DNA from: Marmoricola sp. URHB0036
Lineage (GTDB): Bacteria; Actinomycetota; Actinomycetes; Propionibacteriales; Nocardioidaceae
Direction of reading: 5' to 3'
Length of the DNA stretch: 64,000 nucleotides
NCBI RefSeq assembly: GCF_000426045.1
Contig: NZ_AUEP01000010.1
Coordinates: 124,001-188,000 of the forward strand
Part shown: one piece after another, positions 1 to 64,000 of the stretch
How positions within the stretch are numbered: the stretch's first letter is position 1
Layout of the letters: each line of letters begins with the position of its first letter
Position numbers and translations under genes: made by a program
Notes under the pieces: generated by a model
Seen by the model: only the letters and a program-made list of their open reading frames with translations
Database searches by the model: none
Told to the model about the DNA's origin: nothing

Positions 1-1
1 G

Positions 2-1225
2 TCGGGCTCGCCGCTGCGCGGGCTGGTCAACGTGCTGCCGACCGGTCGCAACTTCTACACCGTCGACCCGCGGGCCGTGCCGTCGCGACTGGCGTGGGAC
101 ACGGGCGTCGCGATGGCCGAGTCGCTGGTGCAGCGCTACCTCGACGAGACCGGGACCTATCCCGAGTCGGTCGGCCTGAGCGTGTGGGGCACCAGCGCGA
201 TGCGCACGTCCGGGGACGACATCGCCGAGGTGCTCGCACTGATGGGCGTCCGGCCGACCTGGGACGAGGCGTCGCGACGGGTGAGCGACCTGCACGTCGT
301 ACCGCTCGAGGAGCTGGGGCGCCCCCGCATCGACGTGACCGTGCGCATCTCGGGCTTCTTCCGCGACGCCTTCCCGCACGTCGTGGCGATGCTCGACGAC
401 GCCGTACAGCTGGTCGCGGCGCTCGAGGAGCCGCTGGACCAGAACTACGTGCGGGCACACGCCCAGGCCGACCTGGCCGAGCACGGCGACGAGCGGCGCG
501 CCACCACGCGCATCTTCGGCTCCAAGCCGGGGTCGTACGGCGCCGGCATCCTGCAGCTGGTCGAGTCGGGCAGCTGGCGCGACGACAACGACCTCGCCGA
601 GGTCTACACGAGCTGGGGCGGTTTCGCCTACGGCCGTGGATTGGAGGGGGCTCCGGCGGCCGACGACATGCGCGCCAACTACCGCCGGATCAAGGTCGCG
701 GCCAAGAACATCGACACCCGCGAGCACGACATCGCCGACTCCGACGACTACTTCCAGTACCACGGCGGCATGGTCGCCACCGTGCGTGCGCTGACCGGCG
801 CCGACCCGAAGGCGTACGTCGGCGACTCGACCACGCCCGACGCGGTCCGCACCCGCACACTTCAGGAGGAGACCAACCGCGTCTTCCGGGCCCGGGTCGT
901 GAACCCGCGCTGGATCGGGGCGATGCAGCGGCACGGCTACAAGGGCGCCTTCGAGCTGGCCGCGACCGTCGACTACCTGTTCGGCTTCGACGCGACGGCC
1001 GGCGTGGTGCACGACTGGATGTACGACGCGCTCGCCAAGGAGTACGTCCTCGACGAGACCAACCAGGAGTTCATGCGCAAGTCGAACCCGTGGGCCCTGC
1101 GCGGCATCGTCGAAAAGCTGCACGAGGCGGCCGACCGCGGGCTCTGGGAGGAGCCCGACCCCGAGGTCGTCGCGGCCATGCAGCAGGTCTACCTCGAGCT
1201 CGAAGGTGACCTGGAGGACCGGTGA
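2..1225 (+). CDS. cobN: Cobaltochelatase subunit CobN, C-terminal part (5' end outside window)
   Basis: This is the large subunit that inserts Co2+ into hydrogenobyrinic acid a,c-diamide with ATP in the aerobic cobalamin route. About 407 codons are visible, in frame from base 2. A full CobN has about 1,200-1,300 residues, so roughly the C-terminal third is present. The family's recognisable stretches are present: 'LPTGRNFY' near the left edge, '[10 protein letters not shown]', '[11 protein letters not shown]', '[11 protein letters not shown]' and '[15 protein letters not shown]'. The TGA stop overlaps the GTG of cobF by 4 bp, so the two are probably translationally coupled. The ATPase partner is the ChlI-ChlD fusion at 12677-14716, as is usual in actinobacteria that lack CobS/CobT. 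The window edge, not a mutation, explains the missing start. Confidence 0.97.
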
Positions 1226-1953
1226 GGCGCATCCGGGTCCTCGGCGTCGGCATGGGGCCGCAGCATGTCACCCCCGAGGTGGCGGAGGCGCTGCGCTCGG
1301 TCGACTACGTGCTGGCTGCCCAGAAGTCGTCGCAGGACGGGCTCCTCGAGGCCCGGCGCGAGATCTGCCGCGTGCACGGAGACGTGCCGTTGGTCGCCGT
1401 ACCCGACCCGGAGCGCGACCGGGACGCCCCGCGCGACTACCCGCGCGCGGTCGCGGACTGGCACGAAGCACGGGTGGCGGCGTACGAGCAGGTGCTCCTC
1501 GAGCGGCCCGGTGACGTCGCCTTCCTGGTGTGGGGTGATCCCTCGCTCTACGACTCGACCATCCGGATCGTCGAGTCGATCCACGCGCGTGGGCGGGCAC
1601 AGGTCGAGTACGACGTGCTGCCCGGCATCAGCGCCGTACAGCTGCTCGCCGCGCGTCACCGGATCGTGCTGCACGAGGTCGGTCGACCGCTGCACGTCAC
1701 CACCAGCCGGCTGCTCCGTGAGGCGCTGGAGACCGGCCAGGACAACATCGCGGTGCTGCTCAACGCCCGGCTGGAGCTCGACGGCCTCGAGGACTGGCAG
1801 ATCTGGTGGGGCGCCAACCTCGGTACGCCGGACGAGGCACTCGTCGCGGGTCGGGTCGGCGACGTCCTCGCCGAGATCGACACCGCCCGCGCGAAGGCGA
1901 AGGAAGCGGCCGGCTGGGTGATGGACATCTACCTGCTCAGGCGGGTGTCGTGA
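1222..1953 (+). CDS. cobF: Precorrin-6A synthase (deacetylating) CobF
   Basis: CobF is a SAM-dependent methyltransferase that methylates C-1 of precorrin-5 and releases acetate to give precorrin-6A. It belongs to the aerobic (late cobalt) pathway. The product is 243 aa, normal for CobF. It opens with the tetrapyrrole-methylase glycine loop '[12 protein letters not shown]' and has the '[10 protein letters not shown]' motif near residue 107 and '[14 protein letters not shown]' near 130. The GTG start at 1222 overlaps the cobN stop (GTGA), and its own TGA overlaps the GTG of cobQ. The presence of CobF, rather than CbiD/CbiG, supports the oxygen-dependent route here. Confidence 0.95.
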
Positions 1954-3380
1954 CCCGCGCGCTGCTCGTCGCCGGCACCACGTCAGACGCCGGCAAGAGC
2001 ATCGTCACCACCGGCCTGTGCCGAGCCTTCGCCCGTCGAGGCCTGAAGGTCGCCCCGTTCAAGTCGCAGAACATGTCCAACAACTCGATGGTGTGCATCG
2101 GTCCCGACGGCGCCGGTGCCGAGATCGGCCGCGCCCAGTGGATCCAGGCGATCGCGGCCGGCGCCGAGCCCGAGGCGGCGATGAACCCGGTGCTGCTCAA
2201 GCCAGGCAGCGACCGCCGCAGCCACGTCGTGGTGATGGGTCGTCCCGCCGGCGAGGTCGACGCCCGCGACTTCGTCGACGGTCGGCGGCGGCTCGCTCGT
2301 GCGGCGTACGACGCCTTCGACGACCTGACCTCGCGCTACGAGGTAGTCGTCGCAGAGGGGGCCGGCAGTCCCGCGGAGATCAACCTGCGGGAGAGCGACT
2401 ACGTGAACATGGGGCTGGCCCGGCACGCCGACATCCCGACCGTCGTGGTCGGGGACATCGACCGCGGGGGAGTGTTCGCGGCCATGTTCGGCACCGTCGC
2501 GCTGCTCTCGCCCGCCGACCAGGCGCTGGTCGCCGGCTTCGTGGTCAACAAGTTCCGCGGCGATGTCTCGCTGCTGGCACCGGGGCTCCGTGAGCTGTCG
2601 GAGCTCACCGGTCGACGCGTCTTCGGGACGCTGCCGTGGGACCCGTCGCTGTGGCTGGACTCCGAGGACGCGCTGGAGCTCGAGGGACGACGGTCCGGCG
2701 GTGGCGCCCGCAAGGTGGCGGTGATCCGGTTCCCGCGGATCAGCAACTTCACCGACGTGGACGCCCTCGGCCTGGAGCCCGACCTCGACGTGGTCTTCGT
2801 GTCCGACCCGCGCGCCCTCTCCGACGCCGACCTGGTGGTGCTGCCCGGGACGCGGGCGACCATCGCCGACCTCGACTGGATGCGGACGCGAGGGCTGGAC
2901 CGGGCCGTCCTCGAGCACGCCGCCTCCGGTCGCCCGGTGCTGGGGATCTGTGGTGGCTGCCAGATGCTCGGACGCGCCATCGCCGACCGCGACGGCGTCG
3001 AGGGCAGGCCCGGGACCCAGGTCGAGGGGCTGGGGCTGCTCGACCTCGACACCAGCTTCCGCGGCGAGAAGGTGCTGCGCGTGCACCGCCCGGCCGGCTA
3101 CGAGATCCATCACGGCCGCGTGGTCGGCTCGACGTCGGCGGGCGCCGTACGCGGGACGATGGTGCACGGCAGCCTGGAGGACGACGGCATCCGCGCGCTC
3201 TACCTCGCCGACGCCCTCGGTGTGGAGTCGAAGGCATCGTTCCCGGAGGCGCGGGAACGGCGGTTGGACCGGCTGGCCGAGCTCGTCGAGGAGCACCTCG
3301 ACGTCGAGGCGCTGCTCGACCTCGCCACCCACGGCGCCCCGCGTGGGTTGCCGGTGCTGCCGCCGGGAGCGGATCGGTGA
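1950..3380 (+). CDS. cobQ: Cobyric acid synthase CobQ
   Basis: CobQ amidates the b, d, e and g side chains of adenosylcobyrinic a,c-diamide, using glutamine and ATP, to give adenosylcobyric acid. The product is 476 aa with an N-terminal dethiobiotin-synthetase-like ATPase domain ('GTTSDAGKS' near residue 8, then '[11 protein letters not shown]') and a C-terminal class I glutamine amidotransferase domain with the nucleophile cysteine in '[11 protein letters not shown]'. The GTG at 1950 was chosen because it overlaps the cobF stop codon and gives the canonical N-terminus. An in-frame ATG further upstream at 1806 lies inside cobF. The 3' end overlaps cobK by 4 bp. Confidence 0.96.
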
Positions 3381-4096
3381 AGGTCCTGATCCTCGGCGGC
3401 ACCGCTGAGGCCCGCGCCCTGGCCGCCGCCCTCGACGACCGGGGCATCGCCGTGTTGTCGTCGCTGGCCGGGCGGGTCGCGCGCCCCCGGCTACCGGTCG
3501 GTGAGGTGCGGATCGGTGGCTTCGGCGGCGTCGCCGGCCTGCGGGCGTGCGCCCTCGGGTTCGACGCGGTGGTCGACGCCACCCACCCGTTCTCGGCCCG
3601 CATCTCCGCCAACGCTGCCGCCGCCTGCCATGACCTCCCGTTGCTCCGCCTGGCCCGGCCGGGGTGGTCAGGCGCGCCGTCGTGGACCTGGGCCGACTCG
3701 CACGAAGAGGCTGCTCTCGCAGCCGCACGCCTCGGCCGGCACCCGTTCCTGACCGTCGGCCGACAGGAGCTGGGTCGCTTCGTGAAGACGCTCGGCGACA
3801 CCCCGACATTGGCCCGGGTGGTCGACCCACCCGACCTGACGTTGCCCCCGGCGTGGACGGTCGTGCTGAGCCGGGGCCCCTACGTCCGCGAGGACGAGCT
3901 CGCCCTGATGCGCTGTCACGACGTCGACGTCCTGGTCACCAAGGACTCCGGCGGTACGCACACGCAGGCCAAGCTCGAGGCCGCCGCCGAGCTGGACCTC
4001 CCGGTGGTCGTCGTACGTCGTCCGCCGGCGCCCGACGGGGTCGAGACCGTGACCGACGTGGAGTCGGCCGTCGAGTGGGTGGAGGCGCGCCGATGA
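3377..4096 (+). CDS. cobK: Precorrin-6A reductase CobK
   Basis: CobK reduces precorrin-6A to dihydro-precorrin-6 with NADPH. The product is 239 aa, the usual CobK/CbiJ size. It begins '[19 protein letters not shown]', the nucleotide-binding loop of the family, and carries '[14 protein letters not shown]' near residue 74 and 'VTKDSGG' near 188. The GTG start at 3377 sits inside the cobQ stop (GTGA), and its stop is overlapped by the ATG of cobU, so the whole rightward run is translationally linked. CobK works directly downstream of CobF and upstream of CobL (14893). Confidence 0.95.
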
Positions 4097-4620
4097 AGGT
4101 CCTGGTCACCGGTGGTGTCAGGTCCGGCAAATCGCGGCACGCGGAGTCCTTGTTGGCCACCCGCCCGGACGTCACCTACGTCGCCCCCGGACCGACCGTC
4201 GCCGAGGACCCCGACCCGGACTGGGCAGCCCGCATCGCCGCCCACCAATCACGTCGCCCGGCCGGCTGGACGACACTGGAGTCGCGCGACCTGGTGGCTG
4301 CTCTCGCGACTCCCGGTCCGGTCCTGGTCGACTGCCTCGGCACCTGGCTGACCGCCCTCCTCGACGCCGCTGCGGCCTGGGACCTGCCCTCCCGCGAGGT
4401 GCACGACCTGCTCGACTCCGCGCTGGCTCCCGCCGCGTCGGCGCTGGCGGTGCATCCCGGGCCGGTCGTGCTGGTCACCAACGAGGTCGGGCTCGGCGTG
4501 GTGCCCGAGCACCGGTCCGGCCGCCTCTTCCGCGACCTGCTCGGCACCGTCAACCAGCGGCTCGCCGCCGAGTGCGACGAGGTGCACCTGGTCGTGGCCG
4601 GGCGGGTGCTCCAGCTCTGA
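4093..4620 (+). CDS. cobU: Adenosylcobinamide kinase / adenosylcobinamide-phosphate guanylyltransferase
   Basis: This bifunctional enzyme (CobU, called CobP in Pseudomonas) phosphorylates adenosylcobinamide and then transfers GMP to it, activating it for nucleotide-loop assembly by CobS. The product is 175 aa, the family size. It has the Walker A loop 'GGVRSGKS' at residues 7-14, the 'DCLGTWLT' segment, and '[20 protein letters not shown]' toward the C-terminus. The ATG at 4093 overlaps the cobK stop. It is the last gene of the rightward cobN-cobU run, and a perfect-arm hairpin follows 10 bp after its stop. Confidence 0.95.
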
Positions 4621-4630
4621 GGCCCGAACG

Positions 4631-4666
4631 CTACGTAGTCGGGTCCACGTGGACCCAACTACGTAG
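4631..4666. repeat. 36-bp near-perfect palindrome with CTACGTAG ends, 3' of cobU
   Basis: The arms CTACGTAGTCGGGTCCAC and GTGGACCCAACTACGTAG are reverse complements with one mismatched pair and no spacer. It begins 10 bp after the cobU stop between convergent transcription units, so it may act as a terminator for cobU. It lacks a T-run, which is common for terminators in high-GC actinobacteria. The same 8-bp word CTACGTAG closes a second hairpin at 4981-5014. Confidence 0.75.
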
Positions 4667-4785
4667 CACTCGTCGGGTGTGCCAGTGCCGACACACGGTC
4701 GCGGGTGTCAGCTGCAGTCGGCGCTGCGGCACGCCCGACAACACCAGCACCGCCGTCGCGCCGCCGCGACGTGCACGAGGGCTGG

Positions 4786-4928
4786 CGAACCGGTCGCAGT
4801 ACCTCGAGCCGGAGTACGCCCCGCGTCTGATCGGTCCGGGAGCCGGCGGCGTCGGCTATCTGCTCAAGGAGTCGGTCGCGGTCGCCGACGAGCTGGTGGA
4901 CGCCGCTCGTCGCGTCGCCGGAGGGGGG
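4786..4928 (+). pseudogene. Relic of a NarL/LuxR-type response-regulator receiver domain
   Basis: In the 386-bp gap between cobU and cobD one frame reads 'RSQYLEPEYAPRLI', then 'GAGGVGYLLKE', then 'DELVDAARRVAGGG'. This matches the end of the receiver domain in NarL-type regulators, where the consensus runs 'LSQY.E..YA..L...GAGGVGYLLK' followed by a '..L..A.RRVA.GG' helix. No aspartate pocket, DNA-binding helix-turn-helix or start codon is present around it, and the frame is lost on both sides. It is therefore a decayed fragment. It lies between two CTACGTAG hairpins, which may mark a replaced or deleted segment. The rest of 4667-4980 shows nothing else recognisable. Confidence 0.6.
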
Positions 4929-4980
4929 CGGCCGGGGCGCTCGAACCTGGAGCAGACGCAGTGGAGCAAGGAACCCGACG

Positions 4981-5014
4981 CTACGTAGACCTGCCAGGTG
5001 GAACGTCTACGTAG
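4981..5014. repeat. Hairpin with CTACGTAG arms overlapping the cobD stop codon
   Basis: CTACGTAGAC at 4981-4990 and GTCTACGTAG at 5005-5014 form a perfect 10-bp stem with a 14-nt loop. The TAG stop of leftward cobD (bases 5009-5007) lies inside the right arm. It is placed to terminate the leftward cbtB-cobD operon. It shares the CTACGTAG word with the hairpin after cobU. Confidence 0.75.
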
Positions 5015-5948
5015 TGCTCCTCGACGAGCGCGCGCGGCTGCCGGCCACCAGCACGGCCACCAGCACGGCGACCAGCGCGGCACCGACGTCGACACGGCGG
5101 GCGAGCTCGACGGATCGCTGGATGTCGCGTGGCTCGGCCGCCCGGCCGGAGCCGAGGACGGCGCGGTGCTCGGTGCGGTCGCCGTAGGTGTTCTGCCCGC
5201 CGAGGCGGATGCCCAGGGCGCCAGCGAAGGAGGCCTCGACCGGGCCGGCGTTGGGGGAGGGGTGGGCGGAGGCGTCTCGTGCCCACGTGGCCAGGGCCGA
5301 TCGGGGAGAGGGACCGAGCAGGGCAGCGAGCACGGCAGTGACGCGCGCGCCGGGCAGGTTGAGCAGGTCGTCGAGCCGGGCGGAGGCCCAGCCGAACTCG
5401 AGGTAGCGCGAGCTGCGGTGGCCGACCATGGCGTCGAGGGTGTTGGTGGCGCGGTAGGCAAGCAGCCCGGGTACGCCGAACAGCGCCCCGACGACCAGCG
5501 GAGAGACCACCGCGTCGGAGGTGTTCTCGGCGACCGACTCCACGACCGCACGTGCGACCTCTCCCTCGTCCAGCGACGTGGTGTCGCGGCCGACGAGGTG
5601 GGTGAGTCGTTGTCGCGCCCCCGGGAGGTCACCCGAGGCGAGCAGCTCGGAGACGGCCAGGGCTTCTCGCTCGAGCGAGGCACCGCCGAGGACGGCCCAG
5701 GTGGCGAGGGCGGTGCCGAGCACCGGGCGGCGGCGCTCGAGAAGAAGGCCGGCGACCGCAGCCCCACCGACCAGGGTGGCGGTGTAGGCAACGCCGCGTT
5801 GCCGCGTCGGTGCGTAGCCCAGCCTCTCCAGCGACGCTGCGAGCCGACCGAAGCCCGCGACCGGGTGATAGCTCGCGGGATCGGGGATGACGCGGTCGGC
5901 CACGAACCCGACGAGGAGCCCGAGCACGCGGCTCATGTCGGTGCTCAT
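5007..5948 (-). CDS. cobD: Adenosylcobinamide-phosphate synthase CobD/CbiB
   Basis: This membrane enzyme joins adenosylcobyric acid to (R)-1-amino-2-propanol (phosphate), making adenosylcobinamide (phosphate). The product is 313 aa, normal for the family. It has hydrophobic stretches at residues 8-20, about 54-70 and at the C-terminus, and the motifs 'DPASYHPVAGFGR', 'VVESVAENTSDAVVSPL', 'NTLDAMVGHRS', 'AHPSPNAGPVEASFAGAL' and 'RLGGQNTYG'. An alternative start is the ATG at residue 5. It lies 10 bp downstream of cobS and ends the cbtB-cbtA-cobT-cobS-cobD operon. Confidence 0.95.
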   Translation of the reverse strand: MSTDMSRVLGLLVGFVADRVIPDPASYHPVAGFGRLAASLERLGYAPTRQRGVAYTATLVGGAAVAGLLLERRRPVLGTALATWAVLGGASLEREALAVSELLASGDLPGARQRLTHLVGRDTTSLDEGEVARAVVESVAENTSDAVVSPLVVGALFGVPGLLAYRATNTLDAMVGHRSSRYLEFGWASARLDDLLNLPGARVTAVLAALLGPSPRSALATWARDASAHPSPNAGPVEASFAGALGIRLGGQNTYGDRTEHRAVLGSGRAAEPRDIQRSVELARRVDVGAALVAVLVAVLVAGSRARSSRSTT

Positions 5949-5958
5949 GTGAGGACCA

Positions 5959-6714
5959 TCATGTGAGCGCCAGCAGCAACGTGGCGAGGGCTAGCTCGAT
6001 CGCCGCGCCGTACACGTCACCGGTGACCCCGCCGAAACGGCGCAGGGCGCGACGTACGAGCAGCACGACGACGAGCCCGGCGACCACGACGGCGAGGAGG
6101 CCGCGCCAGGCCTCGAGGTGGGCCCAGTCCGCGACGAGGGCGACGAGCACCGCGGTGACCAGCCAGGACACGACCGCGGCGAGGGGCGCAACGGTGCCGC
6201 TGTGCGGCTGCCCCAACCCGTCGGGCCGGGCCGCGCGGACCCCCCGCAGGCAGGTGATCGAGAGCGCGACCCGGGAGGCGCAGACGAGGAGGCCGGCGAG
6301 CGTGGCGCCTCGCGGCGTCTGGAACAGGGTGGCCAGTGAGGCTGCCTGGACCCCGGCCACGACGACGGTGGCGATGACGCCGGCCGGTCCGGACGTGCCG
6401 GACTTCATCACCGCCAGCGACCGTTCGGCGTCGTAGGACGCGGTCAGGCCGTCGGCGGTGTCGGACAGGCCGTCCCAGTGGATCGCTCGGCTGCCCGCGG
6501 CCAGGGCGCCGACGGCCAGGATGCCGACTGCGAGCAGGTTGAGCCCGGCCCGTTCACCGACCCAGCCGACGAGACCGACCAGGATCCCGAGCGGCAGCAC
6601 CGCGACCGGTGCCAGCAGCATGGCCCGGCCGGCGGTGCGGGCATCGACGACCCGAGGAGCCGCGACCGGGATCGCCGTGAGGGTCCCGACTGCGAGTCGC
6701 CAGGCGTCACGCAT
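5959..6714 (-). CDS. cobS: Adenosylcobinamide-GDP ribazoletransferase CobS
   Basis: CobS (CobV) is the integral-membrane cobalamin synthase that joins adenosylcobinamide-GDP to alpha-ribazole (phosphate). The product is 251 aa and strongly hydrophobic, with about six membrane segments. It has the family's 'LTAIPVAAP' near the N-terminus, the acidic 'HWDGLSDTADGL' motif near residue 77 and 'KSGTSGPAGVIATV' further on. The ATG at 6714 (MRDAWRL) was chosen because it overlaps the end of cobT by 8 bp and gives the usual length. The frame stays open upstream, but only inside cobT. It acts together with CobU and CobT on nucleotide-loop assembly. Confidence 0.94.
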   Translation of the reverse strand: MRDAWRLAVGTLTAIPVAAPRVVDARTAGRAMLLAPVAVLPLGILVGLVGWVGERAGLNLLAVGILAVGALAAGSRAIHWDGLSDTADGLTASYDAERSLAVMKSGTSGPAGVIATVVVAGVQAASLATLFQTPRGATLAGLLVCASRVALSITCLRGVRAARPDGLGQPHSGTVAPLAAVVSWLVTAVLVALVADWAHLEAWRGLLAVVVAGLVVVLLVRRALRRFGGVTGDVYGAAIELALATLLLALT

Positions 6715-7744
6715 CCGGCATGAGGTCGGCGAGCAGCGCGACGTCGCGCAGCACGCTGATCGCGCTGCGGACGACGGGTACGGCGGCGACCGCACCGCTG
6801 CCCTCGCCCAGGCGCATGCCGAGGTCGAGGATCGGCGCGAGGCCGAGCTTGTCGAGGGCCAGCGACTGGGCCGGCTCGGTGGAGCGGTGCCCGGCAGCGA
6901 ACCAGGCGGCCGCACCGGGCGCGATGCGGTCGGCGGTGAGGGCGCAGGCGACCGAGATGACGCCGTCGAGCAGCACCGGCACACCCGCCTCCGCGGCAGC
7001 CACGAGGTAGCCGGTGGCAGCCGCCAGGTCGGCGCTGCCCAGGGCGGTCAGGCACTCGATCGGGTCAGCGGTGCGGTCGCCCGCACGCGCCAGCGCCTGC
7101 TCGATGACGGACTCCTTGTGCGCGAGCGCAGCCTCGTCGATGCCGGTCCCGCGGCCGGTGACCTCGCGAGCGGGCAGCCCGAGGCCGGCTGCGATCAGTG
7201 CGGCTGCCGGGGTGGTGTTGCCGATGCCCATGTCACCGCCGAGCAGCAGCTGTGCACCGGCGTCGATCTCCTCACGAGCGACCCGGCGACCGACCTCGAG
7301 CGCCTGCGTGGTCTCGTCGGCGCTCAGGGCATCCTCGAGGTGAATGGCCCCACTGCTGCGGCGTACCTTGTGCGCCCGCACGTCCTCGGGGACATCGATC
7401 AGGTCCTCGTCGACACCGATGTCGAGCACCCGCACGTGCACGTCGTGCGCGGAGGCCAGGGCGTTGACGCCCGCCAGGCCGGCAACGAAGGTGCGCACCA
7501 TCGCGCCGGTGATGGCCGGGGGGTACGCCGAGACGCCGTGGGCCGCGACGCCGTGGTCGCCGGCGAAGATCACCAGCCGCACGTTGGTCAACGGCTCGGG
7601 CGGCACCACGCCCTGGGCACCAGCGATCCAGACAGCGAGGTCGCCGAGCCGTCCCAGGGCTCCGGCCGGAGTGGCCAGCCCGGCCAGTCGCGCTGCTGCC
7701 GCCGCGACCACGTCGGGGTCGGGCGGCCGGAGGACCGGGCTCAC
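6707..7744 (-). CDS. cobT: Nicotinate-nucleotide--dimethylbenzimidazole phosphoribosyltransferase CobT
   Basis: CobT activates the lower ligand by transferring phosphoribose from NaMN to 5,6-dimethylbenzimidazole, giving alpha-ribazole phosphate. The product is 345 aa with the family motifs 'FAGDHGVAAHGVSAYP', 'GGDMGIGNTTPAAAL', 'DGVISVACAL', 'AGHRSTEPAQ' and the catalytic-glutamate motif 'LGEGSGA' near the C-terminus. The GTG at 7744 is chosen because it overlaps the cbtA stop (GTGA). An upstream in-frame ATG lies inside cbtA. Its ligand is supplied by BluB, encoded nearby at 12030. Confidence 0.95.
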   Translation of the reverse strand: MSPVLRPPDPDVVAAAAARLAGLATPAGALGRLGDLAVWIAGAQGVVPPEPLTNVRLVIFAGDHGVAAHGVSAYPPAITGAMVRTFVAGLAGVNALASAHDVHVRVLDIGVDEDLIDVPEDVRAHKVRRSSGAIHLEDALSADETTQALEVGRRVAREEIDAGAQLLLGGDMGIGNTTPAAALIAAGLGLPAREVTGRGTGIDEAALAHKESVIEQALARAGDRTADPIECLTALGSADLAAATGYLVAAAEAGVPVLLDGVISVACALTADRIAPGAAAWFAAGHRSTEPAQSLALDKLGLAPILDLGMRLGEGSGAVAAVPVVRSAISVLRDVALLADLMPDA

Positions 7745-8535
7745 AGGCTGGCCGCCAGAGCGCGACGCGCGGCGATGCTCTGCTCGCGGCTGTAGAGGCG
7801 CCCGACGAGCCCGGACAGGACCGCGCCCAGCACCGCCCACATGGTGGCGCTGGTGATCAGCGAGGCGCGGCGGAAGTACCACAGCGTGTCCGCCGGGAAG
7901 TCGCCGACCTCGTTGACGGTCGGCATCAGCTGGCCGGCGATGACCATCACCACGACGAACAGCCCGACGCCGGCGAGGAGGCCGGTGTAGGTGCCGTAGT
8001 GGTCGCGCACGCGCAGCGCGAGCATCGTCGAGAGGACGGTGACGACGATCGAGATCACCATGAAGACGAAGTACTCCGTCGTACGCGACCCGATGGTGTC
8101 GGCATTGCCGATGGCCGGTGGGTTGGCGGGGTACTTCAGGAACGGCACCAGGATGACCGCGACCCAGCCCAGGAGCGCGACCAGGGCGGTCGACTGGCCA
8201 GGTGACAGGGCGCCGATGCGACCCAGGACACCGGCGGCGACCAGGGCGACGATGCCGCCGAGGGCGATCCCGATGGCGAGGGTGCCGGTGAGCAGACCCC
8301 AGGTGCGCTGGTTGTGGCGGGAGACGACCGTGCCGCCCTCGTCGTGGTGGTGCCCCGCCTCGGCCCCGGCGTCACCGGAGTGGGTGTGCGTGGCAGGTGC
8401 GTCCTCGTGGGACTCCTCGTAGTTGATCGCCGTCTGGATCTGGGGTTCGGCGACGAAGTAACCGACCGCGAAGGCGGCGATGCCGGCGAACAGGCCGGCG
8501 AGGAGGCCACGGACCAGGAAAGCCCGGGCAGTCAT
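7741..8535 (-). CDS. cbtA: Cobalt transporter subunit CbtA
   Basis: CbtA is a predicted cobalt permease with about five or six membrane segments that works with the small CbtB. The product is 264 aa. An N-terminal helix (residues 8-28) is followed by a His-rich loop ('ATHTHSGDAG', 'GHHHDEGG', residues 48-67), then membrane helices around 80-105, 118-135, 155-175, 188-205 and 235-250, with 'PFLKYPANPPAIG' and 'GQLMPTVNEV' between them. The His-rich loop is typical and may bind metal. It starts 7 bp after cbtB and overlaps cobT by 4 bp. The cobalamin riboswitch just upstream of cbtB supports a role in B12-linked cobalt uptake. Confidence 0.92.
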   Translation of the reverse strand: MTARAFLVRGLLAGLFAGIAAFAVGYFVAEPQIQTAINYEESHEDAPATHTHSGDAGAEAGHHHDEGGTVVSRHNQRTWGLLTGTLAIGIALGGIVALVAAGVLGRIGALSPGQSTALVALLGWVAVILVPFLKYPANPPAIGNADTIGSRTTEYFVFMVISIVVTVLSTMLALRVRDHYGTYTGLLAGVGLFVVVMVIAGQLMPTVNEVGDFPADTLWYFRRASLITSATMWAVLGAVLSGLVGRLYSREQSIAARRALAASL

Positions 8536-8542
8536 CGGGTGC

Positions 8543-8755
8543 TCAGTGGCAGGGGTAGCCGAGGAGGTGGCGTCCGTCGTGGACCCACTCGTGGATGGCG
8601 TTGCCCGACGGGATCGAGAAGGCTCCCTGGTCGGCGCTCACGAAGACGATCGCCAGGACGGCCAGCAGACCGAAGAAGAGCGCCCACGGGGCGAGCTCGG
8701 CGAGCGGGATCGAGGGGACCTCGACGGTGGGTGCTGCTGCTGTCGTCTGCGACAT
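8543..8755 (-). CDS. cbtB: Cobalt transporter subunit CbtB
   Basis: CbtB is a small single-span partner of CbtA. The product is 70 aa with a membrane helix at residues 25-42 and the family signature 'HEWVHDGRHLLGYPCH' at the extreme C-terminus, whose histidines and cysteine are thought to bind metal. The ATG at 8755 is preceded by a strong Shine-Dalgarno (CCTGAGGAGGACACAC). In-frame upstream codons belong to the riboswitch leader. It is the first gene after the riboswitch at 8800-8906. Confidence 0.93.
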   Translation of the reverse strand: MSQTTAAAPTVEVPSIPLAELAPWALFFGLLAVLAIVFVSADQGAFSIPSGNAIHEWVHDGRHLLGYPCH

Positions 8756-8799
8756 GTGTGTCCTCCTCAGGGATTCGTGCGTCCCTGCTTGTTGGGTTG

Positions 8800-8906
8800 A
8801 AGTGCGGACCCTCGGGTCTGACTTCACCGCTCCTGGTCGGAGGCGGTGTCACAGTAGCGCGACTGTGCCGGAGTCCCACCGGCTTCCTCGTGCCCGCGTC
8901 GTCAGC
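8800..8906 (-). promoter_or_regulatory. Cobalamin (AdoCbl) riboswitch upstream of cbtB
   Basis: Read on the minus strand the leader contains the B12-box core GGAAGCCGGTGGGACTCCGG, followed by CACAGTCGCGCTACTGTGAC and the 3' conserved AGTCAGACCCGAGGG. Together these are diagnostic of the cobalamin aptamer. It starts at the TGA of cobBC and ends about 45 nt before the cbtB start, so it can act inside a longer transcript. It probably controls cbtB-cbtA-cobT-cobS-cobD, repressing when adenosylcobalamin is plentiful. Exact borders are estimated. Confidence 0.92.
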
Positions 8907-11403
8907 CTAGGGCATCCGGTGGCCCGGCGGACAGGCCGTCGAGCCACGATTTCACGGCGGTCAGCAGCCGCTGCGTCTGCTCGCCCGGTCGTACGGCGAT
9001 CCGAACCCACGACCCGTCGAGTCCCGGGAAGGTGTCGGCCCGTCGTACGGCGATTCCGGCCCGGCGCAGCGCGGCATGCCCACCCTCCCCGAGGCGGGCC
9101 AGCACGAAGGACGTGCTCGAGGCCACGGTGGGGATGCCGAGGCCGTCGAGGGCGTCGACCAGCTCGCTCCGCCAGCCCGCGACCGCCTCGGCTCGACGCT
9201 CCGACTCGGCCCGGGCGGCGTCGGAGGCGCAGGCGCGGATCGCCGCGGCGGCCGTCGTCGACACCGACCACGGCGACTGCTCGCGGCGCAGGTCGGCGAT
9301 CACGTCGGCCGGCCCGACGGCGTACCCGGCGCGGATCCCCGGGATCGACCAGTGCTTGGTCAGGCTGCGGATCACCAGGAAGCCGGGTGTGCCGATGACG
9401 GTCTCGGTCTCGCCCGGGACCGTGTCCATGAACGCCTCGTCGACGACGACCAGCCGTCCGGGTCGCGCGAGCCGTCGGAGCGTCTCGACAGGGTGCAGCA
9501 CGCCCGTGGGGTTGGTCGGATTACCGAGCACGACCAGGTCGGCGTCGTTCGGGACGGCCGTGGGATCCAGACCGAACGGATGGGCGAGCACCACCTCGGT
9601 GACGGGGTGCCCGGCCTGCTCGAGGGCGGCGTGCGGTTCGGTGAACTGCGGATGCACCACCACCGGCCGGCGCCACGGTCGGGCCCGCGCGACCAGCGTG
9701 AACGCCTCGGCCGCCCCGGCAGTGGCGATGACCTCCGCGCGAGGTCGTCCATGCCTGGCGGCGACCGCGTCCTCGGCTGCCGCTGGCGACGGGTAGTCAC
9801 CGACGGCGTCGAGGCTGTCCCGCAGCGTCTGCTCCAGCCACAGCGGCCGCGGTCCGGGGTAGACGTTGACGGCGAAGTCGAGCAGCCCCGCGTCCCGGAC
9901 CTCGGCGTCACCGTGGTGCCGCAACGGGTCACTCACAGTAGGTGGTCGAGCAGCCAGCGCCAGCGAGCGGTCAGTCGAGACCACCGGCCGCGTGCGTGGT
10001 CTCGACTGATCACTCGCTTCGCTCGCTGCTCGACCACCCAGGAAGGCGTGCGCTGCATCGGCGAACCGTTGAGCGAGCTGCGGGTGGCCGGCCCAGTGCA
10101 CGTGGAGGTACGACGCATGCAGGCTCGGGCCGGCGAACCCCACCGGCACGTCGTCGACCGACCAGGCGGGGACGGCACCGGCACGCGGCTCGACGTGCGT
10201 GCGGTGGAACTCGTGACCGGTGACCGTCTCACCCTCGCGGGTCAGCAGCGAGTCGGCCGGCGCCGTCACCGAGGGGTAGGACAGCGTCAGCCGTGGGGTC
10301 ATCCGGGCCGTCGCGGGCAACGAGCCGACCATCACGGCGTCGTCCACCGACCGGCACAGGTACAACAGTCCGGCGCACTCGGCCACCGTCGGCACGCCGG
10401 CCTCGATGGCAGCGTGCAGCTCGGCGCGCAGGGGAGCGTTCTCGCTGAGTCCCGGCGCGTGCACCTCGGGGAAGCCACCGCCGAGGTAGATGCCCGAGGT
10501 GCCCGGCGGCAGGGCCGTGTCCTCCAACGGGTCGAAGGTCGTGACCTCGCAGCCGGCCGCCCTCAGCAGCTCCTCGGTCTCGGTGTAGCGGAAGGTGAAG
10601 GCGCGCCCGCCCGCCATCGCGACGACCGGTCGCTCGGCATCGGTGGTTGAGGAGGGCCGCCAGACCCGTCTCGAAACCACGACTTCACGTTCCGGGTCCC
10701 ACGGCTCGCTCTCGAGGTCGGGAGCGGTCGAGGCCAGCTTGAGCACCGCCTCGAGGTCGATCGCCTCGGCCACCAGGTCGGCCAGGGCGTCGAGGGCGTG
10801 GGCGGCCTCGCCTCGTTCGGCGGCAGGCACCAGGCCGAGGTGGCGTGACGGTGCGCTGACCGCCTGGTCGCGACCGAGGGTGCCGAGCACCGGCAGGCTG
10901 ATCGAGTCGGCCACCTCGGCGGCGTGACGCGGGGAGCCGGCCTTGTTGAGGATCACGCCCGCGATCTCGACCGAGGGGTCGAAGGTCGCCATGCCGTGCA
11001 CGACGGCGCCGACGGAGCGGGAGGCGCGGGAGATGTCCACGACGAGGACGACCGGGGTCCTCGTGAGGGCGGCGACGTGGGCGGTGGAGGCGTAGCCCTG
11101 GGTACCGATGCGTCCGTCGTACAGGCCCATCACGCCTTCGACGACGGCGACGTCGGCGCCCCGGGCGCCGTGCAGCAGCAGCGGGACGATGCGCTCCTCG
11201 CCCACCAGGTGGGGGTCGAGGTTGCGGCCGGGACGGCGGCAGGCGAGGGCGTGGTAGCCGGGGTCGATGTAGTCGGGCCCGACCTTGTGGCCGCTGACGA
11301 CGTGCCCGGTGCGGGTGAGAGACGCCATCAGCCCGGTCGCGATCGTGGTCTTGCCCTGCCCGGTGGCGGGGGCAGCGACGACGATCCGGGGCAGGCTGGT
11401 CAT
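8902..11403 (-). CDS. cobB: CobB-CobC fusion: hydrogenobyrinic acid a,c-diamide synthase + aminotransferase-like L-threonine-phosphate decarboxylase
   Basis: This 833-aa protein joins two enzymes. Residues 1-465 are CobB: the ATPase loop 'PATGQGKTT' (12-20), 'GHKVGPDYIDPGYH', 'GVMGLYDG', and a glutaminase domain with the nucleophile in 'VAECAGLLYL'; it amidates the a and c side chains before cobalt insertion. Residues about 500-833 are CobC-like, a PLP fold with 'VVLGNPTNPTG', 'VVVDEAFMD' and the PLP lysine in 'IRSLTKHWSIPGIRAGY', making aminopropanol phosphate for CobD. The linker (about residues 455-488) is read from a nested palindrome at 9941-10038. A second REP-like word at 10642-10680 is read in frame in the CobB part. 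The ATG at 11403 lies 10 bp after cobO. Confidence 0.93.
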   Translation of the reverse strand: MTSLPRIVVAAPATGQGKTTIATGLMASLTRTGHVVSGHKVGPDYIDPGYHALACRRPGRNLDPHLVGEERIVPLLLHGARGADVAVVEGVMGLYDGRIGTQGYASTAHVAALTRTPVVLVVDISRASRSVGAVVHGMATFDPSVEIAGVILNKAGSPRHAAEVADSISLPVLGTLGRDQAVSAPSRHLGLVPAAERGEAAHALDALADLVAEAIDLEAVLKLASTAPDLESEPWDPEREVVVSRRVWRPSSTTDAERPVVAMAGGRAFTFRYTETEELLRAAGCEVTTFDPLEDTALPPGTSGIYLGGGFPEVHAPGLSENAPLRAELHAAIEAGVPTVAECAGLLYLCRSVDDAVMVGSLPATARMTPRLTLSYPSVTAPADSLLTREGETVTGHEFHRTHVEPRAGAVPAWSVDDVPVGFAGPSLHASYLHVHWAGHPQLAQRFADAAHAFLGGRAASEASDQSRPRTRPVVSTDRSLALAARPPTVSDPLRHHGDAEVRDAGLLDFAVNVYPGPRPLWLEQTLRDSLDAVGDYPSPAAAEDAVAARHGRPRAEVIATAGAAEAFTLVARARPWRRPVVVHPQFTEPHAALEQAGHPVTEVVLAHPFGLDPTAVPNDADLVVLGNPTNPTGVLHPVETLRRLARPGRLVVVDEAFMDTVPGETETVIGTPGFLVIRSLTKHWSIPGIRAGYAVGPADVIADLRREQSPWSVSTTAAAAIRACASDAARAESERRAEAVAGWRSELVDALDGLGIPTVASSTSFVLARLGEGGHAALRRAGIAVRRADTFPGLDGSWVRIAVRPGEQTQRLLTAVKSWLDGLSAGPPDALG
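9941..10038. repeat. Nested inverted repeat inside cobBC, encoding the inter-domain linker
   Basis: The outer arms GGTGGTCGAGCAGC (9941-9954) and GCTGCTCGACCACC (10025-10038) are exact reverse complements. The inner arms TCAGTCGAGACCAC (9971-9984) and GTGGTCTCGACTGA (9996-10009) are also exact. The 98-bp structure contains no stop in the cobBC frame and codes for a low-complexity Arg/Ser/Ala linker (including 'SRPRTRPVVSTDRS'). The word GGTGGTCGAGCAGC resembles Nocardioides REP ends, so this looks like an element inserted between, or generated with, the fused genes. Confidence 0.85.
10642..10680. repeat. REP-like element read in frame within the CobB domain
   Basis: GGTGGTTGAGGAGG at the left end and CGTCTCGAAACCAC at the right form an imperfect inverted repeat of the common actinobacterial type (GTGGTTTCGAGAC...CTCCTCAACCACC). 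It is read through by cobBC as 'VVSRRVWRPSSTT', just before the glutaminase domain. It sits in the ATPase/glutaminase connector, where an insertion is likely to be tolerated. Confidence 0.65.
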
Positions 11404-11413
11404 GAGGAGGGGG

Positions 11414-12028
11414 CTACCACTCGATGCCCCGCTGGCCCTTCTGCCCGGCGTCCATGGGGTGCTTGACCTTGGTCATCTCGGTGACCAGGTCGGCCACCTC
11501 GATGAGGCGGGGGTCGGCGTTGCGGCCGGTGATCACGACGTACTGCCGGCCCGGACGGTCACGCAGGGTCTGTACGACGTCCTCGACGTCGACCCAGCCC
11601 CACTTCATCGGGTAGGTGAACTCGTCGAGCACGTAGAGGTCGTGGGTCTCCTCGGCCAGCCGCCGCTTGATCTCGGCCCAGCCCTCGGCCGCCTCGGCTT
11701 CGTGGTCCGCCTCGTCGCCGGCTTTGCGCGACCACGACCAGCCGGCGCCCATCTTGTGCCACTCGACCGGGCCGCCCTCGCCGTTCTCCTTGTGCAGCTC
11801 GCCGAGACGTTCGAGCACGGTCTGCTCGCCGATGCGCCACTTGGCCGACTTCACGAACTGGAAGACGCCGACGTTCCAGCCCTGGTTCCAGCTGCGGATC
11901 GCCAGCCCGAACGCGGCGGTCGACTTCCCCTTGCCGTCGCCGGTGTGCACCATCAGCAACGGCCGGTTGCGGCGCTGGCGCGTGGTCAGTCCGTCGTCGG
12001 GCACGACGAGCGGTTGTCCCTTGGGCAT
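11414..12028 (-). CDS. cobO: Cob(I)yrinic acid a,c-diamide adenosyltransferase CobO
   Basis: CobO (BtuR/CobA-type) transfers the 5'-deoxyadenosyl group of ATP to the reduced cobalt of the corrinoid. The product is 204 aa with the P-loop 'GDGKGKST' at residues 30-37, 'NVGVFQFVKS', 'VLDEFTYPMKWGWV' and 'VVITGRNADPRLIEVADLVTEM', all characteristic of the family. The ATG at 12028 follows the bluB stop almost directly. It lies between bluB and cobBC in a leftward operon headed by the chelatase gene, matching its place just after cobalt insertion. Confidence 0.95.
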   Translation of the reverse strand: MPKGQPLVVPDDGLTTRQRRNRPLLMVHTGDGKGKSTAAFGLAIRSWNQGWNVGVFQFVKSAKWRIGEQTVLERLGELHKENGEGGPVEWHKMGAGWSWSRKAGDEADHEAEAAEGWAEIKRRLAEETHDLYVLDEFTYPMKWGWVDVEDVVQTLRDRPGRQYVVITGRNADPRLIEVADLVTEMTKVKHPMDAGQKGQRGIEW

Positions 12029-12029
12029 G

Positions 12030-12680
12030 TCAGTGGCTTCCGTACTTCTCGTGGTGGATGGCCTCGGCGAGGGGTCGTTTCTGCCGCCAGCCGTGGCGCT
12101 CGAGGTCGGGGACCTCCTCGAGGTGGGTCACCGGGCCGACGCACAGCCAGGCGATCGGCCGCACTCGTTCAGGGATGGCGAGCAGGTCGCGCAGGAACTC
12201 CTCGCGGTAGAAGGACACCCAGCCGACGCCCAGTCCCTCGGCGGTGGCGGCCAGCCAGAGGTTCTGGATCGCCAGGACGGCGGAGTAGAGCCCGGCGTCA
12301 TCGATGGCGTGCCGGCCGAGCACCTGGGTGCCGCCGCGGTCGGGGTCGTAGGTGACCACCACCGCGAGGGCGGACTCCAGGACGCCCTCGACCTTGATGC
12401 GTCCGAAGGTCTGCTGGCGCTCCTCCGGCAGCGACGCGGCGTACGACGCCCGCTCGGTCGCGACGTGCTCCTGGAACCGCTCACGCGTCGCGGTGTCGCG
12501 GACCAGGACGAAGTCCCACGGCTGGCTGTGCCCGACGCTGGGAGCCGAGTGGGCCGCCTGCAGGACCCGCTCGAGCACGTCGGGGTCGAGGGGGTCGCTG
12601 CTGAACTCGGCGCGTACGTCGCGCCGCCGGGCGATGACGTCGTAGAGGTCGGCGCTGAGCGTGCTGGGTGGCGCGTTCAT
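12030..12680 (-). CDS. bluB: 5,6-dimethylbenzimidazole synthase BluB
   Basis: BluB is a flavin-destructase of the nitroreductase fold that turns FMNH2 and O2 into dimethylbenzimidazole, the lower ligand of B12. The product is 216 aa with 'RRRDVRAEFSSDPLD', 'AAHSAPSVGHSQPWDF', the long 'VVVTYDPDRGGTQVLGRH' segment and 'GVGWVSFYREEFLRDLLAIP', all typical of BluB rather than ordinary nitroreductases. The ATG at 12680 overlaps the chelatase stop (ATGA). The oxygen requirement fits the aerobic cobalamin pathway, and CobT at 6707 uses its product. Confidence 0.94.
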   Translation of the reverse strand: MNAPPSTLSADLYDVIARRRDVRAEFSSDPLDPDVLERVLQAAHSAPSVGHSQPWDFVLVRDTATRERFQEHVATERASYAASLPEERQQTFGRIKVEGVLESALAVVVTYDPDRGGTQVLGRHAIDDAGLYSAVLAIQNLWLAATAEGLGVGWVSFYREEFLRDLLAIPERVRPIAWLCVGPVTHLEEVPDLERHGWRQKRPLAEAIHHEKYGSH

Positions 12681-14716
12681 GCGACGCGCTCGTGGACCGC
12701 GCCGGTGAGAGCGGTGGCGCTGACCTCGGTCACCGCGACGTGCTCGGCGTGCAGGTGCCGCGCGAGCTCGCCGGCCAGCCCCATCCGGAACGACCCCGAC
12801 TCGCAGTCGACGACGAGCGCGGCGATGTCGCGACGGGCCAGGTGGTCGGCGGCGAGACGCGAGCGGCGTACGGCATCGGCGCCGGCGGTCGCGCGACCGT
12901 CGGTGACGAGCACCAGCAGCGGACGACGACGCGGGTCGCGGACCCGCTCGACCTCGAGGACACGGGCGGACTCGAGCAGGCCCTCGGCCAGCGGCGTACG
13001 TCCTCCGGCAGGGAGCTCGCCCAGGCGGGCCGCGGCGATCTCGACCGAATGGGTCGGTGGCAGCACCAGGTCGGCGCGGTCGCCGCGGAAGGTGACCAGG
13101 CCGACCTTGTCGCGCCGCTGGTAGGCGTCGAGGAGCAACGAGAGGATGGCGGTCTTGACCTGCTCCATGCGCTTGCGGGCGGCCATCGAGCCGGACGCGT
13201 CGACGCAGAACAGGATCAGGTTGGCCTCGTGGCCCTCGCGGGTCGCGACCCGGAGATCGTCGCCGCGGAACCGCATCGGGCCGCCGCGACGGCCGCGCTC
13301 GTGCTGGTGAGCGGCAGCCGCACGGAGGGTCTCGGTCAGGTCGATGGACCCGGTGCCGTCGACCGGGCGGTGGGCACCGACCCGGCGACCCCACTCGGTG
13401 ATCGCCCGGCTGCGCTTCCCGGCCGCACCACCGCCCGTGCCGCGGACCGTGAACAGCCTGGTGCGGTAGGGATCTCCCGCCCCGACCGTCGTCGACTGGT
13501 CACTGCCCTGGGGGAGACCTGCGGACGACTTCTCCTCCTGCGGTGCGTCATACGAATCGTGGTCTTGAGGCCCCGATTCGTATGACGCATCGTCCGGTGT
13601 CTCGCGGGTGTCGCTGCTCGAGGGGTCCGGGCCGTCGTCGTCCTCGAGCGGCTGGTCACCCGGGTCGTCGCTGGGTGGCGGATCGGTCGGTTCCGGGGGT
13701 TCGGGCTCGTCGTCGCCGAGGATCTGGTCGAGCAGGTCCTCGTCGAGACCGGGGGCGTCGAACGGGTTGCGGCGACGACGGTGGGGGAGCGCGAGGCGGG
13801 CGGCGGCCCGGATGTCGGCGCGGGTCACCTCGGCCCGGTCGTTCCAGGCCGCGTGGGCCATCGCGGCCCGGGCGGTGACGATGTCGGCGCGCATCCCGTC
13901 GACCTCGAACGCGGCGCACACCTCGGCGATCTTGAGCAGCGCCTCGTCGCTCAGTCGCACCTTCCCGACCAGCGACTGGGCCGCGAGGATGCGCTCGGTG
14001 AGCAGCTTCTCCGGCTCGGCGTACTCCGCTGCGAACGCGTCCGGGTCGTTGTCGTAGGCCATTCGCCGTCGTACGACCTCGACGCGCAGGGCCGGCTCAC
14101 GCGGGGCGGAGACCTCGACCGTCAGGCCGAACCGGTCGAGCAGCTGGGGGCGGAGCTCGCCCTCCTCGGGGTTCATGGTGCCGACCAGGACGAAGCGGGC
14201 GGCGTGCTCGACCGAGACCCCGTCGCGCTCGACGGTCGACCGTCCCATGGCGGCGGCGTCGAGCAGGAGGTCGACGAGGTGGTCGTGCAGCAGGTTGACC
14301 TCGTCGACGTACAGGATCCCGCGGTGGGCACGGGCCAGCAGGCCGGGCTCGTACTCCGTGCGGCCCTCGGACAGCGCCCGCTCGAGGTGCAGCGACCCGA
14401 GCACGCGGTCCTCGGTGGCGCCGACCGGCAGCTCCACGAGACGCACCGGTCGGGTCTCGGTCGAGGCGTCGGCCCCGAACGGACCGTCGGGCGAGAGCGG
14501 GGAGGACTCGCGGGGGTCGGTGGAGAAGCGGTCGCCGGCGATCACCTCGATCGGGGGGAGTACGGCGGCCAGGGCGCGCACGATCGTCGACTTCGCGGTG
14601 CCCTTCTCGCCGCGCACGAGCACCCCGCCGACCTCGGGCGAGATCGTCGTCAGCACAAGGGCGAGCGCCATGTCGTCGGATCCGACAACGGCACTGAAAG
14701 GAAACTGCTGTGGCAT
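12677..14716 (-). CDS. ChlI-ChlD fused AAA+/VWA subunit of cobaltochelatase
   Basis: This 679-aa protein is the ATPase motor expected to partner CobN. Residues 1-330 are a ChlI-like AAA+ domain with Walker A 'GEKGTAKS' (36-43), Walker B 'GILYVDEVNLL' and sensor 'LVGTMNPEEGELRPQLLDRF'. A long acidic, proline-rich linker (about 340-420) follows. The C-terminal half is a ChlD/VWA domain with the MIDAS motif 'DASGS' and 'LVTDGRATAG'. Family knowledge: in actinobacteria this type replaces CobS/CobT. The linker is partly encoded by a perfect palindrome (13544-13589). A cobalamin riboswitch lies just upstream, and 'GGGAGCCTCC' precedes the ATG. bluB overlaps its stop. Confidence 0.9.
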   Translation of the reverse strand: MPQQFPFSAVVGSDDMALALVLTTISPEVGGVLVRGEKGTAKSTIVRALAAVLPPIEVIAGDRFSTDPRESSPLSPDGPFGADASTETRPVRLVELPVGATEDRVLGSLHLERALSEGRTEYEPGLLARAHRGILYVDEVNLLHDHLVDLLLDAAAMGRSTVERDGVSVEHAARFVLVGTMNPEEGELRPQLLDRFGLTVEVSAPREPALRVEVVRRRMAYDNDPDAFAAEYAEPEKLLTERILAAQSLVGKVRLSDEALLKIAEVCAAFEVDGMRADIVTARAAMAHAAWNDRAEVTRADIRAAARLALPHRRRRNPFDAPGLDEDLLDQILGDDEPEPPEPTDPPPSDDPGDQPLEDDDGPDPSSSDTRETPDDASYESGPQDHDSYDAPQEEKSSAGLPQGSDQSTTVGAGDPYRTRLFTVRGTGGGAAGKRSRAITEWGRRVGAHRPVDGTGSIDLTETLRAAAAHQHERGRRGGPMRFRGDDLRVATREGHEANLILFCVDASGSMAARKRMEQVKTAILSLLLDAYQRRDKVGLVTFRGDRADLVLPPTHSVEIAAARLGELPAGGRTPLAEGLLESARVLEVERVRDPRRRPLLVLVTDGRATAGADAVRRSRLAADHLARRDIAALVVDCESGSFRMGLAGELARHLHAEHVAVTEVSATALTGAVHERVA
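13544..13589. repeat. Perfect 16-bp inverted repeat inside the chlID linker
   Basis: TGCGTCATACGAATCG at 13544-13559 and CGATTCGTATGACGCA at 13574-13589 are exact reverse complements around a 14-nt spacer. It is read in frame by the chelatase gene as 'DASYESGPQDHDSYDAP' in the acidic linker between the AAA+ and VWA domains. Its composition (AT-rich arms in a 70% GC gene) suggests an inserted palindromic element. Confidence 0.85.
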
Positions 14717-14751
14717 GGAGGCTCCCGCTCGTCACCAGCTAACACGGCGGC

Positions 14752-14873
14752 GCGAGGCCGGTCTTCGGACTTCCGTGACTCCCGATCGTCACGGTCACCG
14801 CAGCGGGCCTGTGCCGGAGTTTCACCGGCTTCCCGATTCTCCCCTCACGGGGCACCTCGTGCCTGTCGTCAGT
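14752..14873 (-). promoter_or_regulatory. Cobalamin riboswitch upstream of the chelatase-bluB-cobO-cobBC operon
   Basis: The minus strand carries GGGAAGCCGGTGAAACTCCG, then GGCACAGGCCCGCTGCGGTGACC and the 3' element AGTCCGAAGACCGGCC. These are the B12-box, the central core and the conserved P8-type end of cobalamin aptamers. The aptamer ends about 35 nt before the chelatase ATG. The Shine-Dalgarno lies within that short stretch, so control of translation initiation is plausible. On the other side, cobL starts rightward only 20 bp away. Confidence 0.95.
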
Positions 14874-14892
14874 CACGATAGCGTCAACCGTC

Positions 14893-16113
14893 GTGGCCCA
14901 GACCATGGGTGAGTCCCTCCCCTCGTCCCTGCTCGTCGTCGGCATCGGTGCCGATGGCTGGAGCGGGCTGTCCGAGGTCGCCCGCGAGCGGATCGGCGCC
15001 GCCGAGGTGCTGGTCGCCGGCCCCCGGGTGCAGGCGCTGGTCCCCGAGGTCGCGGGACAGGTGCGCGAGGAGCTGCCCTCGCCGCTGCGGCCCGGGTTGC
15101 GCGAGCTGATGGCGTCGTACGCCGCACGCAGCGTGGTCGTCGTCGCCAGTGGCGACCCGATGGTCTCGGGCATCGGCAGCACGCTGGTCGACCTGTTCGG
15201 GCCCGAGGCGGTGGAGGTCCTGCCGGGCGTCTCGTCGGTGGCCCTCGCCCGGGCGCGGATGCGCTGGTCGGCGGAGTCGAGCCAGGTGGTCTCGCTCGTC
15301 GCCCGTGACCCGCACCTGTTGCTGCGCCAGCTCGCGCCGGGACATCGCGTGCTGCTGCTGTCCTCCGACGAGACCACCCCGGCCTTCGTGGCGGCGCTGT
15401 TGACCTCCTACGGCTACGGTGCCTCTCGCGTGGTCGTGCTCGGTGACCTCGGCTCGGCCGAGGAGTCGCGCATCGAGGGGATCGCCTCGACGTGGTCGGC
15501 GTCGTCCCCGCGACTCAACGTCCTGGCGCTGGAGCTGGACGGACCCGTCATCGGCTCGTGGGCGGCCGGGCTGCCCGACGACGCCTACGGCAACGACGGC
15601 CAGCTGACCAAGCGCGACCTGCGGGCCGGTGCCCTGGCGCGGCTGGCTCCGCAACCGGGCCAGCTGCTCTGGGACGTCGGTGCGGGCGCCGGGTCCGTCG
15701 GCATCGAGTGGATGCGCGCGCACCCGCGGTGCCGGGCCATCGCCGTCGAGGGAGACGAGGACCGCGCCACGCAGATCGGGTTCAACGCGCGGCACCTGGG
15801 TGTCCCGCACCTCGAGGTCGTGCACGGCCGCGCACCCGCCGTTCTGGCCGACCTGCCCGACCCGGACGCCATCTTCGTCGGTGGCGGTGCGACCGAGCCC
15901 GGCCTCCTCGAGACCTGCCTGGCGCGGCTCGGTCCCGGCGGGCGGTTGGTGGTGCACGGCGTCACCCTGGAGACCGAGACGCTGCTGGCCGAGCTGTACG
16001 CCGAGCACGGCGGTGAGCTCACCCGCCACTCCGTCGAGCGGGCAGCACCGATCGGGTCGTTCACCGGCTGGACCCCGGCGCGAGCCGTGACGATGTGGGC
16101 GGTCTCGACGTGA
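14893..16113 (+). CDS. cobL: Precorrin-6Y C5,15-methyltransferase (decarboxylating) CobL
   Basis: CobL methylates C-5 and C-15 of precorrin-6B and decarboxylates the C-12 side chain to give precorrin-8X. The 406-aa protein is the usual CbiE-CbiT fusion. The N-terminal tetrapyrrole methylase (about 1-200) has 'VVGIGADGWSGLS' and 'VVASGDPMVSGIGSTL'. The C-terminal CbiT-like SAM domain has 'LWDVGAGAGSVGIEWMR' and 'IFVGGGATEPGLLE'. The start is a GTG at 14893; an ATG four codons later (14905) is equally possible. No riboswitch core is seen on its own strand. Its stop overlaps the GTG of cobM. Confidence 0.95.
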   Translation: MAQTMGESLPSSLLVVGIGADGWSGLSEVARERIGAAEVLVAGPRVQALVPEVAGQVREELPSPLRPGLRELMASYAARSVVVVASGDPMVSGIGSTLVDLFGPEAVEVLPGVSSVALARARMRWSAESSQVVSLVARDPHLLLRQLAPGHRVLLLSSDETTPAFVAALLTSYGYGASRVVVLGDLGSAEESRIEGIASTWSASSPRLNVLALELDGPVIGSWAAGLPDDAYGNDGQLTKRDLRAGALARLAPQPGQLLWDVGAGAGSVGIEWMRAHPRCRAIAVEGDEDRATQIGFNARHLGVPHLEVVHGRAPAVLADLPDPDAIFVGGGATEPGLLETCLARLGPGGRLVVHGVTLETETLLAELYAEHGGELTRHSVERAAPIGSFTGWTPARAVTMWAVST

Positions 16114-16862
16114 CCGTGCACTTCGTGGGGGCCGGCCCGGGCGCGGCCGACCTGCTGACCCTGCGCGCGGCCGACCTGCTCGCGAACGCCGACGTGGTGC
16201 TCTACCCCGGCACCTATCTCGACGAGGGGTTCCTCGTGCACGTCAGCCCGGACGCCGAGCTGGTCGACACCCAGGACCTCGACCTCGACCAGATCATGGC
16301 GCGCCTCGTCGGTGCCTCCCGTGACGGACTCGAGGTGGTGCGACTGGTCTCAGGCGACCCGTCGGTGTACTCCGCGCTGACCGAGCAGACCCACCGGCTC
16401 GACCAGGCCGGCGTGGAGTGGGACGTGACACCCGGCGTCCCGGCGTACGCCGCTGCGGCTGCCCTGGTCGGTCGGGAGCTGACCGTCCCGCTGGTCGCCC
16501 AGTCCGTCGTACTCACCCGGGCGCAGGCGCGCTCGACCGCCATGCCGGCGGGCGAGGAGCTGGCCAGCTTCGCCGCGACCGGCGCCACGCTCGTGGTACA
16601 CCTCGCGATCACCCGGACCCGCGAGCTGATGGACGAGCTGGCCGGACACTACGGAGTCGACTGCCCCGTGGTCGTCGTACACCGCGCCAGCCAGCCCGGA
16701 CAGCTGGTCCTGCGCGGCACCGTCGGCGACATCGCCGAGCAGGTCGAGCTCGCCGGCCTCCGCCAGGCCGCCGTCATCCTGGTCGGCCGCGCCCTCGAGC
16801 CCGACGACCCCGCCCAGTCGTTCCTCTACGACCCCGCGCGCGACCGCTCCCAGAAACGCTGA
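16110..16862 (+). CDS. cobM: Precorrin-4 C11-methyltransferase CobM
   Basis: CobM uses SAM to methylate C-11 of precorrin-4, giving precorrin-5, the substrate of CobF. The product is 250 aa starting 'VTVHFVGAGPGAADLLTLRA', with 'VLYPGTYLDEG', 'RLVSGDPSVYSAL', 'TPGVPAYAAAAA' and 'HLAITRTRELMDEL', which fit CobM/CbiF. The GTG at 16110 is preferred because it overlaps the cobL stop (GTGA); a slightly upstream ATG is within cobL. Repeats with inverted GGGCACTTCTGGTTGG words follow before the convergent cobIJ. Confidence 0.95.
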   Translation: MTVHFVGAGPGAADLLTLRAADLLANADVVLYPGTYLDEGFLVHVSPDAELVDTQDLDLDQIMARLVGASRDGLEVVRLVSGDPSVYSALTEQTHRLDQAGVEWDVTPGVPAYAAAAALVGRELTVPLVAQSVVLTRAQARSTAMPAGEELASFAATGATLVVHLAITRTRELMDELAGHYGVDCPVVVVHRASQPGQLVLRGTVGDIAEQVELAGLRQAAVILVGRALEPDDPAQSFLYDPARDRSQKR

Positions 16863-16865
16863 CCG

Positions 16866-16973
16866 GGCACTTCTGGTTGGCCGTACGTCGCTGACCGGGC
16901 AGAAATGGTGAGCCCGACCAACCAGAAGTGCCCTCTCGGCGCACTGCACGCAACCAGAAGTGCCCTCTCGGCG
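16866..16973. repeat. Cluster of CAACCAGAAGTGCCC repeats between convergent cobM and cobIJ
   Basis: AACCAGAAGTGCCCTCTCGG occurs twice as direct copies (from 16921 and 16953, period 32 bp), and the reverse complement GGGCACTTCTGGTTGG lies at 16866-16881. The left inverted copy can pair with either right copy, giving alternative stems of about 16 bp. The cluster fills the gap between the two stop codons and may terminate both units. A related word, GGCACTTCTGGT, occurs in the intergenic region near 23480. Confidence 0.8.
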
Positions 16974-16978
16974 GGGCT

Positions 16979-18484
16979 TCAGCGGACGTAGCGGGGGGTC
17001 CACACCTGGCCGGAGGGCGTACGACGGGTCGAGGTCGCGCCCACGATCAGCAGACACTTCATGTCGATCGACTCTGCGTCCAGCTCCGCCAGCGTGGTGA
17101 CCGTGAGCGACTCCTCCTCGCGGCCGACGTCACGACCGACCACCACCACGGTGTCGGCCGGCCGGTGCTCGAGCAGCAGCTTCTGGGCCGCCACCATCTG
17201 CTCGGTCCGCGATCGCGAGGCCGGGTTGTAGATCGCCAGCACGAGGTCGGCCTCGGCCACCGCCCGCAGCCGCTTCTCGACCACCGCCCACGGCTTGAGC
17301 CGGTCGGACAGCGAGACCACCGCGAAGTCGGCACCGATGGGGGCGCCGGCCCGCGCCGCCACCGCCTGCACCGCGCTGAGGCCGGGCAGCACCCGCACGC
17401 TCACCGAGGAGTACGCCGGTTCGGCAGCCGCCTCGAACACCGCGGACGCCATCCCGAAGACACCGGCGTCACCGCCCGAGACCACCGCCACCTTCTCGCC
17501 CCGGCTCGCCAGGTCGAGGGCGAACCGCGCCCGGTCGACCTCGACGGTGTTGCCCGAGGCGTGTCGGGTCAGACCGGCCCGTTGCGGGACGCGGTTGACG
17601 TAGGGGCCGTAGCCGACGACGTGGTCGACCTGCTCGAGCGCCGCCGAGACCTCGGGGGTGATCCACTCGTCCGGACCGGGGCCGAGGCCCACGACGAGGA
17701 GCTCGGCGACCTGGCTGGCGGGAGCGGCTTCCGGCAGCGATGCCCGACGTCCGCCCGGCTCCTCGTGCACCGAGTCGCCCGGCACCACTATCAGCGAGAA
17801 GTACGGCACCGTCGCCGGATCGACCTCGGCCACCGGCAGCCACCGCTCCGAGGGCATCGAGGCCCGCTCGACGTACATCGCGTGCTCCAGACGACCGGCC
17901 TGCTCCAGCGCCGAACGTACGGCGGGGAAGGTGCGGCCCAGCTTCATGATGATCGCCCCGTCGGTGTCGGCCAGCCGGCGCGCGAGCTCGGGCTCGGGGA
18001 GCGTGCCGGGCAGCACCGTCAGCACGTCGGTCTGCCGCACCAGCGGCGACGCCACGGCGGCTGTCGCTGCGGTGAAGGCCGGCACGCCGGGAACGACCTC
18101 GGTGGGGAAGCGCGGGGCGAGCCGGTCGTGCATGTACATGAACGACCCGTAGAACAGCGGGTCCCCCTCGGCCAGGAGTACGACGGTCCGACCGGCCTCG
18201 AGGTGCACCGCGAGCCGCGATGCCGACTCCTCGTAGAACTCGGCCATCGCACCGGCGTAGCCACCCGGATGGTCGGTCGCACCGGTCGTCACCGGGTAGC
18301 GCAGCTCCTCCTCGACCACCCCGGAGGGGATCAGCGAGGCAGCGATGCGACGCGCGTTCGACTCCTTGCCCACCCCGGCGTGGTAGGCGATCACGTCGGC
18401 CGAAGCGATCAGCCGCGCGGCCTTGAGGGTGACCAGCTCGGGGTCGCCGGGACCGAGGCCGACGCCGTAGAACCGTCCGTTCAT
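16979..18484 (-). CDS. cobI: CobI-CobJ fusion: precorrin-2 C20-methyltransferase + precorrin-3B C17-methyltransferase
   Basis: The product is 501 aa. Residues 1-240 are CobI-like ('FYGVGLGPGDPELVTLKA', 'LLAEGDPLFYGSFMYMHDRL', 'VVPGVPAFTAATA'), adding the C-20 methyl to precorrin-2. Residues 250-501 are CobJ-like ('LLVVGLGPGPDEWITPE', 'VVGYGPYVNRV', 'VVSGGDAGVFGMASAVFE', 'VLPGLSAVQAVAARAGAP'), methylating C-17 with ring contraction. This fusion is common in actinobacteria. The ATG at 18484 (MNGRFYG) overlaps the cobH stop (ATGA). It is the last gene of cobG-cobH-cobIJ. Confidence 0.95.
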   Translation of the reverse strand: MNGRFYGVGLGPGDPELVTLKAARLIASADVIAYHAGVGKESNARRIAASLIPSGVVEEELRYPVTTGATDHPGGYAGAMAEFYEESASRLAVHLEAGRTVVLLAEGDPLFYGSFMYMHDRLAPRFPTEVVPGVPAFTAATAAVASPLVRQTDVLTVLPGTLPEPELARRLADTDGAIIMKLGRTFPAVRSALEQAGRLEHAMYVERASMPSERWLPVAEVDPATVPYFSLIVVPGDSVHEEPGGRRASLPEAAPASQVAELLVVGLGPGPDEWITPEVSAALEQVDHVVGYGPYVNRVPQRAGLTRHASGNTVEVDRARFALDLASRGEKVAVVSGGDAGVFGMASAVFEAAAEPAYSSVSVRVLPGLSAVQAVAARAGAPIGADFAVVSLSDRLKPWAVVEKRLRAVAEADLVLAIYNPASRSRTEQMVAAQKLLLEHRPADTVVVVGRDVGREEESLTVTTLAELDAESIDMKCLLIVGATSTRRTPSGQVWTPRYVR

Positions 18485-19146
18485 TCCGCCTCCTGGGCGA
18501 GCGCGTTCACGGCCGACGATGCCATTGCCGAGCCGCCGCGGCGACCCCTGACGGTGACGAAGGGGACGTCGACGCCGTGCTCGTCCGCGAGTGCGACCAA
18601 GGCGTCCTTCGACTCGGCGGCGCCGATGAACCCGACCGGGCAGCCGATGATCGCTGCCGGCCGGGGAGCGCCAGCGATCAGCATCTCCATCAGGTGGAAC
18701 AGTGCGGTCGGGGCGTTGCCGATCGCGACGACGGCCCCCTCGAGGTGCGGCTCCCACAGCGAGACGGCGGCAGCCGTGCGCGTCGTACCCCACGCCTTCG
18801 CGAGGTCGGGCACCCGCTCGTCCCGCAGGAAGCAGCGCACCTCGTTGTCGGCCGGGAGCCGTCCGGCGGTGATTCCCATCGCGACCATGTGGGCGTCGCA
18901 CAGGATGTCGGCACCACTCCTCAGCGCAACGCGCGCGGCCGGGACGAGCCGGGGGTGGAAGACGAGGTCGGGCACGAGGTCGACCTGTCCACTGCCGTGC
19001 ACCATCCGCACGGCGACCTTCTCGGCGTCGGCCGGCACGAGGTCGAGCGACGCCTCACGACGGATGGTGGCGAACGACTCGACGTAGATGGCCGGGCCGT
19101 CCGCGATGTAGTCGTAGCGCCGCGCCGGCTGCTCGATCCCCGTCAC
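18481..19146 (-). CDS. cobH: Precorrin-8X methylmutase CobH
   Basis: CobH moves the methyl group from C-11 to C-12 of precorrin-8X to give hydrogenobyrinic acid. The product is 221 aa with 'VRMVHGSGQVDLV', which carries the catalytic histidine, and 'DILCDAHMVAMGI', 'AAAVSLWEPHLEGAVVAIGN', 'LFHLMEMLIAG' and 'AAIIGCPVGFIGAAESKDAL'. The start is a GTG overlapping the cobG stop, and its own stop overlaps cobIJ. Length and motifs are normal. Confidence 0.95.
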   Translation of the reverse strand: MTGIEQPARRYDYIADGPAIYVESFATIRREASLDLVPADAEKVAVRMVHGSGQVDLVPDLVFHPRLVPAARVALRSGADILCDAHMVAMGITAGRLPADNEVRCFLRDERVPDLAKAWGTTRTAAAVSLWEPHLEGAVVAIGNAPTALFHLMEMLIAGAPRPAAIIGCPVGFIGAAESKDALVALADEHGVDVPFVTVRGRRGGSAMASSAVNALAQEAE

Positions 19147-20006
19147 TGGTCCTCCTCACCCTCCGGAACGAGGACACCGTGCCACGGCGTCACCACCAGC
19201 TCGGCGTGCGGGGCCAGTCGTCGCAGTGCCGGGGGGTCGAGGACACCGCGGGGTACGGCGACGTGGGTGCCGCCCTCGACGACGCCGTGGGGCAACGGGG
19301 GGCAGCCGTCCGGCGTCCGCGGATCGGCGTCGACAGCGGGGACCAACGGCTCGGCGAGCTCCTCGACGTGCCACGGCGCATCGGCCCCGCCCCCACGTAC
19401 GACGAGGAACCGGCGGGCCAGCTCGACCAGCGCGCCGGCCGCCTCGTCGAGGGGTACGACGGGACCCCGGCCCTCTCCGACCCGCAGCTGGGCCGACGTG
19501 TTGTCGAGGGCGACGAGTCCGAGGTCGCAGCTGCGCTCGACCAGGTCGCCGCGGCCGTCGTCGAGCACGAACAGGAAGCGCCCGGGCAGCGACGCCAGCG
19601 CCTCGTCGTCGCACAGCAACCGGTCGAGCTCGCTCGCCACCGTCCTCAGGTCGGTGCGTCCACCGGCCAACCCGGTCTGCGGGGAGACCATCACGTTGCG
19701 GACCAGCTCGTGGCTCCGCGAGGGCAGCAGCCCGGTGGCGGCGATCGCCTCGACGACCTCGCTGGGGAGCCCGTCGCCGTGGGTCGGCATCGCGCGCAGC
19801 TGCAGGTTGGCCCGCCTGGTCAGGTGCACGTCGCCGTCGCCGAACCTGCCGGCCACCTCGCCGAGCGCTGCCAGCGACGTACCCGGGATCCGGCCGCCGA
19901 CCAGTCGCAGGCGCACCAGTCCGCCGTCGCCGGCCGGCCACGGCCGGAAGACGCCGGGGCAGCGGTCGCGGCGGGAGCGCAGCGGATGAACGGTGGAGGA
20001 CGGCAC
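19143..20006 (-). CDS. cobG: CobG-like precorrin-3B synthase, short form lacking the C-terminal cysteine motif
   Basis: CobG is an oxygen-using, sulfite-reductase-like Fe-S protein that hydroxylates precorrin-3A at C-20 and forms the gamma-lactone. The N-terminus has the family 'RCPGVFRPWPAGDGGLVRLR' and 'HLTRRANLQLRAMP', and a central 'RNVMVSPQTGL'. At 287 aa it is well short of typical CobG (about 360-460). It stops at 'ELVVTPWHGVLVP', just where relatives continue into the segment holding the C-x(n)-C ligands of the [4Fe-4S] cluster. The remaining cysteines are scattered and do not form that motif. The GTG of cobH overlaps the stop, so the short end looks settled rather than a recent frameshift. 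The GTG start is supported by a GAAGG upstream. Confidence 0.85.
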   Translation of the reverse strand: MPSSTVHPLRSRRDRCPGVFRPWPAGDGGLVRLRLVGGRIPGTSLAALGEVAGRFGDGDVHLTRRANLQLRAMPTHGDGLPSEVVEAIAATGLLPSRSHELVRNVMVSPQTGLAGGRTDLRTVASELDRLLCDDEALASLPGRFLFVLDDGRGDLVERSCDLGLVALDNTSAQLRVGEGRGPVVPLDEAAGALVELARRFLVVRGGGADAPWHVEELAEPLVPAVDADPRTPDGCPPLPHGVVEGGTHVAVPRGVLDPPALRRLAPHAELVVTPWHGVLVPEGEEDQ

Positions 20007-20077
20007 GATCGCCTTCTACGGCTGGGAGACCGCCGCAGGCTACCAAGCAGCTTCGCGCTGCACGGCACGGAGGACGC

Positions 20078-20869
20078 TCAGAGGTCGCGCCAGCCGACCG
20101 CGTCGTCGTGCCCGTGAGCCGCCATCAGGCTGAGGCCGCCGTCCACGGTCAGCGACGCCCCGGTGACGTACGCCGACCGCGGTGAGGCCAGGAAGCCGAC
20201 GAGCGCGGCCACCTCGTGCACGTGACCGGGGCGGCCGAGCGGGTTCCCGGGGCGGTCCTCGTGGTAGGCCGCCGACTCGTCCATGCCGGTCATCTCGGTG
20301 GAGATCTCGCCGGGCGCGACCGAGTTGACGGTGATGGAGTGCTCACCGAGCTCGAGAGCCAGCACCTTGGTCAGCATGCCGAGACCGGCCTTGGCCGAGC
20401 AGTACGCCGAAGCCCCGAGCCGGGGCACGTGCTCGTGGACGCTGGTGATGTTGATGATCCGGCCACCCTGGCCGGCCGCGATCATCCGCCGCGCTGCCTG
20501 CCGGGCACACAGGAACGGCCCGTCGAGGTCGGTCGCCAGGACCTCGCGCCACCTCTCGAAGGAGAGCTCCGTGGCGCGCTCGCTGTGACCTGTGCCGGCC
20601 ACGTTGACGAGGACACCGAGTCCGCCGAGCTGGTCGGCCAGCCGGTCGACGACGTCGCCCGCGTCGGGAGCGGATGCGTCGAACGGCTCGACGTACGCCC
20701 GCTGGCCGCGCTCCTCGACGGCGGTCGCGGTCTCACTCACCCCTTCGGCATCGCTGTGCCGGGTCAGGCCGACGTCGAAGCCCTCGGTGGCCAGCAAGGT
20801 CGCCACCGCCTGCCCGATGCCGGAGTCGCTGCCGGTCACCACCGCCAGTCGTGGGAACGCGCCAGTCAT
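20078..20869 (-). CDS. SDR-family oxidoreductase (glucose-dehydrogenase-like)
   Basis: This is a classical short-chain dehydrogenase/reductase of 263 aa. The Rossmann motif 'VVTGSDSGIGQAVATLLA' lies at residues 9-26, 'LVNVAGTGHSE' near 87, the catalytic tyrosine and lysine in 'SAYCSAKAG' (S/Y-x3-K arrangement) and 'VNSVAPGEISTEMTG' after it. The sequence is closest in style to glucose 1-dehydrogenase-like SDRs, but the substrate cannot be told. The ATG at 20869 has a strong GAGGAGGACCAC ahead of it. It is not obviously part of the cobalamin operon, although cobG begins 71 bp downstream on the same strand. Confidence 0.85.
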   Translation of the reverse strand: MTGAFPRLAVVTGSDSGIGQAVATLLATEGFDVGLTRHSDAEGVSETATAVEERGQRAYVEPFDASAPDAGDVVDRLADQLGGLGVLVNVAGTGHSERATELSFERWREVLATDLDGPFLCARQAARRMIAAGQGGRIINITSVHEHVPRLGASAYCSAKAGLGMLTKVLALELGEHSITVNSVAPGEISTEMTGMDESAAYHEDRPGNPLGRPGHVHEVAALVGFLASPRSAYVTGASLTVDGGLSLMAAHGHDDAVGWRDL

Positions 20870-20933
20870 GTGGTCCTCCTCGTCGTCGCCGCTGCGTCCT
20901 CGTACCCGCTCGCGCCGTGATGATGAGGCTGCG

Positions 20934-21761
20934 TCAGCGCTGCTCGCGCGGGCACCACCACGTCGTACGGCTCCCGACCGTGGCGCGCCGCAGCTCGCTC
21001 CCGCAGCGCGGGCAGTGGCCATCCGGGCGCCGGTGCTCGACGATCTCTCCTGCGCCGACGCCGCCGTGCCGGATCGCACGCCTGATCGCCCGGCGCAGCT
21101 GGCGGCGCAGCGCGTCGAGCTCGTCGGGGGACAGCTCGCGCGCCGGGCGACGCGGGTCGAGCCCGCTCTGCCAGAGTGCCTCGTCGGCGAGCAGGTTGCC
21201 CACGCCGGCCAGGGTCGACTGGTCGAGGAGCCTGGCCTTCACCGGGGCCGTGCCCCGGCCGACCCGCTCCCGGAACTCGCCGCGGTCGATCTCACCGGCG
21301 TCCGGTCCCAGCGCGTCGAGATCGGGGTCGAGCCGGATCCGGCCGAGCCGACGTGGGTCGAGGAGTCGCAGCTGCCCACCGTCGGCGAACTGCAGGGCGA
21401 ACCGGGACCAGGTGTCGCGGCGTGACGCCGACCCAGGTCGTCCGGGCAGGGCGTCCCCGCCCTCGTCGGGCTCGGCGTCGTGAGGCCCGTCGACCACGAT
21501 GCGCCCGCTCATGCCGAGGTGGATCGACAGCAGCGGGCCTTCACCCCGTCGCGACCTGATGCCGGAGGTCTCGCACCACATCAGCTTGCCCCGTCGGTGG
21601 ACGGCCAGCAGCCGGCGCTCCCGGAGTGCGTCCTCGATCTCACCCGGCCGGTGCGGGCGGCACACGTAGGTGTCGGAGTCGTCGACGGCGACGATGCGTC
21701 GGTCGAGCGCGGACCGCTCGATCACCTGGCGGGCTGACTCAACCTCGGGCAGCTCCGGCAT
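20934..21761 (-). CDS. Fpg/Nei-family DNA glycosylase with degenerate zinc finger
   Basis: This 275-aa base-excision repair enzyme has the invariant N-terminus 'PELPEVE' with the catalytic Pro-1 and Glu-2. The beta-hairpin lysine lies in 'HRRGKLMW', the helix-two-turn-helix asparagine in 'LAGVGNLLADEALW', and a C-terminal zinc-finger region. The zinc finger reads CPRC, then 16 residues, then 'CPREQR', so the fourth expected cysteine is replaced by Glu. This C-x2-C-x16-C-x2-E pattern is unusual. The ATG at 21761 gives the required mature N-terminus. Whether it acts on 8-oxoguanine (Fpg) or oxidised pyrimidines (Nei) is not decided by sequence alone. Confidence 0.88.
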   Translation of the reverse strand: MPELPEVESARQVIERSALDRRIVAVDDSDTYVCRPHRPGEIEDALRERRLLAVHRRGKLMWCETSGIRSRRGEGPLLSIHLGMSGRIVVDGPHDAEPDEGGDALPGRPGSASRRDTWSRFALQFADGGQLRLLDPRRLGRIRLDPDLDALGPDAGEIDRGEFRERVGRGTAPVKARLLDQSTLAGVGNLLADEALWQSGLDPRRPARELSPDELDALRRQLRRAIRRAIRHGGVGAGEIVEHRRPDGHCPRCGSELRRATVGSRTTWWCPREQR

Positions 21762-21879
21762 TGGCCCACTGTGCCCAGTGGCACCCGTGGCATGCCTGTG
21801 CCCGGTTCCTCGCCCGATTGGGGTGAGGAAGGCCGTCGTACGCCCGACCACGATGGCGGGTACGACGAGAGGAGCCATC

Positions 21880-22248
21880 GTGATCAAGGTCGTCGAGGAC
21901 ATGCCCCTCGGCACGATCGGGCTCGAGGCGAGCGGGAAGGTCACCGACGACGACTACCGCGACGTGCTCGTGCCGGCCGTCGAGGCGGCGCTCGAGCACG
22001 GCAAGGTCAGGTTGCTCTACGTGCTCGACGAGAAGTCGTCCTACTCGCCGGGTGCGATGTGGGCGGACAGCAAGCTGTGGTTCAAGGACCTCAAGGGCTG
22101 GGAGCGCGTCGCGATCGTCTCCGACGCCGACTGGCTCGAGCACGCCGTCAAGGCCTTCGGCTGGATGATGCCGGGCGAGGTCAGGGTGTTCGAGTCCGAC
22201 GACGTGCGGGACGCCAAGGCGTGGCTGGTCGGGATCGACGATGACTGA
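21880..22248 (+). CDS. SpoIIAA-like / STAS-fold protein
   Basis: The product is 122 aa and resembles the SpoIIAA-like family (DUF3478), small soluble proteins with a STAS-type fold. It has the pattern 'VIEDMP.GT.GLEASGKVTDDDY', followed by 'LLYVLDEKSSYSPGAMWAD', 'WFKDLKGWERVAIVSDADWL' and 'MPGEVRVFESDDVRDAKAWL'. The GTG at 21880 is preceded by GAGAGGAG at a good distance and is preferred over an ATG at 21853. The gene is divergent from the glycosylase. The function is not known for this family beyond possible lipid or regulatory binding. Confidence 0.8.
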   Translation: MIKVVEDMPLGTIGLEASGKVTDDDYRDVLVPAVEAALEHGKVRLLYVLDEKSSYSPGAMWADSKLWFKDLKGWERVAIVSDADWLEHAVKAFGWMMPGEVRVFESDDVRDAKAWLVGIDDD

Positions 22249-22269
22249 CCGAGGGCACGGGATCGTCGG

Positions 22270-22644
22270 TCAGCGGTAGCGGAACCCGTCCATGAACCGT
22301 CGGAAGAGCCCGCCCTTGATCGGCAGGGCCGGCGCGGGTGGCGGCGCGGTGGACTTCTGCGTCGCGATCGGCTGGTCGTAGTCGGTGCGCACGATGGCGT
22401 CGATGATCTGTTCCTCGGTGTAGCTGTCCGAGCCGGGGATCTCGGGGACGAATCCCACGAGCATGCCGTTGCGCATCACCTGCGCCTCGAGCGAGGCGGT
22501 GTCGTCGGAGTCCCACGTCGCCTCTCGCCCGTCGGGGAGCGTGATGTTGATCCCGAACTGGTGCACGCCCACCCGGGCCAGGTCGGCTTCGGTGCCGCGC
22601 TCGCGCAGGGCATCGACGACGCGGCGAGCCTTCATCTCCTCCAT
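22270..22644 (-). CDS. Conserved hypothetical protein
   Basis: The product is 124 aa with no recognised enzyme motif. The N-terminal half has the pattern 'VVDALRERGTEADLARVGVHQFGINITLPDGREATWDS', which looks like a small alpha/beta domain. The C-terminal part is Pro/Ala-rich ('KSTAPPPAPALP') and ends in a basic 'FRRFMDGFRYR'. The start is either the ATG at 22644 or the ATG three codons later, because an AGGAG lies between them. It is convergent with the STAS-like gene, with 21 bp between stops. It is soluble, and no function can be assigned. Confidence 0.7.
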   Translation of the reverse strand: MEEMKARRVVDALRERGTEADLARVGVHQFGINITLPDGREATWDSDDTASLEAQVMRNGMLVGFVPEIPGSDSYTEEQIIDAIVRTDYDQPIATQKSTAPPPAPALPIKGGLFRRFMDGFRYR

Positions 22645-22704
22645 GCCTCTGGAGCGTACCGACCGTGCGGTCAGCGACCCTTGCTCCTCGACCACCGGAC
22701 AAGC

Positions 22705-22744
22705 AGAGAACCCGCCGGCCCGGACACGGGCCAACGGGTTCTCT
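22705..22744 (-). terminator. Hairpin terminator downstream of tRNA-Phe
   Basis: AGAGAACCCG (22705-22714) pairs with CGGGTTCTCT (22735-22744), and an inner GGCCCG/CGGGCC stem extends it. It lies a few bases past the 3' end of the leftward tRNA-Phe and is placed to end its transcript. Confidence 0.8.
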
Positions 22745-22749
22745 CGCGG

Positions 22750-22823
22750 TGGGCAGGGGCGGGGTCGAACCGCCGACCTTCCACTTTTCAGGCGGACGCT
22801 CGTACCAACTGAGCTACCTGCCC
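22750..22823 (-). tRNA. tRNA-Phe (GAA)
   Basis: The minus strand folds as a full cloverleaf. The acceptor GGGCAGG pairs with CCTGCCC, the D-arm contains AGCTCAGTTGGTA, the anticodon stem TCCGC/GTGGA closes the loop CTGAAAA with anticodon GAA, and the T-arm has the GTTCGACC loop. The discriminator is A and no CCA is encoded. A terminator hairpin follows. Confidence 0.96.
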
Positions 22824-22899
22824 GCACCGCTCTCCGGATCCCTCCGGAGACGTCGCGGAACTCTACCGGATGCACCGAGGGCCACGAAAACGCGGATGG

Positions 22900-23412
22900 T
22901 CACGCAATCGTCGAGCTGATCTCGACCAGGTGGGATCCCCACTCGCGGGCACGCTCGAGCTCGCCGGGCACGAGCGGCCCGGCCGTCCCGGAGACGTAGA
23001 AGTCCTCGGTCGCGACGAGGTGTCCGAGGTCGTGCCGCTGGACAGACTTCGCGGCGGCCTTGGCGGCTGAACCCGCGAACCGCCGTCCCTTCAGCACCTT
23101 GGTGTCGAACGTCGCGACGTCGATGGCCTCCCCGACGGCGGCCTCACCGAGCCACTCACGGAGGCCGCGAGCGGAGTGACCGGCGGGAGCGCCCTGCTCC
23201 ACCGCACCCTCGCGTGTCCGCTGCCGGGACATGGACAGGGCATGCGTCGGACCTCCGAGCACCACCAGGCTCACGCCGTCGGGCACGGTCGACGGCGCGT
23301 CCTGCACGTCCAGGACCGTGCACTCCGCGCCGATCCCGGCGGCCACGGCTTCTGCCACCGCGCGCGTGTTGCCCCACATCGACTCGACGATCACCAGTGC
23401 GTTCGTGTTCAT
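22900..23412 (-). CDS. Flavodoxin-like domain protein
   Basis: The product is 170 aa. It starts 'NALVIVESMWGNTRAVAEAVAAGI', where 'ESMWGNT' is the phosphate-binding loop of flavodoxin-type FMN proteins. 'LVVLGGPTHALSMSR' fits the second FMN loop, and 'FDTKVLKGRRFAGSAAKAAAKSV' follows. This is the flavodoxin type often found as a lone gene in actinobacteria. Its redox partner is not visible here. The ATG at 23412 is chosen over an upstream ATG because the alignment of the N-terminal strand begins there. It is divergent from the next gene. Confidence 0.82.
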   Translation of the reverse strand: MNTNALVIVESMWGNTRAVAEAVAAGIGAECTVLDVQDAPSTVPDGVSLVVLGGPTHALSMSRQRTREGAVEQGAPAGHSARGLREWLGEAAVGEAIDVATFDTKVLKGRRFAGSAAKAAAKSVQRHDLGHLVATEDFYVSGTAGPLVPGELERAREWGSHLVEISSTIA

Positions 23413-23519
23413 GGTCCCAGCGTGGCGCTGCCTGTTCGCCCGGGTGCAGGGTCGATGGTCACCGAGCGAAAGGAACAACGGCACTTCTGGTCCGTGAGCT
23501 CACACCGCATCGTGTGGAC

Positions 23520-24149
23520 ATGGCCGACGTGCGGATCGAGCTGTACTGGCTGCCGGTGGGAGCCGGTGAGCCGACGGGACTCGTGCGACTCTCCGGCCGC
23601 GCCTACGAGGCAGCCAGTGCGCGACTGGAGAGACGTCCGTCCCGCCCGCTGTTCCACTCGGCGCTCCGGGTGTTCGTCGACGACGCCGAGTTCGTGGTCG
23701 AGATGGCACCGGTGTGGGCATCGGACCTGCGTGATCGCGGCGTCGTGGCCGAGGGAGCCGTCGGCCGGCCGTGGCTCGGTCGCTCCCGCTGGTTTCGCTA
23801 CGAGATCCGCTGTTGGCGAGGCGGCGTGATCCCCGATCGGGCGTACGCCGTCGGAGGCCCGGTCCGGATCGACACCGACCCGGCGCGGGTCGAGCGCTTC
23901 CTGCGGGCCGTCCGGCGATTCCCCACCGCGACCTGGGGCCGGGACGAGCAACGCGCGGGCGAGATGTGGAACTCCAACTCGCTGGTGTCCTGGGCCCTGT
24001 CGGTCAGCGGGCACGACCTGTCCGACGTCGTGCCGCCCATGGGCGGCCGGGCACCGGGTTGGGCCGCCGGGATGGCCGTGGCCGCGAGGGACGTGGCCGC
24101 TAGGGACGTGGCCGCTAGGGACGTGGGGTCCGCTCCCGCAGCCAGCTGA
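23520..24149 (+). CDS. Conserved hypothetical protein with C-terminal AARDV repeats
   Basis: The product is 209 aa with no recognised domain. The core has 'RIELYWLPVGAGEPTGLVRLSG' at the start and a conserved-looking 'GEMWNSNSLVSWALSVSGHDL' followed by 'GRAPGW' near the end. This pattern is seen in uncharacterised actinobacterial proteins, and no catalytic function is assigned. The C-terminus carries three copies of 'AARDV', encoded by a 15-bp tandem repeat at 24081-24125. Its 3' end overlaps the convergent small gene at 24115 by 35 bp. Confidence 0.68.
   Translation: MADVRIELYWLPVGAGEPTGLVRLSGRAYEAASARLERRPSRPLFHSALRVFVDDAEFVVEMAPVWASDLRDRGVVAEGAVGRPWLGRSRWFRYEIRCWRGGVIPDRAYAVGGPVRIDTDPARVERFLRAVRRFPTATWGRDEQRAGEMWNSNSLVSWALSVSGHDLSDVVPPMGGRAPGWAAGMAVAARDVAARDVAARDVGSAPAAS
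24081..24125 (+). repeat. 15-bp tandem repeat, three copies
   Basis: The unit GCCGCTAGGGACGTG is present three times; the first copy has one change (GCCGCGAGGGACGTG). It encodes AARDV x3 at the C-terminus of the rightward gene. On the minus strand the CTA in the third copy gives the TAG stop of the convergent gene at 24115. Loss or gain of a unit would keep both frames open. Confidence 0.9.
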
Positions 24150-24372
24150 GTGTCCCGGCCTCGACCCCGCGCAGCTTCGGAGTGGCCGCCACCGGGGCGA
24201 CGAACAGCTTGGCGTCCTCCGACAGCGCCCACTTCAGCTCGTGGAAGACCCGCGACAACGTGTCGCTGCTGTCGATGAGGAGCAGGCCGGGTGCGGCGAC
24301 CCGGACCTCCGTCCACGGACCGGGGAGGTGGGGCTCGGGGAGCTCGGAGACCCAGGCGACGTAGACCGTCAC
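24115..24372 (-). CDS. Small hypothetical protein
   Basis: The product is 85 aa and unrecognised. It is soluble, beginning 'VTVYVAWVSELPEPHLPG' and containing 'LLLIDSSDTLSRVFHELKWAL'. The GTG start at 24372 overlaps the stop of the upstream oxidoreductase (GTGA), which supports a real, co-translated gene. Its stop lies in the tandem repeat of the convergent gene. Confidence 0.6.
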   Translation of the reverse strand: MTVYVAWVSELPEPHLPGPWTEVRVAAPGLLLIDSSDTLSRVFHELKWALSEDAKLFVAPVAATPKLRGVEAGTLSWLRERTPRP

Positions 24373-25955
24373 CCACGCCTCCCGGTCAGTCGTCGGACCC
24401 GGTGATGGGCCAGCGCGGCGCGGGCAGCGTTCATGCCCGCGGCGCCGTGCACCCCGCCGCCGGGGTGGGCCGAGGCGCCACCGAGGTAGAGGCCGGGTAC
24501 GCCGGTCTCGGCCCGTCCCAGACCCGGGACCGGGCGGAGCACCAGCTCCTGACGCAGCCGGGAGGTGCCGCCGTTGATGGCACCGCCGATGAGGTTGGCG
24601 TCACGGCTCTCCAGCTCGTGGGGGCCCAGGATGCGCCGCTGAGACACCAGCGAGCCGAACCCGGGCGCGAGCCTCTCGAACCGCGCCTGCATCCGGTCGG
24701 CGAACCGTTCGAGGTCGTCCTGGTCCCAGGCTCCGCGGATGCCGCCGTCACCGGCGTCGCTGCGGGTCTTCTGCGGCACGTGGGTGTAGGCCCACATCGA
24801 CTCGGTACCGGGAGGCGATCGCGTCGGGTCGCTCGTCGTCATCTGACCGGCCAGCATGAACGGCCGCGCGGGGATGTAGCCGTCGGAGACCTGGCTGGTC
24901 GCCTCGACCATGTCGGCGACGCTGTCCGCGATGTGCACGGTGCCCGGTGCCTTGGCAGGCGCACTGGCCCAGGGGACCGGTCCGCTCAGAGCCCAGTCGA
25001 CCTTCACCGTCGACGGGTCGAGCTGGAAGCGGCGCATCCCGTGACGGACGCGTGCGGGTACGACGGAGGGGTCCAGCAGGTCACCGTACAGCCTGGGCGC
25101 GACGACCGTCGCCACCACGGCCCGCTCGGCGGTGAAGGTCTCACCGCCCGCGTGCACGGTGCGGGCGCGTCCGTGCGAGGTACCGATGTGGTCGACCGGC
25201 GAGGAGCACCGCACCTCCCCACCCAACGACCGCAGTCGCCGGGCCAGGGCCTGGGTCAGCTCTCCTGCCCCGCCCTCGGGCACCGGGAAGCCACCCGTCT
25301 GGCCCATCATGCTCATCAGGAGTGCCATCAGCCCGGACCCGCGCTCGTCGAGCGGGATGTCGGCGTGGCCGGCGTTGCCGGCGAGCAGAACCTGCGGTGC
25401 CTCTCCACCGAACCACGCTCGCCCGAGCTCGTCGGCGGGAGTCAGCAGGTCCTTGACCAGCGAGGGACCACCGGCGCGGGGGAGCCGGAGCAACCCACCG
25501 ATCGAGGCTCGCACGGGCGGAAACGGGGTCAGCAGTCCCTGGATCAGCTGCTCGCCGATGACGTCCCACCGGTCGCACAGCTCCAGCCAGGCGCTGCCGT
25601 CCCCGGGGTGCCGGTCGTCGAACCAGCCGGCGGTGACCTGACGGTCGCGGTCGAGCAGGGCCCAGGACCCGTCGGGGAGGGGATGGCCCAGCACGGCGGG
25701 TGCGTGTCGCCAGACCAGGCCGTGCTCCTCGAGACGGAAGGAGTGGATCGTCGGCGACGCGGCTGCGAGCGGGTAGAACGCGCTGAAGGTGTCGTGCACG
25801 AAGTCCGGATGCACGTCGTTGTCACTCCGGACCGCGCCGCCGAGGTCGGGTTGTTCCTCCAGCACGAGCACCGACCAGCCGGCGTCGACGAGGTGGTTGG
25901 CGGCGACCAGGCCGTTGGGTCCCGAGCCGATGACGATCGCGTCGTACCGGTTCAC
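24369..25955 (-). CDS. CrtI/PYROXD2-like FAD-dependent oxidoreductase
   Basis: The 528-aa flavoprotein belongs to the phytoene-desaturase/PYROXD2-like amine-oxidase superfamily. The N-terminus 'DAIVIGSGPNGLVAANHLV' is the ADP-binding dinucleotide fold, followed by 'LVLEEQPDLGGAVRS'. The substrate region includes 'PEGGAGELTQALARRLRSLGGEV'. The C-terminal FAD motif is 'GVPGLYLGGASAHPGGGVHGAAGMNAA'. No carotenoid synthesis genes lie next to it, so the substrate is unknown. The small gene at 24115 overlaps its stop. The SRPBCC gene at 25985 lies 29 bp upstream and is co-directional. Confidence 0.85.
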   Translation of the reverse strand: MNRYDAIVIGSGPNGLVAANHLVDAGWSVLVLEEQPDLGGAVRSDNDVHPDFVHDTFSAFYPLAAASPTIHSFRLEEHGLVWRHAPAVLGHPLPDGSWALLDRDRQVTAGWFDDRHPGDGSAWLELCDRWDVIGEQLIQGLLTPFPPVRASIGGLLRLPRAGGPSLVKDLLTPADELGRAWFGGEAPQVLLAGNAGHADIPLDERGSGLMALLMSMMGQTGGFPVPEGGAGELTQALARRLRSLGGEVRCSSPVDHIGTSHGRARTVHAGGETFTAERAVVATVVAPRLYGDLLDPSVVPARVRHGMRRFQLDPSTVKVDWALSGPVPWASAPAKAPGTVHIADSVADMVEATSQVSDGYIPARPFMLAGQMTTSDPTRSPPGTESMWAYTHVPQKTRSDAGDGGIRGAWDQDDLERFADRMQARFERLAPGFGSLVSQRRILGPHELESRDANLIGGAINGGTSRLRQELVLRPVPGLGRAETGVPGLYLGGASAHPGGGVHGAAGMNAARAALAHHRVRRLTGRRG

Positions 25956-25984
25956 GGCTGGATCACTTCTGAGTCACTTCTGGG

Positions 25985-26422
25985 TCACGGTCGGCGTTCG
26001 GCCAGGAAGGCCAGGCGACGCAGGCTCTCGGTGTTGCGCCACTGGATGCCAGGTGCGCGCACCGGTTTGGGCACCAGCTTGCCGGGCCCGCTCGCGGCGT
26101 CCTCGCTCATCACGACTCGGGTGCCGGCGCCCTGGACGCTGAGGTCGAGCGTCACGTCGGCCTCGCCGAGGAACGGCCAGGCCTTGGCACGCAAGGACAG
26201 CTTCTGGAGCGGCTCGCACGCGGTGATCTCGGTGTCGTCGTCGAGCACCGCCGGCCAGACGCCGACCGAGTGGTGGATCCGCGACCCGACAGCCGGCCAG
26301 TCCTCGTCGACGTCTCGCATGCGCGTGGCTCCGACGACCCAGAGGGGGTAGAGCCAGCCGTCGGCCAACACCTCCCAGACGCGCTGCGGGGTGGTGTTGA
26401 TGACGCGCTCGACGGTGGTCAT
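25985..26422 (-). CDS. SRPBCC-family (START-like) protein
   Basis: The product is 145 aa and has the polyketide-cyclase/START-like (SRPBCC) pattern: 'VERVINTTPQRVWEVLADGWLYPLWVVGATRMR' at the N-terminus, then 'GVWPAVLDDDTEITACEPLQKLSLRAKAWP' and a C-terminal helix. Such proteins bind hydrophobic ligands. The ATG at 26422 is preferred over an upstream ATG by alignment. It may be co-transcribed with the downstream oxidoreductase, with which similar SRPBCC genes are often paired; this is inference. Confidence 0.78.
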   Translation of the reverse strand: MTTVERVINTTPQRVWEVLADGWLYPLWVVGATRMRDVDEDWPAVGSRIHHSVGVWPAVLDDDTEITACEPLQKLSLRAKAWPFLGEADVTLDLSVQGAGTRVVMSEDAASGPGKLVPKPVRAPGIQWRNTESLRRLAFLAERRP

Positions 26423-26514
26423 GTGCGTGAAGGTACCCGGCAATCGGACCGGCACACTCCGGGGACAGGACCAGCCCCGGTCGACTGACCGGAGCTGGTG
26501 GTGTGTCGCGATGA

Positions 26515-26591
26515 TGGCGACCCCGACGGGACTCGAACCCGCGGCCTCCGCCGTGACAGGGCGGCGCGCTAACCAACTGCGCTACGGGGCC
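26515..26591 (-). tRNA. tRNA-Asp (GTC)
   Basis: The minus strand shows acceptor GGCCCCG/CGGGGTC, D-arm TAGCGCAGTTGGTTAGC, anticodon stem CCGCC/GGCGG around CTGTCAC (anticodon GTC), and T-arm GCGGGTTCGAGTCCCGT. The discriminator is G and a CCA end is encoded. Confidence 0.97.
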
Positions 26592-26675
26592 TGGATGGTG
26601 CTGTGCAACGTGCGGTTCGCTCTGGAAGCGAAGCCACGGAATGCTAACCCATACGGGGGGTCGCTTCCGAATCGA

Positions 26676-26712
26676 GCACCCCCAACGGGATTCGAACCCG
26701 TGCTACCGCCGT
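26676..26712 (-). repeat. Duplicated 3' half of tRNA-Glu
   Basis: A 37-bp stretch identical to 26743-26779 (the tRNA-Glu from the anticodon 3' stem to the discriminator) is repeated 67 bp downstream of the intact gene. The 5' half is absent, so it cannot fold as a tRNA. A GGGGTC/GACCCC hairpin at about 26722-26738 lies between the two copies. This is either an old attachment-site scar or a local duplication. Confidence 0.9.
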
Positions 26713-26743
26713 TGGCGGAGCCGGGGTCGGGACCCCGCACCCG

Positions 26744-26816
26744 CACCCCCAACGGGATTCGAACCCGTGCTACCGCCGTGAAAGGGCGGGGTCCTGGGCC
26801 GCTAGACGATGGGGGC
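26744..26816 (-). tRNA. tRNA-Glu (TTC)
   Basis: Acceptor GCCCCCA pairs with TGGGGGT, the D-arm is TCGTCTAGCGGCCCAGGA, the anticodon stem CCGCC/GGCGG encloses CTTTCAC with anticodon TTC, and the T-arm is ACGGGTTCGAATCCCGT. The discriminator is G and no CCA is encoded. Its 3' half is repeated at 26676-26712. Confidence 0.96.
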
Positions 26817-26870
26817 CCGATGCGCCCGGCGGGCCGAGCGCAACGGAGGAAAGTGTAGGGGACCGCCCGG

Positions 26871-27227
26871 TCAGGCGTAGCCGAGGTCGTGGAGCTCGTC
26901 GTCGTCGATGCCGAAGTGGTGCGCGATCTCGTGTACGACGGTGATGCGGACCTCCTCGACGAGCTCCTCGGCCGACTCGCACATCCGCAGCAACGGCCCG
27001 CGGTAGACGAAGATCCGGTCGGGCGGCAGGAAGGTGTAGCTGCTGTCGCGCTCGGTGAGCGGGATGCCGTCGTACAGGCCGAGCAGGTCGGGGTCGTCAG
27101 CGGGCGGCTCCGGCTCGACGAGTACGACGCAGTTGTCGATCAGGCTGGTCAGCTCGGCAGGGATCCCGTCGAGCGCCTCGGCCACCAGCGCGTCGAACTC
27201 GTCCTCGCCGACCTGCATGCCGCTCAC
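26871..27227 (-). CDS. Small zincin-type metallopeptidase family protein
   Basis: The product is 118 aa (115 if the ATG at 27218 is used) and belongs to the small 'metallopeptidase family' of actinobacteria (DUF1025, minimal zincin fold). The zinc motif 'VVHEIAHHFGIDDDELHDLGY' at the C-terminus gives HExxH and a downstream acidic/His residue. The N-terminal part is 'FDALVAEALDGIPAELTSLIDNCVVLVE', and 'DRIFVYRGPLLR' lies in the middle. The GTG at 27227 overlaps the P450 stop (GTGA), so the two are co-translated. Proteolytic activity has not been shown for most members. Confidence 0.86.
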   Translation of the reverse strand: MSGMQVGEDEFDALVAEALDGIPAELTSLIDNCVVLVEPEPPADDPDLLGLYDGIPLTERDSSYTFLPPDRIFVYRGPLLRMCESAEELVEEVRITVVHEIAHHFGIDDDELHDLGYA

Positions 27228-28549
27228 GCCACGCGGTCGCCGGACGGGACGAGGCGCGCCGGGAGCCGCTCGTAGCCACGCAGGATGCGGGTCGGTCTCC
27301 GGGTTGCGCCGGCTTCGAGCCGGAGGTCGGGGAAGCGCTCGAGCAGGGTCCGCAGACCGACCTCGCCCTCCATGCGTGCGAGGGCGGCGCCGAGGCAGTA
27401 GTGGCGACCGGCGGAGAAGGAGACGTGGTCGCGGGCGTTGGGCCGGCCGACGAGGAAGGTGTCCGGGTCGTCGAAGACACCGGGATCGCGGTTGGCCCCG
27501 GCGAGCAGGGTGGTGACGACCTCGCCCCGTCGTACGGGCACACCGGCGACGACCGTGTCCGCGGTGCACAGCCGGCCGGTCAGCAGCACCGGGGGATCGA
27601 CGCGGAGGACCTCGTCGACGGCGTTGGGCCACAGCGACGGGTCCTCGCGCAGCCGCTGGAGCTGGTCGGGGTGCTGCAGCAGCAGCGCGATGCCGTTGCC
27701 CAGCAGGTTGACGGTGGTCTCGAAGCCGGCCGCCAGCACGAGCCCGGCCGTGGCCTTGAGCTCGGCGTCGTCGAGCCCGACGCCCTCCTCCTGGACGCGT
27801 ACGAGCTGGCTCATCAGGTCGTCGCCCGACTCGCGCCGCAGGTGGTTCAGGTGCGCGTCGAGCCAGGTCTCGAACTCCTTCAGGCCTCGCTCGACGCGAC
27901 GGAACTCGCGGAACCCCAGACCGAGGTCGAGGCTGGGCGCCGCGGCGTTGCCGAACTCGAGCACCCGCTCGCGGTCCTCCGGCGGTACGCCGAGGATCTC
28001 GGCGATCACGGTCACCGGTAGCTGGCTGCAGTACGCCGCGACGAGGTCGACCGGGCTGCTCGGGTCGAGGGAGTCGAGCAGCTCGTCGGCGATCTGCTGG
28101 GTGCGACCACGGAGGTTCTCCACCGCCCTGGCCGTGAACACCCGCGTGACCAGCTTGCGGTAGCGGGTGTGGTCGGGCGGCTCGCTGACCAGCAGCGAGG
28201 GGGGCACCAGAGGCCCGAGCTGGTCGGGATCCTCGGCCCACACGCCGATGCGACCGAGCAACCCCTCTCCGGGCTCGAAGATGCCGGACCGGAAGTCGCT
28301 GCTGGTGAGCACGTCCTTCACGGTCGGGAGCGTGGCGGTGATCAGGGCGTACTTCGACCGGTGCAACGGCCCGCTGGCGCGGATCTCGTCAGCGAGGTCG
28401 TAGAGCCCCTCGCTGTCCTCGACCACCCCGCCGGCGATCAGGCGGCCCTGTACGTCGCCCTGGCGCGCGGCCCGGCGCATCAGCACCTTGGGCAGTCCGT
28501 GGCCCAGGGCCCACCGCACCGTGGGCTTCACCGGCTCGAGCAACGACAT
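27224..28549 (-). CDS. Cytochrome P450
   Basis: This 441-aa soluble bacterial P450 has the I-helix motif 'GLVLAAGFETTVNLLGNGI', the K-helix 'VDEVLRVDPP', and the heme-binding loop 'VSFSAGRHYCLGAALARME' with the cysteine thiolate. It also has 'VSEPPDHTRYRKLVTRVFTARAV' near residue 125. Substrate and redox partners are unknown, as no ferredoxin gene is adjacent. The ATG at 28549 is preceded by AGGAGCAGGG, which supports it over an upstream ATG. The zincin gene overlaps its stop. Confidence 0.93.
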   Translation of the reverse strand: MSLLEPVKPTVRWALGHGLPKVLMRRAARQGDVQGRLIAGGVVEDSEGLYDLADEIRASGPLHRSKYALITATLPTVKDVLTSSDFRSGIFEPGEGLLGRIGVWAEDPDQLGPLVPPSLLVSEPPDHTRYRKLVTRVFTARAVENLRGRTQQIADELLDSLDPSSPVDLVAAYCSQLPVTVIAEILGVPPEDRERVLEFGNAAAPSLDLGLGFREFRRVERGLKEFETWLDAHLNHLRRESGDDLMSQLVRVQEEGVGLDDAELKATAGLVLAAGFETTVNLLGNGIALLLQHPDQLQRLREDPSLWPNAVDEVLRVDPPVLLTGRLCTADTVVAGVPVRRGEVVTTLLAGANRDPGVFDDPDTFLVGRPNARDHVSFSAGRHYCLGAALARMEGEVGLRTLLERFPDLRLEAGATRRPTRILRGYERLPARLVPSGDRVA

Positions 28550-28642
28550 CCCTGCTCCTGTCCTCGGGTACGGCACCGAGTCTGCCGGACCCGCGGTGAG
28601 GTCGGGGCGGGCTGTGTCGGAGGTCTCCTCCAGCGAGCTCCC

Positions 28643-28714
28643 CCGGACATGCGAATGTGGCGGGTGAGCCGGAAGTCCGGCTCGCCCGCCACATCAGTGA
28701 CACTCGCATGTCCG
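28643..28714. repeat. Palindromic element, copy 1 (GGACATGCGAATGT family)
   Basis: The outer arms CGGACATGCGA and TCGCATGTCCG enclose a second palindrome, ATGTGGCGGGTGAGCCGGA / TCCGGCTCGCCCGCCACAT. The 72-bp element can therefore form a long cruciform. It lies 3' of the desaturase gene and 5' of the P450 gene. A second copy with the same outer words is at 62088-62158. Confidence 0.9.
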
Positions 28715-28743
28715 CGGGCGGCCCCCCGGCCCGCCCGAGGTCC

Positions 28744-29892
28744 TCAGGCGGCGACCGGGCGCTCCTCGCGCTGCGGGAGCGGCGTCGGGGTCGCGTTGGT
28801 GCCCATGAAGTTGTTGGGCAGCGACAGGCGGATCACCTTGTGCCAGGCCGAGGCGACCTGGCTCACCAGCGAGCCGGTCGTGTACTCGAGGCCGTAGCGC
28901 TCGAAGACGTCCTTCACGTGGGGCGCGATCTCCTTGTAGCGGTTGCTGGGGAGGTCGGGGAACAGGTGGTGCTCGATCTGGAAGGACAGGTTGCCGGTCA
29001 TCATGTGCATCGCGTTGGAGCCGGAGACGTTGGCCGAGCCGAGCATCTGACGGACGTACCACTCGCCCTTGCTCTCGCCCTCGATGGAGTGCTTCTCGAA
29101 GGTCTGCACGCCCTCGGGGAAGTGGCCGCACATGATCACCGAGTGGGTCCACAGGTTGCGGACCAGGTTGGCGGTGAAGTTTGCGGTGATGGTGTGCAGG
29201 AACGACGGGCCCGACAGGATCGGGTGGACGACGTAGTCCTTGGTCACCTGGCGACGGATCTTGCGGCCGGTGGCGCGGAGCTTGGCCTTGAACGCCGGGG
29301 TCTTCGTGAGCTTCTTCTTGATCGCGCGACCGAGCTCGAGGTCGTAGGCCGCGATGCCGTACTCGAAGAAGCAGGCGTTGATGAAGTTCCACAGCGGCTG
29401 CGCGAGGTAGACGGGGTGCCAGCGCTGGTCCTCGTCGACGCGCATGATGCCGTAGCCGAGGTCGTTGTCCTTGCCGACGACGTTGGTGAAGTTGTGGTGC
29501 AGCTCGTTGTGCGAGTGCTTCCACTGCTCGGCCGGCGAGGCGTTGTCCCACTCCCACGTCGTGGAGTGGATCTTCGGGTCACGCATCCAGTCCCACTGGC
29601 CGTGCATGACGTTGTGGCCGATCTCCATGTTCTCGAGGATCTTGGCGACCGAGAGGCCCGCCGTACCCACGAACCAGGCCGGCGGGAACAGCGAGAACAG
29701 GAGTACGGCGCGCGAGCCGAGCTCGAGCTTGCGCTGGGTGTCGATGACCTTGCGGATGTACGCCGCGTCGCTGGCCCCGCGCTTCTCGATGAACTCGGCG
29801 CGGATCGCGTCGAGCTCGCGACCGATCTCCTCGATGTCCTCGGGGGACAGGTGGTCGATGGGGCTGGTGGGCTTCTTCTGCAGGACGGTCAT
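28744..29892 (-). CDS. Membrane fatty acid (acyl-CoA) desaturase, DesA3-like
   Basis: The product is 382 aa and belongs to the membrane fatty acid desaturases that insert a double bond using O2 and a di-iron centre. The three histidine boxes are clear: 'HNVMHGQWDW', 'HNELHHNFTNV' and 'QIEHHLFPDLPSNRYKEIAP'. Hydrophobic segments occur around 'AVLLFSLFPPAWFVGTAGLSV' and the middle of the protein. The ATG at 29892 has CAAGGAGAG before it. The next upstream gene (29927) encodes a reductase, matching the DesA3/Rv3230c arrangement known from Mycobacterium. Confidence 0.93.
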   Translation of the reverse strand: MTVLQKKPTSPIDHLSPEDIEEIGRELDAIRAEFIEKRGASDAAYIRKVIDTQRKLELGSRAVLLFSLFPPAWFVGTAGLSVAKILENMEIGHNVMHGQWDWMRDPKIHSTTWEWDNASPAEQWKHSHNELHHNFTNVVGKDNDLGYGIMRVDEDQRWHPVYLAQPLWNFINACFFEYGIAAYDLELGRAIKKKLTKTPAFKAKLRATGRKIRRQVTKDYVVHPILSGPSFLHTITANFTANLVRNLWTHSVIMCGHFPEGVQTFEKHSIEGESKGEWYVRQMLGSANVSGSNAMHMMTGNLSFQIEHHLFPDLPSNRYKEIAPHVKDVFERYGLEYTTGSLVSQVASAWHKVIRLSLPNNFMGTNATPTPLPQREERPVAA

Positions 29893-29903
29893 GGGCTCTC
29901 CTT

Positions 29904-29924
29904 GTGGTTGAGCTTGTCGAAACC
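29904..29924. repeat. REP-type half element between reductase and desaturase genes
   Basis: GTGGTTGAGCTTGTCGAAACC is an imperfect palindromic word (read on the minus strand as GGTTTCGACAAGCTCAACCA) that is widespread between genes in Nocardioides-like genomes. Here it lies in the 34-bp gap between two co-directional genes, just upstream of the desaturase ribosome-binding site. Confidence 0.6.
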
Positions 29925-29926
29925 GG

Positions 29927-31063
29927 TCAGTGGTCGATCTGGCAGCTGCCGGCGGCAGCGTTGATGCAGGTCTGGATGCGGACGCCGTCACCCTCGACGG
30001 CGGTGGTGATCTCGCCGGTGCGCAGGTCTCGCACGGAGCCCTCGCGCATCGGCAGCACGCAGCCGTAGCAGATGCCCATGCGGCACCCGCTCGGCATGAG
30101 TACGCCGGCCTCCTCGGCCTGCTCGAGGATGGGCCGATCGCCGGTCGCCTCGAGGGTGGTGCCGTTCTTCAGGAAGCTGACGGTGCCGCCCTCGCCGACG
30201 ACCAGGGGCGTGACGCGGAACTGCTCGGTGAGCAGCGTCATCCCGCGCTCGGCGTGGTGGGTCTCGAGGGCGTCGAGCAGGCCGGCGGGACCGCACGCGA
30301 AGGTGGTGCGCTCCTGCAGGTCGGGCACGAGCTCGTCGAGGTCGTCGACGTCGAGGATGCCGTGCTCGTCGTCGTACCGCGCGACCAGGCGGATCATCCC
30401 GGCCTCGTCGAGCGAGCGCAGGTTGTCGATGAAGATCGAGTGCGGCTCGCTGGGTGCGACGTGCACGACGGTGACGTCGAAGTCGGCGCTCCGCTCGAGG
30501 CGCACCGCGCCGGAGTCGGCGACCGGGAACAGGTTGCGCAGCATCCCGATGACCGGGGTGATGCCGGACCCGGCGGTGACGAACAGGAACTTGCCGCCCT
30601 CGGGCGGGAGCACGAACTCGCCGGCAGCCTGCTCGAGGTGGACGAGGGTGCCGGGACGGCAGTCGCGGACGATGTGGTTGCTGACCTTGCCCTCCGGCAC
30701 CGCCTTGACGGTGATGGAGATGTGGCCGTCGGCCCGCGGACCGTGGGTCAGCGAGTAGGCCCGCCACAGGCGGACGCCGTCGACGTCGATGCCGACGCGG
30801 ACGTACTGCCCGGGGATGTGTCCCGCCCAGTCGGCGCCGGGCTTGATCACCAGGGTCGCGGCGTCCTCGGTCTCGGGCGTCACCGAGACGACCCGGCCGC
30901 GGAGGTCGGCGCCGCGGCGCAACGGGTTGAACACGTCGAGGTAGTCGGCCGGCACCAGCGGTGTCGCGGCCAGCTCGGCGAGGCGGCGGGCGCCGTCGCG
31001 GATCGAACGGCCCAGCGCCAGGGGACGCCAGGCGTCGCCGGTGGGGAAGGTCGTCGTGGCCAT
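29927..31063 (-). CDS. Ferredoxin reductase with C-terminal [2Fe-2S] domain (desaturase partner)
   Basis: The product is 378 aa. A FAD-binding domain ('PGQYVRVGIDVDGVRLWRAYSLTH') is followed by an NAD(P)-binding domain ('LFVTAGSGITPVIGMLRNLFP', 'TFACGPAGLLDALE') and a plant-type ferredoxin domain with cluster cysteines in 'PSGCRMGICYGCVLPM' and a later 'RIQTCINAAAGSC'. It resembles Rv3230c, which passes electrons from NADPH to DesA3, and it is directly upstream of the desaturase gene. It is divergent from the PucR-type regulator, with 85 bp between starts. Confidence 0.93.
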   Translation of the reverse strand: MATTTFPTGDAWRPLALGRSIRDGARRLAELAATPLVPADYLDVFNPLRRGADLRGRVVSVTPETEDAATLVIKPGADWAGHIPGQYVRVGIDVDGVRLWRAYSLTHGPRADGHISITVKAVPEGKVSNHIVRDCRPGTLVHLEQAAGEFVLPPEGGKFLFVTAGSGITPVIGMLRNLFPVADSGAVRLERSADFDVTVVHVAPSEPHSIFIDNLRSLDEAGMIRLVARYDDEHGILDVDDLDELVPDLQERTTFACGPAGLLDALETHHAERGMTLLTEQFRVTPLVVGEGGTVSFLKNGTTLEATGDRPILEQAEEAGVLMPSGCRMGICYGCVLPMREGSVRDLRTGEITTAVEGDGVRIQTCINAAAGSCQIDH

Positions 31064-31148
31064 GTATCCAGAGTGGTGTGAAAACCGGTTAAAGTCATGA
31101 CCAGAGCGCGTGAATCAACCCTGCTCGATTGTTCGCGGAGGACAAAAG
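31064..31148. promoter_or_regulatory. Divergent promoter region with AACCGGTT palindrome
   Basis: The 85-bp gap between the reductase gene (leftward) and the regulator gene (rightward) is AT-rich for this genome. It contains GAAAACCGGTTAAAG around 31081, with the perfect 8-bp palindrome AACCGGTT at 31083-31090. That is a plausible operator for the divergently encoded regulator. A GGAGG lies 7 bp before the regulator ATG. Confidence 0.5.
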
Positions 31149-32333
31149 ATGGTCGATGAAGTGACGCCCACCACGCTCAGGCTCAGTCGAGACACCGTCA
31201 CGGAGCTGCAACGCATCCTGCCCGACGTCGCCGAGGGCACCGTCTCGGCCATCATCGACGACGTTCCGAGCTACTCCGACGCCCTCAGTGGGGCGATGGG
31301 CGAGACCATCCGGATGGCCGTGGAGACGGCGCTCGGCGGGTTCGTGCAGCTGGCCGCCCGGTCCCAGGGTGAGCGAGCCCCACAACCGACGGCGGTCGCG
31401 GTCGACGGCGCCTACCAGCTCGGTCGTGGGGAGGCGCGCAGCGGCCGGACGGTCGACGCCCTGCTCTCGGCGTACCGGATCGGCGCGCGGGTCTCCTGGC
31501 GCGAGCTGTCCTCCGCAGCGGTGCGCACGGGAGTCGACGCCGAGACGCTCGTGCTGTTCGCGGAGCTGGTCTTCGCCTACATCGAGCAGCTCTCGGCCGC
31601 CAGCCTGGCCGGGCACAACGACGAGCTGGAGACCACCGGGCGCGTGCGCCAGCGCCTGCTCGAGCGCCTGGCCCAGAACCTCGTCGACGGATCGCCCGCC
31701 GAGGCGGTGGAGGCCGCGATTGCCCGCGCCGACTGGACGCCGCCGCGCACGCTCACGGCGGTGATCGTGCCGGAGTCGCAGGTCCGCGGCGTGCTCGGCC
31801 TGGTCTCTTCGGAGACCCTGCGCGCGACCGATGCGCTGTCCGCCGAGGAGGGCGAGGGCGTCGCCCTGCTGCTCGTCCCCGACGTGCACGGCCGCGCCCG
31901 TCGATCGCTGCTGCGGACGCTCGAGGGCCGCGGCGCCGTCGCCGGACCGGCTCGGCCCTGGGCCCAGGTGCGCGAGTCGCACGAGCGCGCCCTGCGCGTA
32001 CGCCGTCTCGGGCTCGGCACCGACACCGAGGAGCACCTCGCCGAGCTGGTCCTCAGCGCCGACCCCGCGGCGTACGCCGACCTGCGCGCCCGCGTGCTCG
32101 CCCCGCTCGACAAGCTGCGCGACTCCAGCGCCGAGAAGCTGACCGAGACCCTGCGCTCCTGGCTGCTCCACCACGGCCGCCGCGACGCCGTGGCCGCCGA
32201 GCTGTTCGTGCACCCCCAGACCGTCCGCTACCGCATGGGCCAGCTCCGCGAGGTCTTCGGCGACCGTCTCGAGGACCCCCACGCCATCCTCGAGCTCACC
32301 ATCGCGCTCGGGCTGGTCGACCAGGACGGATAG
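31149..32333 (+). CDS. PucR/CdaR-type transcriptional regulator
   Basis: The product is 394 aa. The N-terminal 200 residues are helical ('EAALGGFVQLA', 'RTVDALLSAYRIGARVSWRELS'), like the unnamed domain found in actinobacterial PucR-type regulators. The C-terminal region ends in the characteristic helix-turn-helix 'LLHHGRRDAVAAELFVHPQTVRYRMGQLREVFG'. It probably controls the divergent reductase-desaturase pair and itself. The ATG at 31149 has GGAGGACAAAAG upstream. The TAG stop is inside the left arm of a palindromic element (32328-32394). Confidence 0.88.
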   Translation: MVDEVTPTTLRLSRDTVTELQRILPDVAEGTVSAIIDDVPSYSDALSGAMGETIRMAVETALGGFVQLAARSQGERAPQPTAVAVDGAYQLGRGEARSGRTVDALLSAYRIGARVSWRELSSAAVRTGVDAETLVLFAELVFAYIEQLSAASLAGHNDELETTGRVRQRLLERLAQNLVDGSPAEAVEAAIARADWTPPRTLTAVIVPESQVRGVLGLVSSETLRATDALSAEEGEGVALLLVPDVHGRARRSLLRTLEGRGAVAGPARPWAQVRESHERALRVRRLGLGTDTEEHLAELVLSADPAAYADLRARVLAPLDKLRDSSAEKLTETLRSWLLHHGRRDAVAAELFVHPQTVRYRMGQLREVFGDRLEDPHAILELTIALGLVDQDG

Positions 32334-32394
32334 TCCAGAACGAAAGGCCGCTCCACGAAGGCTGGCGACCGGTCATGTGTTCTGGACTATCCGG
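32328..32394. repeat. Palindromic element, copy 1 (CCGGATAGTCCAGAAC family)
   Basis: GGATAGTCCAGAAC (32328-32341) and GTTCTGGACTATCC (32379-32392) are exact reverse complements. The inner sequence shares GACCGG and AGCGGC words with copy 2 at 36202-36270. It contains the regulator's stop codon at its left end, and its right flank holds the stop of the convergent gene, so it may be a two-way terminator. Confidence 0.9.
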
Positions 32395-32396
32395 CT

Positions 32397-33014
32397 TCAG
32401 AGCTGGACCAGGCGGAGTCTCCACCAGCGGGCGTCGGCGAGCACGAGGCCGAGGACGACGAGGGCGGCGCCGGCGAGTGCGGCCCAGGCGAGGGTGCTGT
32501 GCTCCCACCCGGCCGGGGTGGTGGTGGCGTAGGGAAAGGCCGACACGTGGTGGCCAAGCGGGCGGAGCAACGCCCACGCCGTGGTTGCCGGCACGACCGC
32601 GGTGGCGAACCTCAGCCCCGGCGACGCCTCCCCGAGCGAACGTCGCCAACCGGTGTACGCCGCACCAGCCAGGCATGCCGCGACCCCCTGCAACCAGATC
32701 TCGTCGCGGTGCCCGAACATGGTCTGTGCGCCCGCGTGGAGCACGACCGCCGTCCAGGTGACGAGGAGAAGCAGCGCGCCGGGGCTGCGCGCCATCGTGC
32801 GCCAGGCGAGGCCGCGAGGTGCCGAGTCGACGACGGCGGCGGACGTCTCGTCGAAGCACCAGGCGGTCGCGCCCGCCAGCAGCCCGACCGCCGTCCCCTC
32901 CAAAGGCCACAGCACCCACGGGTTCCAGCGCACGAGCTCCATCAGTACGACGACCAGCCCTGCCGCCAGGGCGACCCGCGTCCACGGGACCGCCCTGGCG
33001 ACGTAGCTGGTCAT
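32397..33014 (-). CDS. Hypothetical membrane protein, last gene of the sigma/ABC operon
   Basis: The product is 205 aa with about five to six hydrophobic segments (around residues 10-27, 31-50, 72-92, 103-118, 135-150 and 165-190). It is not recognised. It begins 'MTSYVARAVPWTRVALAAGL' and ends 'RWWRLRLVQL'. The ATG overlaps the TGA of the ABC permease (TGATG). It could be an additional transporter subunit or an accessory membrane protein. Confidence 0.72.
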   Translation of the reverse strand: MTSYVARAVPWTRVALAAGLVVVLMELVRWNPWVLWPLEGTAVGLLAGATAWCFDETSAAVVDSAPRGLAWRTMARSPGALLLLVTWTAVVLHAGAQTMFGHRDEIWLQGVAACLAGAAYTGWRRSLGEASPGLRFATAVVPATTAWALLRPLGHHVSAFPYATTTPAGWEHSTLAWAALAGAALVVLGLVLADARWWRLRLVQL

Positions 33015-33895
33015 CAGCAGGTGGAGCAGGGGATGGGGTTCACGAGCACATCGGTGTAGCCGACGTACATCGTCAGCACACCGAGCACCAGCGCGAGCCC
33101 GACCAGTCCGAGTGCGACCTTGCGCAGCCGGGTCCGGTCCGACTCGGGGTCGTGGAGCACGGCGACCACGAGTCCGAGGGCGCACACGACCACCAGGTAG
33201 AGCACCCAGATGAACGGATTGCCGGGTGCCGTCCTGAAGTGGATGGACCCGTCGGCGTCGGCACCCCAGCCGAGCTGGCCGAGGAAGTAGGTCCACACCC
33301 AGAACACCCGGTAGGGCTGCCCGCCGCCGAAGTTGCCCTGCAGCATGATCGTGACCAGGACCAGCAGCACCGAGGCGATCGCGGCCACACCGCGCTTGGG
33401 CAGGTAGCGCGCGAGCAGGAGCCCGAGCAACGGTCCGCCCACCGCGCAGATGACGCCGTCGCCGAACATCTGGGCGTGGACGAACAGGTCGCTCACGCCC
33501 GGAGGGACGATCCACTCCCGTGCCGGCCGGACGTACCACGCGACGACCGCGGCGACGTAGGCCACCATCGCGGCCGTGAACGGCACCACGATGGCGCAGG
33601 CCAGCGCCAGCGTGCGGGTGCGTTCTGGCACGGCGACCGCGCCGGCTGCCTCGGCCGCCCGGTCGGAGCGACGGGTCAGCCCGAACATGACCACGAGACC
33701 GAGGACACCGAGCATGACCCCGGGGCCGATCATGTAGGCAGCGGCGGAGCCGGGCTCGTCCCACGCGAACATCGAGACGACCACGAGTGCCGTCATCGCG
33801 GCGCCGAACCAGAACAGCTTGTGCGTGAGGTAGTTGCGGATCTCCTGACGGGCGAGGACGCCCAGCGTGGAGCTCGTCGTGTAGGTGGTGCTCAT
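33014..33895 (-). CDS. ABC transporter permease
   Basis: The product is 293 aa with about six membrane helices and resembles ABC-2 type permeases. The N-terminus 'LGVLARQEIRNYLTHKLFWFGAAMTALVVVSMFAW' has the short cytosolic helix typical of these proteins, and hydrophobic stretches follow to the C-terminus, which ends 'NPIPCSTC'. Substrate unknown. It overlaps the ATPase gene by 4 bp upstream and the next membrane protein downstream. Confidence 0.82.
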   Translation of the reverse strand: MSTTYTTSSTLGVLARQEIRNYLTHKLFWFGAAMTALVVVSMFAWDEPGSAAAYMIGPGVMLGVLGLVVMFGLTRRSDRAAEAAGAVAVPERTRTLALACAIVVPFTAAMVAYVAAVVAWYVRPAREWIVPPGVSDLFVHAQMFGDGVICAVGGPLLGLLLARYLPKRGVAAIASVLLVLVTIMLQGNFGGGQPYRVFWVWTYFLGQLGWGADADGSIHFRTAPGNPFIWVLYLVVVCALGLVVAVLHDPESDRTRLRKVALGLVGLALVLGVLTMYVGYTDVLVNPIPCSTC

Positions 33896-34758
33896 GGGTT
33901 GACTCCTTGTGGTGTGTGCCGCTCCGAGCGGAGCAGCAGGTACGCGTCCTCGACCGACGGGTCGACGACAGAGGAGTCGGGAGCGGGCTGCCCTCCGACG
34001 GACCGGACCAGCCCGGTTCCGGTCTTCCAGGTCTGGACGGCGCCGCTGGTGGCGGCGGGTCCGAGGTGGACACGGCCGGCTGCCGTGGCCAGGAGCTCGG
34101 TCACGGTGCCGTCGAAGCGGATGGCTCCGGCGTCGATGACGAGCACTCGGTCGCACAGGGCCGAGACGTCCTCGGTCTGGTGCGTCGAGATCAGCACCGT
34201 CCCTGCCAGGCCGGAGAGGAGGCCACGGAGGGAGGCGCGTTGTTCGGGGTCGAGCCCGGTGGTGGGCTCGTCCAGGATGAGCAGGTCGGGGGACCCGACG
34301 AGGGCCTGGGCGATGGCGAGCCGTCGGCGCTGTCCGCCCGACAGCTTGGCGATCTTCATGGCGCCTCGGTCGCCGAGATGGACGAGGTCGAGCACCCGCT
34401 CCACCTCGGCGTGCCGTCTGCCCTTGTCCGTCCATTCCTTGAGCACCGCGAGGTAGTCCAGGAAGGCGAAGGCCGTCATCCCTCGCGGGAAGGTGACCTC
34501 CTGCGGGCAGTAGCCGATCCGCCGGCGGGCCTCGACGCGATCGGCGTGGGACTCGGTGACATCGAAGCCGCAGACCACGATGCGCCCGCTGCTCGGAGGC
34601 AGCGCCGTCGAGAGGAGGCGCAGCATCGTGGTCTTGCCCGCACCGTTCGGCCCCAGCAGGCCCACCACTCCTCGGTGCAGGTTGAGAGACGTGGCCCGGA
34701 GCGCCGGGGCGCGGCCGTACTTCTTGGAGACCGAGTCGAATGACGCGATGGCGCTCAC
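33892..34758 (-). CDS. ABC transporter ATP-binding protein
   Basis: The product is 288 aa with Walker A 'GLLGPNGAGKTT', the Q-loop 'IGYCPQEVTFP', the signature 'KLSGGQRRRLAIAQAL', Walker B 'LLILDEPTTGLDP' and the H-loop 'LISTHQTED'. It is the exporter type (CcmA/NatA/DrrA-like). The GTG at 34758 overlaps the stop of the anti-sigma-like gene (GTGA). A 65-residue C-terminal extension follows the ABC domain and may contact the permease or membrane protein. Confidence 0.93.
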   Translation of the reverse strand: MSAIASFDSVSKKYGRAPALRATSLNLHRGVVGLLGPNGAGKTTMLRLLSTALPPSSGRIVVCGFDVTESHADRVEARRRIGYCPQEVTFPRGMTAFAFLDYLAVLKEWTDKGRRHAEVERVLDLVHLGDRGAMKIAKLSGGQRRRLAIAQALVGSPDLLILDEPTTGLDPEQRASLRGLLSGLAGTVLISTHQTEDVSALCDRVLVIDAGAIRFDGTVTELLATAAGRVHLGPAATSGAVQTWKTGTGLVRSVGGQPAPDSSVVDPSVEDAYLLLRSERHTPQGVNP

Positions 34759-35576
34759 AGCTCTCCTCCCTGCAGGCGAAGGGTCGACGTCCGCAGGACC
34801 AGGGCGAGCACGAGACCGCCCGCCGCGACCACGAAGGCGACCTGCCCGAGGGGCGTCGTCAGCGCATCGACCCGGTCCCCGACGCGAAGCAGCGCGACCA
34901 CCGTGACCCAGGCCGATGCGACCAGCACGGCGGTCACCCACGCCTCGAGCCAGGTGAGCAGCACCAGCGCGGCGAGGGTCAGCCCGAGCGCCGGCGCCAG
35001 CCAGGCCAGGGCGAGGTCGTCCATGTGCGGTACGACGAGCCCGATCATCATCGTGGCCGGCACGGCGACCGCGAGGGCGGCGGCCGCCCGGAGAAGGGCG
35101 AGCCGCAGCTTGCTGTATGGCGTGGGTGCCATCAGCTCGCGCAGCGGGTCGAGTGCGTCGTACGACGTGACCACCGCCAGCACGGGGACCAGCGGAGCGA
35201 GCGCGAGGAACGCCGCGTCGCGGCTGGCCGGGCCGAGACCCGCCAGCCCGACGACGCAGGCGGACACGACGGCGAAGCCGACGGCGACTGCCCAGGGGAC
35301 CAGGAACGCGTCCGCGGCAGAGATGACCACGGCGTCGTCCGGTGCGACACCGAGCCGCTGCATGGCCCGCTGCGGGAGCGAGGGGCTCGGAGCGGAGATG
35401 GTGAGGCGTACGTCGGACCACACTGCATCCGCGGTGCGGGCCGGGACCTGCGACCTCGCCGCCGAGCGGCACTCCGGGCATCCGACGAGGTGGGACTCGA
35501 CGCTCAGCTCGGCGGCCGGCTCGAGTCGTCCCTCGGCGTACGCCTCCCAGACGGGTGCATCGATGTGCCAGGTCAT
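34755..35576 (-). CDS. Membrane-anchored anti-sigma-like protein with zinc-binding zf-HC2 motif
   Basis: The product is 273 aa. The N-terminal 50 residues carry the zinc-binding anti-sigma pattern H-x3-C-x2-C in 'SVESHLVGCPECRSA', and five or six hydrophobic segments follow (residues about 90-270). It lies directly behind the ECF sigma gene, overlapping it by 4 bp (ATGA). The zinc motif and this position make it the likely anti-sigma factor. The multi-span C-terminus is longer than in the standard single-span anti-sigma proteins, and it may sense the membrane or contact the ABC transporter. Confidence 0.82.
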   Translation of the reverse strand: MTWHIDAPVWEAYAEGRLEPAAELSVESHLVGCPECRSAARSQVPARTADAVWSDVRLTISAPSPSLPQRAMQRLGVAPDDAVVISAADAFLVPWAVAVGFAVVSACVVGLAGLGPASRDAAFLALAPLVPVLAVVTSYDALDPLRELMAPTPYSKLRLALLRAAAALAVAVPATMMIGLVVPHMDDLALAWLAPALGLTLAALVLLTWLEAWVTAVLVASAWVTVVALLRVGDRVDALTTPLGQVAFVVAAGGLVLALVLRTSTLRLQGGEL

Positions 35577-36154
35577 GACCGTGCCTCCAACGAGATCAGC
35601 TGCTCGCGCAGCTTGGACTTCGCGATGCGGGCACGGCTCTTGACCGTGCCCTGCGGGATGCCGAGGAGATGGGCCGCCTCCCGCGTGGACAGCCCGTCGA
35701 TCACCGTCGCCTGCAGCACCTGCCGCAGCTCGGGCGAGAGCGAGCGCAGGGCGTCGCCGACCGAGCCGTGCTCGACCGCGACCAGCAGCTCGTCCTCCGC
35801 GCTGCGTACGGTCGGCGACAGGGCCGACAGCATCCGGCTCTCCATCGGCACCGGCTGCGCCCGCTTCCGCAGCCGGGAGACGAGCTGCCGGATCGCGATC
35901 CCCCACAGCCAGGCACCCACGTCCCCGTCGCCCCGGAACGAGCGCGGGCTCCGCCAGACCGCGACGAAGGCGTCGTGCAGCGCCTCGGCCGCCAGGTCCT
36001 GGTCGGGGGTACGCCGACGCAGCCGCAGCAGCAACCAGGCCGAGTGCCGCTCCACCAGCTCCCGCAGGGCGGCCTCGTCACCCTGGGCGATCGCACCCAG
36101 GAGCTCGGAGTCGGAGAACTGCTGCACGAACACACTGTCGCGCCTGGGGGGCAC
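35573..36154 (-). CDS. ECF-type RNA polymerase sigma factor
   Basis: The product is 193 aa. Region 2 has 'ELVERHSAWLLLRLRRRTPDQDLAAEALHDAFVAVWRSP', and region 4 has 'LSPELRQVLQATVIDGLSTREAAHLLGIPQGTVKSRARIAKSKL', the usual helix-turn-helix of sigma-70 region 4. It is short, with only regions 2 and 4, typical of ECF factors. The start is uncertain: the GTG at 36154 gives the full frame, and another GTG at 36133 is possible. It heads the operon of anti-sigma, ABC ATPase, permease and membrane protein. Confidence 0.92.
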   Translation of the reverse strand: MPPRRDSVFVQQFSDSELLGAIAQGDEAALRELVERHSAWLLLRLRRRTPDQDLAAEALHDAFVAVWRSPRSFRGDGDVGAWLWGIAIRQLVSRLRKRAQPVPMESRMLSALSPTVRSAEDELLVAVEHGSVGDALRSLSPELRQVLQATVIDGLSTREAAHLLGIPQGTVKSRARIAKSKLREQLISLEARS

Positions 36155-36201
36155 ATCGGATCACGATGCGCAGGACAATCTTGGAGCCGTCGGTCGACAA
36201 A

Positions 36202-36270
36202 CCGGATAGTCCAGAACGAATAGCCGCTTCGCGGCCGCGATTGGCCGGTCGAGCGTTCTGGACTATCCGG
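36202..36270. repeat. Palindromic element, copy 2 (CCGGATAGTCCAGAAC family)
   Basis: CCGGATAGTCCAGAACG (36202-36218) and CGTTCTGGACTATCCGG (36254-36270) are exact 17-bp reverse complements separated by 35 bp. It lies between the sigma factor start and the amidohydrolase stop. The right end TATCCGGTTTCAGAGCT contains the amidohydrolase stop, as in copy 1, where the corresponding word is TATCCGGCTTCAGAGCT. Confidence 0.92.
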
Positions 36271-36272
36271 TT

Positions 36273-37757
36273 TCAGAGCTCCGAGTGGACGAGGGAGCCG
36301 GCGACCCAGGTGGCAGCGACATGCATCGAGCGCAGGGCCGTCGCCTGCTCAAGGGACGACCCGGGGGCCAGGGGGTCGGCGTCGAGGAGGGCGAGGTCGG
36401 CGGGGTGGCCGGGGGCGACGGTGCCGCGACCGTCGGTGCTCGCCCCGAGGGCCTCGGCCGGCGTGAGCGACTGCTCGGGGTGCCAGGGATCGCGGTCGTC
36501 GGCGCTCCGGTGCACGGCGGCGGCGATCGCGAGCCACGGGTCGAGGGGAGACACGGGGGCGTCACTGCCCAGGGCCAGCTCCACGCCGTCGTCGTGGAGC
36601 CAGCGCAGCGCGAAGCAGCGGTCGGTGCGGTCGGGCCAGAAGCTCTCGGTGAGGTCGCGGTCGTCGAGCAGGTGTGCCGGCTGCACACTCGCGCGTACGC
36701 CGAGCCGCGCCATCGTGCGGGAGTCCTCGCGACTGATCAGCTGGGCGTGCTCGATCGACCCGCGCGCCCCGGTGGCCTCGAACTCCTTGAGCGCCTGCTC
36801 GACGGCGGCGTCGCCGATCGCGTGGATGGCGACCTCGAGGTGGTGCCGGTTGCCCGCCTCCATCACGTTGCGCAGGCCCTCGCTGGTGATGTTCGGGGCT
36901 CCGGTGCCGCCACCGCGGGAGTACTCCGAGCAGCACCACGCCGTGCGGGTGTTCAGCGACCCGTCCGAGATGACCTTCAGCGGTCCCATCGTCACGAGAG
37001 GGCCGCACCCGGGCAGCGAGGCGCCTGTCGGGACACCGGCGCGCAGGAAGTCGTCCAGCGTGTCGACGTACGCCCCGACCCGGACCCGCAACAGCTCGGC
37101 GCCGGCCGCCTCCCGCTCGGGCCAGTCCCGCACGCCCTGGTCGAACTCGAGGTCGACCAGGCCCGTCACGCCCTTGGCGGCGGCCTGCTGCATGGTGTGC
37201 AGGTAGGCGTCGGGCGAGGTGCCGTCGGCGCCGACCACCTCCGCCAGCCGCGGGTAGACCTTGAACCACTCGCTCTCGCTGACCACCCCGTCACGCTCGG
37301 GCAGCCGGAGGCCGCGCAGCGCCACGGTGTTGATCCAGGCGTGGTGGCCGTCGCCGCTGATGAGTACGACGGGCCGGATGCCGCTGACCTCGTCGAGCTC
37401 ACGCACCGTCGGCTGCCGGTCCCAGCCGGCCGACCGGTGTCCCCAGCCGACGATCGGCACGTCGGGGAGCTCGGCCAGCCGCGTGCTCACGCGGGCCAGC
37501 GCCTCCTCGACCGAGCGGGTGCCGGTCAGGTCGAGCCGGAGTGACGCCAGCGCCCACTGGCCGAGGTGCACGTGCTGGTCCCAGAGACCCGGGACCAGCC
37601 AGCGGCCCTCGGCACGGACCTCGGCCCCGCCGACCGCGAGGGACGGCCCCACCTCGGTGACGTGTCCGTCGGCGACCCGGACGTCCACCGGCTCGGCGGG
37701 AGCCGGGTCTCCGCGCAGCGGCACCAGCCGCACGTCACGGAGCACGAAATCGGACAT
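36273..37757 (-). CDS. Amidohydrolase family protein (YtcJ-like)
   Basis: The product is 494 aa and belongs to the metal-dependent amidohydrolase superfamily, YtcJ-like group. Metal ligands are in 'WDQHVHLGQWA' (HxH), a central 'HAIGD', 'SIEHAQLI' and the C-terminal 'ALGSDAPVSPLDPWLAIAAAVHR'. It starts 'MSDFVLRDVRLVPLRGDP', the usual beta-sandwich, and the C-terminal 'PGHPADLALLDADPLAP' closes the sandwich domain. Substrate unknown. The ATG at 37757 has no obvious partner gene upstream; crcB lies 9 bp away. Confidence 0.87.
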   Translation of the reverse strand: MSDFVLRDVRLVPLRGDPAPAEPVDVRVADGHVTEVGPSLAVGGAEVRAEGRWLVPGLWDQHVHLGQWALASLRLDLTGTRSVEEALARVSTRLAELPDVPIVGWGHRSAGWDRQPTVRELDEVSGIRPVVLISGDGHHAWINTVALRGLRLPERDGVVSESEWFKVYPRLAEVVGADGTSPDAYLHTMQQAAAKGVTGLVDLEFDQGVRDWPEREAAGAELLRVRVGAYVDTLDDFLRAGVPTGASLPGCGPLVTMGPLKVISDGSLNTRTAWCCSEYSRGGGTGAPNITSEGLRNVMEAGNRHHLEVAIHAIGDAAVEQALKEFEATGARGSIEHAQLISREDSRTMARLGVRASVQPAHLLDDRDLTESFWPDRTDRCFALRWLHDDGVELALGSDAPVSPLDPWLAIAAAVHRSADDRDPWHPEQSLTPAEALGASTDGRGTVAPGHPADLALLDADPLAPGSSLEQATALRSMHVAATWVAGSLVHSEL

Positions 37758-37766
37758 GGGCCCACG

Positions 37767-38102
37767 CTAGGGGAGGGCGTTGGCGAGCAGGTGGCCGAGG
37801 GTCGCCATCAGCAGACACCCCGCCACCGAGACCACGACGTACGCCGTCCCCTGGCGAGGACCGCCGCGCACCGACTGCACGGCGAACGCGGAGTACGTCG
37901 TCAGCCCGCCGCAGAATCCCGTCCCGAGCAGCGCAAAGGCGTTGCCCTCGACCGCGCCGCCCACCAGCGCTCCCAGCACGAACGAGCCCGCGAGGTTGAC
38001 GGCCAGCGTGCCCCAGTGGAGGCGCCGGTCCAGGAAGTGGCCGGCGAGGAAGCGCAACGGTGCGCCCACGGCAGCGCCGGCGGCCACCAGCAGGGCGGTC
38101 AC
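37767..38102 (-). CDS. crcB: Fluoride exporter CrcB (second paralogue)
   Basis: The product is 111 aa with four membrane helices, the size of CrcB/Fluc channels. It has the family pattern 'GAPLRFLAGHFLDRRLHWGTLAVNLAGSFVLG' and 'GTGFCGGLTTYSAFAVQS', where the asparagine and 'GGLTT.S' are characteristic. The GTG at 38102 overlaps the stop of the first crcB (GTGA). Two crcB genes in tandem are usual in actinobacteria, forming a heterodimer. Confidence 0.93.
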   Translation of the reverse strand: MTALLVAAGAAVGAPLRFLAGHFLDRRLHWGTLAVNLAGSFVLGALVGGAVEGNAFALLGTGFCGGLTTYSAFAVQSVRGGPRQGTAYVVVSVAGCLLMATLGHLLANALP

Positions 38103-38527
38103 TCGTCCCACTCCTCGTCCATGGCCGCCTGTTGCTGCTCGGCCGAGGTCCACCGGCTCACGAGGAGTACGGCGGACAGCGCGGCCCCCACCGTGCCCAG
38201 GCAGTACGCCGACCCGAGCGCGACGTGGCCTCCGTCGAGCAGCGTGAAGGTGTCCACCGAGGCGGTCGACATCGTCGTGAACCCACCCAGCACACCGGCA
38301 CCGAGCAGCACCCCGGCCCACGCGTGCCGCCGCACGACCGGCAGGAGAGGTAGCGCAGCGAGCAGCGCGGAACCCGCGATGTTGATCAGGAAGGTGACCC
38401 AGGGGAAGCCGCCGTGCCCGGTGGGGAAGGCGCTCTCCAACCCCCATCGCGCCAGTGCGCCGAGGGCTCCGCCGATCGCGGTTGCCGCACAGCCCACGAG
38501 CGGGGTGACGTGGTGCGGGCCGGACAT
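38099..38527 (-). CDS. crcB: Fluoride exporter CrcB (first paralogue)
   Basis: The product is 142 aa with four hydrophobic helices and the CrcB motifs 'GGALGALARWGLESAFP', 'FPWVTFLINIAGSALLAAL' and 'GVLGGFTTMSTASVDT'. An acidic C-terminal tail ('DEEWDE') is extra. The ATG at 38527 follows AGGAGGAGC, which is partly sequestered in a hairpin with the upstream aptamer. Transcription probably comes from the fluoride riboswitch leader. Confidence 0.94.
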   Translation of the reverse strand: MSGPHHVTPLVGCAATAIGGALGALARWGLESAFPTGHGGFPWVTFLINIAGSALLAALPLLPVVRRHAWAGVLLGAGVLGGFTTMSTASVDTFTLLDGGHVALGSAYCLGTVGAALSAVLLVSRWTSAEQQQAAMDEEWDE

Positions 38528-38533
38528 GCTCCT

Positions 38534-38618
38534 CCTACGTTGACAGGGTCCAGTGCAACGTAGGGACTGTTGGCAGCGATGCTGCGGTTGTCGGCGAGCC
38601 CCACCGCCATCGCGGGAG
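38534..38618 (-). promoter_or_regulatory. Probable fluoride riboswitch (crcB motif) with SD-sequestering stem
   Basis: On the minus strand the leader reads GCGATGGCGGTGGGGCTCGCC, then ACAACCGC and GCTGCCAACAGTCCCTACG. This resembles the crcB/fluoride motif (GATGG...GCC..AACCGC...GCTG...CCTAC). Right after it, CCTACGTTG (38564-38556) pairs with CAACGTAGG (38542-38534), and the latter runs into the AGGAGG ribosome site of crcB. Aptamer folding and this hairpin compete for the CCTACG word, a natural on/off switch for translation. Borders are estimated. Confidence 0.75.
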
Positions 38619-38621
38619 ATC

Positions 38622-39572
38622 CTAGTGGCTCAGGTCCGTCAGCGAGGTGGGACCGTCCCAGGGCGCTGGTTCCTCGCCCCGGCCCTGGCGCTCGAACTCG
38701 GTGAAGTACCAGTCCTGCAGGTCGACGAGCACGTCGGGCGGCCGTAGTGCCAGCAGGTGCTCGCTCGAGAAGGCCTGGTAGACCTCGTTGAGCAGGTCGC
38801 GGATCCGGGTCATGGTCTTCGGCGTGCTCAACGGCACCTGGTACTCGAGGTCCACGCTCTCCTCGCCGCTCGCGATCGCCTGGTCGAGCCGGGAGATGCC
38901 GGCGCTCGACCGTCGCTCGCGATCGGCCTGCACGAAGATCTCGGTGACCTTGGTCGCGAGGGGGTAGTCCTCGGGTGCGGTCATGGCGAGCAGGCGCAGC
39001 TCGCGGCGTACCTCGAAGTGGAACCGGCGCATCTCGCCGAACAGCCGGGCCGGAACGCGGAGGAGCTGCAACGGCATCCGGTCGCCGTCGAGGATCTCGG
39101 GGCCTTCGGCGAGGTCGGGGTCGAAGATGAAGATCTCGCCGTCGAGGTGCTCCTCGACGCGGGCATCGCGGCTCGGCTCGAACCACACCGACTTGCTCCG
39201 TCCGTCATGGGCCAGGTCGGAGCCCCACCGGCTCGACATCATCGCCACGAGGTCGAGCCCGCGACCGAACGTGGTCACGTTGAGGTCGTCGACCTCCTCG
39301 GGCTCGGGTGCGTTCGGTGCGCGCTGCGGAGGCACCGGCGAGGAGTCCACCACCTCGATGCGCGGGTGGTCGACAGTGCCGCGGACCCGCACCGACAGCG
39401 GCGGCTGGGAGTGGATGAGCGCGTTGGTCACCAGCTCCGAGACCCCCAGCTGGGCAGCGTCCACCAGGTCCTCGCGGCCGATCTCCGCCAGGATCTTGGA
39501 GACCCACGACCGCGCGAGCTTCACCGACGGGGGACTCGCGGGGAGCACGAGTGAGCGCTTCGTCAGTGGCAC
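38622..39572 (-). CDS. ATP-binding (HATPase, anti-sigma kinase-like) regulator
   Basis: The product is 316 aa. The N-terminal 130 residues are a histidine-kinase-like ATPase domain of the SpoIIAB/RsbW type, with the N-box 'LGVSELVTNALIHSQP' and G-box 'TTFGRGLDLVAMM'. The rest is a helical domain with no motif I recognise ('RLDQAIASGEESVDLEYQVPLS', 'LLALRPPDVLVDLQDWYFTEFE'). The GTG at 39572 is preferred over an ATG at 39629 because of AGGAGCGAGGGACG in front of it. It may be a serine-kinase anti-sigma or a sensor; the partner is not visible. Its stop adjoins the fluoride riboswitch. Confidence 0.75.
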   Translation of the reverse strand: MPLTKRSLVLPASPPSVKLARSWVSKILAEIGREDLVDAAQLGVSELVTNALIHSQPPLSVRVRGTVDHPRIEVVDSSPVPPQRAPNAPEPEEVDDLNVTTFGRGLDLVAMMSSRWGSDLAHDGRSKSVWFEPSRDARVEEHLDGEIFIFDPDLAEGPEILDGDRMPLQLLRVPARLFGEMRRFHFEVRRELRLLAMTAPEDYPLATKVTEIFVQADRERRSSAGISRLDQAIASGEESVDLEYQVPLSTPKTMTRIRDLLNEVYQAFSSEHLLALRPPDVLVDLQDWYFTEFERQGRGEEPAPWDGPTSLTDLSH

Positions 39573-39682
39573 CGTCCCTCGCTCCTGTGACGGGATCAGC
39601 CGGACGGGAGTCGGGCGACACTCCCGCATTCAGCAAAAGATTAGGGGAATGACACCGGTTCGGCACTCATGTGCGATCAATT

Positions 39683-41047
39683 TCAATCGACCAGTTTCAA
39701 CAGCGCATTTTCCACGACCTCGGCCATCGAGGGGTGTATCCAGTATTGATTTCGTGCCATTTCGGCCGTGGGAGTGCCGAGACTGATCGCCTGCACGAGC
39801 GGCTGGAGCAGCAGGCTGGCCTGCGGTCCGATGACGTGCGCGCCGAGCAGCTGGTGGCCGTCGGGTGTGGCCAGCAGCTTGACGTACTGCTCGCCCGGCG
39901 GGCTCTCCATCGCCCAGCCATAGGCGATCGAGGCGTAGTCGTGGGTCACCGAGCGGTGCTCGATGCCCTGCTCCCGGGCCGCCTGGCTGGTCAGTCCGAC
40001 CTGCGCGATCTGCGGTGAGGTGAACACCGCGGCCGGCACGAACCGGTGGTCGCTGGTGACGAGGTCGTCGGGGTGCAGCAGGTTGTGGCGTACGACGTCG
40101 GCCTCGTGGTTGGCGACGTGCTTGAGCTGGTACTCGCTGCTGACGTCGCCCAGGGCCCAGATGCCCTCGACCGTCGTGCGCTGGTGGTTGTCGACGACGA
40201 CACGCCCGTCCCGGACCTCGACCGAGGTGTGCTCGAGACCGAGCCGGTCGGCGTTGGGGACGCGACCGGTCGCCATCAGGAGTACGTCGGTCTCGAGCTC
40301 GCTCCCGTCGGAGAGGTGCACAGCGGTCGCCGGTCCACTCTTCTCGACCCGGGTCGCGGTGGTGTCGAGCCGGACGTCCCACTGCCGGGCGGCCAGCTCG
40401 GTGAAGGTGCGGGAGATGTCCTCGTCCTGGTGGCGCAGCAGGCGCGGTCCGCGCTCGAGCTGGGTCACCTCGGTGCCGAGCGCGGAGAACACGTGCGCGA
40501 ACTCGGCGGCCACGTAGCCTCCGCCCACGATGGTCATCCGGCGCGGCAGGTCCGACAGCCGCATCACGGTGTCGCTGGTGTGGAACTCGACCTCGTCGAG
40601 ACCGGGGATCTCCGCGACGTGCACGCGGCTGCCGGCGGCGATGACGATCTGGTCGGCCGTGATCCGCCCACGACTGCCCGTGTCCAGGGTGTGGTCGTCG
40701 ACGAAGGTGCAGTGCTCGTCGTAGACGTCGATGTTGGGCAGCCGGCGGCGGTAGGCCTCGCCGTCCCGGGCCATCGGGTCGATCCGGCCGAAGATGCGGT
40801 CGCGGATCTCCGGCCAGCGGGCTCCGTCGTACGACGTCTCCACGCCCAGTGCCGGACCATGCCTGGCGTTGCGGGCCAGGTCGGCCGGATAGACGAACAT
40901 CTTGGTCGGGATGCAGCCCACGTTGAGACAGGTGCCGCCGAAGAGGTTCTCCTCGATGATCGCGATGCGTCCCCAGTCCTTGAACAGGTGGGTGACGACG
41001 GTGTTGCCCGAGCCGGTTCCGATCACGGCGAGGTCGTAGTGGGTCAC
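39683..41047 (-). CDS. mtr: Mycothione reductase
   Basis: Mtr reduces mycothiol disulfide with NADPH, keeping the actinobacterial thiol mycothiol reduced. The product is 454 aa, close to the family length. FAD loop 'LAVIGTGSGNTVV' and the redox-active cysteines in 'GGTCLNVGCIPTK' lie near the N-terminus. NADPH loop 'MTIVGGGYVAAEFAHVFSALG' and 'ALGDVSSEYQLKHVANHEADVV' follow, and the C-terminal interface ends 'YWIHPSMAEVVENALL'. The GTG at 41047 starts VTHYDLAV. It is divergent from ndh. Confidence 0.93.
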   Translation of the reverse strand: MTHYDLAVIGTGSGNTVVTHLFKDWGRIAIIEENLFGGTCLNVGCIPTKMFVYPADLARNARHGPALGVETSYDGARWPEIRDRIFGRIDPMARDGEAYRRRLPNIDVYDEHCTFVDDHTLDTGSRGRITADQIVIAAGSRVHVAEIPGLDEVEFHTSDTVMRLSDLPRRMTIVGGGYVAAEFAHVFSALGTEVTQLERGPRLLRHQDEDISRTFTELAARQWDVRLDTTATRVEKSGPATAVHLSDGSELETDVLLMATGRVPNADRLGLEHTSVEVRDGRVVVDNHQRTTVEGIWALGDVSSEYQLKHVANHEADVVRHNLLHPDDLVTSDHRFVPAAVFTSPQIAQVGLTSQAAREQGIEHRSVTHDYASIAYGWAMESPPGEQYVKLLATPDGHQLLGAHVIGPQASLLLQPLVQAISLGTPTAEMARNQYWIHPSMAEVVENALLKLVD

Positions 41048-41146
41048 CCCGCAATCGTGCCGTACGGCCGGTGCCACGCCCGGGTGTGACCGAGAGAACG
41101 GCCCAGGACTGGCACCTGACGGACGATGTTGGGAACTATGGACGTT

Positions 41147-42625
41147 ATGGCTGACGTGAACACACTGAGCACGAAGACTGGGGGCCCCGCCCCCCGGCAC
41201 CGCGTGGTCATCATCGGGTCCGGCTTCGGCGGCCTGTTCGGTACCAAGGCGCTGCGCCACGCTGACGTCGACGTCACGGTGATCGCGAGAACCACCCATC
41301 ACCTCTTCCAGCCCCTGCTCTACCAGGTGGCGACCGGCATCCTCTCCGAGGGCGAGATCGCGCCCTCCACCCGCGAGGTGCTGGCCAAGCAGAAGAACGC
41401 GCGGGTCGTTCTCGGCGAGGTCACCGACATCGACCTCGAGCACCGACTGGTCAAGCACCACCTGCTCGGCCGCGAGACCGTCACCCCCTACGACTCCTTG
41501 ATCGTGGCCGCGGGTGCCGGGCAGTCCTACTTCGGCAACGACCGCTTCGCCGAGTTCGCGCCCGGCATGAAGAGCATCGACGACGCCCTCGAGCTGCGCG
41601 GCCGCATCTTCGGTGCCTTCGAGCTCGCCGAGCTGGCGGCCGCCAAGGGGGAGCCGGTCGACCACCTGCTCACCTTCGTGGTCGTCGGCGCCGGTCCGAC
41701 CGGTGTGGAGATGGCCGGTCAGATCGCCGAGCTGTCGAGACACACGCTCAAGCGCGACTTCCGCGCCATCAACAGCAAGCAGGCGCGGGTGATCCTGATC
41801 GACGCTGCCGGGCAGGTGCTGCCGCCGTTCGGCAAGAAGCTCGGTGCGAAGACGAAGGCCGCCCTCGAGAACCTCGGGGTCGAGGTGCAGCTGGGTGCGA
41901 TGGTCAGCGACGTGGACGAGCGCGGGCTCGTCGTACGCGACAAGGACGGCACCGAGCGCCGCATCGAGGCGGTCACCAAGATCTGGGCGGCCGGTGTGCA
42001 GGCCAGCTCGCTGGGGCAGACGCTCGCTGAGCAGTCCGGCGCCAGCATCGACCGGGCCGGGCGGATCGGCGTCAATCCCGACCTCACCCTGCCGGGCTAC
42101 CCGGAGGTCTTCGTGGTCGGCGACATGATCGCGCTGAACAACCTGCCCGGAGTTGCCCAGGTCGCCATCCAGGGAGCGAAGTACGCCGCCAAGGAGATCA
42201 AGGGACGGCTCAACGGCAAGCCGCAGCAGCGCCCGTTCAAGTACTTCGACAAGGGCAACCTGGCCACGATCTCGCGCTTCGATGCAGTGGCGGCGATCGG
42301 CAAGCTGCGCCTCAGCGGCTTCATCGCGTGGCTGATCTGGCTCGGCGTGCACCTGATCTACCTGACCGGCTTCAAGAACCAGGTCACGGCGTTGCTGCAC
42401 TGGACGGTCACGTTCCTGTCCAACGACCGCTCGCAGCGCACCGCCACCGAGCAGCAGATCTTCGCGCGGCAGGCTCTCAAGCGGCTCCCGCGCGGTGCCT
42501 CCGAGCTGGTCAGCGATCCCGGTCACTTCGAGGAGCGCCGGGCCGAGCTCGAGGCCACGGCGGCGGAGGAGGCCCGGCTCACCGACTCCGGCGAGCGGGG
42601 ACGCGTGGCGCCCGAGCGGGTCTGA
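41147..42625 (+). CDS. ndh: Type II NADH dehydrogenase (NDH-2)
   Basis: This single-subunit, non-proton-pumping NADH:quinone oxidoreductase is membrane-bound through its C-terminal helices. The product is 492 aa. 'VVIIGSGFGGLFGTKAL' is the FAD loop, 'FVVVGAGPTGVEMAGQIAEL' is the NAD loop, 'VFVVGDMIALNNLPGVAQVAIQGAKYAA' is the quinone-side motif, and 'FIAWLIWLGVHLIYLTGF' is a membrane-associated segment. The start is uncertain: ATGs at 41126, 41138 and 41147 are all in frame, and the last fits homologue N-termini best. It is convergent with the thioesterase gene, with only 6 bp between stops. Confidence 0.95.
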   Translation: MADVNTLSTKTGGPAPRHRVVIIGSGFGGLFGTKALRHADVDVTVIARTTHHLFQPLLYQVATGILSEGEIAPSTREVLAKQKNARVVLGEVTDIDLEHRLVKHHLLGRETVTPYDSLIVAAGAGQSYFGNDRFAEFAPGMKSIDDALELRGRIFGAFELAELAAAKGEPVDHLLTFVVVGAGPTGVEMAGQIAELSRHTLKRDFRAINSKQARVILIDAAGQVLPPFGKKLGAKTKAALENLGVEVQLGAMVSDVDERGLVVRDKDGTERRIEAVTKIWAAGVQASSLGQTLAEQSGASIDRAGRIGVNPDLTLPGYPEVFVVGDMIALNNLPGVAQVAIQGAKYAAKEIKGRLNGKPQQRPFKYFDKGNLATISRFDAVAAIGKLRLSGFIAWLIWLGVHLIYLTGFKNQVTALLHWTVTFLSNDRSQRTATEQQIFARQALKRLPRGASELVSDPGHFEERRAELEATAAEEARLTDSGERGRVAPERV

Positions 42626-42631
42626 CCCGGC

Positions 42632-43300
42632 TCACTCGAAGCGCGGCGGCTTGCGGTGGTCGCGTTCCAGGGCCTCGCGAGCCCATCGCGGCAGGATGAA
42701 GACGCCCTCGGCACGGACCGTCGTCTGCCCGTCGGCGTCGCGCATCTCGCCCTTGACGATGGTCTTCACACCCTCGACCCGGTCGATCCATCCCTCGGCG
42801 CTCACGTCGCCGAGCGGGGTGTTCCTCTCGTAGCGCAGAGTCAGGGTGCCGGTCATGCCCGGCGATCCACCGGCGGCCGCGGCCTCGCCGAGGATCTGGT
42901 CGAGCACCAGGGCGACGACGCCGCCGTGCACCGTGTCGGGCGGTCCTTCGTAGAGGGCGTTGAGGTGGAAGGACGCCCAGGCGCGGCCCTCCTCGGAGCG
43001 CTGCATGTCGAGGGGTACGGCGATCGGGTTGCGCATCCCGACCACGGCATTGCCGTGCCCGCGGACGACACCCGACGAGGTGAGGCCGACCCCGAAGGCG
43101 CCCGGGATCTGCTGCTCCCGCAGACGAGCGGTGAGGCGCTCGATCTCCTCCCGCACCTCGGTGGCCACCTCGGCGGGGACCGTCGTACGCAGGGAGGCCT
43201 CGGCGAGTTCCCGGACGCTCTGGGCCAGTCCGCCGAAGGCGACACGCTCCTGCTCGAGCTCGTCCTCGGACATCTCCACGACGGTGTACTTGATCGGCAC
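42632..43300 (-). CDS. Hotdog-fold thioesterase (PaaI-type)
   Basis: The product is 222 aa. The C-terminal 130 residues are a hotdog-fold thioesterase domain of the PaaI/4HBT type, with 'ALYEGPPDTVHGGVVALVLDQILGEA' and 'TLTLRYERNTPLGDVSAEGWI'. The N-terminal 80 residues are a helical extension ('ELEQERVAFGGLAQSVRELAEAS') of unclear role. The GTG start at 43300 has a modest upstream region. Acyl-CoA substrate unknown. The gene is convergent with ndh. Confidence 0.85.
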   Translation of the reverse strand: MPIKYTVVEMSEDELEQERVAFGGLAQSVRELAEASLRTTVPAEVATEVREEIERLTARLREQQIPGAFGVGLTSSGVVRGHGNAVVGMRNPIAVPLDMQRSEEGRAWASFHLNALYEGPPDTVHGGVVALVLDQILGEAAAAGGSPGMTGTLTLRYERNTPLGDVSAEGWIDRVEGVKTIVKGEMRDADGQTTVRAEGVFILPRWAREALERDHRKPPRFE

Positions 43301-43326
43301 ACCGGAAGGTTAGTGGGGCGGCGGGG

Positions 43327-43881
43327 TCAGCGCTGGAGGCGGGGGACGGGCGCCCGGCTGAGCCAGATCCGCACCCCGAAGGCAGCCACCGCGGCCACGG
43401 CGAACAGGGCCACCACCGCGAGCACGACGGTCGCGCCGGTCAGGAGGAAGGCGACGAGGGCCAGCCCGGCCAGACCGGTCGCCACCCAGTGGAGGCGGGT
43501 CATCGTGCGGCTGAGGTCGGAGCGGCGGATGACGCCGGCGAAGTCGATGTCCTGGCTCGGCGGACGGACGAAGGCGACCGGGGAAATGGCCGGGGGGACG
43601 GTCTCCGGCTCGGGAGCGACGGCGTCGAGCCCGGGCGTCACCGTCGCCTCCGCCGCCGGCTCGGGATCGTCGTCGTGACGACGGACGGGTTGGCTCGGCA
43701 CGTCACTCGCCTCCGGCTGGGTGAGTGGCAGCACGAAGGAGCGCTCGAGCCACTCGGGAGTCTGGTAGCGATCGGAGACAGGAGTCTGGACGGAGTGCTG
43801 GGACCGGGCCAGCTCGCGCATCCGCCAGCGGCGACTGTGCGCGCCCTGGCGCCGCGTGTCACGAGCCGAGACGTGGTCCAT
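43327..43881 (-). CDS. Membrane protein of unknown function
   Basis: The product is 184 aa. Residues 1-125 are hydrophilic and proline-rich ('PEPAAEATVTPGLDAVAPEPETVPPAIS'), and two hydrophobic helices follow (about 134-152 and 154-172) ending 'SRAPVPRLQR'. No enzyme motif is seen. It starts 27 bp upstream of the thioesterase gene on the same strand but with its own spacing. The ATG at 43881 begins MDHVSARDTRRQGAHSRRWR. Localisation is probably the membrane with the N-terminus in the cytosol. Confidence 0.68.
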   Translation of the reverse strand: MDHVSARDTRRQGAHSRRWRMRELARSQHSVQTPVSDRYQTPEWLERSFVLPLTQPEASDVPSQPVRRHDDDPEPAAEATVTPGLDAVAPEPETVPPAISPVAFVRPPSQDIDFAGVIRRSDLSRTMTRLHWVATGLAGLALVAFLLTGATVVLAVVALFAVAAVAAFGVRIWLSRAPVPRLQR

Positions 43882-44037
43882 CTGCCCTCCCGGTGCCTCT
43901 GATACGAGTGTGCACCTGTTGAGGTCCTACCCAACAGCATCTGCGTCCGAATCCTTTGCGACATCAACGACGGGCTGGCGGACAAGATATGGCCAACCGG
44001 CACAAATTTGTCCAGAAAACGGCAAGCTCGGTGTGGC

Positions 44038-45009
44038 TCAGGGCACGAGCACGAGCCGCCCGTCGACCTCTCCGGCGGCCTGCCGTGTCCACGCCTCGCC
44101 GGCGGCTGCGAGTGGACAGACCTCGTGGGCGACCCGGATCCGTCCCACGGCGGCGTGCCCGAGGACGGCGGTCAGTGCCTCGCGTCGCTGGTCGGGCGAG
44201 ATCGCGTTGTTGGTGTAGCCGAGGATCTGCAGCGACCGGCTGCGCAGCACCGCGGAGGAGTACGTCGTCGCATCGGCCATCGAACCGCCGAGGTTGACCA
44301 GCCGCCCCTCGAGCCCGAGCACCTGCAGGGCGGCGGTGGCCGCGGCACCCCCGACCGGGTCGACGACGATGTCGACGCCGGTGCCCAGCTGGCTGCTCAG
44401 CAGCGAGGTCATGGCGACCGGGTCGTCATGCAGTGCGACCACCTCGTCGGCGCCTGCTGCGCGGGCGCGTTCGGTGCTGGGTCCGGGGCGGCACACGCCC
44501 ACCACCCGGCCGGCGCCCAGCGCCCTGGCCGCCCCGATCACCGACTGCCCCACCGCACCGCCGGCGCCGAGGGCGAGCACCGTCTCGCCCGGGCGGAGCC
44601 GGCCCTTCCAGGTCAGGCTCATCCAGGCGGCGATGGCCGAGGTGCCGAGGGCTGCGACAGCCGCGTCGTCCGGGCGGTCCTCGATCGGCACCACGTCGTC
44701 ATCGCGTACGACGCACCAGTCCGCCATGCCGCCGTCACCCGGAGCCATGCCGGCACTGGTCGCGAACCACACCCGCGTGCCGACCGGCACCGAGCCCGAC
44801 TCCTCGACGACACCGACGCCCTGGACACCGGGGACGTAGGGGACGGCCGGCTCCCCGAAGTACGACGTGCCGGAGGCGCACAGCAGATCCAGGGGTACGA
44901 CGGGCACGGCCGTCACGCGCACGAGGGTGTGCCCCGGCTCGACCACCGGATCGGGATGGTCACCGACCTGCGGGGGTTGTCCCGGCGTGTGGATGACGAC
45001 CGCGCGCAT
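44038..45009 (-). CDS. Zinc-type (MDR) alcohol dehydrogenase / quinone oxidoreductase
   Basis: The product is 323 aa of the medium-chain dehydrogenase/reductase superfamily, quinone oxidoreductase-like. It has 'VPYVPGVQGVGVVEESG', the Rossmann loop 'VLALGAGGAVGQSVIGAARALG' and 'GVCRPGPSTERARAAGADEVV'. The cysteine/histidine catalytic zinc set of ADH is absent, which fits the quinone-reductase branch. The ATG at 45009 overlaps the stop of ligA (TGATG). As the last gene of the catabolic operon it may reduce an unsaturated ring-cleavage product; this is inference. Confidence 0.85.
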   Translation of the reverse strand: MRAVVIHTPGQPPQVGDHPDPVVEPGHTLVRVTAVPVVPLDLLCASGTSYFGEPAVPYVPGVQGVGVVEESGSVPVGTRVWFATSAGMAPGDGGMADWCVVRDDDVVPIEDRPDDAAVAALGTSAIAAWMSLTWKGRLRPGETVLALGAGGAVGQSVIGAARALGAGRVVGVCRPGPSTERARAAGADEVVALHDDPVAMTSLLSSQLGTGVDIVVDPVGGAAATAALQVLGLEGRLVNLGGSMADATTYSSAVLRSRSLQILGYTNNAISPDQRREALTAVLGHAAVGRIRVAHEVCPLAAAGEAWTRQAAGEVDGRLVLVP

Positions 45010-45368
45010 CAGGTGGCGATGTCGGGATAGGGGAGCGTGAGGTGCTCCATCGCCTTGCCGTAGGCGATCTGGTACTCCAACGGACCGTGGTCGCGCTCGA
45101 ACATCGCGATGAACAGCGTCAGTGTCAGGAACGGGTGGGCGCCCATCTCGAACAGGGTGACGTGGTCGTGCTCGCGCAGCGCCGTACGCTCCTCGTCGGT
45201 GAAGGCCAGCCAGGTCGACCGCTCGTCGCCGTGGCAGTTGAGGATCGAGTTGGCCATCTCGGACTCCCACCAGGTCACCAGGCCCGCGGGGTCCTCGCGG
45301 TAGCGCTCGACCAGCTCCGGGTCGCGGTCGACGGTGTAGAGGAACTTGTCGAGGAGGTACTTGCTCAC
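45009..45368 (-). CDS. Protocatechuate 4,5-dioxygenase alpha-subunit-like protein (LigA family)
   Basis: The product is 119 aa, the size of the LigA alpha subunit of class III extradiol dioxygenases. It has the conserved stretch 'WLAFTDEERTALREHDHVTLFEMGAHPFLTL' and ends 'YGKAMEHLTLPYPDIAT'. LigA caps the active site of LigB. The GTG at 45368 overlaps the stop of the ligB-like gene (GTGA). Both subunits are encoded as separate genes. Confidence 0.86.
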   Translation of the reverse strand: MSKYLLDKFLYTVDRDPELVERYREDPAGLVTWWESEMANSILNCHGDERSTWLAFTDEERTALREHDHVTLFEMGAHPFLTLTLFIAMFERDHGPLEYQIAYGKAMEHLTLPYPDIAT

Positions 45369-46231
45369 GGTGTCGGCACCCCTTCCGGATACCAGGTGAA
45401 GTAGGCCTCCATCGTGTGGAACAGGTCGAGGCTGTCGACGTGGTCGGCCTTCTGGCCCTCGCCGGCGACGCCCATCATCAGCATGAAGTCCATGAACCCG
45501 TGGGTGGCGTTGCCGGGCAGGTGCAGGCTGTCGAGCGTCACGTCGCCGCAGCAGCCCTCGAGGTCGCCGTTGGCGATCCACTCCACGGCCTTGCGGTCGA
45601 ACTCCGGGTCCGGGCCGTGCTCGCCGAACTGACGAGGACCGCCGAGCTCGAGGGACAGGTGGCCGGTGCCGATGATCGCGACCCGCTTGTCCGACGGCCA
45701 CGACTCGACCATCGCGCGGATCGCCTTGCCGAGGTCGACGAACCGCTGGGGTCGCGGCAGGGGTGGCGCGAAGATGTTGGTGTAGATCGGCACGATCGGC
45801 AGGTCGGCCTCGGGGCGCAGCGTGATGATCGGGCAGGTGATGCTGTGGTCGATGCGCAGCTCGTTGCTGAAGGCGAGGTCGAAGTCGGCGTCGAGCCCGT
45901 TGCGCAGGATGTGCGTGGCCAGCTCCTCGTCGCCCGCCAGGGTCATCCGCGGCAGCCCGAACTCGCGTTCCTCGTTGTACCAGTTGGCGTCGAAGTACGG
46001 CGCCTTGCCGACCAGGAACTGCGGCATGTTGTCCAGCCACAGCTGGTGGAAGTGGTCGCTCCCGACCATGACGAGCACGTCGGGGCGGGCCTTGGTGAGG
46101 GTCTCCCGGAAGGTCTCGATCTTGGCGACCCACTCGTCCGCGAACGGTGGTCGGTCAGCGCCCGTGGACGTGCTCGCCCGGTAGTAGAACGGGTGGTGCG
46201 TCGAGGCGATGACGGCACAGACGGTCGCCAT
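45365..46231 (-). CDS. Class III extradiol dioxygenase catalytic subunit (LigB family)
   Basis: The product is 288 aa. The LigB fold is suggested by 'ASTHHPFYYRAS' (histidines 12-13), 'VMVGSDHFHQLWLDN' (histidines 60 and 62) and 'IIGTGHLSLELGGPRQFGEHG', which hold the likely iron ligands and catalytic histidine. LigB enzymes cleave catechol-type rings beside one hydroxyl. The substrate cannot be identified. The ATG at 46231 overlaps the stop of the citryl-CoA-lyase-like gene (TGATG). Confidence 0.88.
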   Translation of the reverse strand: MATVCAVIASTHHPFYYRASTSTGADRPPFADEWVAKIETFRETLTKARPDVLVMVGSDHFHQLWLDNMPQFLVGKAPYFDANWYNEEREFGLPRMTLAGDEELATHILRNGLDADFDLAFSNELRIDHSITCPIITLRPEADLPIVPIYTNIFAPPLPRPQRFVDLGKAIRAMVESWPSDKRVAIIGTGHLSLELGGPRQFGEHGPDPEFDRKAVEWIANGDLEGCCGDVTLDSLHLPGNATHGFMDFMLMMGVAGEGQKADHVDSLDLFHTMEAYFTWYPEGVPTP

Positions 46232-47046
46232 CAGCGGTCTCCTTCCTGGGGCGGGTCGTGCGGGTCGACGTAGACGGCGTTGCGGTCGACGGTCAGGTAG
46301 GCGTCCATGCCGATCGGCCGACGGCGCTCCTCCGCGATCTGGCCGAGCAGCCCGGCAGCGCGGGCCAGCAGGGCGAAGCCCCGCAGCAGCTCGACGGGCA
46401 GGTCGAGGTCGGCGAGTGCCGCGCCGCAGACGCCGGCGCCGTTGAGCGGGAGACGGCGACCGAGGACCTGCTCGTGGACCCGACCGATCGCCTCGAACAG
46501 CCGCAGGTGCGGTCCGCGCAGCCCCTCCTCCTCGGCGATGCCGATGAGCACCGGCGTACGCGGATCGGTGACCTTGTGCACCGGGTGCCCGAGCCCGGGC
46601 ACGAACCGCCCGGCCGCCTTCGTGGCCCGCACGGCCTCGAGCGCGAGCACGTCCCAGCCGGCCTCGTCGTCGGGCAGGTCGCCGTCGTGCCCTCGGAGTA
46701 CGTCGTGCAGGTAGCTGCCGCAGTCCTCGGTGACGCCGAGGAAGCGTGACCCGCCACCGAGCAGGCCGGCTGCCAGCGCGCCCTGGAGGGAGTCGGGTGC
46801 CGAGAGGTACGTCAACCGCGCGGCGATGGCGGTGGGGGTGAAGCCGTGGTCGGCGAGGGCCACGAGGACCGCCTCGAAGACCCGAGTCTCCGACGGGGTC
46901 GGTCGACGCATCGCGACCAGCCAGAAGGCGAGCTCGCCGAAGCCGACCTTGCCCATCAGGTCGGCGGTGAGGTCCTGGCCGAGCAGCCGGATCTGGTCGG
47001 CGTCGGAAGTGCCGAGTGACGTCGGAAAGCTGAGCTCGTCGGTCAT
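46231..47046 (-). CDS. Citryl-CoA lyase / citrate-synthase-like protein
   Basis: The product is 271 aa and belongs to the citrate synthase superfamily, in the short citryl-CoA lyase-like branch. It has 'DLMGKVGFGELAFWLVAMRRPT', 'GRFVPGLGHPVHKVTDPRTPVL', where the 'GxGHPVH' motif is typical, and 'LNGAGVCGAALADLDL'. It is shorter than a full citrate synthase (about 370-430). In an operon with a CoA-transferase, a C-C bond-cleaving lyase for a CoA ester is the natural guess. The ATG overlaps the CoA-transferase stop (ATGA). Confidence 0.85.
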   Translation of the reverse strand: MTDELSFPTSLGTSDADQIRLLGQDLTADLMGKVGFGELAFWLVAMRRPTPSETRVFEAVLVALADHGFTPTAIAARLTYLSAPDSLQGALAAGLLGGGSRFLGVTEDCGSYLHDVLRGHDGDLPDDEAGWDVLALEAVRATKAAGRFVPGLGHPVHKVTDPRTPVLIGIAEEEGLRGPHLRLFEAIGRVHEQVLGRRLPLNGAGVCGAALADLDLPVELLRGFALLARAAGLLGQIAEERRRPIGMDAYLTVDRNAVYVDPHDPPQEGDR

Positions 47047-48236
47047 GGGGTCTCCTCGCTGAGCCATTGTCGGATCTCGTCGCCGTGCTCGTCGAGACCA
47101 GGTGGCGGGAGCACGTAGTCGGCGGGCGTCTCGGAGAACCTGATCGGGTTGCGGACCGACGGCACGGCGGCATCGCCCTCGCCGGCCAGGATGACCGGGT
47201 CGAGGCCGACCTCCTCGGCGAAGGCCACCCCACCCTCGACGGTGTTGATCGGCCCGCACGGGACACCGGCCGCGATGATGTCGTGGAACCAGTCGTCCTT
47301 GCTCCGCGTGCGCAGCCGCTCCACGAGCAAGGGCCGGAGCAGCTCGCGGTTGGCGGTGCGGTCCTCGTTGCGCGCGAAGCGGGGGTCGTCGGCCAGCTCG
47401 GGGACTCCGAGCACGGTGACCAGCTTGCGGAACTGGCCGTTGTTGCCGGCGGTGATGATCAGGTCACCGTCGGCACACGGCAGGGGTTCGTAGGGGAAGA
47501 GGCTCGGATGGCTGTTGCCCATCCGGGTCGGGACGGTCCCCCCGGCGACGTACGCACTGGACTGGTTGACGAGCCCCGACAGGGCCGAGGACATCAGGTT
47601 GACCTCGACGTGCTGGCCACGACCGGTCTCGTGACGCAGGTTGACCGCCGCCAGGACGCCGATCGTGGCGTGCAGGCCGGCCATCACGTCGAAGACCGAG
47701 ATGCCGGCGCGGTAGGGCTCGCTGTCGGGCGCACCGGTCAGGCTCATCAGCCCGGAGATGGCCTGCACGATCAGGTCGTAGCCGGGCAGCGCCGCGCCCT
47801 GGGGCCCGGAGCCGAAGCCGCTGATCGACGCGTAGACGATGCGCGGGTTGGTGGCCGAGACGGACGGATAGTCCAGGCCGAAGCGGGCCAGGCCGCCGGG
47901 CCGGAAGTTCTCGATGAGCACGTCGGCGCGACGGGCCAGCTCCTGCGCCGCGGCCGCGTCGTCGGCGTCCTTGAGGTCGAGCGCCACCGAGCGCTTGTTG
48001 CGGTTGACGCCGAGGTAGTAGGTGGAGACACCGTCGCGGACCGGCGGGCTCCAGGTGCGGGTGTCGTCACCGTTCGGTCCCTCGACCTTGACGACCTCGG
48101 CCCCGAGGTCGGCGAGCAGCATCGTCGCGTATGGCCCCGCGAGGATCCGGGAGAAGTCCGCCACCAGCAGGCCGGCCAGGGGTCCGCTCCGGGGGCGGGC
48201 GCCAGGTGCATCTCGGGGCGTCGGACCGCTCGTCAT
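47043..48236 (-). CDS. CaiB/BaiF family CoA-transferase (class III)
   Basis: The product is 397 aa. Class III CoA transferases move CoA between carboxylates through a covalent aspartyl intermediate. It has 'LLVADFSRILAGPYATMLLADLGAEVVKVE', 'YLGVNRNKRSVALDLK', 'ADVLIENFRPGGLARFGLDYPSV' and 'IVYASISGFGSGP', all characteristic. The catalytic aspartate is probably in 'GYDLIVQAISGLMSLTG'. It heads the operon CoA-transferase, lyase, LigB, LigA, MDR reductase. The ATG at 48236 has GGAGGCAATCC ahead. Substrate unknown. Confidence 0.92.
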   Translation of the reverse strand: MTSGPTPRDAPGARPRSGPLAGLLVADFSRILAGPYATMLLADLGAEVVKVEGPNGDDTRTWSPPVRDGVSTYYLGVNRNKRSVALDLKDADDAAAAQELARRADVLIENFRPGGLARFGLDYPSVSATNPRIVYASISGFGSGPQGAALPGYDLIVQAISGLMSLTGAPDSEPYRAGISVFDVMAGLHATIGVLAAVNLRHETGRGQHVEVNLMSSALSGLVNQSSAYVAGGTVPTRMGNSHPSLFPYEPLPCADGDLIITAGNNGQFRKLVTVLGVPELADDPRFARNEDRTANRELLRPLLVERLRTRSKDDWFHDIIAAGVPCGPINTVEGGVAFAEEVGLDPVILAGEGDAAVPSVRNPIRFSETPADYVLPPPGLDEHGDEIRQWLSEETP

Positions 48237-48442
48237 CGATGGATTGCCTCCAACTGTCGCGATACGGACATTCGTACGCATCGACCGTCGCTCGAGTCTC
48301 ACCAGCGCTGGATGAGCCTGTCAAGGGGGCTGGGCACTCACCCTTGACAGGCTCGGAGGCAGGGTACGACAGTGGCTCAACTGGGAGTGTGACCGGTATG
48401 CGGATAGACGTCCGCGACACTGGTCGGAACTGGAGGAGCGCG
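48237..48442. promoter_or_regulatory. Divergent promoter region of the catabolic island, with operator-like palindromes
   Basis: The 206-bp gap between the leftward CoA-transferase operon and the rightward amidohydrolase contains a perfect 14-bp inverted repeat, GAGCCTGTCAAGGG (48314-48327) and CCCTTGACAGGCTC (48341-48354), with a 13-bp spacer. A second, shorter dyad TACG-N6-CGTA lies near 48262-48275 (GATACGGACATTCGTACGC). Either may bind the IclR regulator encoded at 49881. The long arm pair may also form a hairpin in RNA. Confidence 0.6.
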
Positions 48443-49879
48443 ATGTCCACGTCTGATGTTGGGGCCCCGATCGTCTTCCGCGGCGGCACCGTCGTGACCA
48501 TGGACGATGCCCACACCGTGCTCCCGGGCGGCGACGTGCTCGTCGTGGACGGCTTGATCGCCGCCGTGGGCCAGTCCCTCGACGTGCCCGAGGGCACGCG
48601 TGAGATCGACGCCTCCGACGGCATCGTGATGCCGGGGATGGTCGACACCCATCGACACATGTGGCAGACCGCGATGCGGGGGTACGGCGCCGACTGGACG
48701 CTGACCCAGTACTTCGTCTGGTACTACCTCGAGCACGGCAGCAAGTTCCGTCCCGAGGACGTCCGCGCCGGCAACCTGCTCTCCGCGTGGGACGCGCTCG
48801 AGGCCGGCGTCACCACCACCGTCGACTGGTCGCACGGGCTGCAGACCGTCGAGCACGCCGAGGCTGCCGCCGACGCCCTCGAGGCGGTGCCCGGCAGGTT
48901 CGTGCTGGCCTACGGCAACATCCAGGCCGGTCCCTGGGAGTGGACGGCCGATCCGGACGTGCAGGCGTTCCTCGAGCGCCGGGCCAGGGCGAGCGACCGG
49001 TTCGACGTACAGCTGGCCTTCGACGTGACCGGCGACCCGGCGTTCCCCGAGAAGGCGGCCTTCGAGGTGGCCCGCGAGCTGGGGCTGCCGGTGAGCACCC
49101 ACGCCGGCGTCTGGGGCGCCACCAACGACGACGGCATCCGGCTGATGCACGAGAACGGGTTCGCCACGCCGGAGACGGTCTACGTGCACGCGGCCACGCT
49201 GAGCCCCGACTCCTACTACCGCATCGCCGCGTCGGGAGGCTCGGTCTCGGTGTCGACCGAGTCCGAGCAGAGCGCCGGGCAGGGCTACCCGCCCACCTGG
49301 CAGCTGCGGAAGTACGGCATCCCGGTGTCGATGTCGATGGACACCAGCGTGTGGTGGAGCAGCGACCTGTTCTCCGCGATGCGGTCGACGCTGGGTGCCG
49401 ACCGGTCACGCGAGCACATGGAGGCGCACGCCAAGGGCGACACGGTCACCCACCACCGGCTGCGGGCCGAGCAGGTCGTCGAGTGGGCGACCCGCGGTGG
49501 TGCCGAGGTGCTCGGTCGTTCCGACATCGGCAGTCTCGAGCCCGGCAAGCAGGCCGACGTCGTACTCATCAAGAACGACGCGTCGCCGGTGTCCTTCCCG
49601 ATGCTCAACCCCTACGGGCAGATCGCCTTCCAGGCCCAGCGCGGAGACGTGCACACGGTGCTCGTCGGCGGCACGGTCGTGAAGGAGGACCACCGGCTGG
49701 TCGGGGTCGACCTGGCCGATGTACGCCGCCAGATCGATGCGACCGTCGACCACCTGCGGTCCACGCTCGGTGAGGAGGTCTGGGTGCAGGGCATGAACCC
49801 CGACCTCCCGGACGACGAGCTGTTCGACAACCCCTACCAGTACACCGACTACGCGGCCGACACGACGCCGGGGGAGTGA
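48443..49879 (+). CDS. TRZ/ATZ-family amidohydrolase
   Basis: The product is 478 aa of the TRZ/ATZ/guanine-deaminase-like amidohydrolase group. It has 'VMPGMVDTHRHMWQTAMRGYG' (HxH metal ligands), 'TTVDWSHG' early, a histidine in 'LGLPVSTHAGVW', and aspartate in 'VSMSMDTSVWWSSDLFSAM'. The C-terminal sandwich 'LEPGKQADVVLIKND' is typical. It acts on an N-heterocycle or related hydrolysable ring or amine; the substrate is not known. The ATG at 48443 has GGAGGAGCGCG in front. The IclR gene begins immediately after its stop. Confidence 0.88.
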   Translation: MSTSDVGAPIVFRGGTVVTMDDAHTVLPGGDVLVVDGLIAAVGQSLDVPEGTREIDASDGIVMPGMVDTHRHMWQTAMRGYGADWTLTQYFVWYYLEHGSKFRPEDVRAGNLLSAWDALEAGVTTTVDWSHGLQTVEHAEAAADALEAVPGRFVLAYGNIQAGPWEWTADPDVQAFLERRARASDRFDVQLAFDVTGDPAFPEKAAFEVARELGLPVSTHAGVWGATNDDGIRLMHENGFATPETVYVHAATLSPDSYYRIAASGGSVSVSTESEQSAGQGYPPTWQLRKYGIPVSMSMDTSVWWSSDLFSAMRSTLGADRSREHMEAHAKGDTVTHHRLRAEQVVEWATRGGAEVLGRSDIGSLEPGKQADVVLIKNDASPVSFPMLNPYGQIAFQAQRGDVHTVLVGGTVVKEDHRLVGVDLADVRRQIDATVDHLRSTLGEEVWVQGMNPDLPDDELFDNPYQYTDYAADTTPGE

Positions 49880-49880
49880 G

Positions 49881-50702
49881 GTGGCCGGACGCGGTGCGGG
49901 ACCGGACTTCGTCGAGTCGCTCGCCCGCGGCCTCGACATCCTGGCCTGCTTCGGGACCGACCACCGCACCATGACGCTCACCGAGGTGGCGACGGCTGCC
50001 GACCTGGCCAGGCCGACCGCGCGTCGGCTGCTGCTCACCCTGGAGGAGCTCGGCTACGTCACCTCCTCCGACGGATCGTTTGCCCTCACGCCGAAGGTGC
50101 TCGGTCTCGGGATCGCCTACGTCAGTGGCCTCGGTCTGTGGGACATCGCGCGGCCACACATGGAGCGCCTGGTCGCGCAGACGGGTGAGTCGTCGTCGAT
50201 GGCCCAGCTCGACGGGTCCGACATCGTCTACGTCGCCCGGGTCTCGGTGCCGAAGATCATCGCCCTCCGGGTCGAGATCGGCACCAGGTTCCCGTCGCTG
50301 CAGACCTCCCAGGGCAAGGTGCTGCTCGCCGCCCTGTCCGTCGAGGAGCTGGAGCGGACCCTCGAGCAACCGAGCCGCGCCGGGCTGCCGCGCTACATCG
50401 GCCGCAGCCGGGCTCAGCTCGACGCGGAGCTGGTCGAGGTGCGTGCCCGCGGCTGGGCCCTGGCCGACGAGGAGCTGGCGCCGGGTGTCCGGTCGGTCGC
50501 GGTGCCGGTGCGCGACGGCACCGGCACCGTCCGGGCCGCGATGAACGTGACCGTGCACGCCGCCGAGACCACCACCGAGCACCTGCTGCAGCACCACCTG
50601 CCCCTGCTGATGCGCAGCGCCGGCGACGTCAGTGCCGAGTGGGCCCTCTGGCAGGCCCGGCCGCACGTCGAGGTCGAGCGACCGGCCGAGGGTTCCGGCT
50701 AG
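49881..50702 (+). CDS. IclR-family transcriptional regulator
   Basis: The product is 273 aa, an IclR-type regulator of the PcaR/PobR style. The winged helix includes 'FVESLARGLDILACFG', 'LTEVATAADLARPTARRLLLTLEELGYV' and the wing; the effector-binding domain has 'VYVARVSVPKIIALRVEIGTRFPSLQTSQGKVLLA' and 'ELAPGVRSVAVPVRDGTGTVRAAMNV'. The GTG at 49881 follows the amidohydrolase stop by 1 bp. Such regulators usually control nearby aromatic-degradation genes, here the divergent ligA/ligB operon and its own unit. Confidence 0.92.
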   Translation: MAGRGAGPDFVESLARGLDILACFGTDHRTMTLTEVATAADLARPTARRLLLTLEELGYVTSSDGSFALTPKVLGLGIAYVSGLGLWDIARPHMERLVAQTGESSSMAQLDGSDIVYVARVSVPKIIALRVEIGTRFPSLQTSQGKVLLAALSVEELERTLEQPSRAGLPRYIGRSRAQLDAELVEVRARGWALADEELAPGVRSVAVPVRDGTGTVRAAMNVTVHAAETTTEHLLQHHLPLLMRSAGDVSAEWALWQARPHVEVERPAEGSG

Positions 50703-50808
50703 CGGCTGCTCGGTGCGGCACCGGTCTACCCCGACCAGGGCGCGGGGTATCTGGGCCCTCATCGCTTGCTCCGGAACTTGAAAGGAGCACGTCGATCGAG
50801 GAGGACTC

Positions 50809-51735
50809 ATGCGATTTTCCATCCCATCCTTTGCCGCGGGGGTGTTGGCAACCACCGTCCTGGTGGCAGTACCGGCAACCGCGCTGGTGAGGACCACGGC
50901 TACCGACAGTCACCCGAACACCTACGACGGCACCTCGCCGTCGTTCACGATGAACCCCGTCCAGTTCCGGATCGGGACGAGCATCGACGACGCCGAGGCG
51001 CCGACCGCGACGCTGTGCGAGACCAGCCCCTGGAACACCAACATCCCCCTGCGGCTGAGCTGGTCCGGCAGCGACGCGACCAGCGGTCTCGCGGGGTATG
51101 ACGTGTGGGGTGCCGGCCCCGCGTTCGGCGGCGTGAACAAGGAGGTCGCCGGGACCACGGCCACGTCGTACAACCTGGCCGGCTACAACTACGGCGGCGA
51201 CTGCGGCGAAGGGCCGCTCTGGGACCGCTCGTACTGGGTGGTCTCCACCGACAACCGCGGCAACACCGCGAGCTCGAACGAGGTGCGCCCGGACGTCCAG
51301 GTCTGGCAGGAGACCGGGCGCGACCAGTTCGGCGATCCCGGCATCACCATGGCCCGCACCGGCACCTGGACGGCTTCGAGCTGCACCTGCTTCAACAACG
51401 GCAAGACGCTGTACTCCACGGCTGCCGGTGCTTCGCTGAGCTACACCGTCTCGGCTGACCGGCCGGGACAGACGGTCGCGATCGTGGTCGAGAAGAACGC
51501 CAACCGGGGCACGGCGAACATCAGTGTCGATGGAGGTACGGCGACCGCGGTGAACACCCAGGCCTCCTCGCCCACCCACCGGGTGATCGTGTGGCAGAAG
51601 ACCCTCGGTGTGGGCACCCACACCGTCAAGGTGACCAACGCCGGCACCGCCGGACACTCGCGGGTCGACGTCGACGCGGTGATGCTGACGGTCGGCCAGG
51701 GCAACAGCTCTCCGCCCGAGCCCTCAGGCGACTGA
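50809..51735 (+). CDS. Secreted protein, carbohydrate-binding-like
   Basis: The product is 308 aa with a signal peptide: 'MRFSIPSFAAGVLATTVLVAVPATALV', where cleavage after AxA near residue 25 is plausible. The mature part is rich in Ser, Thr, Gly and Tyr, with pairs of cysteines ('SSCTCFNNGK'). It contains 'LRLSWSGSDATSGLAGYDVW', a fibronectin-like or carbohydrate-binding-like beta repeat, and a second half 'TGTWTASSC' to 'RVDVDAVMLTVGQG' that looks like a lectin/galactose-binding fold. No enzymatic motif is evident. It has an SD 'CGAGGAGGACTC' before the ATG and a strong terminator after it. Confidence 0.8.
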   Translation: MRFSIPSFAAGVLATTVLVAVPATALVRTTATDSHPNTYDGTSPSFTMNPVQFRIGTSIDDAEAPTATLCETSPWNTNIPLRLSWSGSDATSGLAGYDVWGAGPAFGGVNKEVAGTTATSYNLAGYNYGGDCGEGPLWDRSYWVVSTDNRGNTASSNEVRPDVQVWQETGRDQFGDPGITMARTGTWTASSCTCFNNGKTLYSTAAGASLSYTVSADRPGQTVAIVVEKNANRGTANISVDGGTATAVNTQASSPTHRVIVWQKTLGVGTHTVKVTNAGTAGHSRVDVDAVMLTVGQGNSSPPEPSGD

Positions 51736-51741
51736 TCGGCT

Positions 51742-51788
51742 CGAGGAGAACCCCGCCGCGTATCTGAACAGCGGCGGGGTTCTCCTCG
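51742..51788. terminator. Strong hairpin terminator
   Basis: CGAGGAGAACCCCGCCGC (51742-51759) and GCGGCGGGGTTCTCCTCG (51771-51788) form a perfect 18-bp stem with an 11-nt loop just past the stop of the secreted protein gene, followed by TT. It looks like an intrinsic terminator. Confidence 0.88.
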
Positions 51789-51844
51789 TTCACAGGACAC
51801 AATCAGCCGGCAGCAGGCCGACTGGCTCCAGGAAGAAGCCACCG

Positions 51845-52063
51845 ATGGACCTCACCACTTGCCCCGAATGCGGGAACGCTGCCGAGATCGTGTGGCGCGA
51901 CGTCCTCGAGAGCACCGACGGACCGACCGAGCACGCCAAGGTGGTCTGCGTCGACCGACACTGGTTCCTGATGCCCGTCGCCTCGCTCGCCAGCCCGCGG
52001 CTGCCCGCGCGTGGGGGACGTCACGTCTCGACCGACGTGCCTGGACGCGACGCTCCTCGTTGA
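51845..52063 (+). CDS. Small zinc-ribbon protein, copy 1
   Basis: The product is 72 aa. The N-terminal 'MDLTTCPECGNAAEI' has CPxC, and a later 'VVCVDRHWF' supplies another Cys and His, so a small zinc ribbon is likely. About 50 residues are highly similar to the next gene (52071), so this is a tandem duplicate. The C-terminal 17 residues diverge. Function unknown. Confidence 0.72.
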   Translation: MDLTTCPECGNAAEIVWRDVLESTDGPTEHAKVVCVDRHWFLMPVASLASPRLPARGGRHVSTDVPGRDAPR

Positions 52064-52070
52064 TCGCTTC

Positions 52071-52262
52071 GTGGACCTGACGACCTGCCCCCAGTGCGGC
52101 AACGCCGCCGAGATCACGTCGCGCGACGTCCTCGAGAGCACCGACGGCCCCATCGAGCACGCCAAGGTCGTCTGCGTCTCGCAGCACTGGTTCGTGCTGC
52201 CGGTCGCCTCGCTCGCGGCCCCGCTCCGCCACCCGACGAGGCCTCAGACACCAGCGATCTAG
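52071..52262 (+). CDS. Small zinc-ribbon protein, copy 2
   Basis: The product is 63 aa starting from the GTG at 52071 (VDLTTCPQCGN). Most of the first 55 residues match copy 1, including the CPxC motif and the 'VVCVSQHWF' region. It lies 7 bp after copy 1, so both are probably on one transcript. The two differ mainly in the C-terminal tail. An earlier in-frame ATG at 52011 lies inside copy 1 and is unlikely. Confidence 0.7.
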   Translation: MDLTTCPQCGNAAEITSRDVLESTDGPIEHAKVVCVSQHWFVLPVASLAAPLRHPTRPQTPAI

Positions 52263-52330
52263 ACCGGATCGACCATGTCGATCGAGGTGGTGGCCCTGCG
52301 CGCTACTCGGTCGTAGTCTGAGCGCGCAAA

Positions 52331-52410
52331 CGGGGGACAAGCCAGGACCGCAAGGCCTGGACGAGGATTGCAGCCCGTGCTCCTCACGAGGGGCACGGGC
52401 ATATCCCCCG
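52331..52410 (+). ncRNA. Candidate structured RNA with three-way junction
   Basis: CGGGGGA (52331-52337) pairs with TCCCCCG (52404-52410). Inside, CCAGG/CCTGG (52342-52360) closes with a GCAA-type tetraloop, and GCCCGTGC/GCACGGGC (52373-52400) forms a third stem. It is followed by CCACTTTTCT, so it may end as a terminator. The region is intergenic (52263-52535). I do not recognise the class; it does not match the common riboswitch motifs I know. Strand is inferred from the trailing T-run. Confidence 0.4.
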
Positions 52411-52477
52411 CCACTTTTCTGACACTCGGGTCGCGGGCGCCCTCACGTCGTCGGTCCACATCTGAGTGCGACGCACG

Positions 52478-52517
52478 CCGTCCGTGGCCCCTACCCCCCC
52501 GATGGGGCCGCGGACGG
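52478..52517. terminator. GC-rich hairpin with C7 loop, 3' of the lipoprotein gene
   Basis: CCGTCCGTGGCCCC (52478-52491) pairs with GGGGCCGCGGACGG (52504-52517) through 14 bp, with a loop containing seven consecutive C. It lies 19 bp past the stop of the leftward lipoprotein gene and probably terminates it. It also follows the candidate structured RNA on the other strand. Confidence 0.6.
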
Positions 52518-52535
52518 TCCACGTGCGCGTTGACC

Positions 52536-53423
52536 TCAGATCTCCGGCTGCGGTGCCGAGCTCAGCGCGACGTCGAGGTCCTGGGCCACCTCGTCGAGGT
52601 CGAGGGCCCAGGTGTCGTGCGGAGCCACCACGGTCAGGGAGTCCAGCCGCTGGCTGGCCCTGCGGACGGCATCGCGCAAGGTCTGCGCGCGCGCTCCGTC
52701 GGTCTCGCTCGGCGCCGACGACTCCAGCACCGTCAGCCGATCCTCGGCCGCCCCGACCCGGGGCGAACCGACCTCCCACCCGCCGACGACCTGGTCGAGG
52801 GACCTGGACTGCCGCAGCTCGGGCAGCAGCACGTGGGCGAACCACGCCACCTCGTCCTCGGCGCGCTGCAAGTCCTCGCGCCAATGCTTCCCGCGCCGGG
52901 CATGAGCCCACGCGACCGCCGATCCCGCCAGCACGGCGAGCACGAGAGCGGCGAGGACCCACCACACCCACGACGGTGTCTCGCCACCCTCGTCCGGGGA
53001 GGCCGCGGACGTCGTCGAGGTCTCCGGCTCCACCGACGCCGTAGGTGACGGCGGTGCCGTCTCGGTCGCAGTCGCTGTTGCCGTGGCTGTCGCTGTGGCT
53101 GTCGCTGTGGCTGTCGCTGTGGCTGTCGCTGTCTCGGTGGCTGTCGCTGTGGCTGTCTCCGTGGCCGTGACGGGGGTCCTGTCGGGCGGCTCGCTGGTCT
53201 GCTCGGGCTTCGCGTCAGCGGTCTCGGTTTCCCGCGTGCGTTCAGGTCGGGAGGGCCAGGCGTCGCTGGTCGTTCTGGTCGCGGTCGGTGATGGCACGTC
53301 GACGGACCGCGACGGCGAGGGCCTGGGTGTCTCGGCGCTGCCGCCCCCACCTGCGCCTCCGCAGCCCGTGAGCAGGACGGCGAGCACCACGCACACAGCA
53401 GATCGAGTAGCACGGTGTTGCAT
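52536..53423 (-). CDS. Lipoprotein/membrane protein with Thr-Ala repeats
   Basis: The product is 295 aa. The N-terminus is a lipoprotein signal, 'AVCVVLAVLLTGCGG', with the lipobox cysteine in LTGC. A long Ser/Thr/Pro-rich extracellular region contains a block of Thr-Ala dipeptides, and a transmembrane helix ('PSWVWWVLAALVLAVLAGSAVAWA', about residues 150-175) precedes a cytosolic domain 'HWREDLQRAEDEVAWFAHVLLPELRQ' that is helical. The ATG at 53423 (MQHRATRS) is chosen over an upstream one because the signal peptide starts there. Function unknown. Confidence 0.72.
   Translation of the reverse strand: MQHRATRSAVCVVLAVLLTGCGGAGGGGSAETPRPSPSRSVDVPSPTATRTTSDAWPSRPERTRETETADAKPEQTSEPPDRTPVTATETATATATETATATATATATATATATATATATETAPPSPTASVEPETSTTSAASPDEGGETPSWVWWVLAALVLAVLAGSAVAWAHARRGKHWREDLQRAEDEVAWFAHVLLPELRQSRSLDQVVGGWEVGSPRVGAAEDRLTVLESSAPSETDGARAQTLRDAVRRASQRLDSLTVVAPHDTWALDLDEVAQDLDVALSSAPQPEI
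53083..53160 (-). repeat. 12-bp in-frame repeat coding Thr-Ala in the lipoprotein
   Basis: The unit GTGGCTGTCGCT (read on the plus strand) is repeated about six times with small variations, giving an alternating 'TATATATA' stretch in the protein. The 12-bp unit keeps the frame when copy number changes, so length variation could alter the stalk without breaking the gene. Confidence 0.85.
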
Positions 53424-53578
53424 CGCGCTGCCTCCCCGCCGGTCAGATAGGTGGCCCTGTGCGAACACTCAGCGAAGTGCCTCACCCACGCTGCGTTTCG
53501 TCCGCCTTCTCGACGACCTGTGGAGACGCTAGGGAGCGGGCGGCGCATGCGGTTCGCCCGAGAAGGGTGAGTGACCGG

Positions 53579-53651
53579 TGGGCCCCGTGGGACTCGAACC
53601 CACAACCCGCGGATTAAAAGTCCGCTGCTCTGCCAATTGAGCTAGAGGCCC
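53579..53651 (-). tRNA. tRNA-Lys (TTT)
   Basis: The minus strand has acceptor GGGCCTC/GGGGCCC, D-arm TAGCTCAATTGGCAGAGCA, anticodon stem GCGGA/TCCGC around CTTTTAA (anticodon TTT), and T-arm GTGGGTTCGAGTCCCAC, with discriminator A. No CCA is encoded. Confidence 0.97.
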
Positions 53652-53703
53652 GGGCGAACAGGAGACTAGTCGGGTTGAGCGGCGCGGACACGGTCCGGGT
53701 GGC

Positions 53704-56067
53704 CTACTGACGCGCCATGGCGACGCGCAACCGTCCCTCCGGGGAGATGAAGTGGTCGTTGTCGTCCTGGGCCAGATCGATCTGCACCCACGAGATCTTG
53801 CCGGTGAACTTGCTGGTCTCGGCCGAGTAGTCGGGGGTCACGGTCGTGCCGGACTCGTAGCCGATGTCGGTGGTCTCGTCGGCGGAGAAGACCATCGGCT
53901 GGGTCATGCCGATGCGTCCTGAGCCCGCGGAGTCGCCGTCGTAGTACAGGGTTGCCTCGCCGCCCTTGGCGAGCCCGCCTCCGTCGTACGCGAACTCCAT
54001 CCGCACCTGATGGGTTCCTGCGGGCACCGGCGAGGCGGCCTCGACGGGGAACTCGTGGATGCCGAGCACGTTGTAGACGAACTTCGCCCTGCCCGCCTTC
54101 AGGTAGAGGGCCCAGCCGCCGAAACGGCCACCCTGGGCGATGATCACGCCTTCGGCGCCACCCTCCGGGACCTCGATCTCGGCGGTCACCGAGAACGACT
54201 TGTTCTTGATGCTGACCACGCTGTTCTCCGAGAGACGACCCATGCCCGGGAAGAAGAGCTGCGAGGTTCCCCGGATCAGGGTCGGGCGTCCGGCAAGCCC
54301 GGGTTCGAGCCGCTCGGCACCGCGGTCGTCGATCGGCAGCACGTTGTACTTCGTGGCTTCGATGATCCACAGTCTCTGCAACTTGGCCAGCAGGTCCGGA
54401 TGCTCGGCGGACAGGTCGCGCGCCTGGCTGTGGTCGCTCGAACCGTCATAGAGCTCCCAGACATCGTCGTCGAACGGAGGCAGCTGGCCGACCAGGACCC
54501 ACGGGGTGCGGTGCTTGGTCACCGCGCTCCAGCCCTTGTAGTAGAGACCACGGTTGCCGAACATCTCGAAGTACTGCAGGTCGTGCTGCTCCGGTGCGCC
54601 CTCCTCGTTGAAGGTGTAGAGCATGGAGGTGCCCTCCATCGGCGACTGCATCACGCCGTTGACCATGGTCGGCTCGGGCAGCCCGGCCGCCTCCAGCACG
54701 GTGGGTGCCAGGTCGATGACGTGGGTGAACTGCGAACGCAAGCCACCCTTCTCCTCGATGCCGGCCGGCCAGTGCAGGATGGTGCCGTTGCGGGTGCCGC
54801 CCCAGTGAGAGGCCACCTGCTTGGTCCACTGGTACGGCGTGCACATCGCGTGTGCCCAGCCCACCGCGTAGTGGTTGTACGACGTGGGCGATCCGAGCTC
54901 GTCGATCTTGCTGCGCAGGAACTCGGGTGTCTCCAGAGCCGCCATCCCGTTGAAGTTCGCCATCTCGTTGAAGGCGCCGTTCAGGGTTCCTTCGCCGGAG
55001 GCGCCGTTGTCTCCGATGATGTAGTAGACCAGTGAGTTCTCCAGGACACCGAGGTCGTCGATCGCATCGATGACCCGGCCGACGTGGTGGTCGGTGTGTT
55101 CCAGGAACCCGGCGTACACCTCCATCTGGCGAGCGAGCACCGGTTTGAGCTCTGCAGGCATCTCGTCCCACGCCGTGATCTCGTCGTGCCGGACGGTGAG
55201 CTCGGCATCCTCCGGGATCACTCCCAGCTCCTTCTGCCGGGCGAAGGTGCGCTCGCGCAGGACGTCCCAGCCGTCGTCGAACTGTCCGGCGTACTTGTCG
55301 GCCCACTCCTTCGGCACGTGGTGGGGCGCGTGGGTGGCGCCGGGCGCGAAGTAGACGAAGAACGGCTTGTCCGGCATCAACGCCTTCTGCTGGCGGATCC
55401 AGTTGCAGGCGTGGTCGGCCAGGTCCTCGGTGAGGTGGTAGCCCTCCTCGGCCGTCGCCGGCGGCTCGACCGGCGTGGTGCCGTCGTACAGCGCGGGGTC
55501 CCACTGGTTGTTCTCGCCGCCGATGAACCCGTAAAAGGTCTCGAACCCGCCACCCGCGGACGGCCAGGCGTCGAAGGGGCCCATCGGCGAGGACTGCCAG
55601 ACCGGCACCTCGTGGCACTTGCCGAACTGGGCGGTCGAGTACCCGTTGAGCTTGAGGGTCGTGGCCAGCGGCGCTTTGGTGTTCGGCCGCAGCGAGTTGT
55701 TCCCGGGCGCCGAGGTGGCGGTCTCGGTGATGCTGCCCATGCCGACCGAGTGGTGGTTACGGCCGGTCAGGAGGGCCTGGCGGGTCGGGGCGCACAACGC
55801 CGTGGTGTGAAACCGGTTGTAGCGCAAGCCGCCGGCCGCGAGCCGCTCCGCCGTCGGCGTCTGGCACGGTCCCCCGAAGGCGCTCGAGGCACCGAAACCG
55901 ACGTCGTCGAGCACCACCACCAACACGTTGGGCGCGCCCTCCGGCGGAAGCAGCGGCTCGATCGGCGGGTACGACGTGTCGGGGTCCTTCGCGTCGTACG
56001 TCGTCAACCCGGGCGACGGGCGATCCGGGATGGGCAGGATGCTGCGTGCGTGTCGATCAACGCTCAT
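53704..56067 (-). CDS. Arylsulfatase
   Basis: The product is 787 aa, a large type I sulfatase of the AtsA group. The formylglycine motif C-x-P-x-R is 'LCAPTRQALLTGR' (Cys-92). The metal ligands include 'VVLDDVGFG' (Asp-54 and Asp-55) and 'IIGDNGASGEGTLNG', with 'GKCHEVP' and 'HAPHHVPKEW' also near the active site. The C-terminal 200 residues form a beta-sandwich typical of long arylsulfatases. No signal peptide is evident, so it may be cytosolic. The ATG at 56067 is followed by 'MSVDRHARSILPIPDRPSPG'. Confidence 0.92.
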   Translation of the reverse strand: MSVDRHARSILPIPDRPSPGLTTYDAKDPDTSYPPIEPLLPPEGAPNVLVVVLDDVGFGASSAFGGPCQTPTAERLAAGGLRYNRFHTTALCAPTRQALLTGRNHHSVGMGSITETATSAPGNNSLRPNTKAPLATTLKLNGYSTAQFGKCHEVPVWQSSPMGPFDAWPSAGGGFETFYGFIGGENNQWDPALYDGTTPVEPPATAEEGYHLTEDLADHACNWIRQQKALMPDKPFFVYFAPGATHAPHHVPKEWADKYAGQFDDGWDVLRERTFARQKELGVIPEDAELTVRHDEITAWDEMPAELKPVLARQMEVYAGFLEHTDHHVGRVIDAIDDLGVLENSLVYYIIGDNGASGEGTLNGAFNEMANFNGMAALETPEFLRSKIDELGSPTSYNHYAVGWAHAMCTPYQWTKQVASHWGGTRNGTILHWPAGIEEKGGLRSQFTHVIDLAPTVLEAAGLPEPTMVNGVMQSPMEGTSMLYTFNEEGAPEQHDLQYFEMFGNRGLYYKGWSAVTKHRTPWVLVGQLPPFDDDVWELYDGSSDHSQARDLSAEHPDLLAKLQRLWIIEATKYNVLPIDDRGAERLEPGLAGRPTLIRGTSQLFFPGMGRLSENSVVSIKNKSFSVTAEIEVPEGGAEGVIIAQGGRFGGWALYLKAGRAKFVYNVLGIHEFPVEAASPVPAGTHQVRMEFAYDGGGLAKGGEATLYYDGDSAGSGRIGMTQPMVFSADETTDIGYESGTTVTPDYSAETSKFTGKISWVQIDLAQDDNDHFISPEGRLRVAMARQ

Positions 56068-56181
56068 GACGCCGGACCGTACGGAGTCGGGGGAGCTCGC
56101 GACTCGTCAGATTCGGGTGAGCCATCGCTGGCAGCGCGGGGGCAGGATGGATCATCTCCAACGTGCACAGGGGAGTGGAGC

Positions 56182-56367
56182 ATGTCCAAGAATCGTCAGC
56201 GGCACCTGGGCAGGTGGGCGGCCGCGATCGTCGGAGCGCTGGTGGCCCTCAAGGCGTTGATCTTCTGTGTCTCGCGGTTGTTCCGCTTCACCAGACATGA
56301 GGTCGAGACCCGTGGAGGTGACGTGGCGTTCGTGCTCGGTATCGCCGAGCGCCGCCGCAGCCGTTAG
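56182..56367 (+). CDS. Small membrane protein
   Basis: The product is 61 aa with one hydrophobic helix ('AAAIVGALVALKALIFCVSRL', residues 13-33) and a basic start 'MSKNRQRHLGRW'. The rest is hydrophilic, ending 'AERRRSR'. GGGGAGTGGAGC precedes the ATG, giving good support for a real gene despite the size. It starts divergent from the arylsulfatase and ends 18 bp before the stop of the antiporter gene. No function is assigned. Confidence 0.65.
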   Translation: MSKNRQRHLGRWAAAIVGALVALKALIFCVSRLFRFTRHEVETRGGDVAFVLGIAERRRSR

Positions 56368-56385
56368 TCGTCGTCTGGCCGTGAC

Positions 56386-57648
56386 TCATTCGTGCGCGCC
56401 CCGACGTGAGCGGGGGCCGTTGGCTGGCTCCTCCATGGCCGCCTCGGTGACGGCGTACCGGCTCACCAGCGGGCCGGCCGAAACGCCGTGCAGCACCACG
56501 CTCGCGAGCACCGTGAAGGTGATCGCGGCCAGGGCCGGTGCCACTGCCGACGTCTCGCCCAGCTCCTCGACCGCTAGCAGGAGGAACACGACCGACGCCA
56601 GGCCTCTCGGCCCGAACCAGCCGACGAAGAGCACGGTTTGACGGTCCAGCCCCGTCCCCACCAGGGCCAGGGCCACGGGGACCACGCGTACGACCGTCAG
56701 GCTCAGCAACGCGTAGACGACCAGCGTCACGTCGAGGTGCTCGAAGGCCGCGGGTATCAGCACGGCACCGAACAGGAACCAGACCGCGAGCGCCGTCACC
56801 TCACCCAGGAGCTCCGGCAGCTCGGACGCGGCCTCGACGTCGACGATCGCCTCGTCGGTGGCGGCTGCGAAGGCGATGCCGGCCACGAAGGCCGCCACGA
56901 ACCCGTTGCCGTCGACCGCGATCGCGAGCGTGAAGCTGCTCAGAGCCGTGGCCAGGGTGGCGAGCCGCTGCCCGCCGACCACGATCCAGTGTCGTCGGGC
57001 GCCGAAGGCCATCAGCACCGCGCTGCCCCAGCCGAGTGCGACGCCGACCGCCAGCCCCACGGCGAGATCGACCAGGGCATGACCCTCGGCTCGGGTGCTG
57101 TGGCCCGCGACCCCGAGCTGGCTGGCGGCGACGGCCAGGGTGAAGACCACGATCGGCGTGGCGATGCCGTCGTTGAGGCCGCTCTCCACGTTGAGCAGCC
57201 TGCGCAGCCGCAGCGGCACACGTTTGTCGTTGATCACCTGCGCGCTGAGCGAGGCGTCGGTCGGAGCCAGGGTGGCACCCACGAAACCGGCGAGCGCCCA
57301 GGAGAGGTCGCTGAACAGCCAGGCAGCCAGCACCGAGCCCAGGACGATCGAGAGCGGGAGCCCGATCCCGAGCAGTCGCGCGGGCAGGCGTACGTCGCGT
57401 CGGAGCCGCGCCACATTGATCCGCGAGGCGTCGGCGAACAGCAACAGGGCGAGCGTCAGCTCCGCGATCAGGTGGATCGAGGGCGTTTCGAGGTTGACCG
57501 GGAGAGGTCCCCAGTCGGGGTTGGCGAGCAGGTAGCCGGCCACGAGGAAGACGAGTGGACCGTTGATGTTGAACCGGCCCAGCAGGTTGGACACGACGGC
57601 CCAGCCGAGGACCAGCAGCGCGATGACGGCGAAGGTGGGTTCGCTCAC
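56386..57648 (-). CDS. Cation/proton antiporter (CPA1, NhaP-type)
   Basis: The product is 420 aa with about 12 hydrophobic helices. Family motifs are 'TLALLLFADASRINVARLRR', 'GFVGATLAPTDASLSAQVIND' (with the conserved 'APTDA'), 'LNVESGLNDGIATPIVVFTLA' (with 'ESGLNDG') and 'GWFGPRGLASVVFLLLAVEE' (with 'GPRGL'). Exchanges Na+ or K+ for protons. The GTG at 57648 starts MSEPTFAVIALLVLGW. No obvious partner or regulatory subunit is next to it, and the C-terminal tail is short (about 15 residues). Confidence 0.92.
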   Translation of the reverse strand: MSEPTFAVIALLVLGWAVVSNLLGRFNINGPLVFLVAGYLLANPDWGPLPVNLETPSIHLIAELTLALLLFADASRINVARLRRDVRLPARLLGIGLPLSIVLGSVLAAWLFSDLSWALAGFVGATLAPTDASLSAQVINDKRVPLRLRRLLNVESGLNDGIATPIVVFTLAVAASQLGVAGHSTRAEGHALVDLAVGLAVGVALGWGSAVLMAFGARRHWIVVGGQRLATLATALSSFTLAIAVDGNGFVAAFVAGIAFAAATDEAIVDVEAASELPELLGEVTALAVWFLFGAVLIPAAFEHLDVTLVVYALLSLTVVRVVPVALALVGTGLDRQTVLFVGWFGPRGLASVVFLLLAVEELGETSAVAPALAAITFTVLASVVLHGVSAGPLVSRYAVTEAAMEEPANGPRSRRGAHE

Positions 57649-57784
57649 TGGCCATCCGCCTCCGATCGGTGCGGACGGCGTACGCCGGTCCCCGCTCGTC
57701 GAACCTAGGGTTCACCAACCCCGCGGACTTCGTCCGATGTGGGTGAGTGCGGGCAGCACCGAGCGTCGCGGTCGATCTGCCCGG

Positions 57785-58906
57785 TCAGCTCGTGGAGGTC
57801 TCGTCGGAGCGCGCGGTGTCGCCCGCCGTGCGGTAGTGACGCACGATGCGTTCGAACTGGCGTGGCTTCACGTGGCTGGAGCGCAGCACCGTGCGGGGAC
57901 CGTTGCCGTTGCGCACCGTTGCGGCCCACGAGGGGGAGGCCGGACGGCCGCTGAAGGTGACCGTCGTCGCCGGGTCGGTCAGCTCGAACCGGTCCGTGTG
58001 CCCGCCGCGATCGACCTCGAGCACACCTTCCTCGAGGGTGACGACGGTGGGCTTCCAGCCGAGCAGTGCCCACCACGCCACCAGCGCCAGCACGATGCAC
58101 CCGCCGGCGACGACGAGCGCTGCCGAGGAGTCGTCACTGACCGCGACGAACAGGGTGATCACGGCGGTGACCGCCGCGATCACGAAGACGCCGCCGAGCA
58201 GGTAGCCGCGCAGGTGGGTCGGGCTGTACTCCACGAAGCGGGGGACGTCCGGGGGACGAGGGGCGGGCTCGGACGAGGGTGTCGCCTCCGGCTGTTCGGC
58301 GACGGGCTCAGGCTCGGGCTGCTGCTCGGGCTCCGGTTCCGGCTCCGGTTCCGGCTCGGCTTCCGCTTCCGCGTCGGCTTCGGTGTCGGCTTCGGCCGGT
58401 GGTTGCACGACGGAGAGGTGCGGCTCGGGCTGTGCCTCGGGCTCCGGTTCGGGTTCGGGTTCGGGCTCGGGCTCAGGCGCCTGCTCGCCCGCGGGCTCGG
58501 GGGTCGGTTCGGGGGTCGGTTCGGGTGCGGCGGGAGTGGGGTCCGGTACGGCGTACTCGACCCCGTCGGCGTCGACCATCGTCCCGTCGGCGTAGTGGTA
58601 GAGCCAGCCGTCGAAGGCCTCGGGGCCCTCGCCCTCGTGGAAGACCCAGCCCTCGTCGACGGCGTCCGGCTCCGCGTCGCCCTCGGCCCAGCCGGACTGC
58701 TCCGAGAGCCGGGAGAGGCCCGGGATCCGGGAGAGGATCCGGCGTCCGCGGTGCAGCTCGTCCTCGGCAGACGACTCGTGCGGGGCGTCGACCACGTCGG
58801 AGGACCCGGGCGCGACCCAGGAGTTGCGGGGGCGGTCTTCGGACGCGTTCGTGGGCTCCGACATCTCGTCGGGGTCGGGTAGCGCTGCGGGGTGGGAGTC
58901 GCCCAT
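57785..58906 (-). CDS. Membrane protein with Pro-Glu repeats and PH-like C-terminus
   Basis: The product is 373 aa. The N-terminal 210 residues are acidic and low complexity, with repeated '[10 protein letters not shown]'. Before this there is a short ordered part '[30 protein letters not shown]'. Two membrane helices (around 235-255 and 262-280) follow, and the C-terminal 85 residues ('[25 protein letters not shown]') look like a small beta-rich PH-like domain. The function is unknown. The start may be MGDS at 58906 or MSEP 14 codons later. Confidence 0.72.
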
Positions 58907-59365
58907 CTGCGCACCCTACGACCGCGGCGTACCGGTGCGGGCGGATCGTTCCCATTCGCCCCAATCGATGTCCCACGATGTAGACCTGTCCGGCCCCGGA
59001 GGCGCCGCCACCCGGTTCCAGGTGTGACCTCGCACTCCTTCCCATGACGAGATGACGCGCCGGACGCCGCGATCGGTGGCTCGTCGTACGCCTGCAGGGG
59101 CGTGGTGGGAGGCGGCCGGAAGGGACATCCGGGGCGAAGGTTCGGCACACGCCGTGGGTGCCGGCTCGCGTTTACGTCAAGGGTTGGTACGCTCAGCATG
59201 CAGGGTGCAAGTTCCAGCGGTTACACAACGCTTGTTGGAGTTTGTGATCCAACGGCGTTTCTTCTCTTTGCTACAAGGCTTGTGAGGCGGGACGGCGTAT
59301 CACCCGCACCTTGCAGAGGCCGCTGAAGTGGCGGTCTCAAGCCTCAGTAACAGGAGAACACCAGC
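58907..59365 (+). promoter_or_regulatory. Intergenic region and long 5' leader of cspA
   Basis: This 459-bp gap has no gene. The first half (58907-59150) shows nothing convincing. The second half, from about 59170, is less GC-rich and contains runs such as GTTACACAACGCTTGTTGGAG and CAACGGCGTTTCTTCTCTTTGC. It ends in AACAGGAGAACACCAGC before the cspA ATG. A leader of this sort is common for cold-shock genes, where RNA structure controls translation with temperature. The promoter cannot be placed with certainty. Confidence 0.45.
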
Positions 59366-59569
59366 ATGGCTCAGGGCACCGTCAAGTGGTTCAACGCCGA
59401 GAAGGGCTTCGGCTTCATCGCTCAGGAGAACGGCGGCGATGACGTCTTCGTTCACTACTCGGCAATCCAGTCGCAGGGCTACAAGTCCCTCGACGAGAAC
59501 CAGAAGGTCGAGTTCGACGTCACGCAGGGCCCCAAGGGTCCGCAGGCGGAGAACGTTCGTCCCATCTGA
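59366..59569 (+). CDS. Cold-shock protein (CspA family)
   Basis: The product is 67 aa, a single cold-shock domain. The RNA-binding motifs RNP1 'KGFGFIAQ' and RNP2 'DVFVHYSAI' are intact, and it begins '[18 protein letters not shown]'. These proteins bind single-stranded RNA or DNA and act as RNA chaperones. The ATG at 59366 has AACAGGAGAACACCAGC in front. A terminator follows 16 bp after the stop, so it is monocistronic. Confidence 0.97.
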
Positions 59570-59585
59570 TCGCAACTCAGACGTT

Positions 59586-59610
59586 GGCCCCGACCGTTTC
59601 GGTCGGGGCC
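59586..59610 (+). terminator. Hairpin terminator of cspA
   Basis: GGCCCCGACC (59586-59595) and GGTCGGGGCC (59601-59610) form a perfect 10-bp stem with a 5-nt loop, followed by TTCGT. It is 16 bp past the cspA stop. Confidence 0.9.
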
Positions 59611-59766
59611 TTCGTGCGTTCAGGACGTCTCAGCGGGGGACCCGCTGTACCGGTCGTCAGACAAATCGGCGACCATGGTGTCCACATAGTGGTTTCCGGG
59701 GGCTCGAGCCCGGGTAGGACTTGGTCGTCACCATCCAAGGGGGACCGAGGGAAAGGGACTTGGAGC

Positions 59767-59931
59767 GTGGACCCGTTCGACGTGCGCCTGCAGGACGATG
59801 AGCTGCTCGACGAGGTGGAGCTGACCGCCAACCTCATCGTGGCCGCCAACCAGTCCGACGCGCACATGTCCCTCTCCGAGATCGACCAGATCCTCGGCGT
59901 ACCCCCGCCCAAGCCGCGCGAAGGCGAGTGA
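59767..59931 (+). CDS. Small conserved actinobacterial protein
   Basis: The product is 54 aa, starting at a GTG (VDPFDVRLQDDELL). The pattern 'DDELLDEVELTANLIVAANQSD' and 'LSEIDQILGVPP' matches a family of short, acidic proteins widespread in actinobacteria, for which no function is known. GGGAAAGGGACTTGGAGC precedes the start. It ends 7 bp before the stop of the convergent copA. Confidence 0.72.
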   Translation: MDPFDVRLQDDELLDEVELTANLIVAANQSDAHMSLSEIDQILGVPPPKPREGE

Positions 59932-59938
59932 GCTCTCC

Positions 59939-62074
59939 TCAGGAGTCGGCCCGGAACCCTCGCAGCCGCAGCGAGTTCGACACCACGCACACGCTCGAGG
60001 CCGCCATCGCCGCACCGGCGATCATCGGATTCAGCAACCCCAGCGCAGCAATCGGGATCCCGACCAGGTTGTAGGCAAACGCCCAGAACAGGTTCTGCCG
60101 GATCGTGCGGAGCGTACGACGGGCCAGCCTGACCGACGTGCCGACCAGGGCCGGATCGCCGTTCACCAGGGTCAGGTCACCGGCCTCGATCGCCGCGTCG
60201 GTCCCGCTGCCCATCGCGATGCCGAGGTCGGCCTGGACGAGGGCAGCGGCGTCGTTGACCCCGTCGCCCACCATGGCAACCACCTCGCCCGACGCCTGAA
60301 GCCGGGCCACCTCGGAGACCTTGTCCTGGGGCAGCACTCCGGCAACCACGCTCTCGATGCCGAGCTCGTCGGCGACCTGGCGCGCGGCTGCCTCGTTGTC
60401 ACCCGTGAGCAGCACCGTCCGCAGGCCGAGACGCTGGAGATCCTCGATCGATGCTCGTGCGGCGGGCTTCACGGTGTCGCCGACGGCGATGAGCGCCCGG
60501 GGCTCGTCATCGACCCGGACGAGCACCGTCGTACGTCCGGCCGCGTGCGCGGCAACCCCGGCGTCGGCCAGCCCGGCCGGCAACGCGCTCGGCTCCGGCG
60601 TACGCCCGACGTGCACGCGATGGCCCTCGACCCGGCCGCGGACACCGATGCCGGGCTCGTTGCTGAACTCCTCGACCGCGGCCTGCCCGTCGGCGTGGGC
60701 GACGATGGCCCGGGCGACGGGGTGCTCGCTGGCAGCCTCCAGGGCGGCTGCGAGCCGGATGGCGTCCGGGTCCCCGGCCGTCTCGTGCACCCGCATCGCA
60801 CCGGTCGTCAGGGTGCCGGTCTTGTCGAGCACGACGGTGGTGATCGCGCGCGAGGACTCCAGGGCCTCGGCGCCGCGGATCACGATGCCGAGCTGCGCCG
60901 CCCGCCCGGTGCCGACGAGCAGCGCCGTGGGCGTGGCCAGGCCGAGCGCGCACGGGCAGGCGATCACCAGCACGCTCACGGCGGCGGTCATCGCGGCGTC
61001 TGCGCCGTGACCGGTCACCAGCCACGCGAGGAAGGTGGCGACCGCGACGAGCAGCACCACGGGGACGAACACCGCCGAGATCCGGTCCGCGAGGCGCTGG
61101 ATGGGGGCCTTGCCGGCCTGGGCGTCCACCACCGACTGCCGGATCCGGGCCAGCAGGGTGTCGCGACCGATGCGGGTGACCTCGACCACCAGCCGGCCGT
61201 CGGCGTTGAGGGTGCCGCCGACGACCTCGTCGCCCGCGGCCTTCTCCACCGGGAGGCTCTCACCGGTGATCATCGACTCGTCGACGGCACTGGCCCCGTC
61301 GGTCACGACGCCGTCCGTGGGTACCTGGGCGCCGGGCCGCACCAGCACGCGCATCCCTGGTCGCAGCTCGGCGACGTCGACCTCGCGCTCGCGACCCTCC
61401 TCGAAGACCACCGCCCGCTTGGCGCCGAGCTCGAGCAGGGCGTGCAGGGCCGACCCGGCGCGGGACTTCGCCCGCGCCTCGAGGTAGCGCCCGAGCAACA
61501 GGAAGGTGGTGACGGTGGCGGCCACCTCGAAGTACAGGTGCATCTCCCCGCGCAGCAGCTGGACCACCGACCAGGCAAGCGCGACCAGGGTGCCCAAGGA
61601 GACCAGGGTGTCCATCGTGGAGGCCCCGTGACGGGCGTTGACCGCTGCGGCGCGGTGGAACGGCCATCCGGCGTACAGCACGACCGGGACGGTGAGCACC
61701 AGCTGCAGCCACGGCAGCCGGGGCACGCCCGGGACCATCGACAGCACCAGGACGGCCACGGTGAGGGGCACGGCCAGCAGCAGCCGACGGAACAGGCCCG
61801 CGGCGTACGCCGCCTCCTCCGCCTGGGGGTCCGACTCGCCACCGGAGGGGAGTGCCGCGGAGTAGCCGGTGCGTTCGACGGTCTCGACCAACGTGGCCTC
61901 GTCGACCAGGGCCGGGTCGAAGCGGACCCGCGCCGACGCCGTCGCGAGGTTGACGCTGGCCGCGACCCCCTCCAGCCGGTTCAGCTTCTTCTCCACGCGG
62001 GCGACGCAGGACGCGCACGTCATCCCGCCGACCAGGAGGTCGACGGAACGGGTCTGCCCGTGGGTCTCGGTCAT
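59939..62074 (-). CDS. copA: Copper-translocating P1B-type ATPase CopA
   Basis: The product is 711 aa. The N-terminal heavy-metal domain has '[17 protein letters not shown]'. About eight membrane helices follow, with the metal-binding '[17 protein letters not shown]'. The P-type motifs '[17 protein letters not shown]' (phosphorylated aspartate), '[10 protein letters not shown]', '[17 protein letters not shown]' and '[22 protein letters not shown]' are all present. It exports Cu+. The ATG at 62074 ([11 protein letters not shown]) is used rather than an upstream ATG in the palindromic element. It is downstream of copZ and csoR on one strand. Confidence 0.95.
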
Positions 62075-62087
62075 GTGGTCTCCCGCG

Positions 62088-62158
62088 CCGGACATGCGAA
62101 TGTTGCTCGTGGGTCTCGGGCGAGCATCAGGCGCCACGTCCGTGACATTCGCATGTCA
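62088..62158. repeat. Palindromic element, copy 2 (GGACATGCGAATGT family)
   Basis: CCGGACATGCGAATGT at the left and TGACATTCGCATGTCA at the right are near reverse complements, matching the outer words of the copy at 28643-28714. The inner parts differ; here an inner TGCTCG/CGAGCA pair is present. It lies between copZ and copA. The TGA of copZ is in the right arm, and the element may attenuate or process the transcript. Confidence 0.88.
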
Positions 62159-62350
62159 GGCGAGCGCGTACCCGGCCTCATCGACGGCGGCGGCGACCTG
62201 CTCGTCGGTGAAGCCGTCGCCCTCGACGGTCAGGGTGCCGGTCTCGACGTCGACGCTGACGACGTGCACGCCCTCGATCGCCTCGACCTCGCTCGTGACG
62301 GCCGCGGCGCAGTGGCTGCAGGTCATGCCGGTGACGGTGTAGGTGCTCAT
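62156..62350 (-). CDS. copZ: Copper chaperone CopZ
   Basis: The product is 64 aa, one heavy-metal-associated domain. The metal motif 'GMTCSHCAAAV' (M-x-C-x2-C) is at residues 8-18, and the ferredoxin-like fold shows in 'VVSVDVETGTLTVEGDGFTDEQVAAAVDEAGY'. It carries Cu+ to CopA. It is between csoR and copA, with a palindromic element covering its stop. Confidence 0.93.
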   Translation of the reverse strand: MSTYTVTGMTCSHCAAAVTSEVEAIEGVHVVSVDVETGTLTVEGDGFTDEQVAAAVDEAGYALA

Positions 62351-62375
62351 CGTTCTCCTCCGTACATGGTCGTGG

Positions 62376-62684
62376 TCAGCTCTTCAGCAGGCGGGTGATG
62401 GCCGCGCTCGCCTCGGCGACCTTCTCCTCGGCCCGGACGCGCCCGTCCTCGTCGCCCGCGGCGGCGCCGGCGACGGCGTCCTGGACGCAGTGGCCCAGGT
62501 GGTCCTCGACCAGGCCGACCGAGACGCTCTGCAGCGCGCTCTTCACCGCCGAGACCTGGGTGAGGATGTCGATGCAGTAGACGTCCTCGTCGACCATCCG
62601 CTGCAGGCCGCGGACCTGTCCCTCGATGCGTCGCAGCCGCTTGAGATAGTCGGCCTTGTGGTCGTGGTAGCCGGGCGTGTCCAT
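62376..62684 (-). CDS. csoR: Copper-sensing transcriptional repressor CsoR
   Basis: The product is 102 aa and fits the CsoR/RcnR family. The Cu+ ligands Cys-37 ('DVYCID'), His-62 and Cys-66 ('DHLGHCVQDA') are in place as in M. tuberculosis CsoR. 'YLKRLRRIEGQVRGLQRMVDED' forms the first DNA-contact helix. Copper binding releases it from DNA. A matching operator lies just upstream at 62694-62714. It is followed by copZ and copA on the same strand, so it controls its own operon. Confidence 0.95.
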   Translation of the reverse strand: MDTPGYHDHKADYLKRLRRIEGQVRGLQRMVDEDVYCIDILTQVSAVKSALQSVSVGLVEDHLGHCVQDAVAGAAAGDEDGRVRAEEKVAEASAAITRLLKS

Positions 62685-62693
62685 GCCGTGAGG

Positions 62694-62714
62694 TTATATA
62701 CCCCTAGGGGGTAT
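62694..62714. promoter_or_regulatory. CsoR operator
   Basis: The sequence TTATATACCCCTAGGGGGTAT matches the CsoR site pattern (TATACCCCCTAGGGGGTATA-like, a dyad with a central CTAG). It lies 10 bp upstream of the csoR start, where it would overlap the promoter. Confidence 0.88.
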
Positions 62715-62792
62715 TGCAAGCGGGCGAGTTGCATGCCGGAGCGCCCCAGCACCTAGCATGTGCATCGTTCTTGTCCTCCTCTTCAGGAGTTA

Positions 62793-63413
62793 ATGGTGGC
62801 GCTGCGCTTCAAGCCCGTGGACAACACGTTCTACACATTGCTCACCGAGTCGGCCACCCGCCTGGTGGAGGGCGCCGCCATCCTTGCGGAGCTCCTGGGC
62901 GAATCGGCCGACCGGGACGACATCGCGGCACGCATGCGCGACGCCGAGCACGAGGCCGACGAGACCACCCACGAGATCGCCAAGCGGGTGAACTCCACCT
63001 TCGTGACGCCCTTCGACCGGGAGGACATCTACGCCCTGGCCTCCACGCTCGACGACGTCATGGACTTCATGGAGGAAGCGGTCGACATGACCATGCTCTA
63101 CGAGGTCGAGAAGCTGCCTGGTCGGATCGCCGACCAGGTCGACGTACTCCAGAGGTGTGCGGAGCTGACGGCCGAGGCGATGCCCAAGCTGAAGTCGATG
63201 AAGGGTCTCGAGGAGTACTGGATCGAGATCAACCGCCTCGAGAACGCCGGCGACAAGAGCTACCGACGCATCCTCGCCAAGCTTTTCAGCGGTCAGTACG
63301 AGGCGCTCGAGGTGCTCAAGCTCAAGGACATCGTGGACTCCCTCGAGCACGCGGTCGACGCCTTCGAGAAGGTCGCGAACATCATCGAGCAGATCTACGC
63401 CAAGGAGTCCTGA
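62793..63413 (+). CDS. DUF47 (PhoU-like) phosphate transport accessory protein
   Basis: The product is 206 aa, a helical PhoU-like DUF47 protein. It starts 'MVALRFKPVDNTFYTLLTES' and has 'MRDAEHEADETTHEIAKRVNSTFVTPFDREDIYALASTLDDVMDFMEEAVDM' as the conserved core. Such proteins are paired with Pit-type phosphate transporters, and pit begins 3 bp after its stop. The ATG at 62793 has AGGAG only three bases away; a GTG one codon later (62796) has better spacing. Function: probably regulates Pit. Confidence 0.9.
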   Translation: MVALRFKPVDNTFYTLLTESATRLVEGAAILAELLGESADRDDIAARMRDAEHEADETTHEIAKRVNSTFVTPFDREDIYALASTLDDVMDFMEEAVDMTMLYEVEKLPGRIADQVDVLQRCAELTAEAMPKLKSMKGLEEYWIEINRLENAGDKSYRRILAKLFSGQYEALEVLKLKDIVDSLEHAVDAFEKVANIIEQIYAKES

Positions 63414-63416
63414 CCG

Positions 63417-64000
63417 GTGGACCTCATCGTCGTGGCGGTGGTCCTCGTCGCTCTCGTCTTCGACTACACCAACGGGTTCCACGACGCGGCGAACGCCATC
63501 GCCACCTCGGTCTCCACCCGGGCCCTGACCCCGCGGATCGCCCTGGTCCTCGCCGCGGTGATGAACTTCGTGGGTGCACTGCTGGGCCAGGAAGTCGCAC
63601 ACACCGTGAGCGACGTGATCTCCCCGCCCTCGGGGAACGCCGGCCTCGTGATCGTGCTGGCCGGTCTGCTGGGCGCCATCACCTGGAACCTGATCACGTG
63701 GTACTTCGGACTGCCGTCGTCGTCCTCGCACGCCCTGATCGGGGGCCTCGTCGGTGCGGCTCTGGTGGCCGGCGCCATCGTCCACTGGCCGACGATCGTG
63801 GACAAGGTGCTGATCCCGATGGTGGCCTCGCCACTCGTCGGGTTCGCCGGCGCCTTCGCGCTGATGCTGGCGATCATGTGGATCTTCCGGCGCCGCTCAC
63901 CGCACAAGGTCTTCCGCGGGTTCCGCCTCTCCCAAACCGTGTCGGCGGCCGCGCTGGCGCTGGGCCACGGGCTGCAGGACGCCCAGAAGACCATGGGTGT
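63417..64000 (+). CDS. pit: Inorganic phosphate transporter, Pit family (3' end outside window)
   Basis: The open frame starts at the GTG at 63417 and runs past the window end, giving about 194 residues. The Pit signature is clear: 'FDYTNGFHDAANAIATSVSTRALTP' near residue 15 and 'FGLPSSSSHALIGGLVGAAL' near 100, followed by membrane helices and 'ALGHGLQDAQKTMG' at the edge. Pit takes up metal-phosphate by proton symport. It follows the DUF47 gene by 3 bp and forms an operon with it. Confidence 0.94.
   Translation, partial: MDLIVVAVVLVALVFDYTNGFHDAANAIATSVSTRALTPRIALVLAAVMNFVGALLGQEVAHTVSDVISPPSGNAGLVIVLAGLLGAITWNLITWYFGLPSSSSHALIGGLVGAALVAGAIVHWPTIVDKVLIPMVASPLVGFAGAFALMLAIMWIFRRRSPHKVFRGFRLSQTVSAAALALGHGLQDAQKTMG

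Follow-up and report, generated by a model that had tools for sequence, protein, structure and literature searches.

The fused cobBC gene of Marmoricola sp. URHB0036 raises the question of how a palindromic repeat came to encode the linker between two enzyme domains: did the palindrome create the fusion, or did it enter a gene that was already fused? The gene occupies positions 8902–11403, minus strand, of the window, the 64,000-nucleotide stretch of DNA that was analysed (positions 124,001 to 188,000 of contig NZ_AUEP01000010.1). As the initial annotation had it, this is one open frame of 833 residues, which begins with ATG, uniting a hydrogenobyrinic acid a,c-diamide synthase (CobB) with a CobC-type PLP enzyme, and the reading agrees with a match to the NF053748 bifunc_CobBC profile over residues 4–817 at 1212.3 bits, above the curated cut-off of 950. 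The CobB part spans residues 1 to about 452 (10048–11403, minus strand; NF002204 match at residues 5–437, TIGR00379 match at 6–450) and the CobC part residues about 490 to 833 (8905–9936, minus strand; NF005915 match at 494–817). Domain order and near full-length match are common to this protein and the NF053748 family; what sets it apart from the family is a linker encoded by a repeat pair.

The pair is a 98-bp nested palindrome at 9941–10038 that codes for residues 456–488, and the two perfect 14-bp arm pairs described for it at the outset are both exact. The outer arms are GGTGGTCGAGCAGC at 9941–9954 and its complement at 10025–10038; the inner arms, TCAGTCGAGACCAC at 9971–9984 and GTGGTCTCGACTGA at 9996–10009, sit within a 23-nucleotide pair that is 91% complementary. 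The underlying repeat unit is 44–45 bp long (GGTGGTCGAGCAGCGAGCG...TCAGTCGAGACCAC), and the 98 bp consist of two such copies in inverted orientation. In gene reading order, the first unit (44 bp, 9995–10038, minus strand) codes for GGRAASEASDQSRPR, and the second (45 bp, 9941–9985), itself on the plus strand, is read from the gene strand as VVSTDRSLALAARPP. A second REP-like word had also been proposed within the CobB part, and we find it at 10640–10682 on the minus strand, where a repeat of GGTTGAG type is read in frame as VVVSRRVWRPSSTTD in a segment of CobB that varies among relatives. Compared with 100 mononucleotide shuffles, the 98-bp piece has a much more stable fold (z −13.6). With up to 3 mismatches allowed, the 34-base core of the second word matches once in the window, whereas 100 dinucleotide shuffles contain no match. 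On the exact arms and these shuffle comparisons we reject a chance palindrome. An AlphaFold2 model of CobBC (alignment of 40 sequences, own included) has a mean pLDDT of 87.5 and a pTM of 0.61, with pLDDT below 50 at residues 250–255, in the second word, and at residues 463–498, which take in most of the palindrome-coded linker and are predicted to be disordered.

A search of the Marmoricola genome with the palindrome returned 122 matches, and among the best matches listed the linker halves are 92–100% identical to copies elsewhere over about 41–51 bp. Together with copies of a close GGTTGAG variant in the stretches of genome that were fetched, these matches merge into 66 places, the CobB word at 10640–10682 being left out. 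This figure is a lower bound, as it covers listed match places and copies in fetched stretches, and two contigs, C9 and C6, break off within or next to copies. The initial annotation would have lost its mobile palindrome had the element been confined to this locus; it is dispersed. Genes were called with a purpose-built gene caller (those of L087, L101 and L103 extend past the fetched stretch), placing 51 of the 66 between genes, 13 inside genes and 2 at gene ends. Given that 90% of the window is called coding, genes hold fewer copies than expected (binomial p about 5e-41), a p that is too small since copies in tandem arrays are counted singly among the 66 and independent insertions are thus fewer. 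The depletion is as expected if most insertions into genes are removed.

The 13 places inside genes (12 of GGTCGAG type, one GGTTGAG variant) are all free of stops and in frame. Their hosts are CobN (two places), two ChsH2-type OB-fold proteins, an RNase H/phosphatase, an Lhr helicase, a ribonucleotide reductase that we take to be B12-dependent, the small subunit of methylmalonyl-CoA mutase (MutA), a flavin monooxygenase, ArgD, DnaX, NadB and CobBC. Although five of the six frames are open in the commonest repeat variants, a single one, that of GGRAASEASDQSRP, is used by 8 of 13 GGTCGAG-type arms (five exact, three near variants; p 0.001 against even use of the five open frames). The remaining arms read VVEQRA.. 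(two), VVSTD.. (two) and SGLDYP.. (one), and a fourteenth in-gene arm, in CobN, is of GGTTGAG type. Family models span the insertion in CobN (both sites), ArgD, NadB, the RNase H/phosphatase, the Lhr helicase, MutA, DnaX, the monooxygenase and CobBC. The insert of the ribonucleotide reductase lies outside, beyond, its Pfam matches; in the two OB-fold proteins Pfam matches flank the insert on one or both sides and none crosses it, and homologs from the same genus align on both sides.

Comparison with five same-genus genomes (G017, G012, G003, G008 and G013) shows that several of these peptides are absent from homologs. The peptide at the second CobN site is missing from 5 of 5; that of ArgD is missing from 5 of 5, which have 2–8 other residues at the position; that of NadB is missing from all four homologs found, G013 having other residues there; and that of the monooxygenase is missing from 5 of 5 homologs, all of them distant (44–48% identical). 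In the nadB DNA, Marmoricola has extra bases relative to G017 directly before ttctgggagaag. Judged from these alignments, several in-gene insertions look recent. Because other residues stand at the ArgD site and in the NadB of G013, these are replacements or variable loops, and the insertions are not wholly clean. At the remaining in-gene sites the loop itself varies among same-genus homologs. An AlphaFold2 model of ArgD from six sequences was poor (pLDDT 56.4), so the insert is located by alignment only, ahead of the KVFF stretch. Elsewhere in the genus, some loop peptides, for instance in CobN and a carboxylase subunit of G013 and in MutA of G017, resemble products of other repeats.

Palindromes of further families are also read within genes of this genome. 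Near cobBC in the cluster, a chelatase-like gene with AAA and VWA domains (12677–14656, minus strand; Pfam AAA lid, Mg_chelatase and VWA) carries a palindrome of family F2 at 13538–13595 (minus strand), which codes for PDDASYESGPQDHDSYDAPQ between the AAA and VWA parts. Three of the 16 genome places of F2 are in genes, all in frame: the chelatase-like gene, a bacterial PH-domain protein and a carboxyltransferase. For family F5 (36199–36273), 7 places were counted in fetched stretches that cover part of the places listed, and one of the 7 falls within an MFS gene.

We searched 148 genomes for CobB and CobC and read 49 loci: the locus itself, 44 fused relatives from two families with a single open CobB–CobC frame, and four split loci. 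The locus of G036, ended by its contig, was left out, and five more genomes with both matches in one open frame (G094, G107, G124, G134, G140) stand outside the 44. For 30 of the 44, the linker was searched against its own genome (E limit 1e-5, 1e-4 or 1e-6, by batch). Eight of these genomes were picked for repeat-like linkers; the rest are the other fused relatives of the same family whose linkers have 26 or more residues, plus two from the other family. In 12 of the 30 (G041, G076, G003, G006, G019, G039, G013, G014, G016, G004, G087, G091) the linker holds a repeat that recurs three or more times elsewhere in that genome, a count that is not a rate for all fused relatives since 14 of them, mostly with short linkers or from the other family, fell outside the census (G007, G082, G066, G074, G120, G104, G116, G118, G126, G144, G130, G112, G136, G146). 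Two further copies were found for G015 and one for G099. For the other 16 linkers, those of G017 and G012 included, no further copy in the genome was found among the matches listed, so a repeat is not required; for G012, counted as negative here, two matches lie outside that listing. Control CobB segments, run alongside the eight genomes with repeat-like linkers, one per genome, matched only themselves among the matches listed (8/8).

The repeats that fill these linkers differ. Pairwise comparison of 14 linkers, that of Marmoricola (G000) included, yields about six sets: {G000, G041, G076, G014, G019, G004, G091}, {G003, G016}, {G006, G015}, {G039}, {G013} and {G087}. Short matches account for part of the cohesion of the first set, which may share an origin with {G003, G016}. 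The G041 linker is mostly a copy of a palindrome of about 163 bp, itself nested and with many relatives, and that of Nocardioides sp. AX2bis strings together, in a long tandem array, VVEERAPASVTRPP-like units, which are close to the product of the GGTTGAG-type repeat in one frame, VVEERAPASVSKP. The linkers of G004 and G019 consist in part of simple repeats. By these sequence comparisons, one enzyme linker is occupied repeatedly by different repeats in relatives.

The initial annotation went further, holding that a mobile palindrome had bridged or created the fusion, so that the palindrome or its ancestor would have taken the place of the cobB stop and the cobC start. A dispersed repeat family does form the linker; creation of the fusion is a different matter, with a bifunctional family that is curated and many relatives fused without a palindrome. 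Relatives with separate genes, which the annotation proposed to look for, exist in the same family as the window: in G002, G010, G028 and G088 cobB and cobC are split, overlap and have no linker, which counts in favour of such an origin. Among named Nocardioides, N. lijunqiniae and N. litoris, for example, have matches to CobB and CobC that are 37 and 28 nucleotides apart and differ in frame. On a CobB+CobC tree (a quick IQ-TREE run with SH-aLRT as its sole support measure and the other family as root), however, the four split loci are nested among fused ones, with 3 changes, so the fusion is most simply the older state. This tree takes in chosen fused or adjacent loci, separate ones such as those of G092, G132 and G138, where the CobB and CobC matches are far apart, being left out; on that parsimony, which is no proof, the fusion probably came before the palindrome. 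Fused loci moreover come from both families and from many genera of actinobacteria, many of them with no repeat: 30 of 80 named loci are fused, possibly overlapping with the 44, including Nocardiopsis, Mycolicibacter, Janibacter, Tessaracoccus and Microbispora, several with short linkers, and in 8 the matches are in different frames. The named records closest to the CobBC of the window are Nocardioides (75, 73 and 73% identity, best segment). All five nearest relatives in the tree are fused and have different linkers. In two of them, G017 and G012, the linker resembles a decayed copy of a similar repeat, so a repeat may be ancestral to the window's own clade. Taken together, we regard it as very unlikely that the palindrome made the fusion.

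Alternatively, the hairpin might be kept for its function, either slowing the ribosome between CobB and CobC or regulating the cluster at the RNA or DNA level. Such a role would fit the very stable fold of the 98 bp, its position between two domains, and the fold z of −3 or lower in 9 of the 14 repeat-bearing linkers, own included (not in the other 5). We nevertheless consider it very unlikely, as the linkers of many fused relatives have neither a repeat with further copies nor a strong fold, and the same element also lies between genes and in other genes. Growth of the linker by local duplication or slippage, with its likeness to dispersed repeats a by-product of high G+C, would be in keeping with the simple or tandem repeats of some linkers (G004; Nocardioides sp. 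AX2bis) but appears highly improbable here: the near-identity of the linker halves to copies elsewhere, the different behaviour of the control CobB segments and a 98-bp symmetry far outside that of shuffles all speak against it.

We conclude that the linker very probably arose by in-frame insertion of a selfish, dispersed, REP-like palindrome into a cobBC gene that was already fused, insertions of this kind being tolerated in loops and linkers. A repeat of about 45 bp would have entered the gene as an inverted pair. Most copies would settle between genes, those landing in genes being usually lost; the survivors would keep the reading frame, sit in a loop or in a linker between domains, and be read as short peptides, for the most part in the one frame that yields a small polar peptide. 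Such peptides are presumably made and presumably neutral. Disordered linkers like that of CobBC would tolerate insertion best, and different palindromes would hence have settled there in related genomes. Whether this extends to Propionibacteriales at large, with short palindromes that move without a RAYT, enter core enzymes in frame genome-wide and so keep supplying protein sequence, and with certain inter-domain linkers, CobBC the clearest, as landing sites taken independently by different palindrome families and hence made up, in length and sequence, largely of selfish DNA, we hold to be an even call. A single tryptic peptide, AASEASDQSR, which six in-gene arms encode (L094, L099, L101, L110, L113 and CobBC), could reveal translation in several proteins together, and sister genomes provide before-and-after pairs for the insertions.

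The flanks of the repeat bear on how it might move. Its 5′ flank is conserved as CWA: of 40 distinct flanks, 32 have A at −1, 33 have A or T at −2 and 26 have C at −3. Flanking direct repeats at least 3 long, as a target-site duplication would leave, occur in 0–2 of 46 copies and in 0 of 15, according to where the end is placed, close to the expected 0.3–1.0 and 0, and the duplication typical of MITEs is rejected on these counts. The PF01797 profile of Y1 transposases has no match in this genome, which sets aside a REP with a resident RAYT; it was found in 5 of 146 genomes, G041, G076, G003 and G019 not among them. With neither a target-site duplication nor a Y1 transposase, transposition is unproven and the element is presumed to move; the repeats would point to a mobiliser that is not a Y1 transposase of this genome.

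REP and REPIN sequences are short palindromes, mostly intergenic, that occur singly or as inverted pairs, have a conserved 5′ flank and are moved by single-strand Y1 (RAYT) transposases. The Marmoricola repeat resembles them in being short, palindromic and mostly intergenic, in occurring singly or in inverted pairs and in its CWA flank; it differs in having no Y1 transposase in this genome and in having copies inside genes. Because the search for a RAYT transposase was negative, we do not class it as a REP/RAYT system. With MITEs it shares the nature of a small non-autonomous repeat, at times fused in frame to host genes, yet we saw no target-site duplication and the unit is much shorter.

Protein-coding palindromes are known mainly from Rickettsia and, reportedly, from Wolbachia; in enterobacteria and Neisseria, MITEs in frame occur here and there. 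According to two reviews, Rickettsia palindromic elements (RPE) measure about 105–150 bp (PMC10969869, PMC2229807); the first, from 2024, describes elements of about 150 bp in ten families, nearly half of them within reading frames, and deems a similar route of protein evolution conceivable in other prokaryotes (PMC10969869). A guanylate kinase bearing an RPE is described in the second as produced and active, with changed substrate affinity (PMC2229807), and in-frame fusion with host genes is likewise reported for enterobacterial and Neisseria repeats (ERIC/RU, Correia; PMC2229807, PMC10969869), so that the general phenomenon is known beyond Rickettsia. The Marmoricola palindromes are like RPE in that dispersed repeats of several families lie in part in frame in conserved enzyme genes, with many copies in one genome (the 66 merged places) and 13 of these 66 in frame in conserved protein genes. 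The unit, in contrast, is about 42–45 bp, the pair 98 bp, and we accordingly liken the repeat to RPE by analogy rather than class it as one. Unlike RPE, it has an actinobacterial host of about 70% G+C, its copies are mostly intergenic, and one inter-domain linker holds different repeats in relatives. In openly available papers, we found no report of protein-coding palindromes in actinobacteria. The kind of element is thus known, and what is new here is its dispersed, protein-coding form in an actinobacterium and the repeated occupation of one enzyme linker. With 13 in-gene places of one repeat, further families, and one linker that holds different repeats in relatives, this high-G+C actinobacterium would make the shaping of proteins by selfish DNA directly testable.

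In-frame repeats crowd the cobalamin cluster, with two in CobN, two sites in CobBC and one in the chelatase-like gene (window 1-16000 together with contig C9, 120000-124000, of the same genome, L087). The genes for methylmalonyl-CoA mutase and for ribonucleotide reductase, both of which we take to be B12-linked, carry further copies. The crowding at the cobalamin cluster may be an ascertainment effect. The palindrome of the chelatase-like gene (13538-13595), located near cobBC, is read in frame in a linker and belongs to a dispersed family other than the 45-bp repeat, two inverted copies of which form the CobBC linker palindrome; this family occupies 16 places in the genome, 3 of them within genes.

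Copy numbers of the 45-bp repeat are lower bounds, because one copy is interrupted by the end of contig C9 and a partial copy lies a few bases before the end of contig C6 (L085/L098). The repeat has probably broken the assembly.

The window also holds other palindromes. Members of a ~70-bp family (CGGATAGTCCAGAACG...) touch or overlap gene ends at 32327-32397 and 36199-36273, and in the stretches fetched this family was found at 7 places, one within an MFS gene. A separate family (CCGGACATGCGAATGT) is present at 28640-28718 and 62086-62162; by eye, its core resembles the CobBC linker repeat of a related genome (G006). A 48-bp palindrome with 88% complementary arms (4625-4672) has one other copy among the genome matches listed (C9:97276).

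In two loci without the fusion (L063, L064), cobB and cobC are separate and overlap as GTGGATGA, placing a possible cobC start within the end of cobB; this arrangement suggests translational coupling. The CobBC linker of Nocardioides sp. AX2bis (L246) exceeds 100 residues in tandem VVEERAPASVTRPP-like units, and is apparently an amplified repeat-coded peptide.
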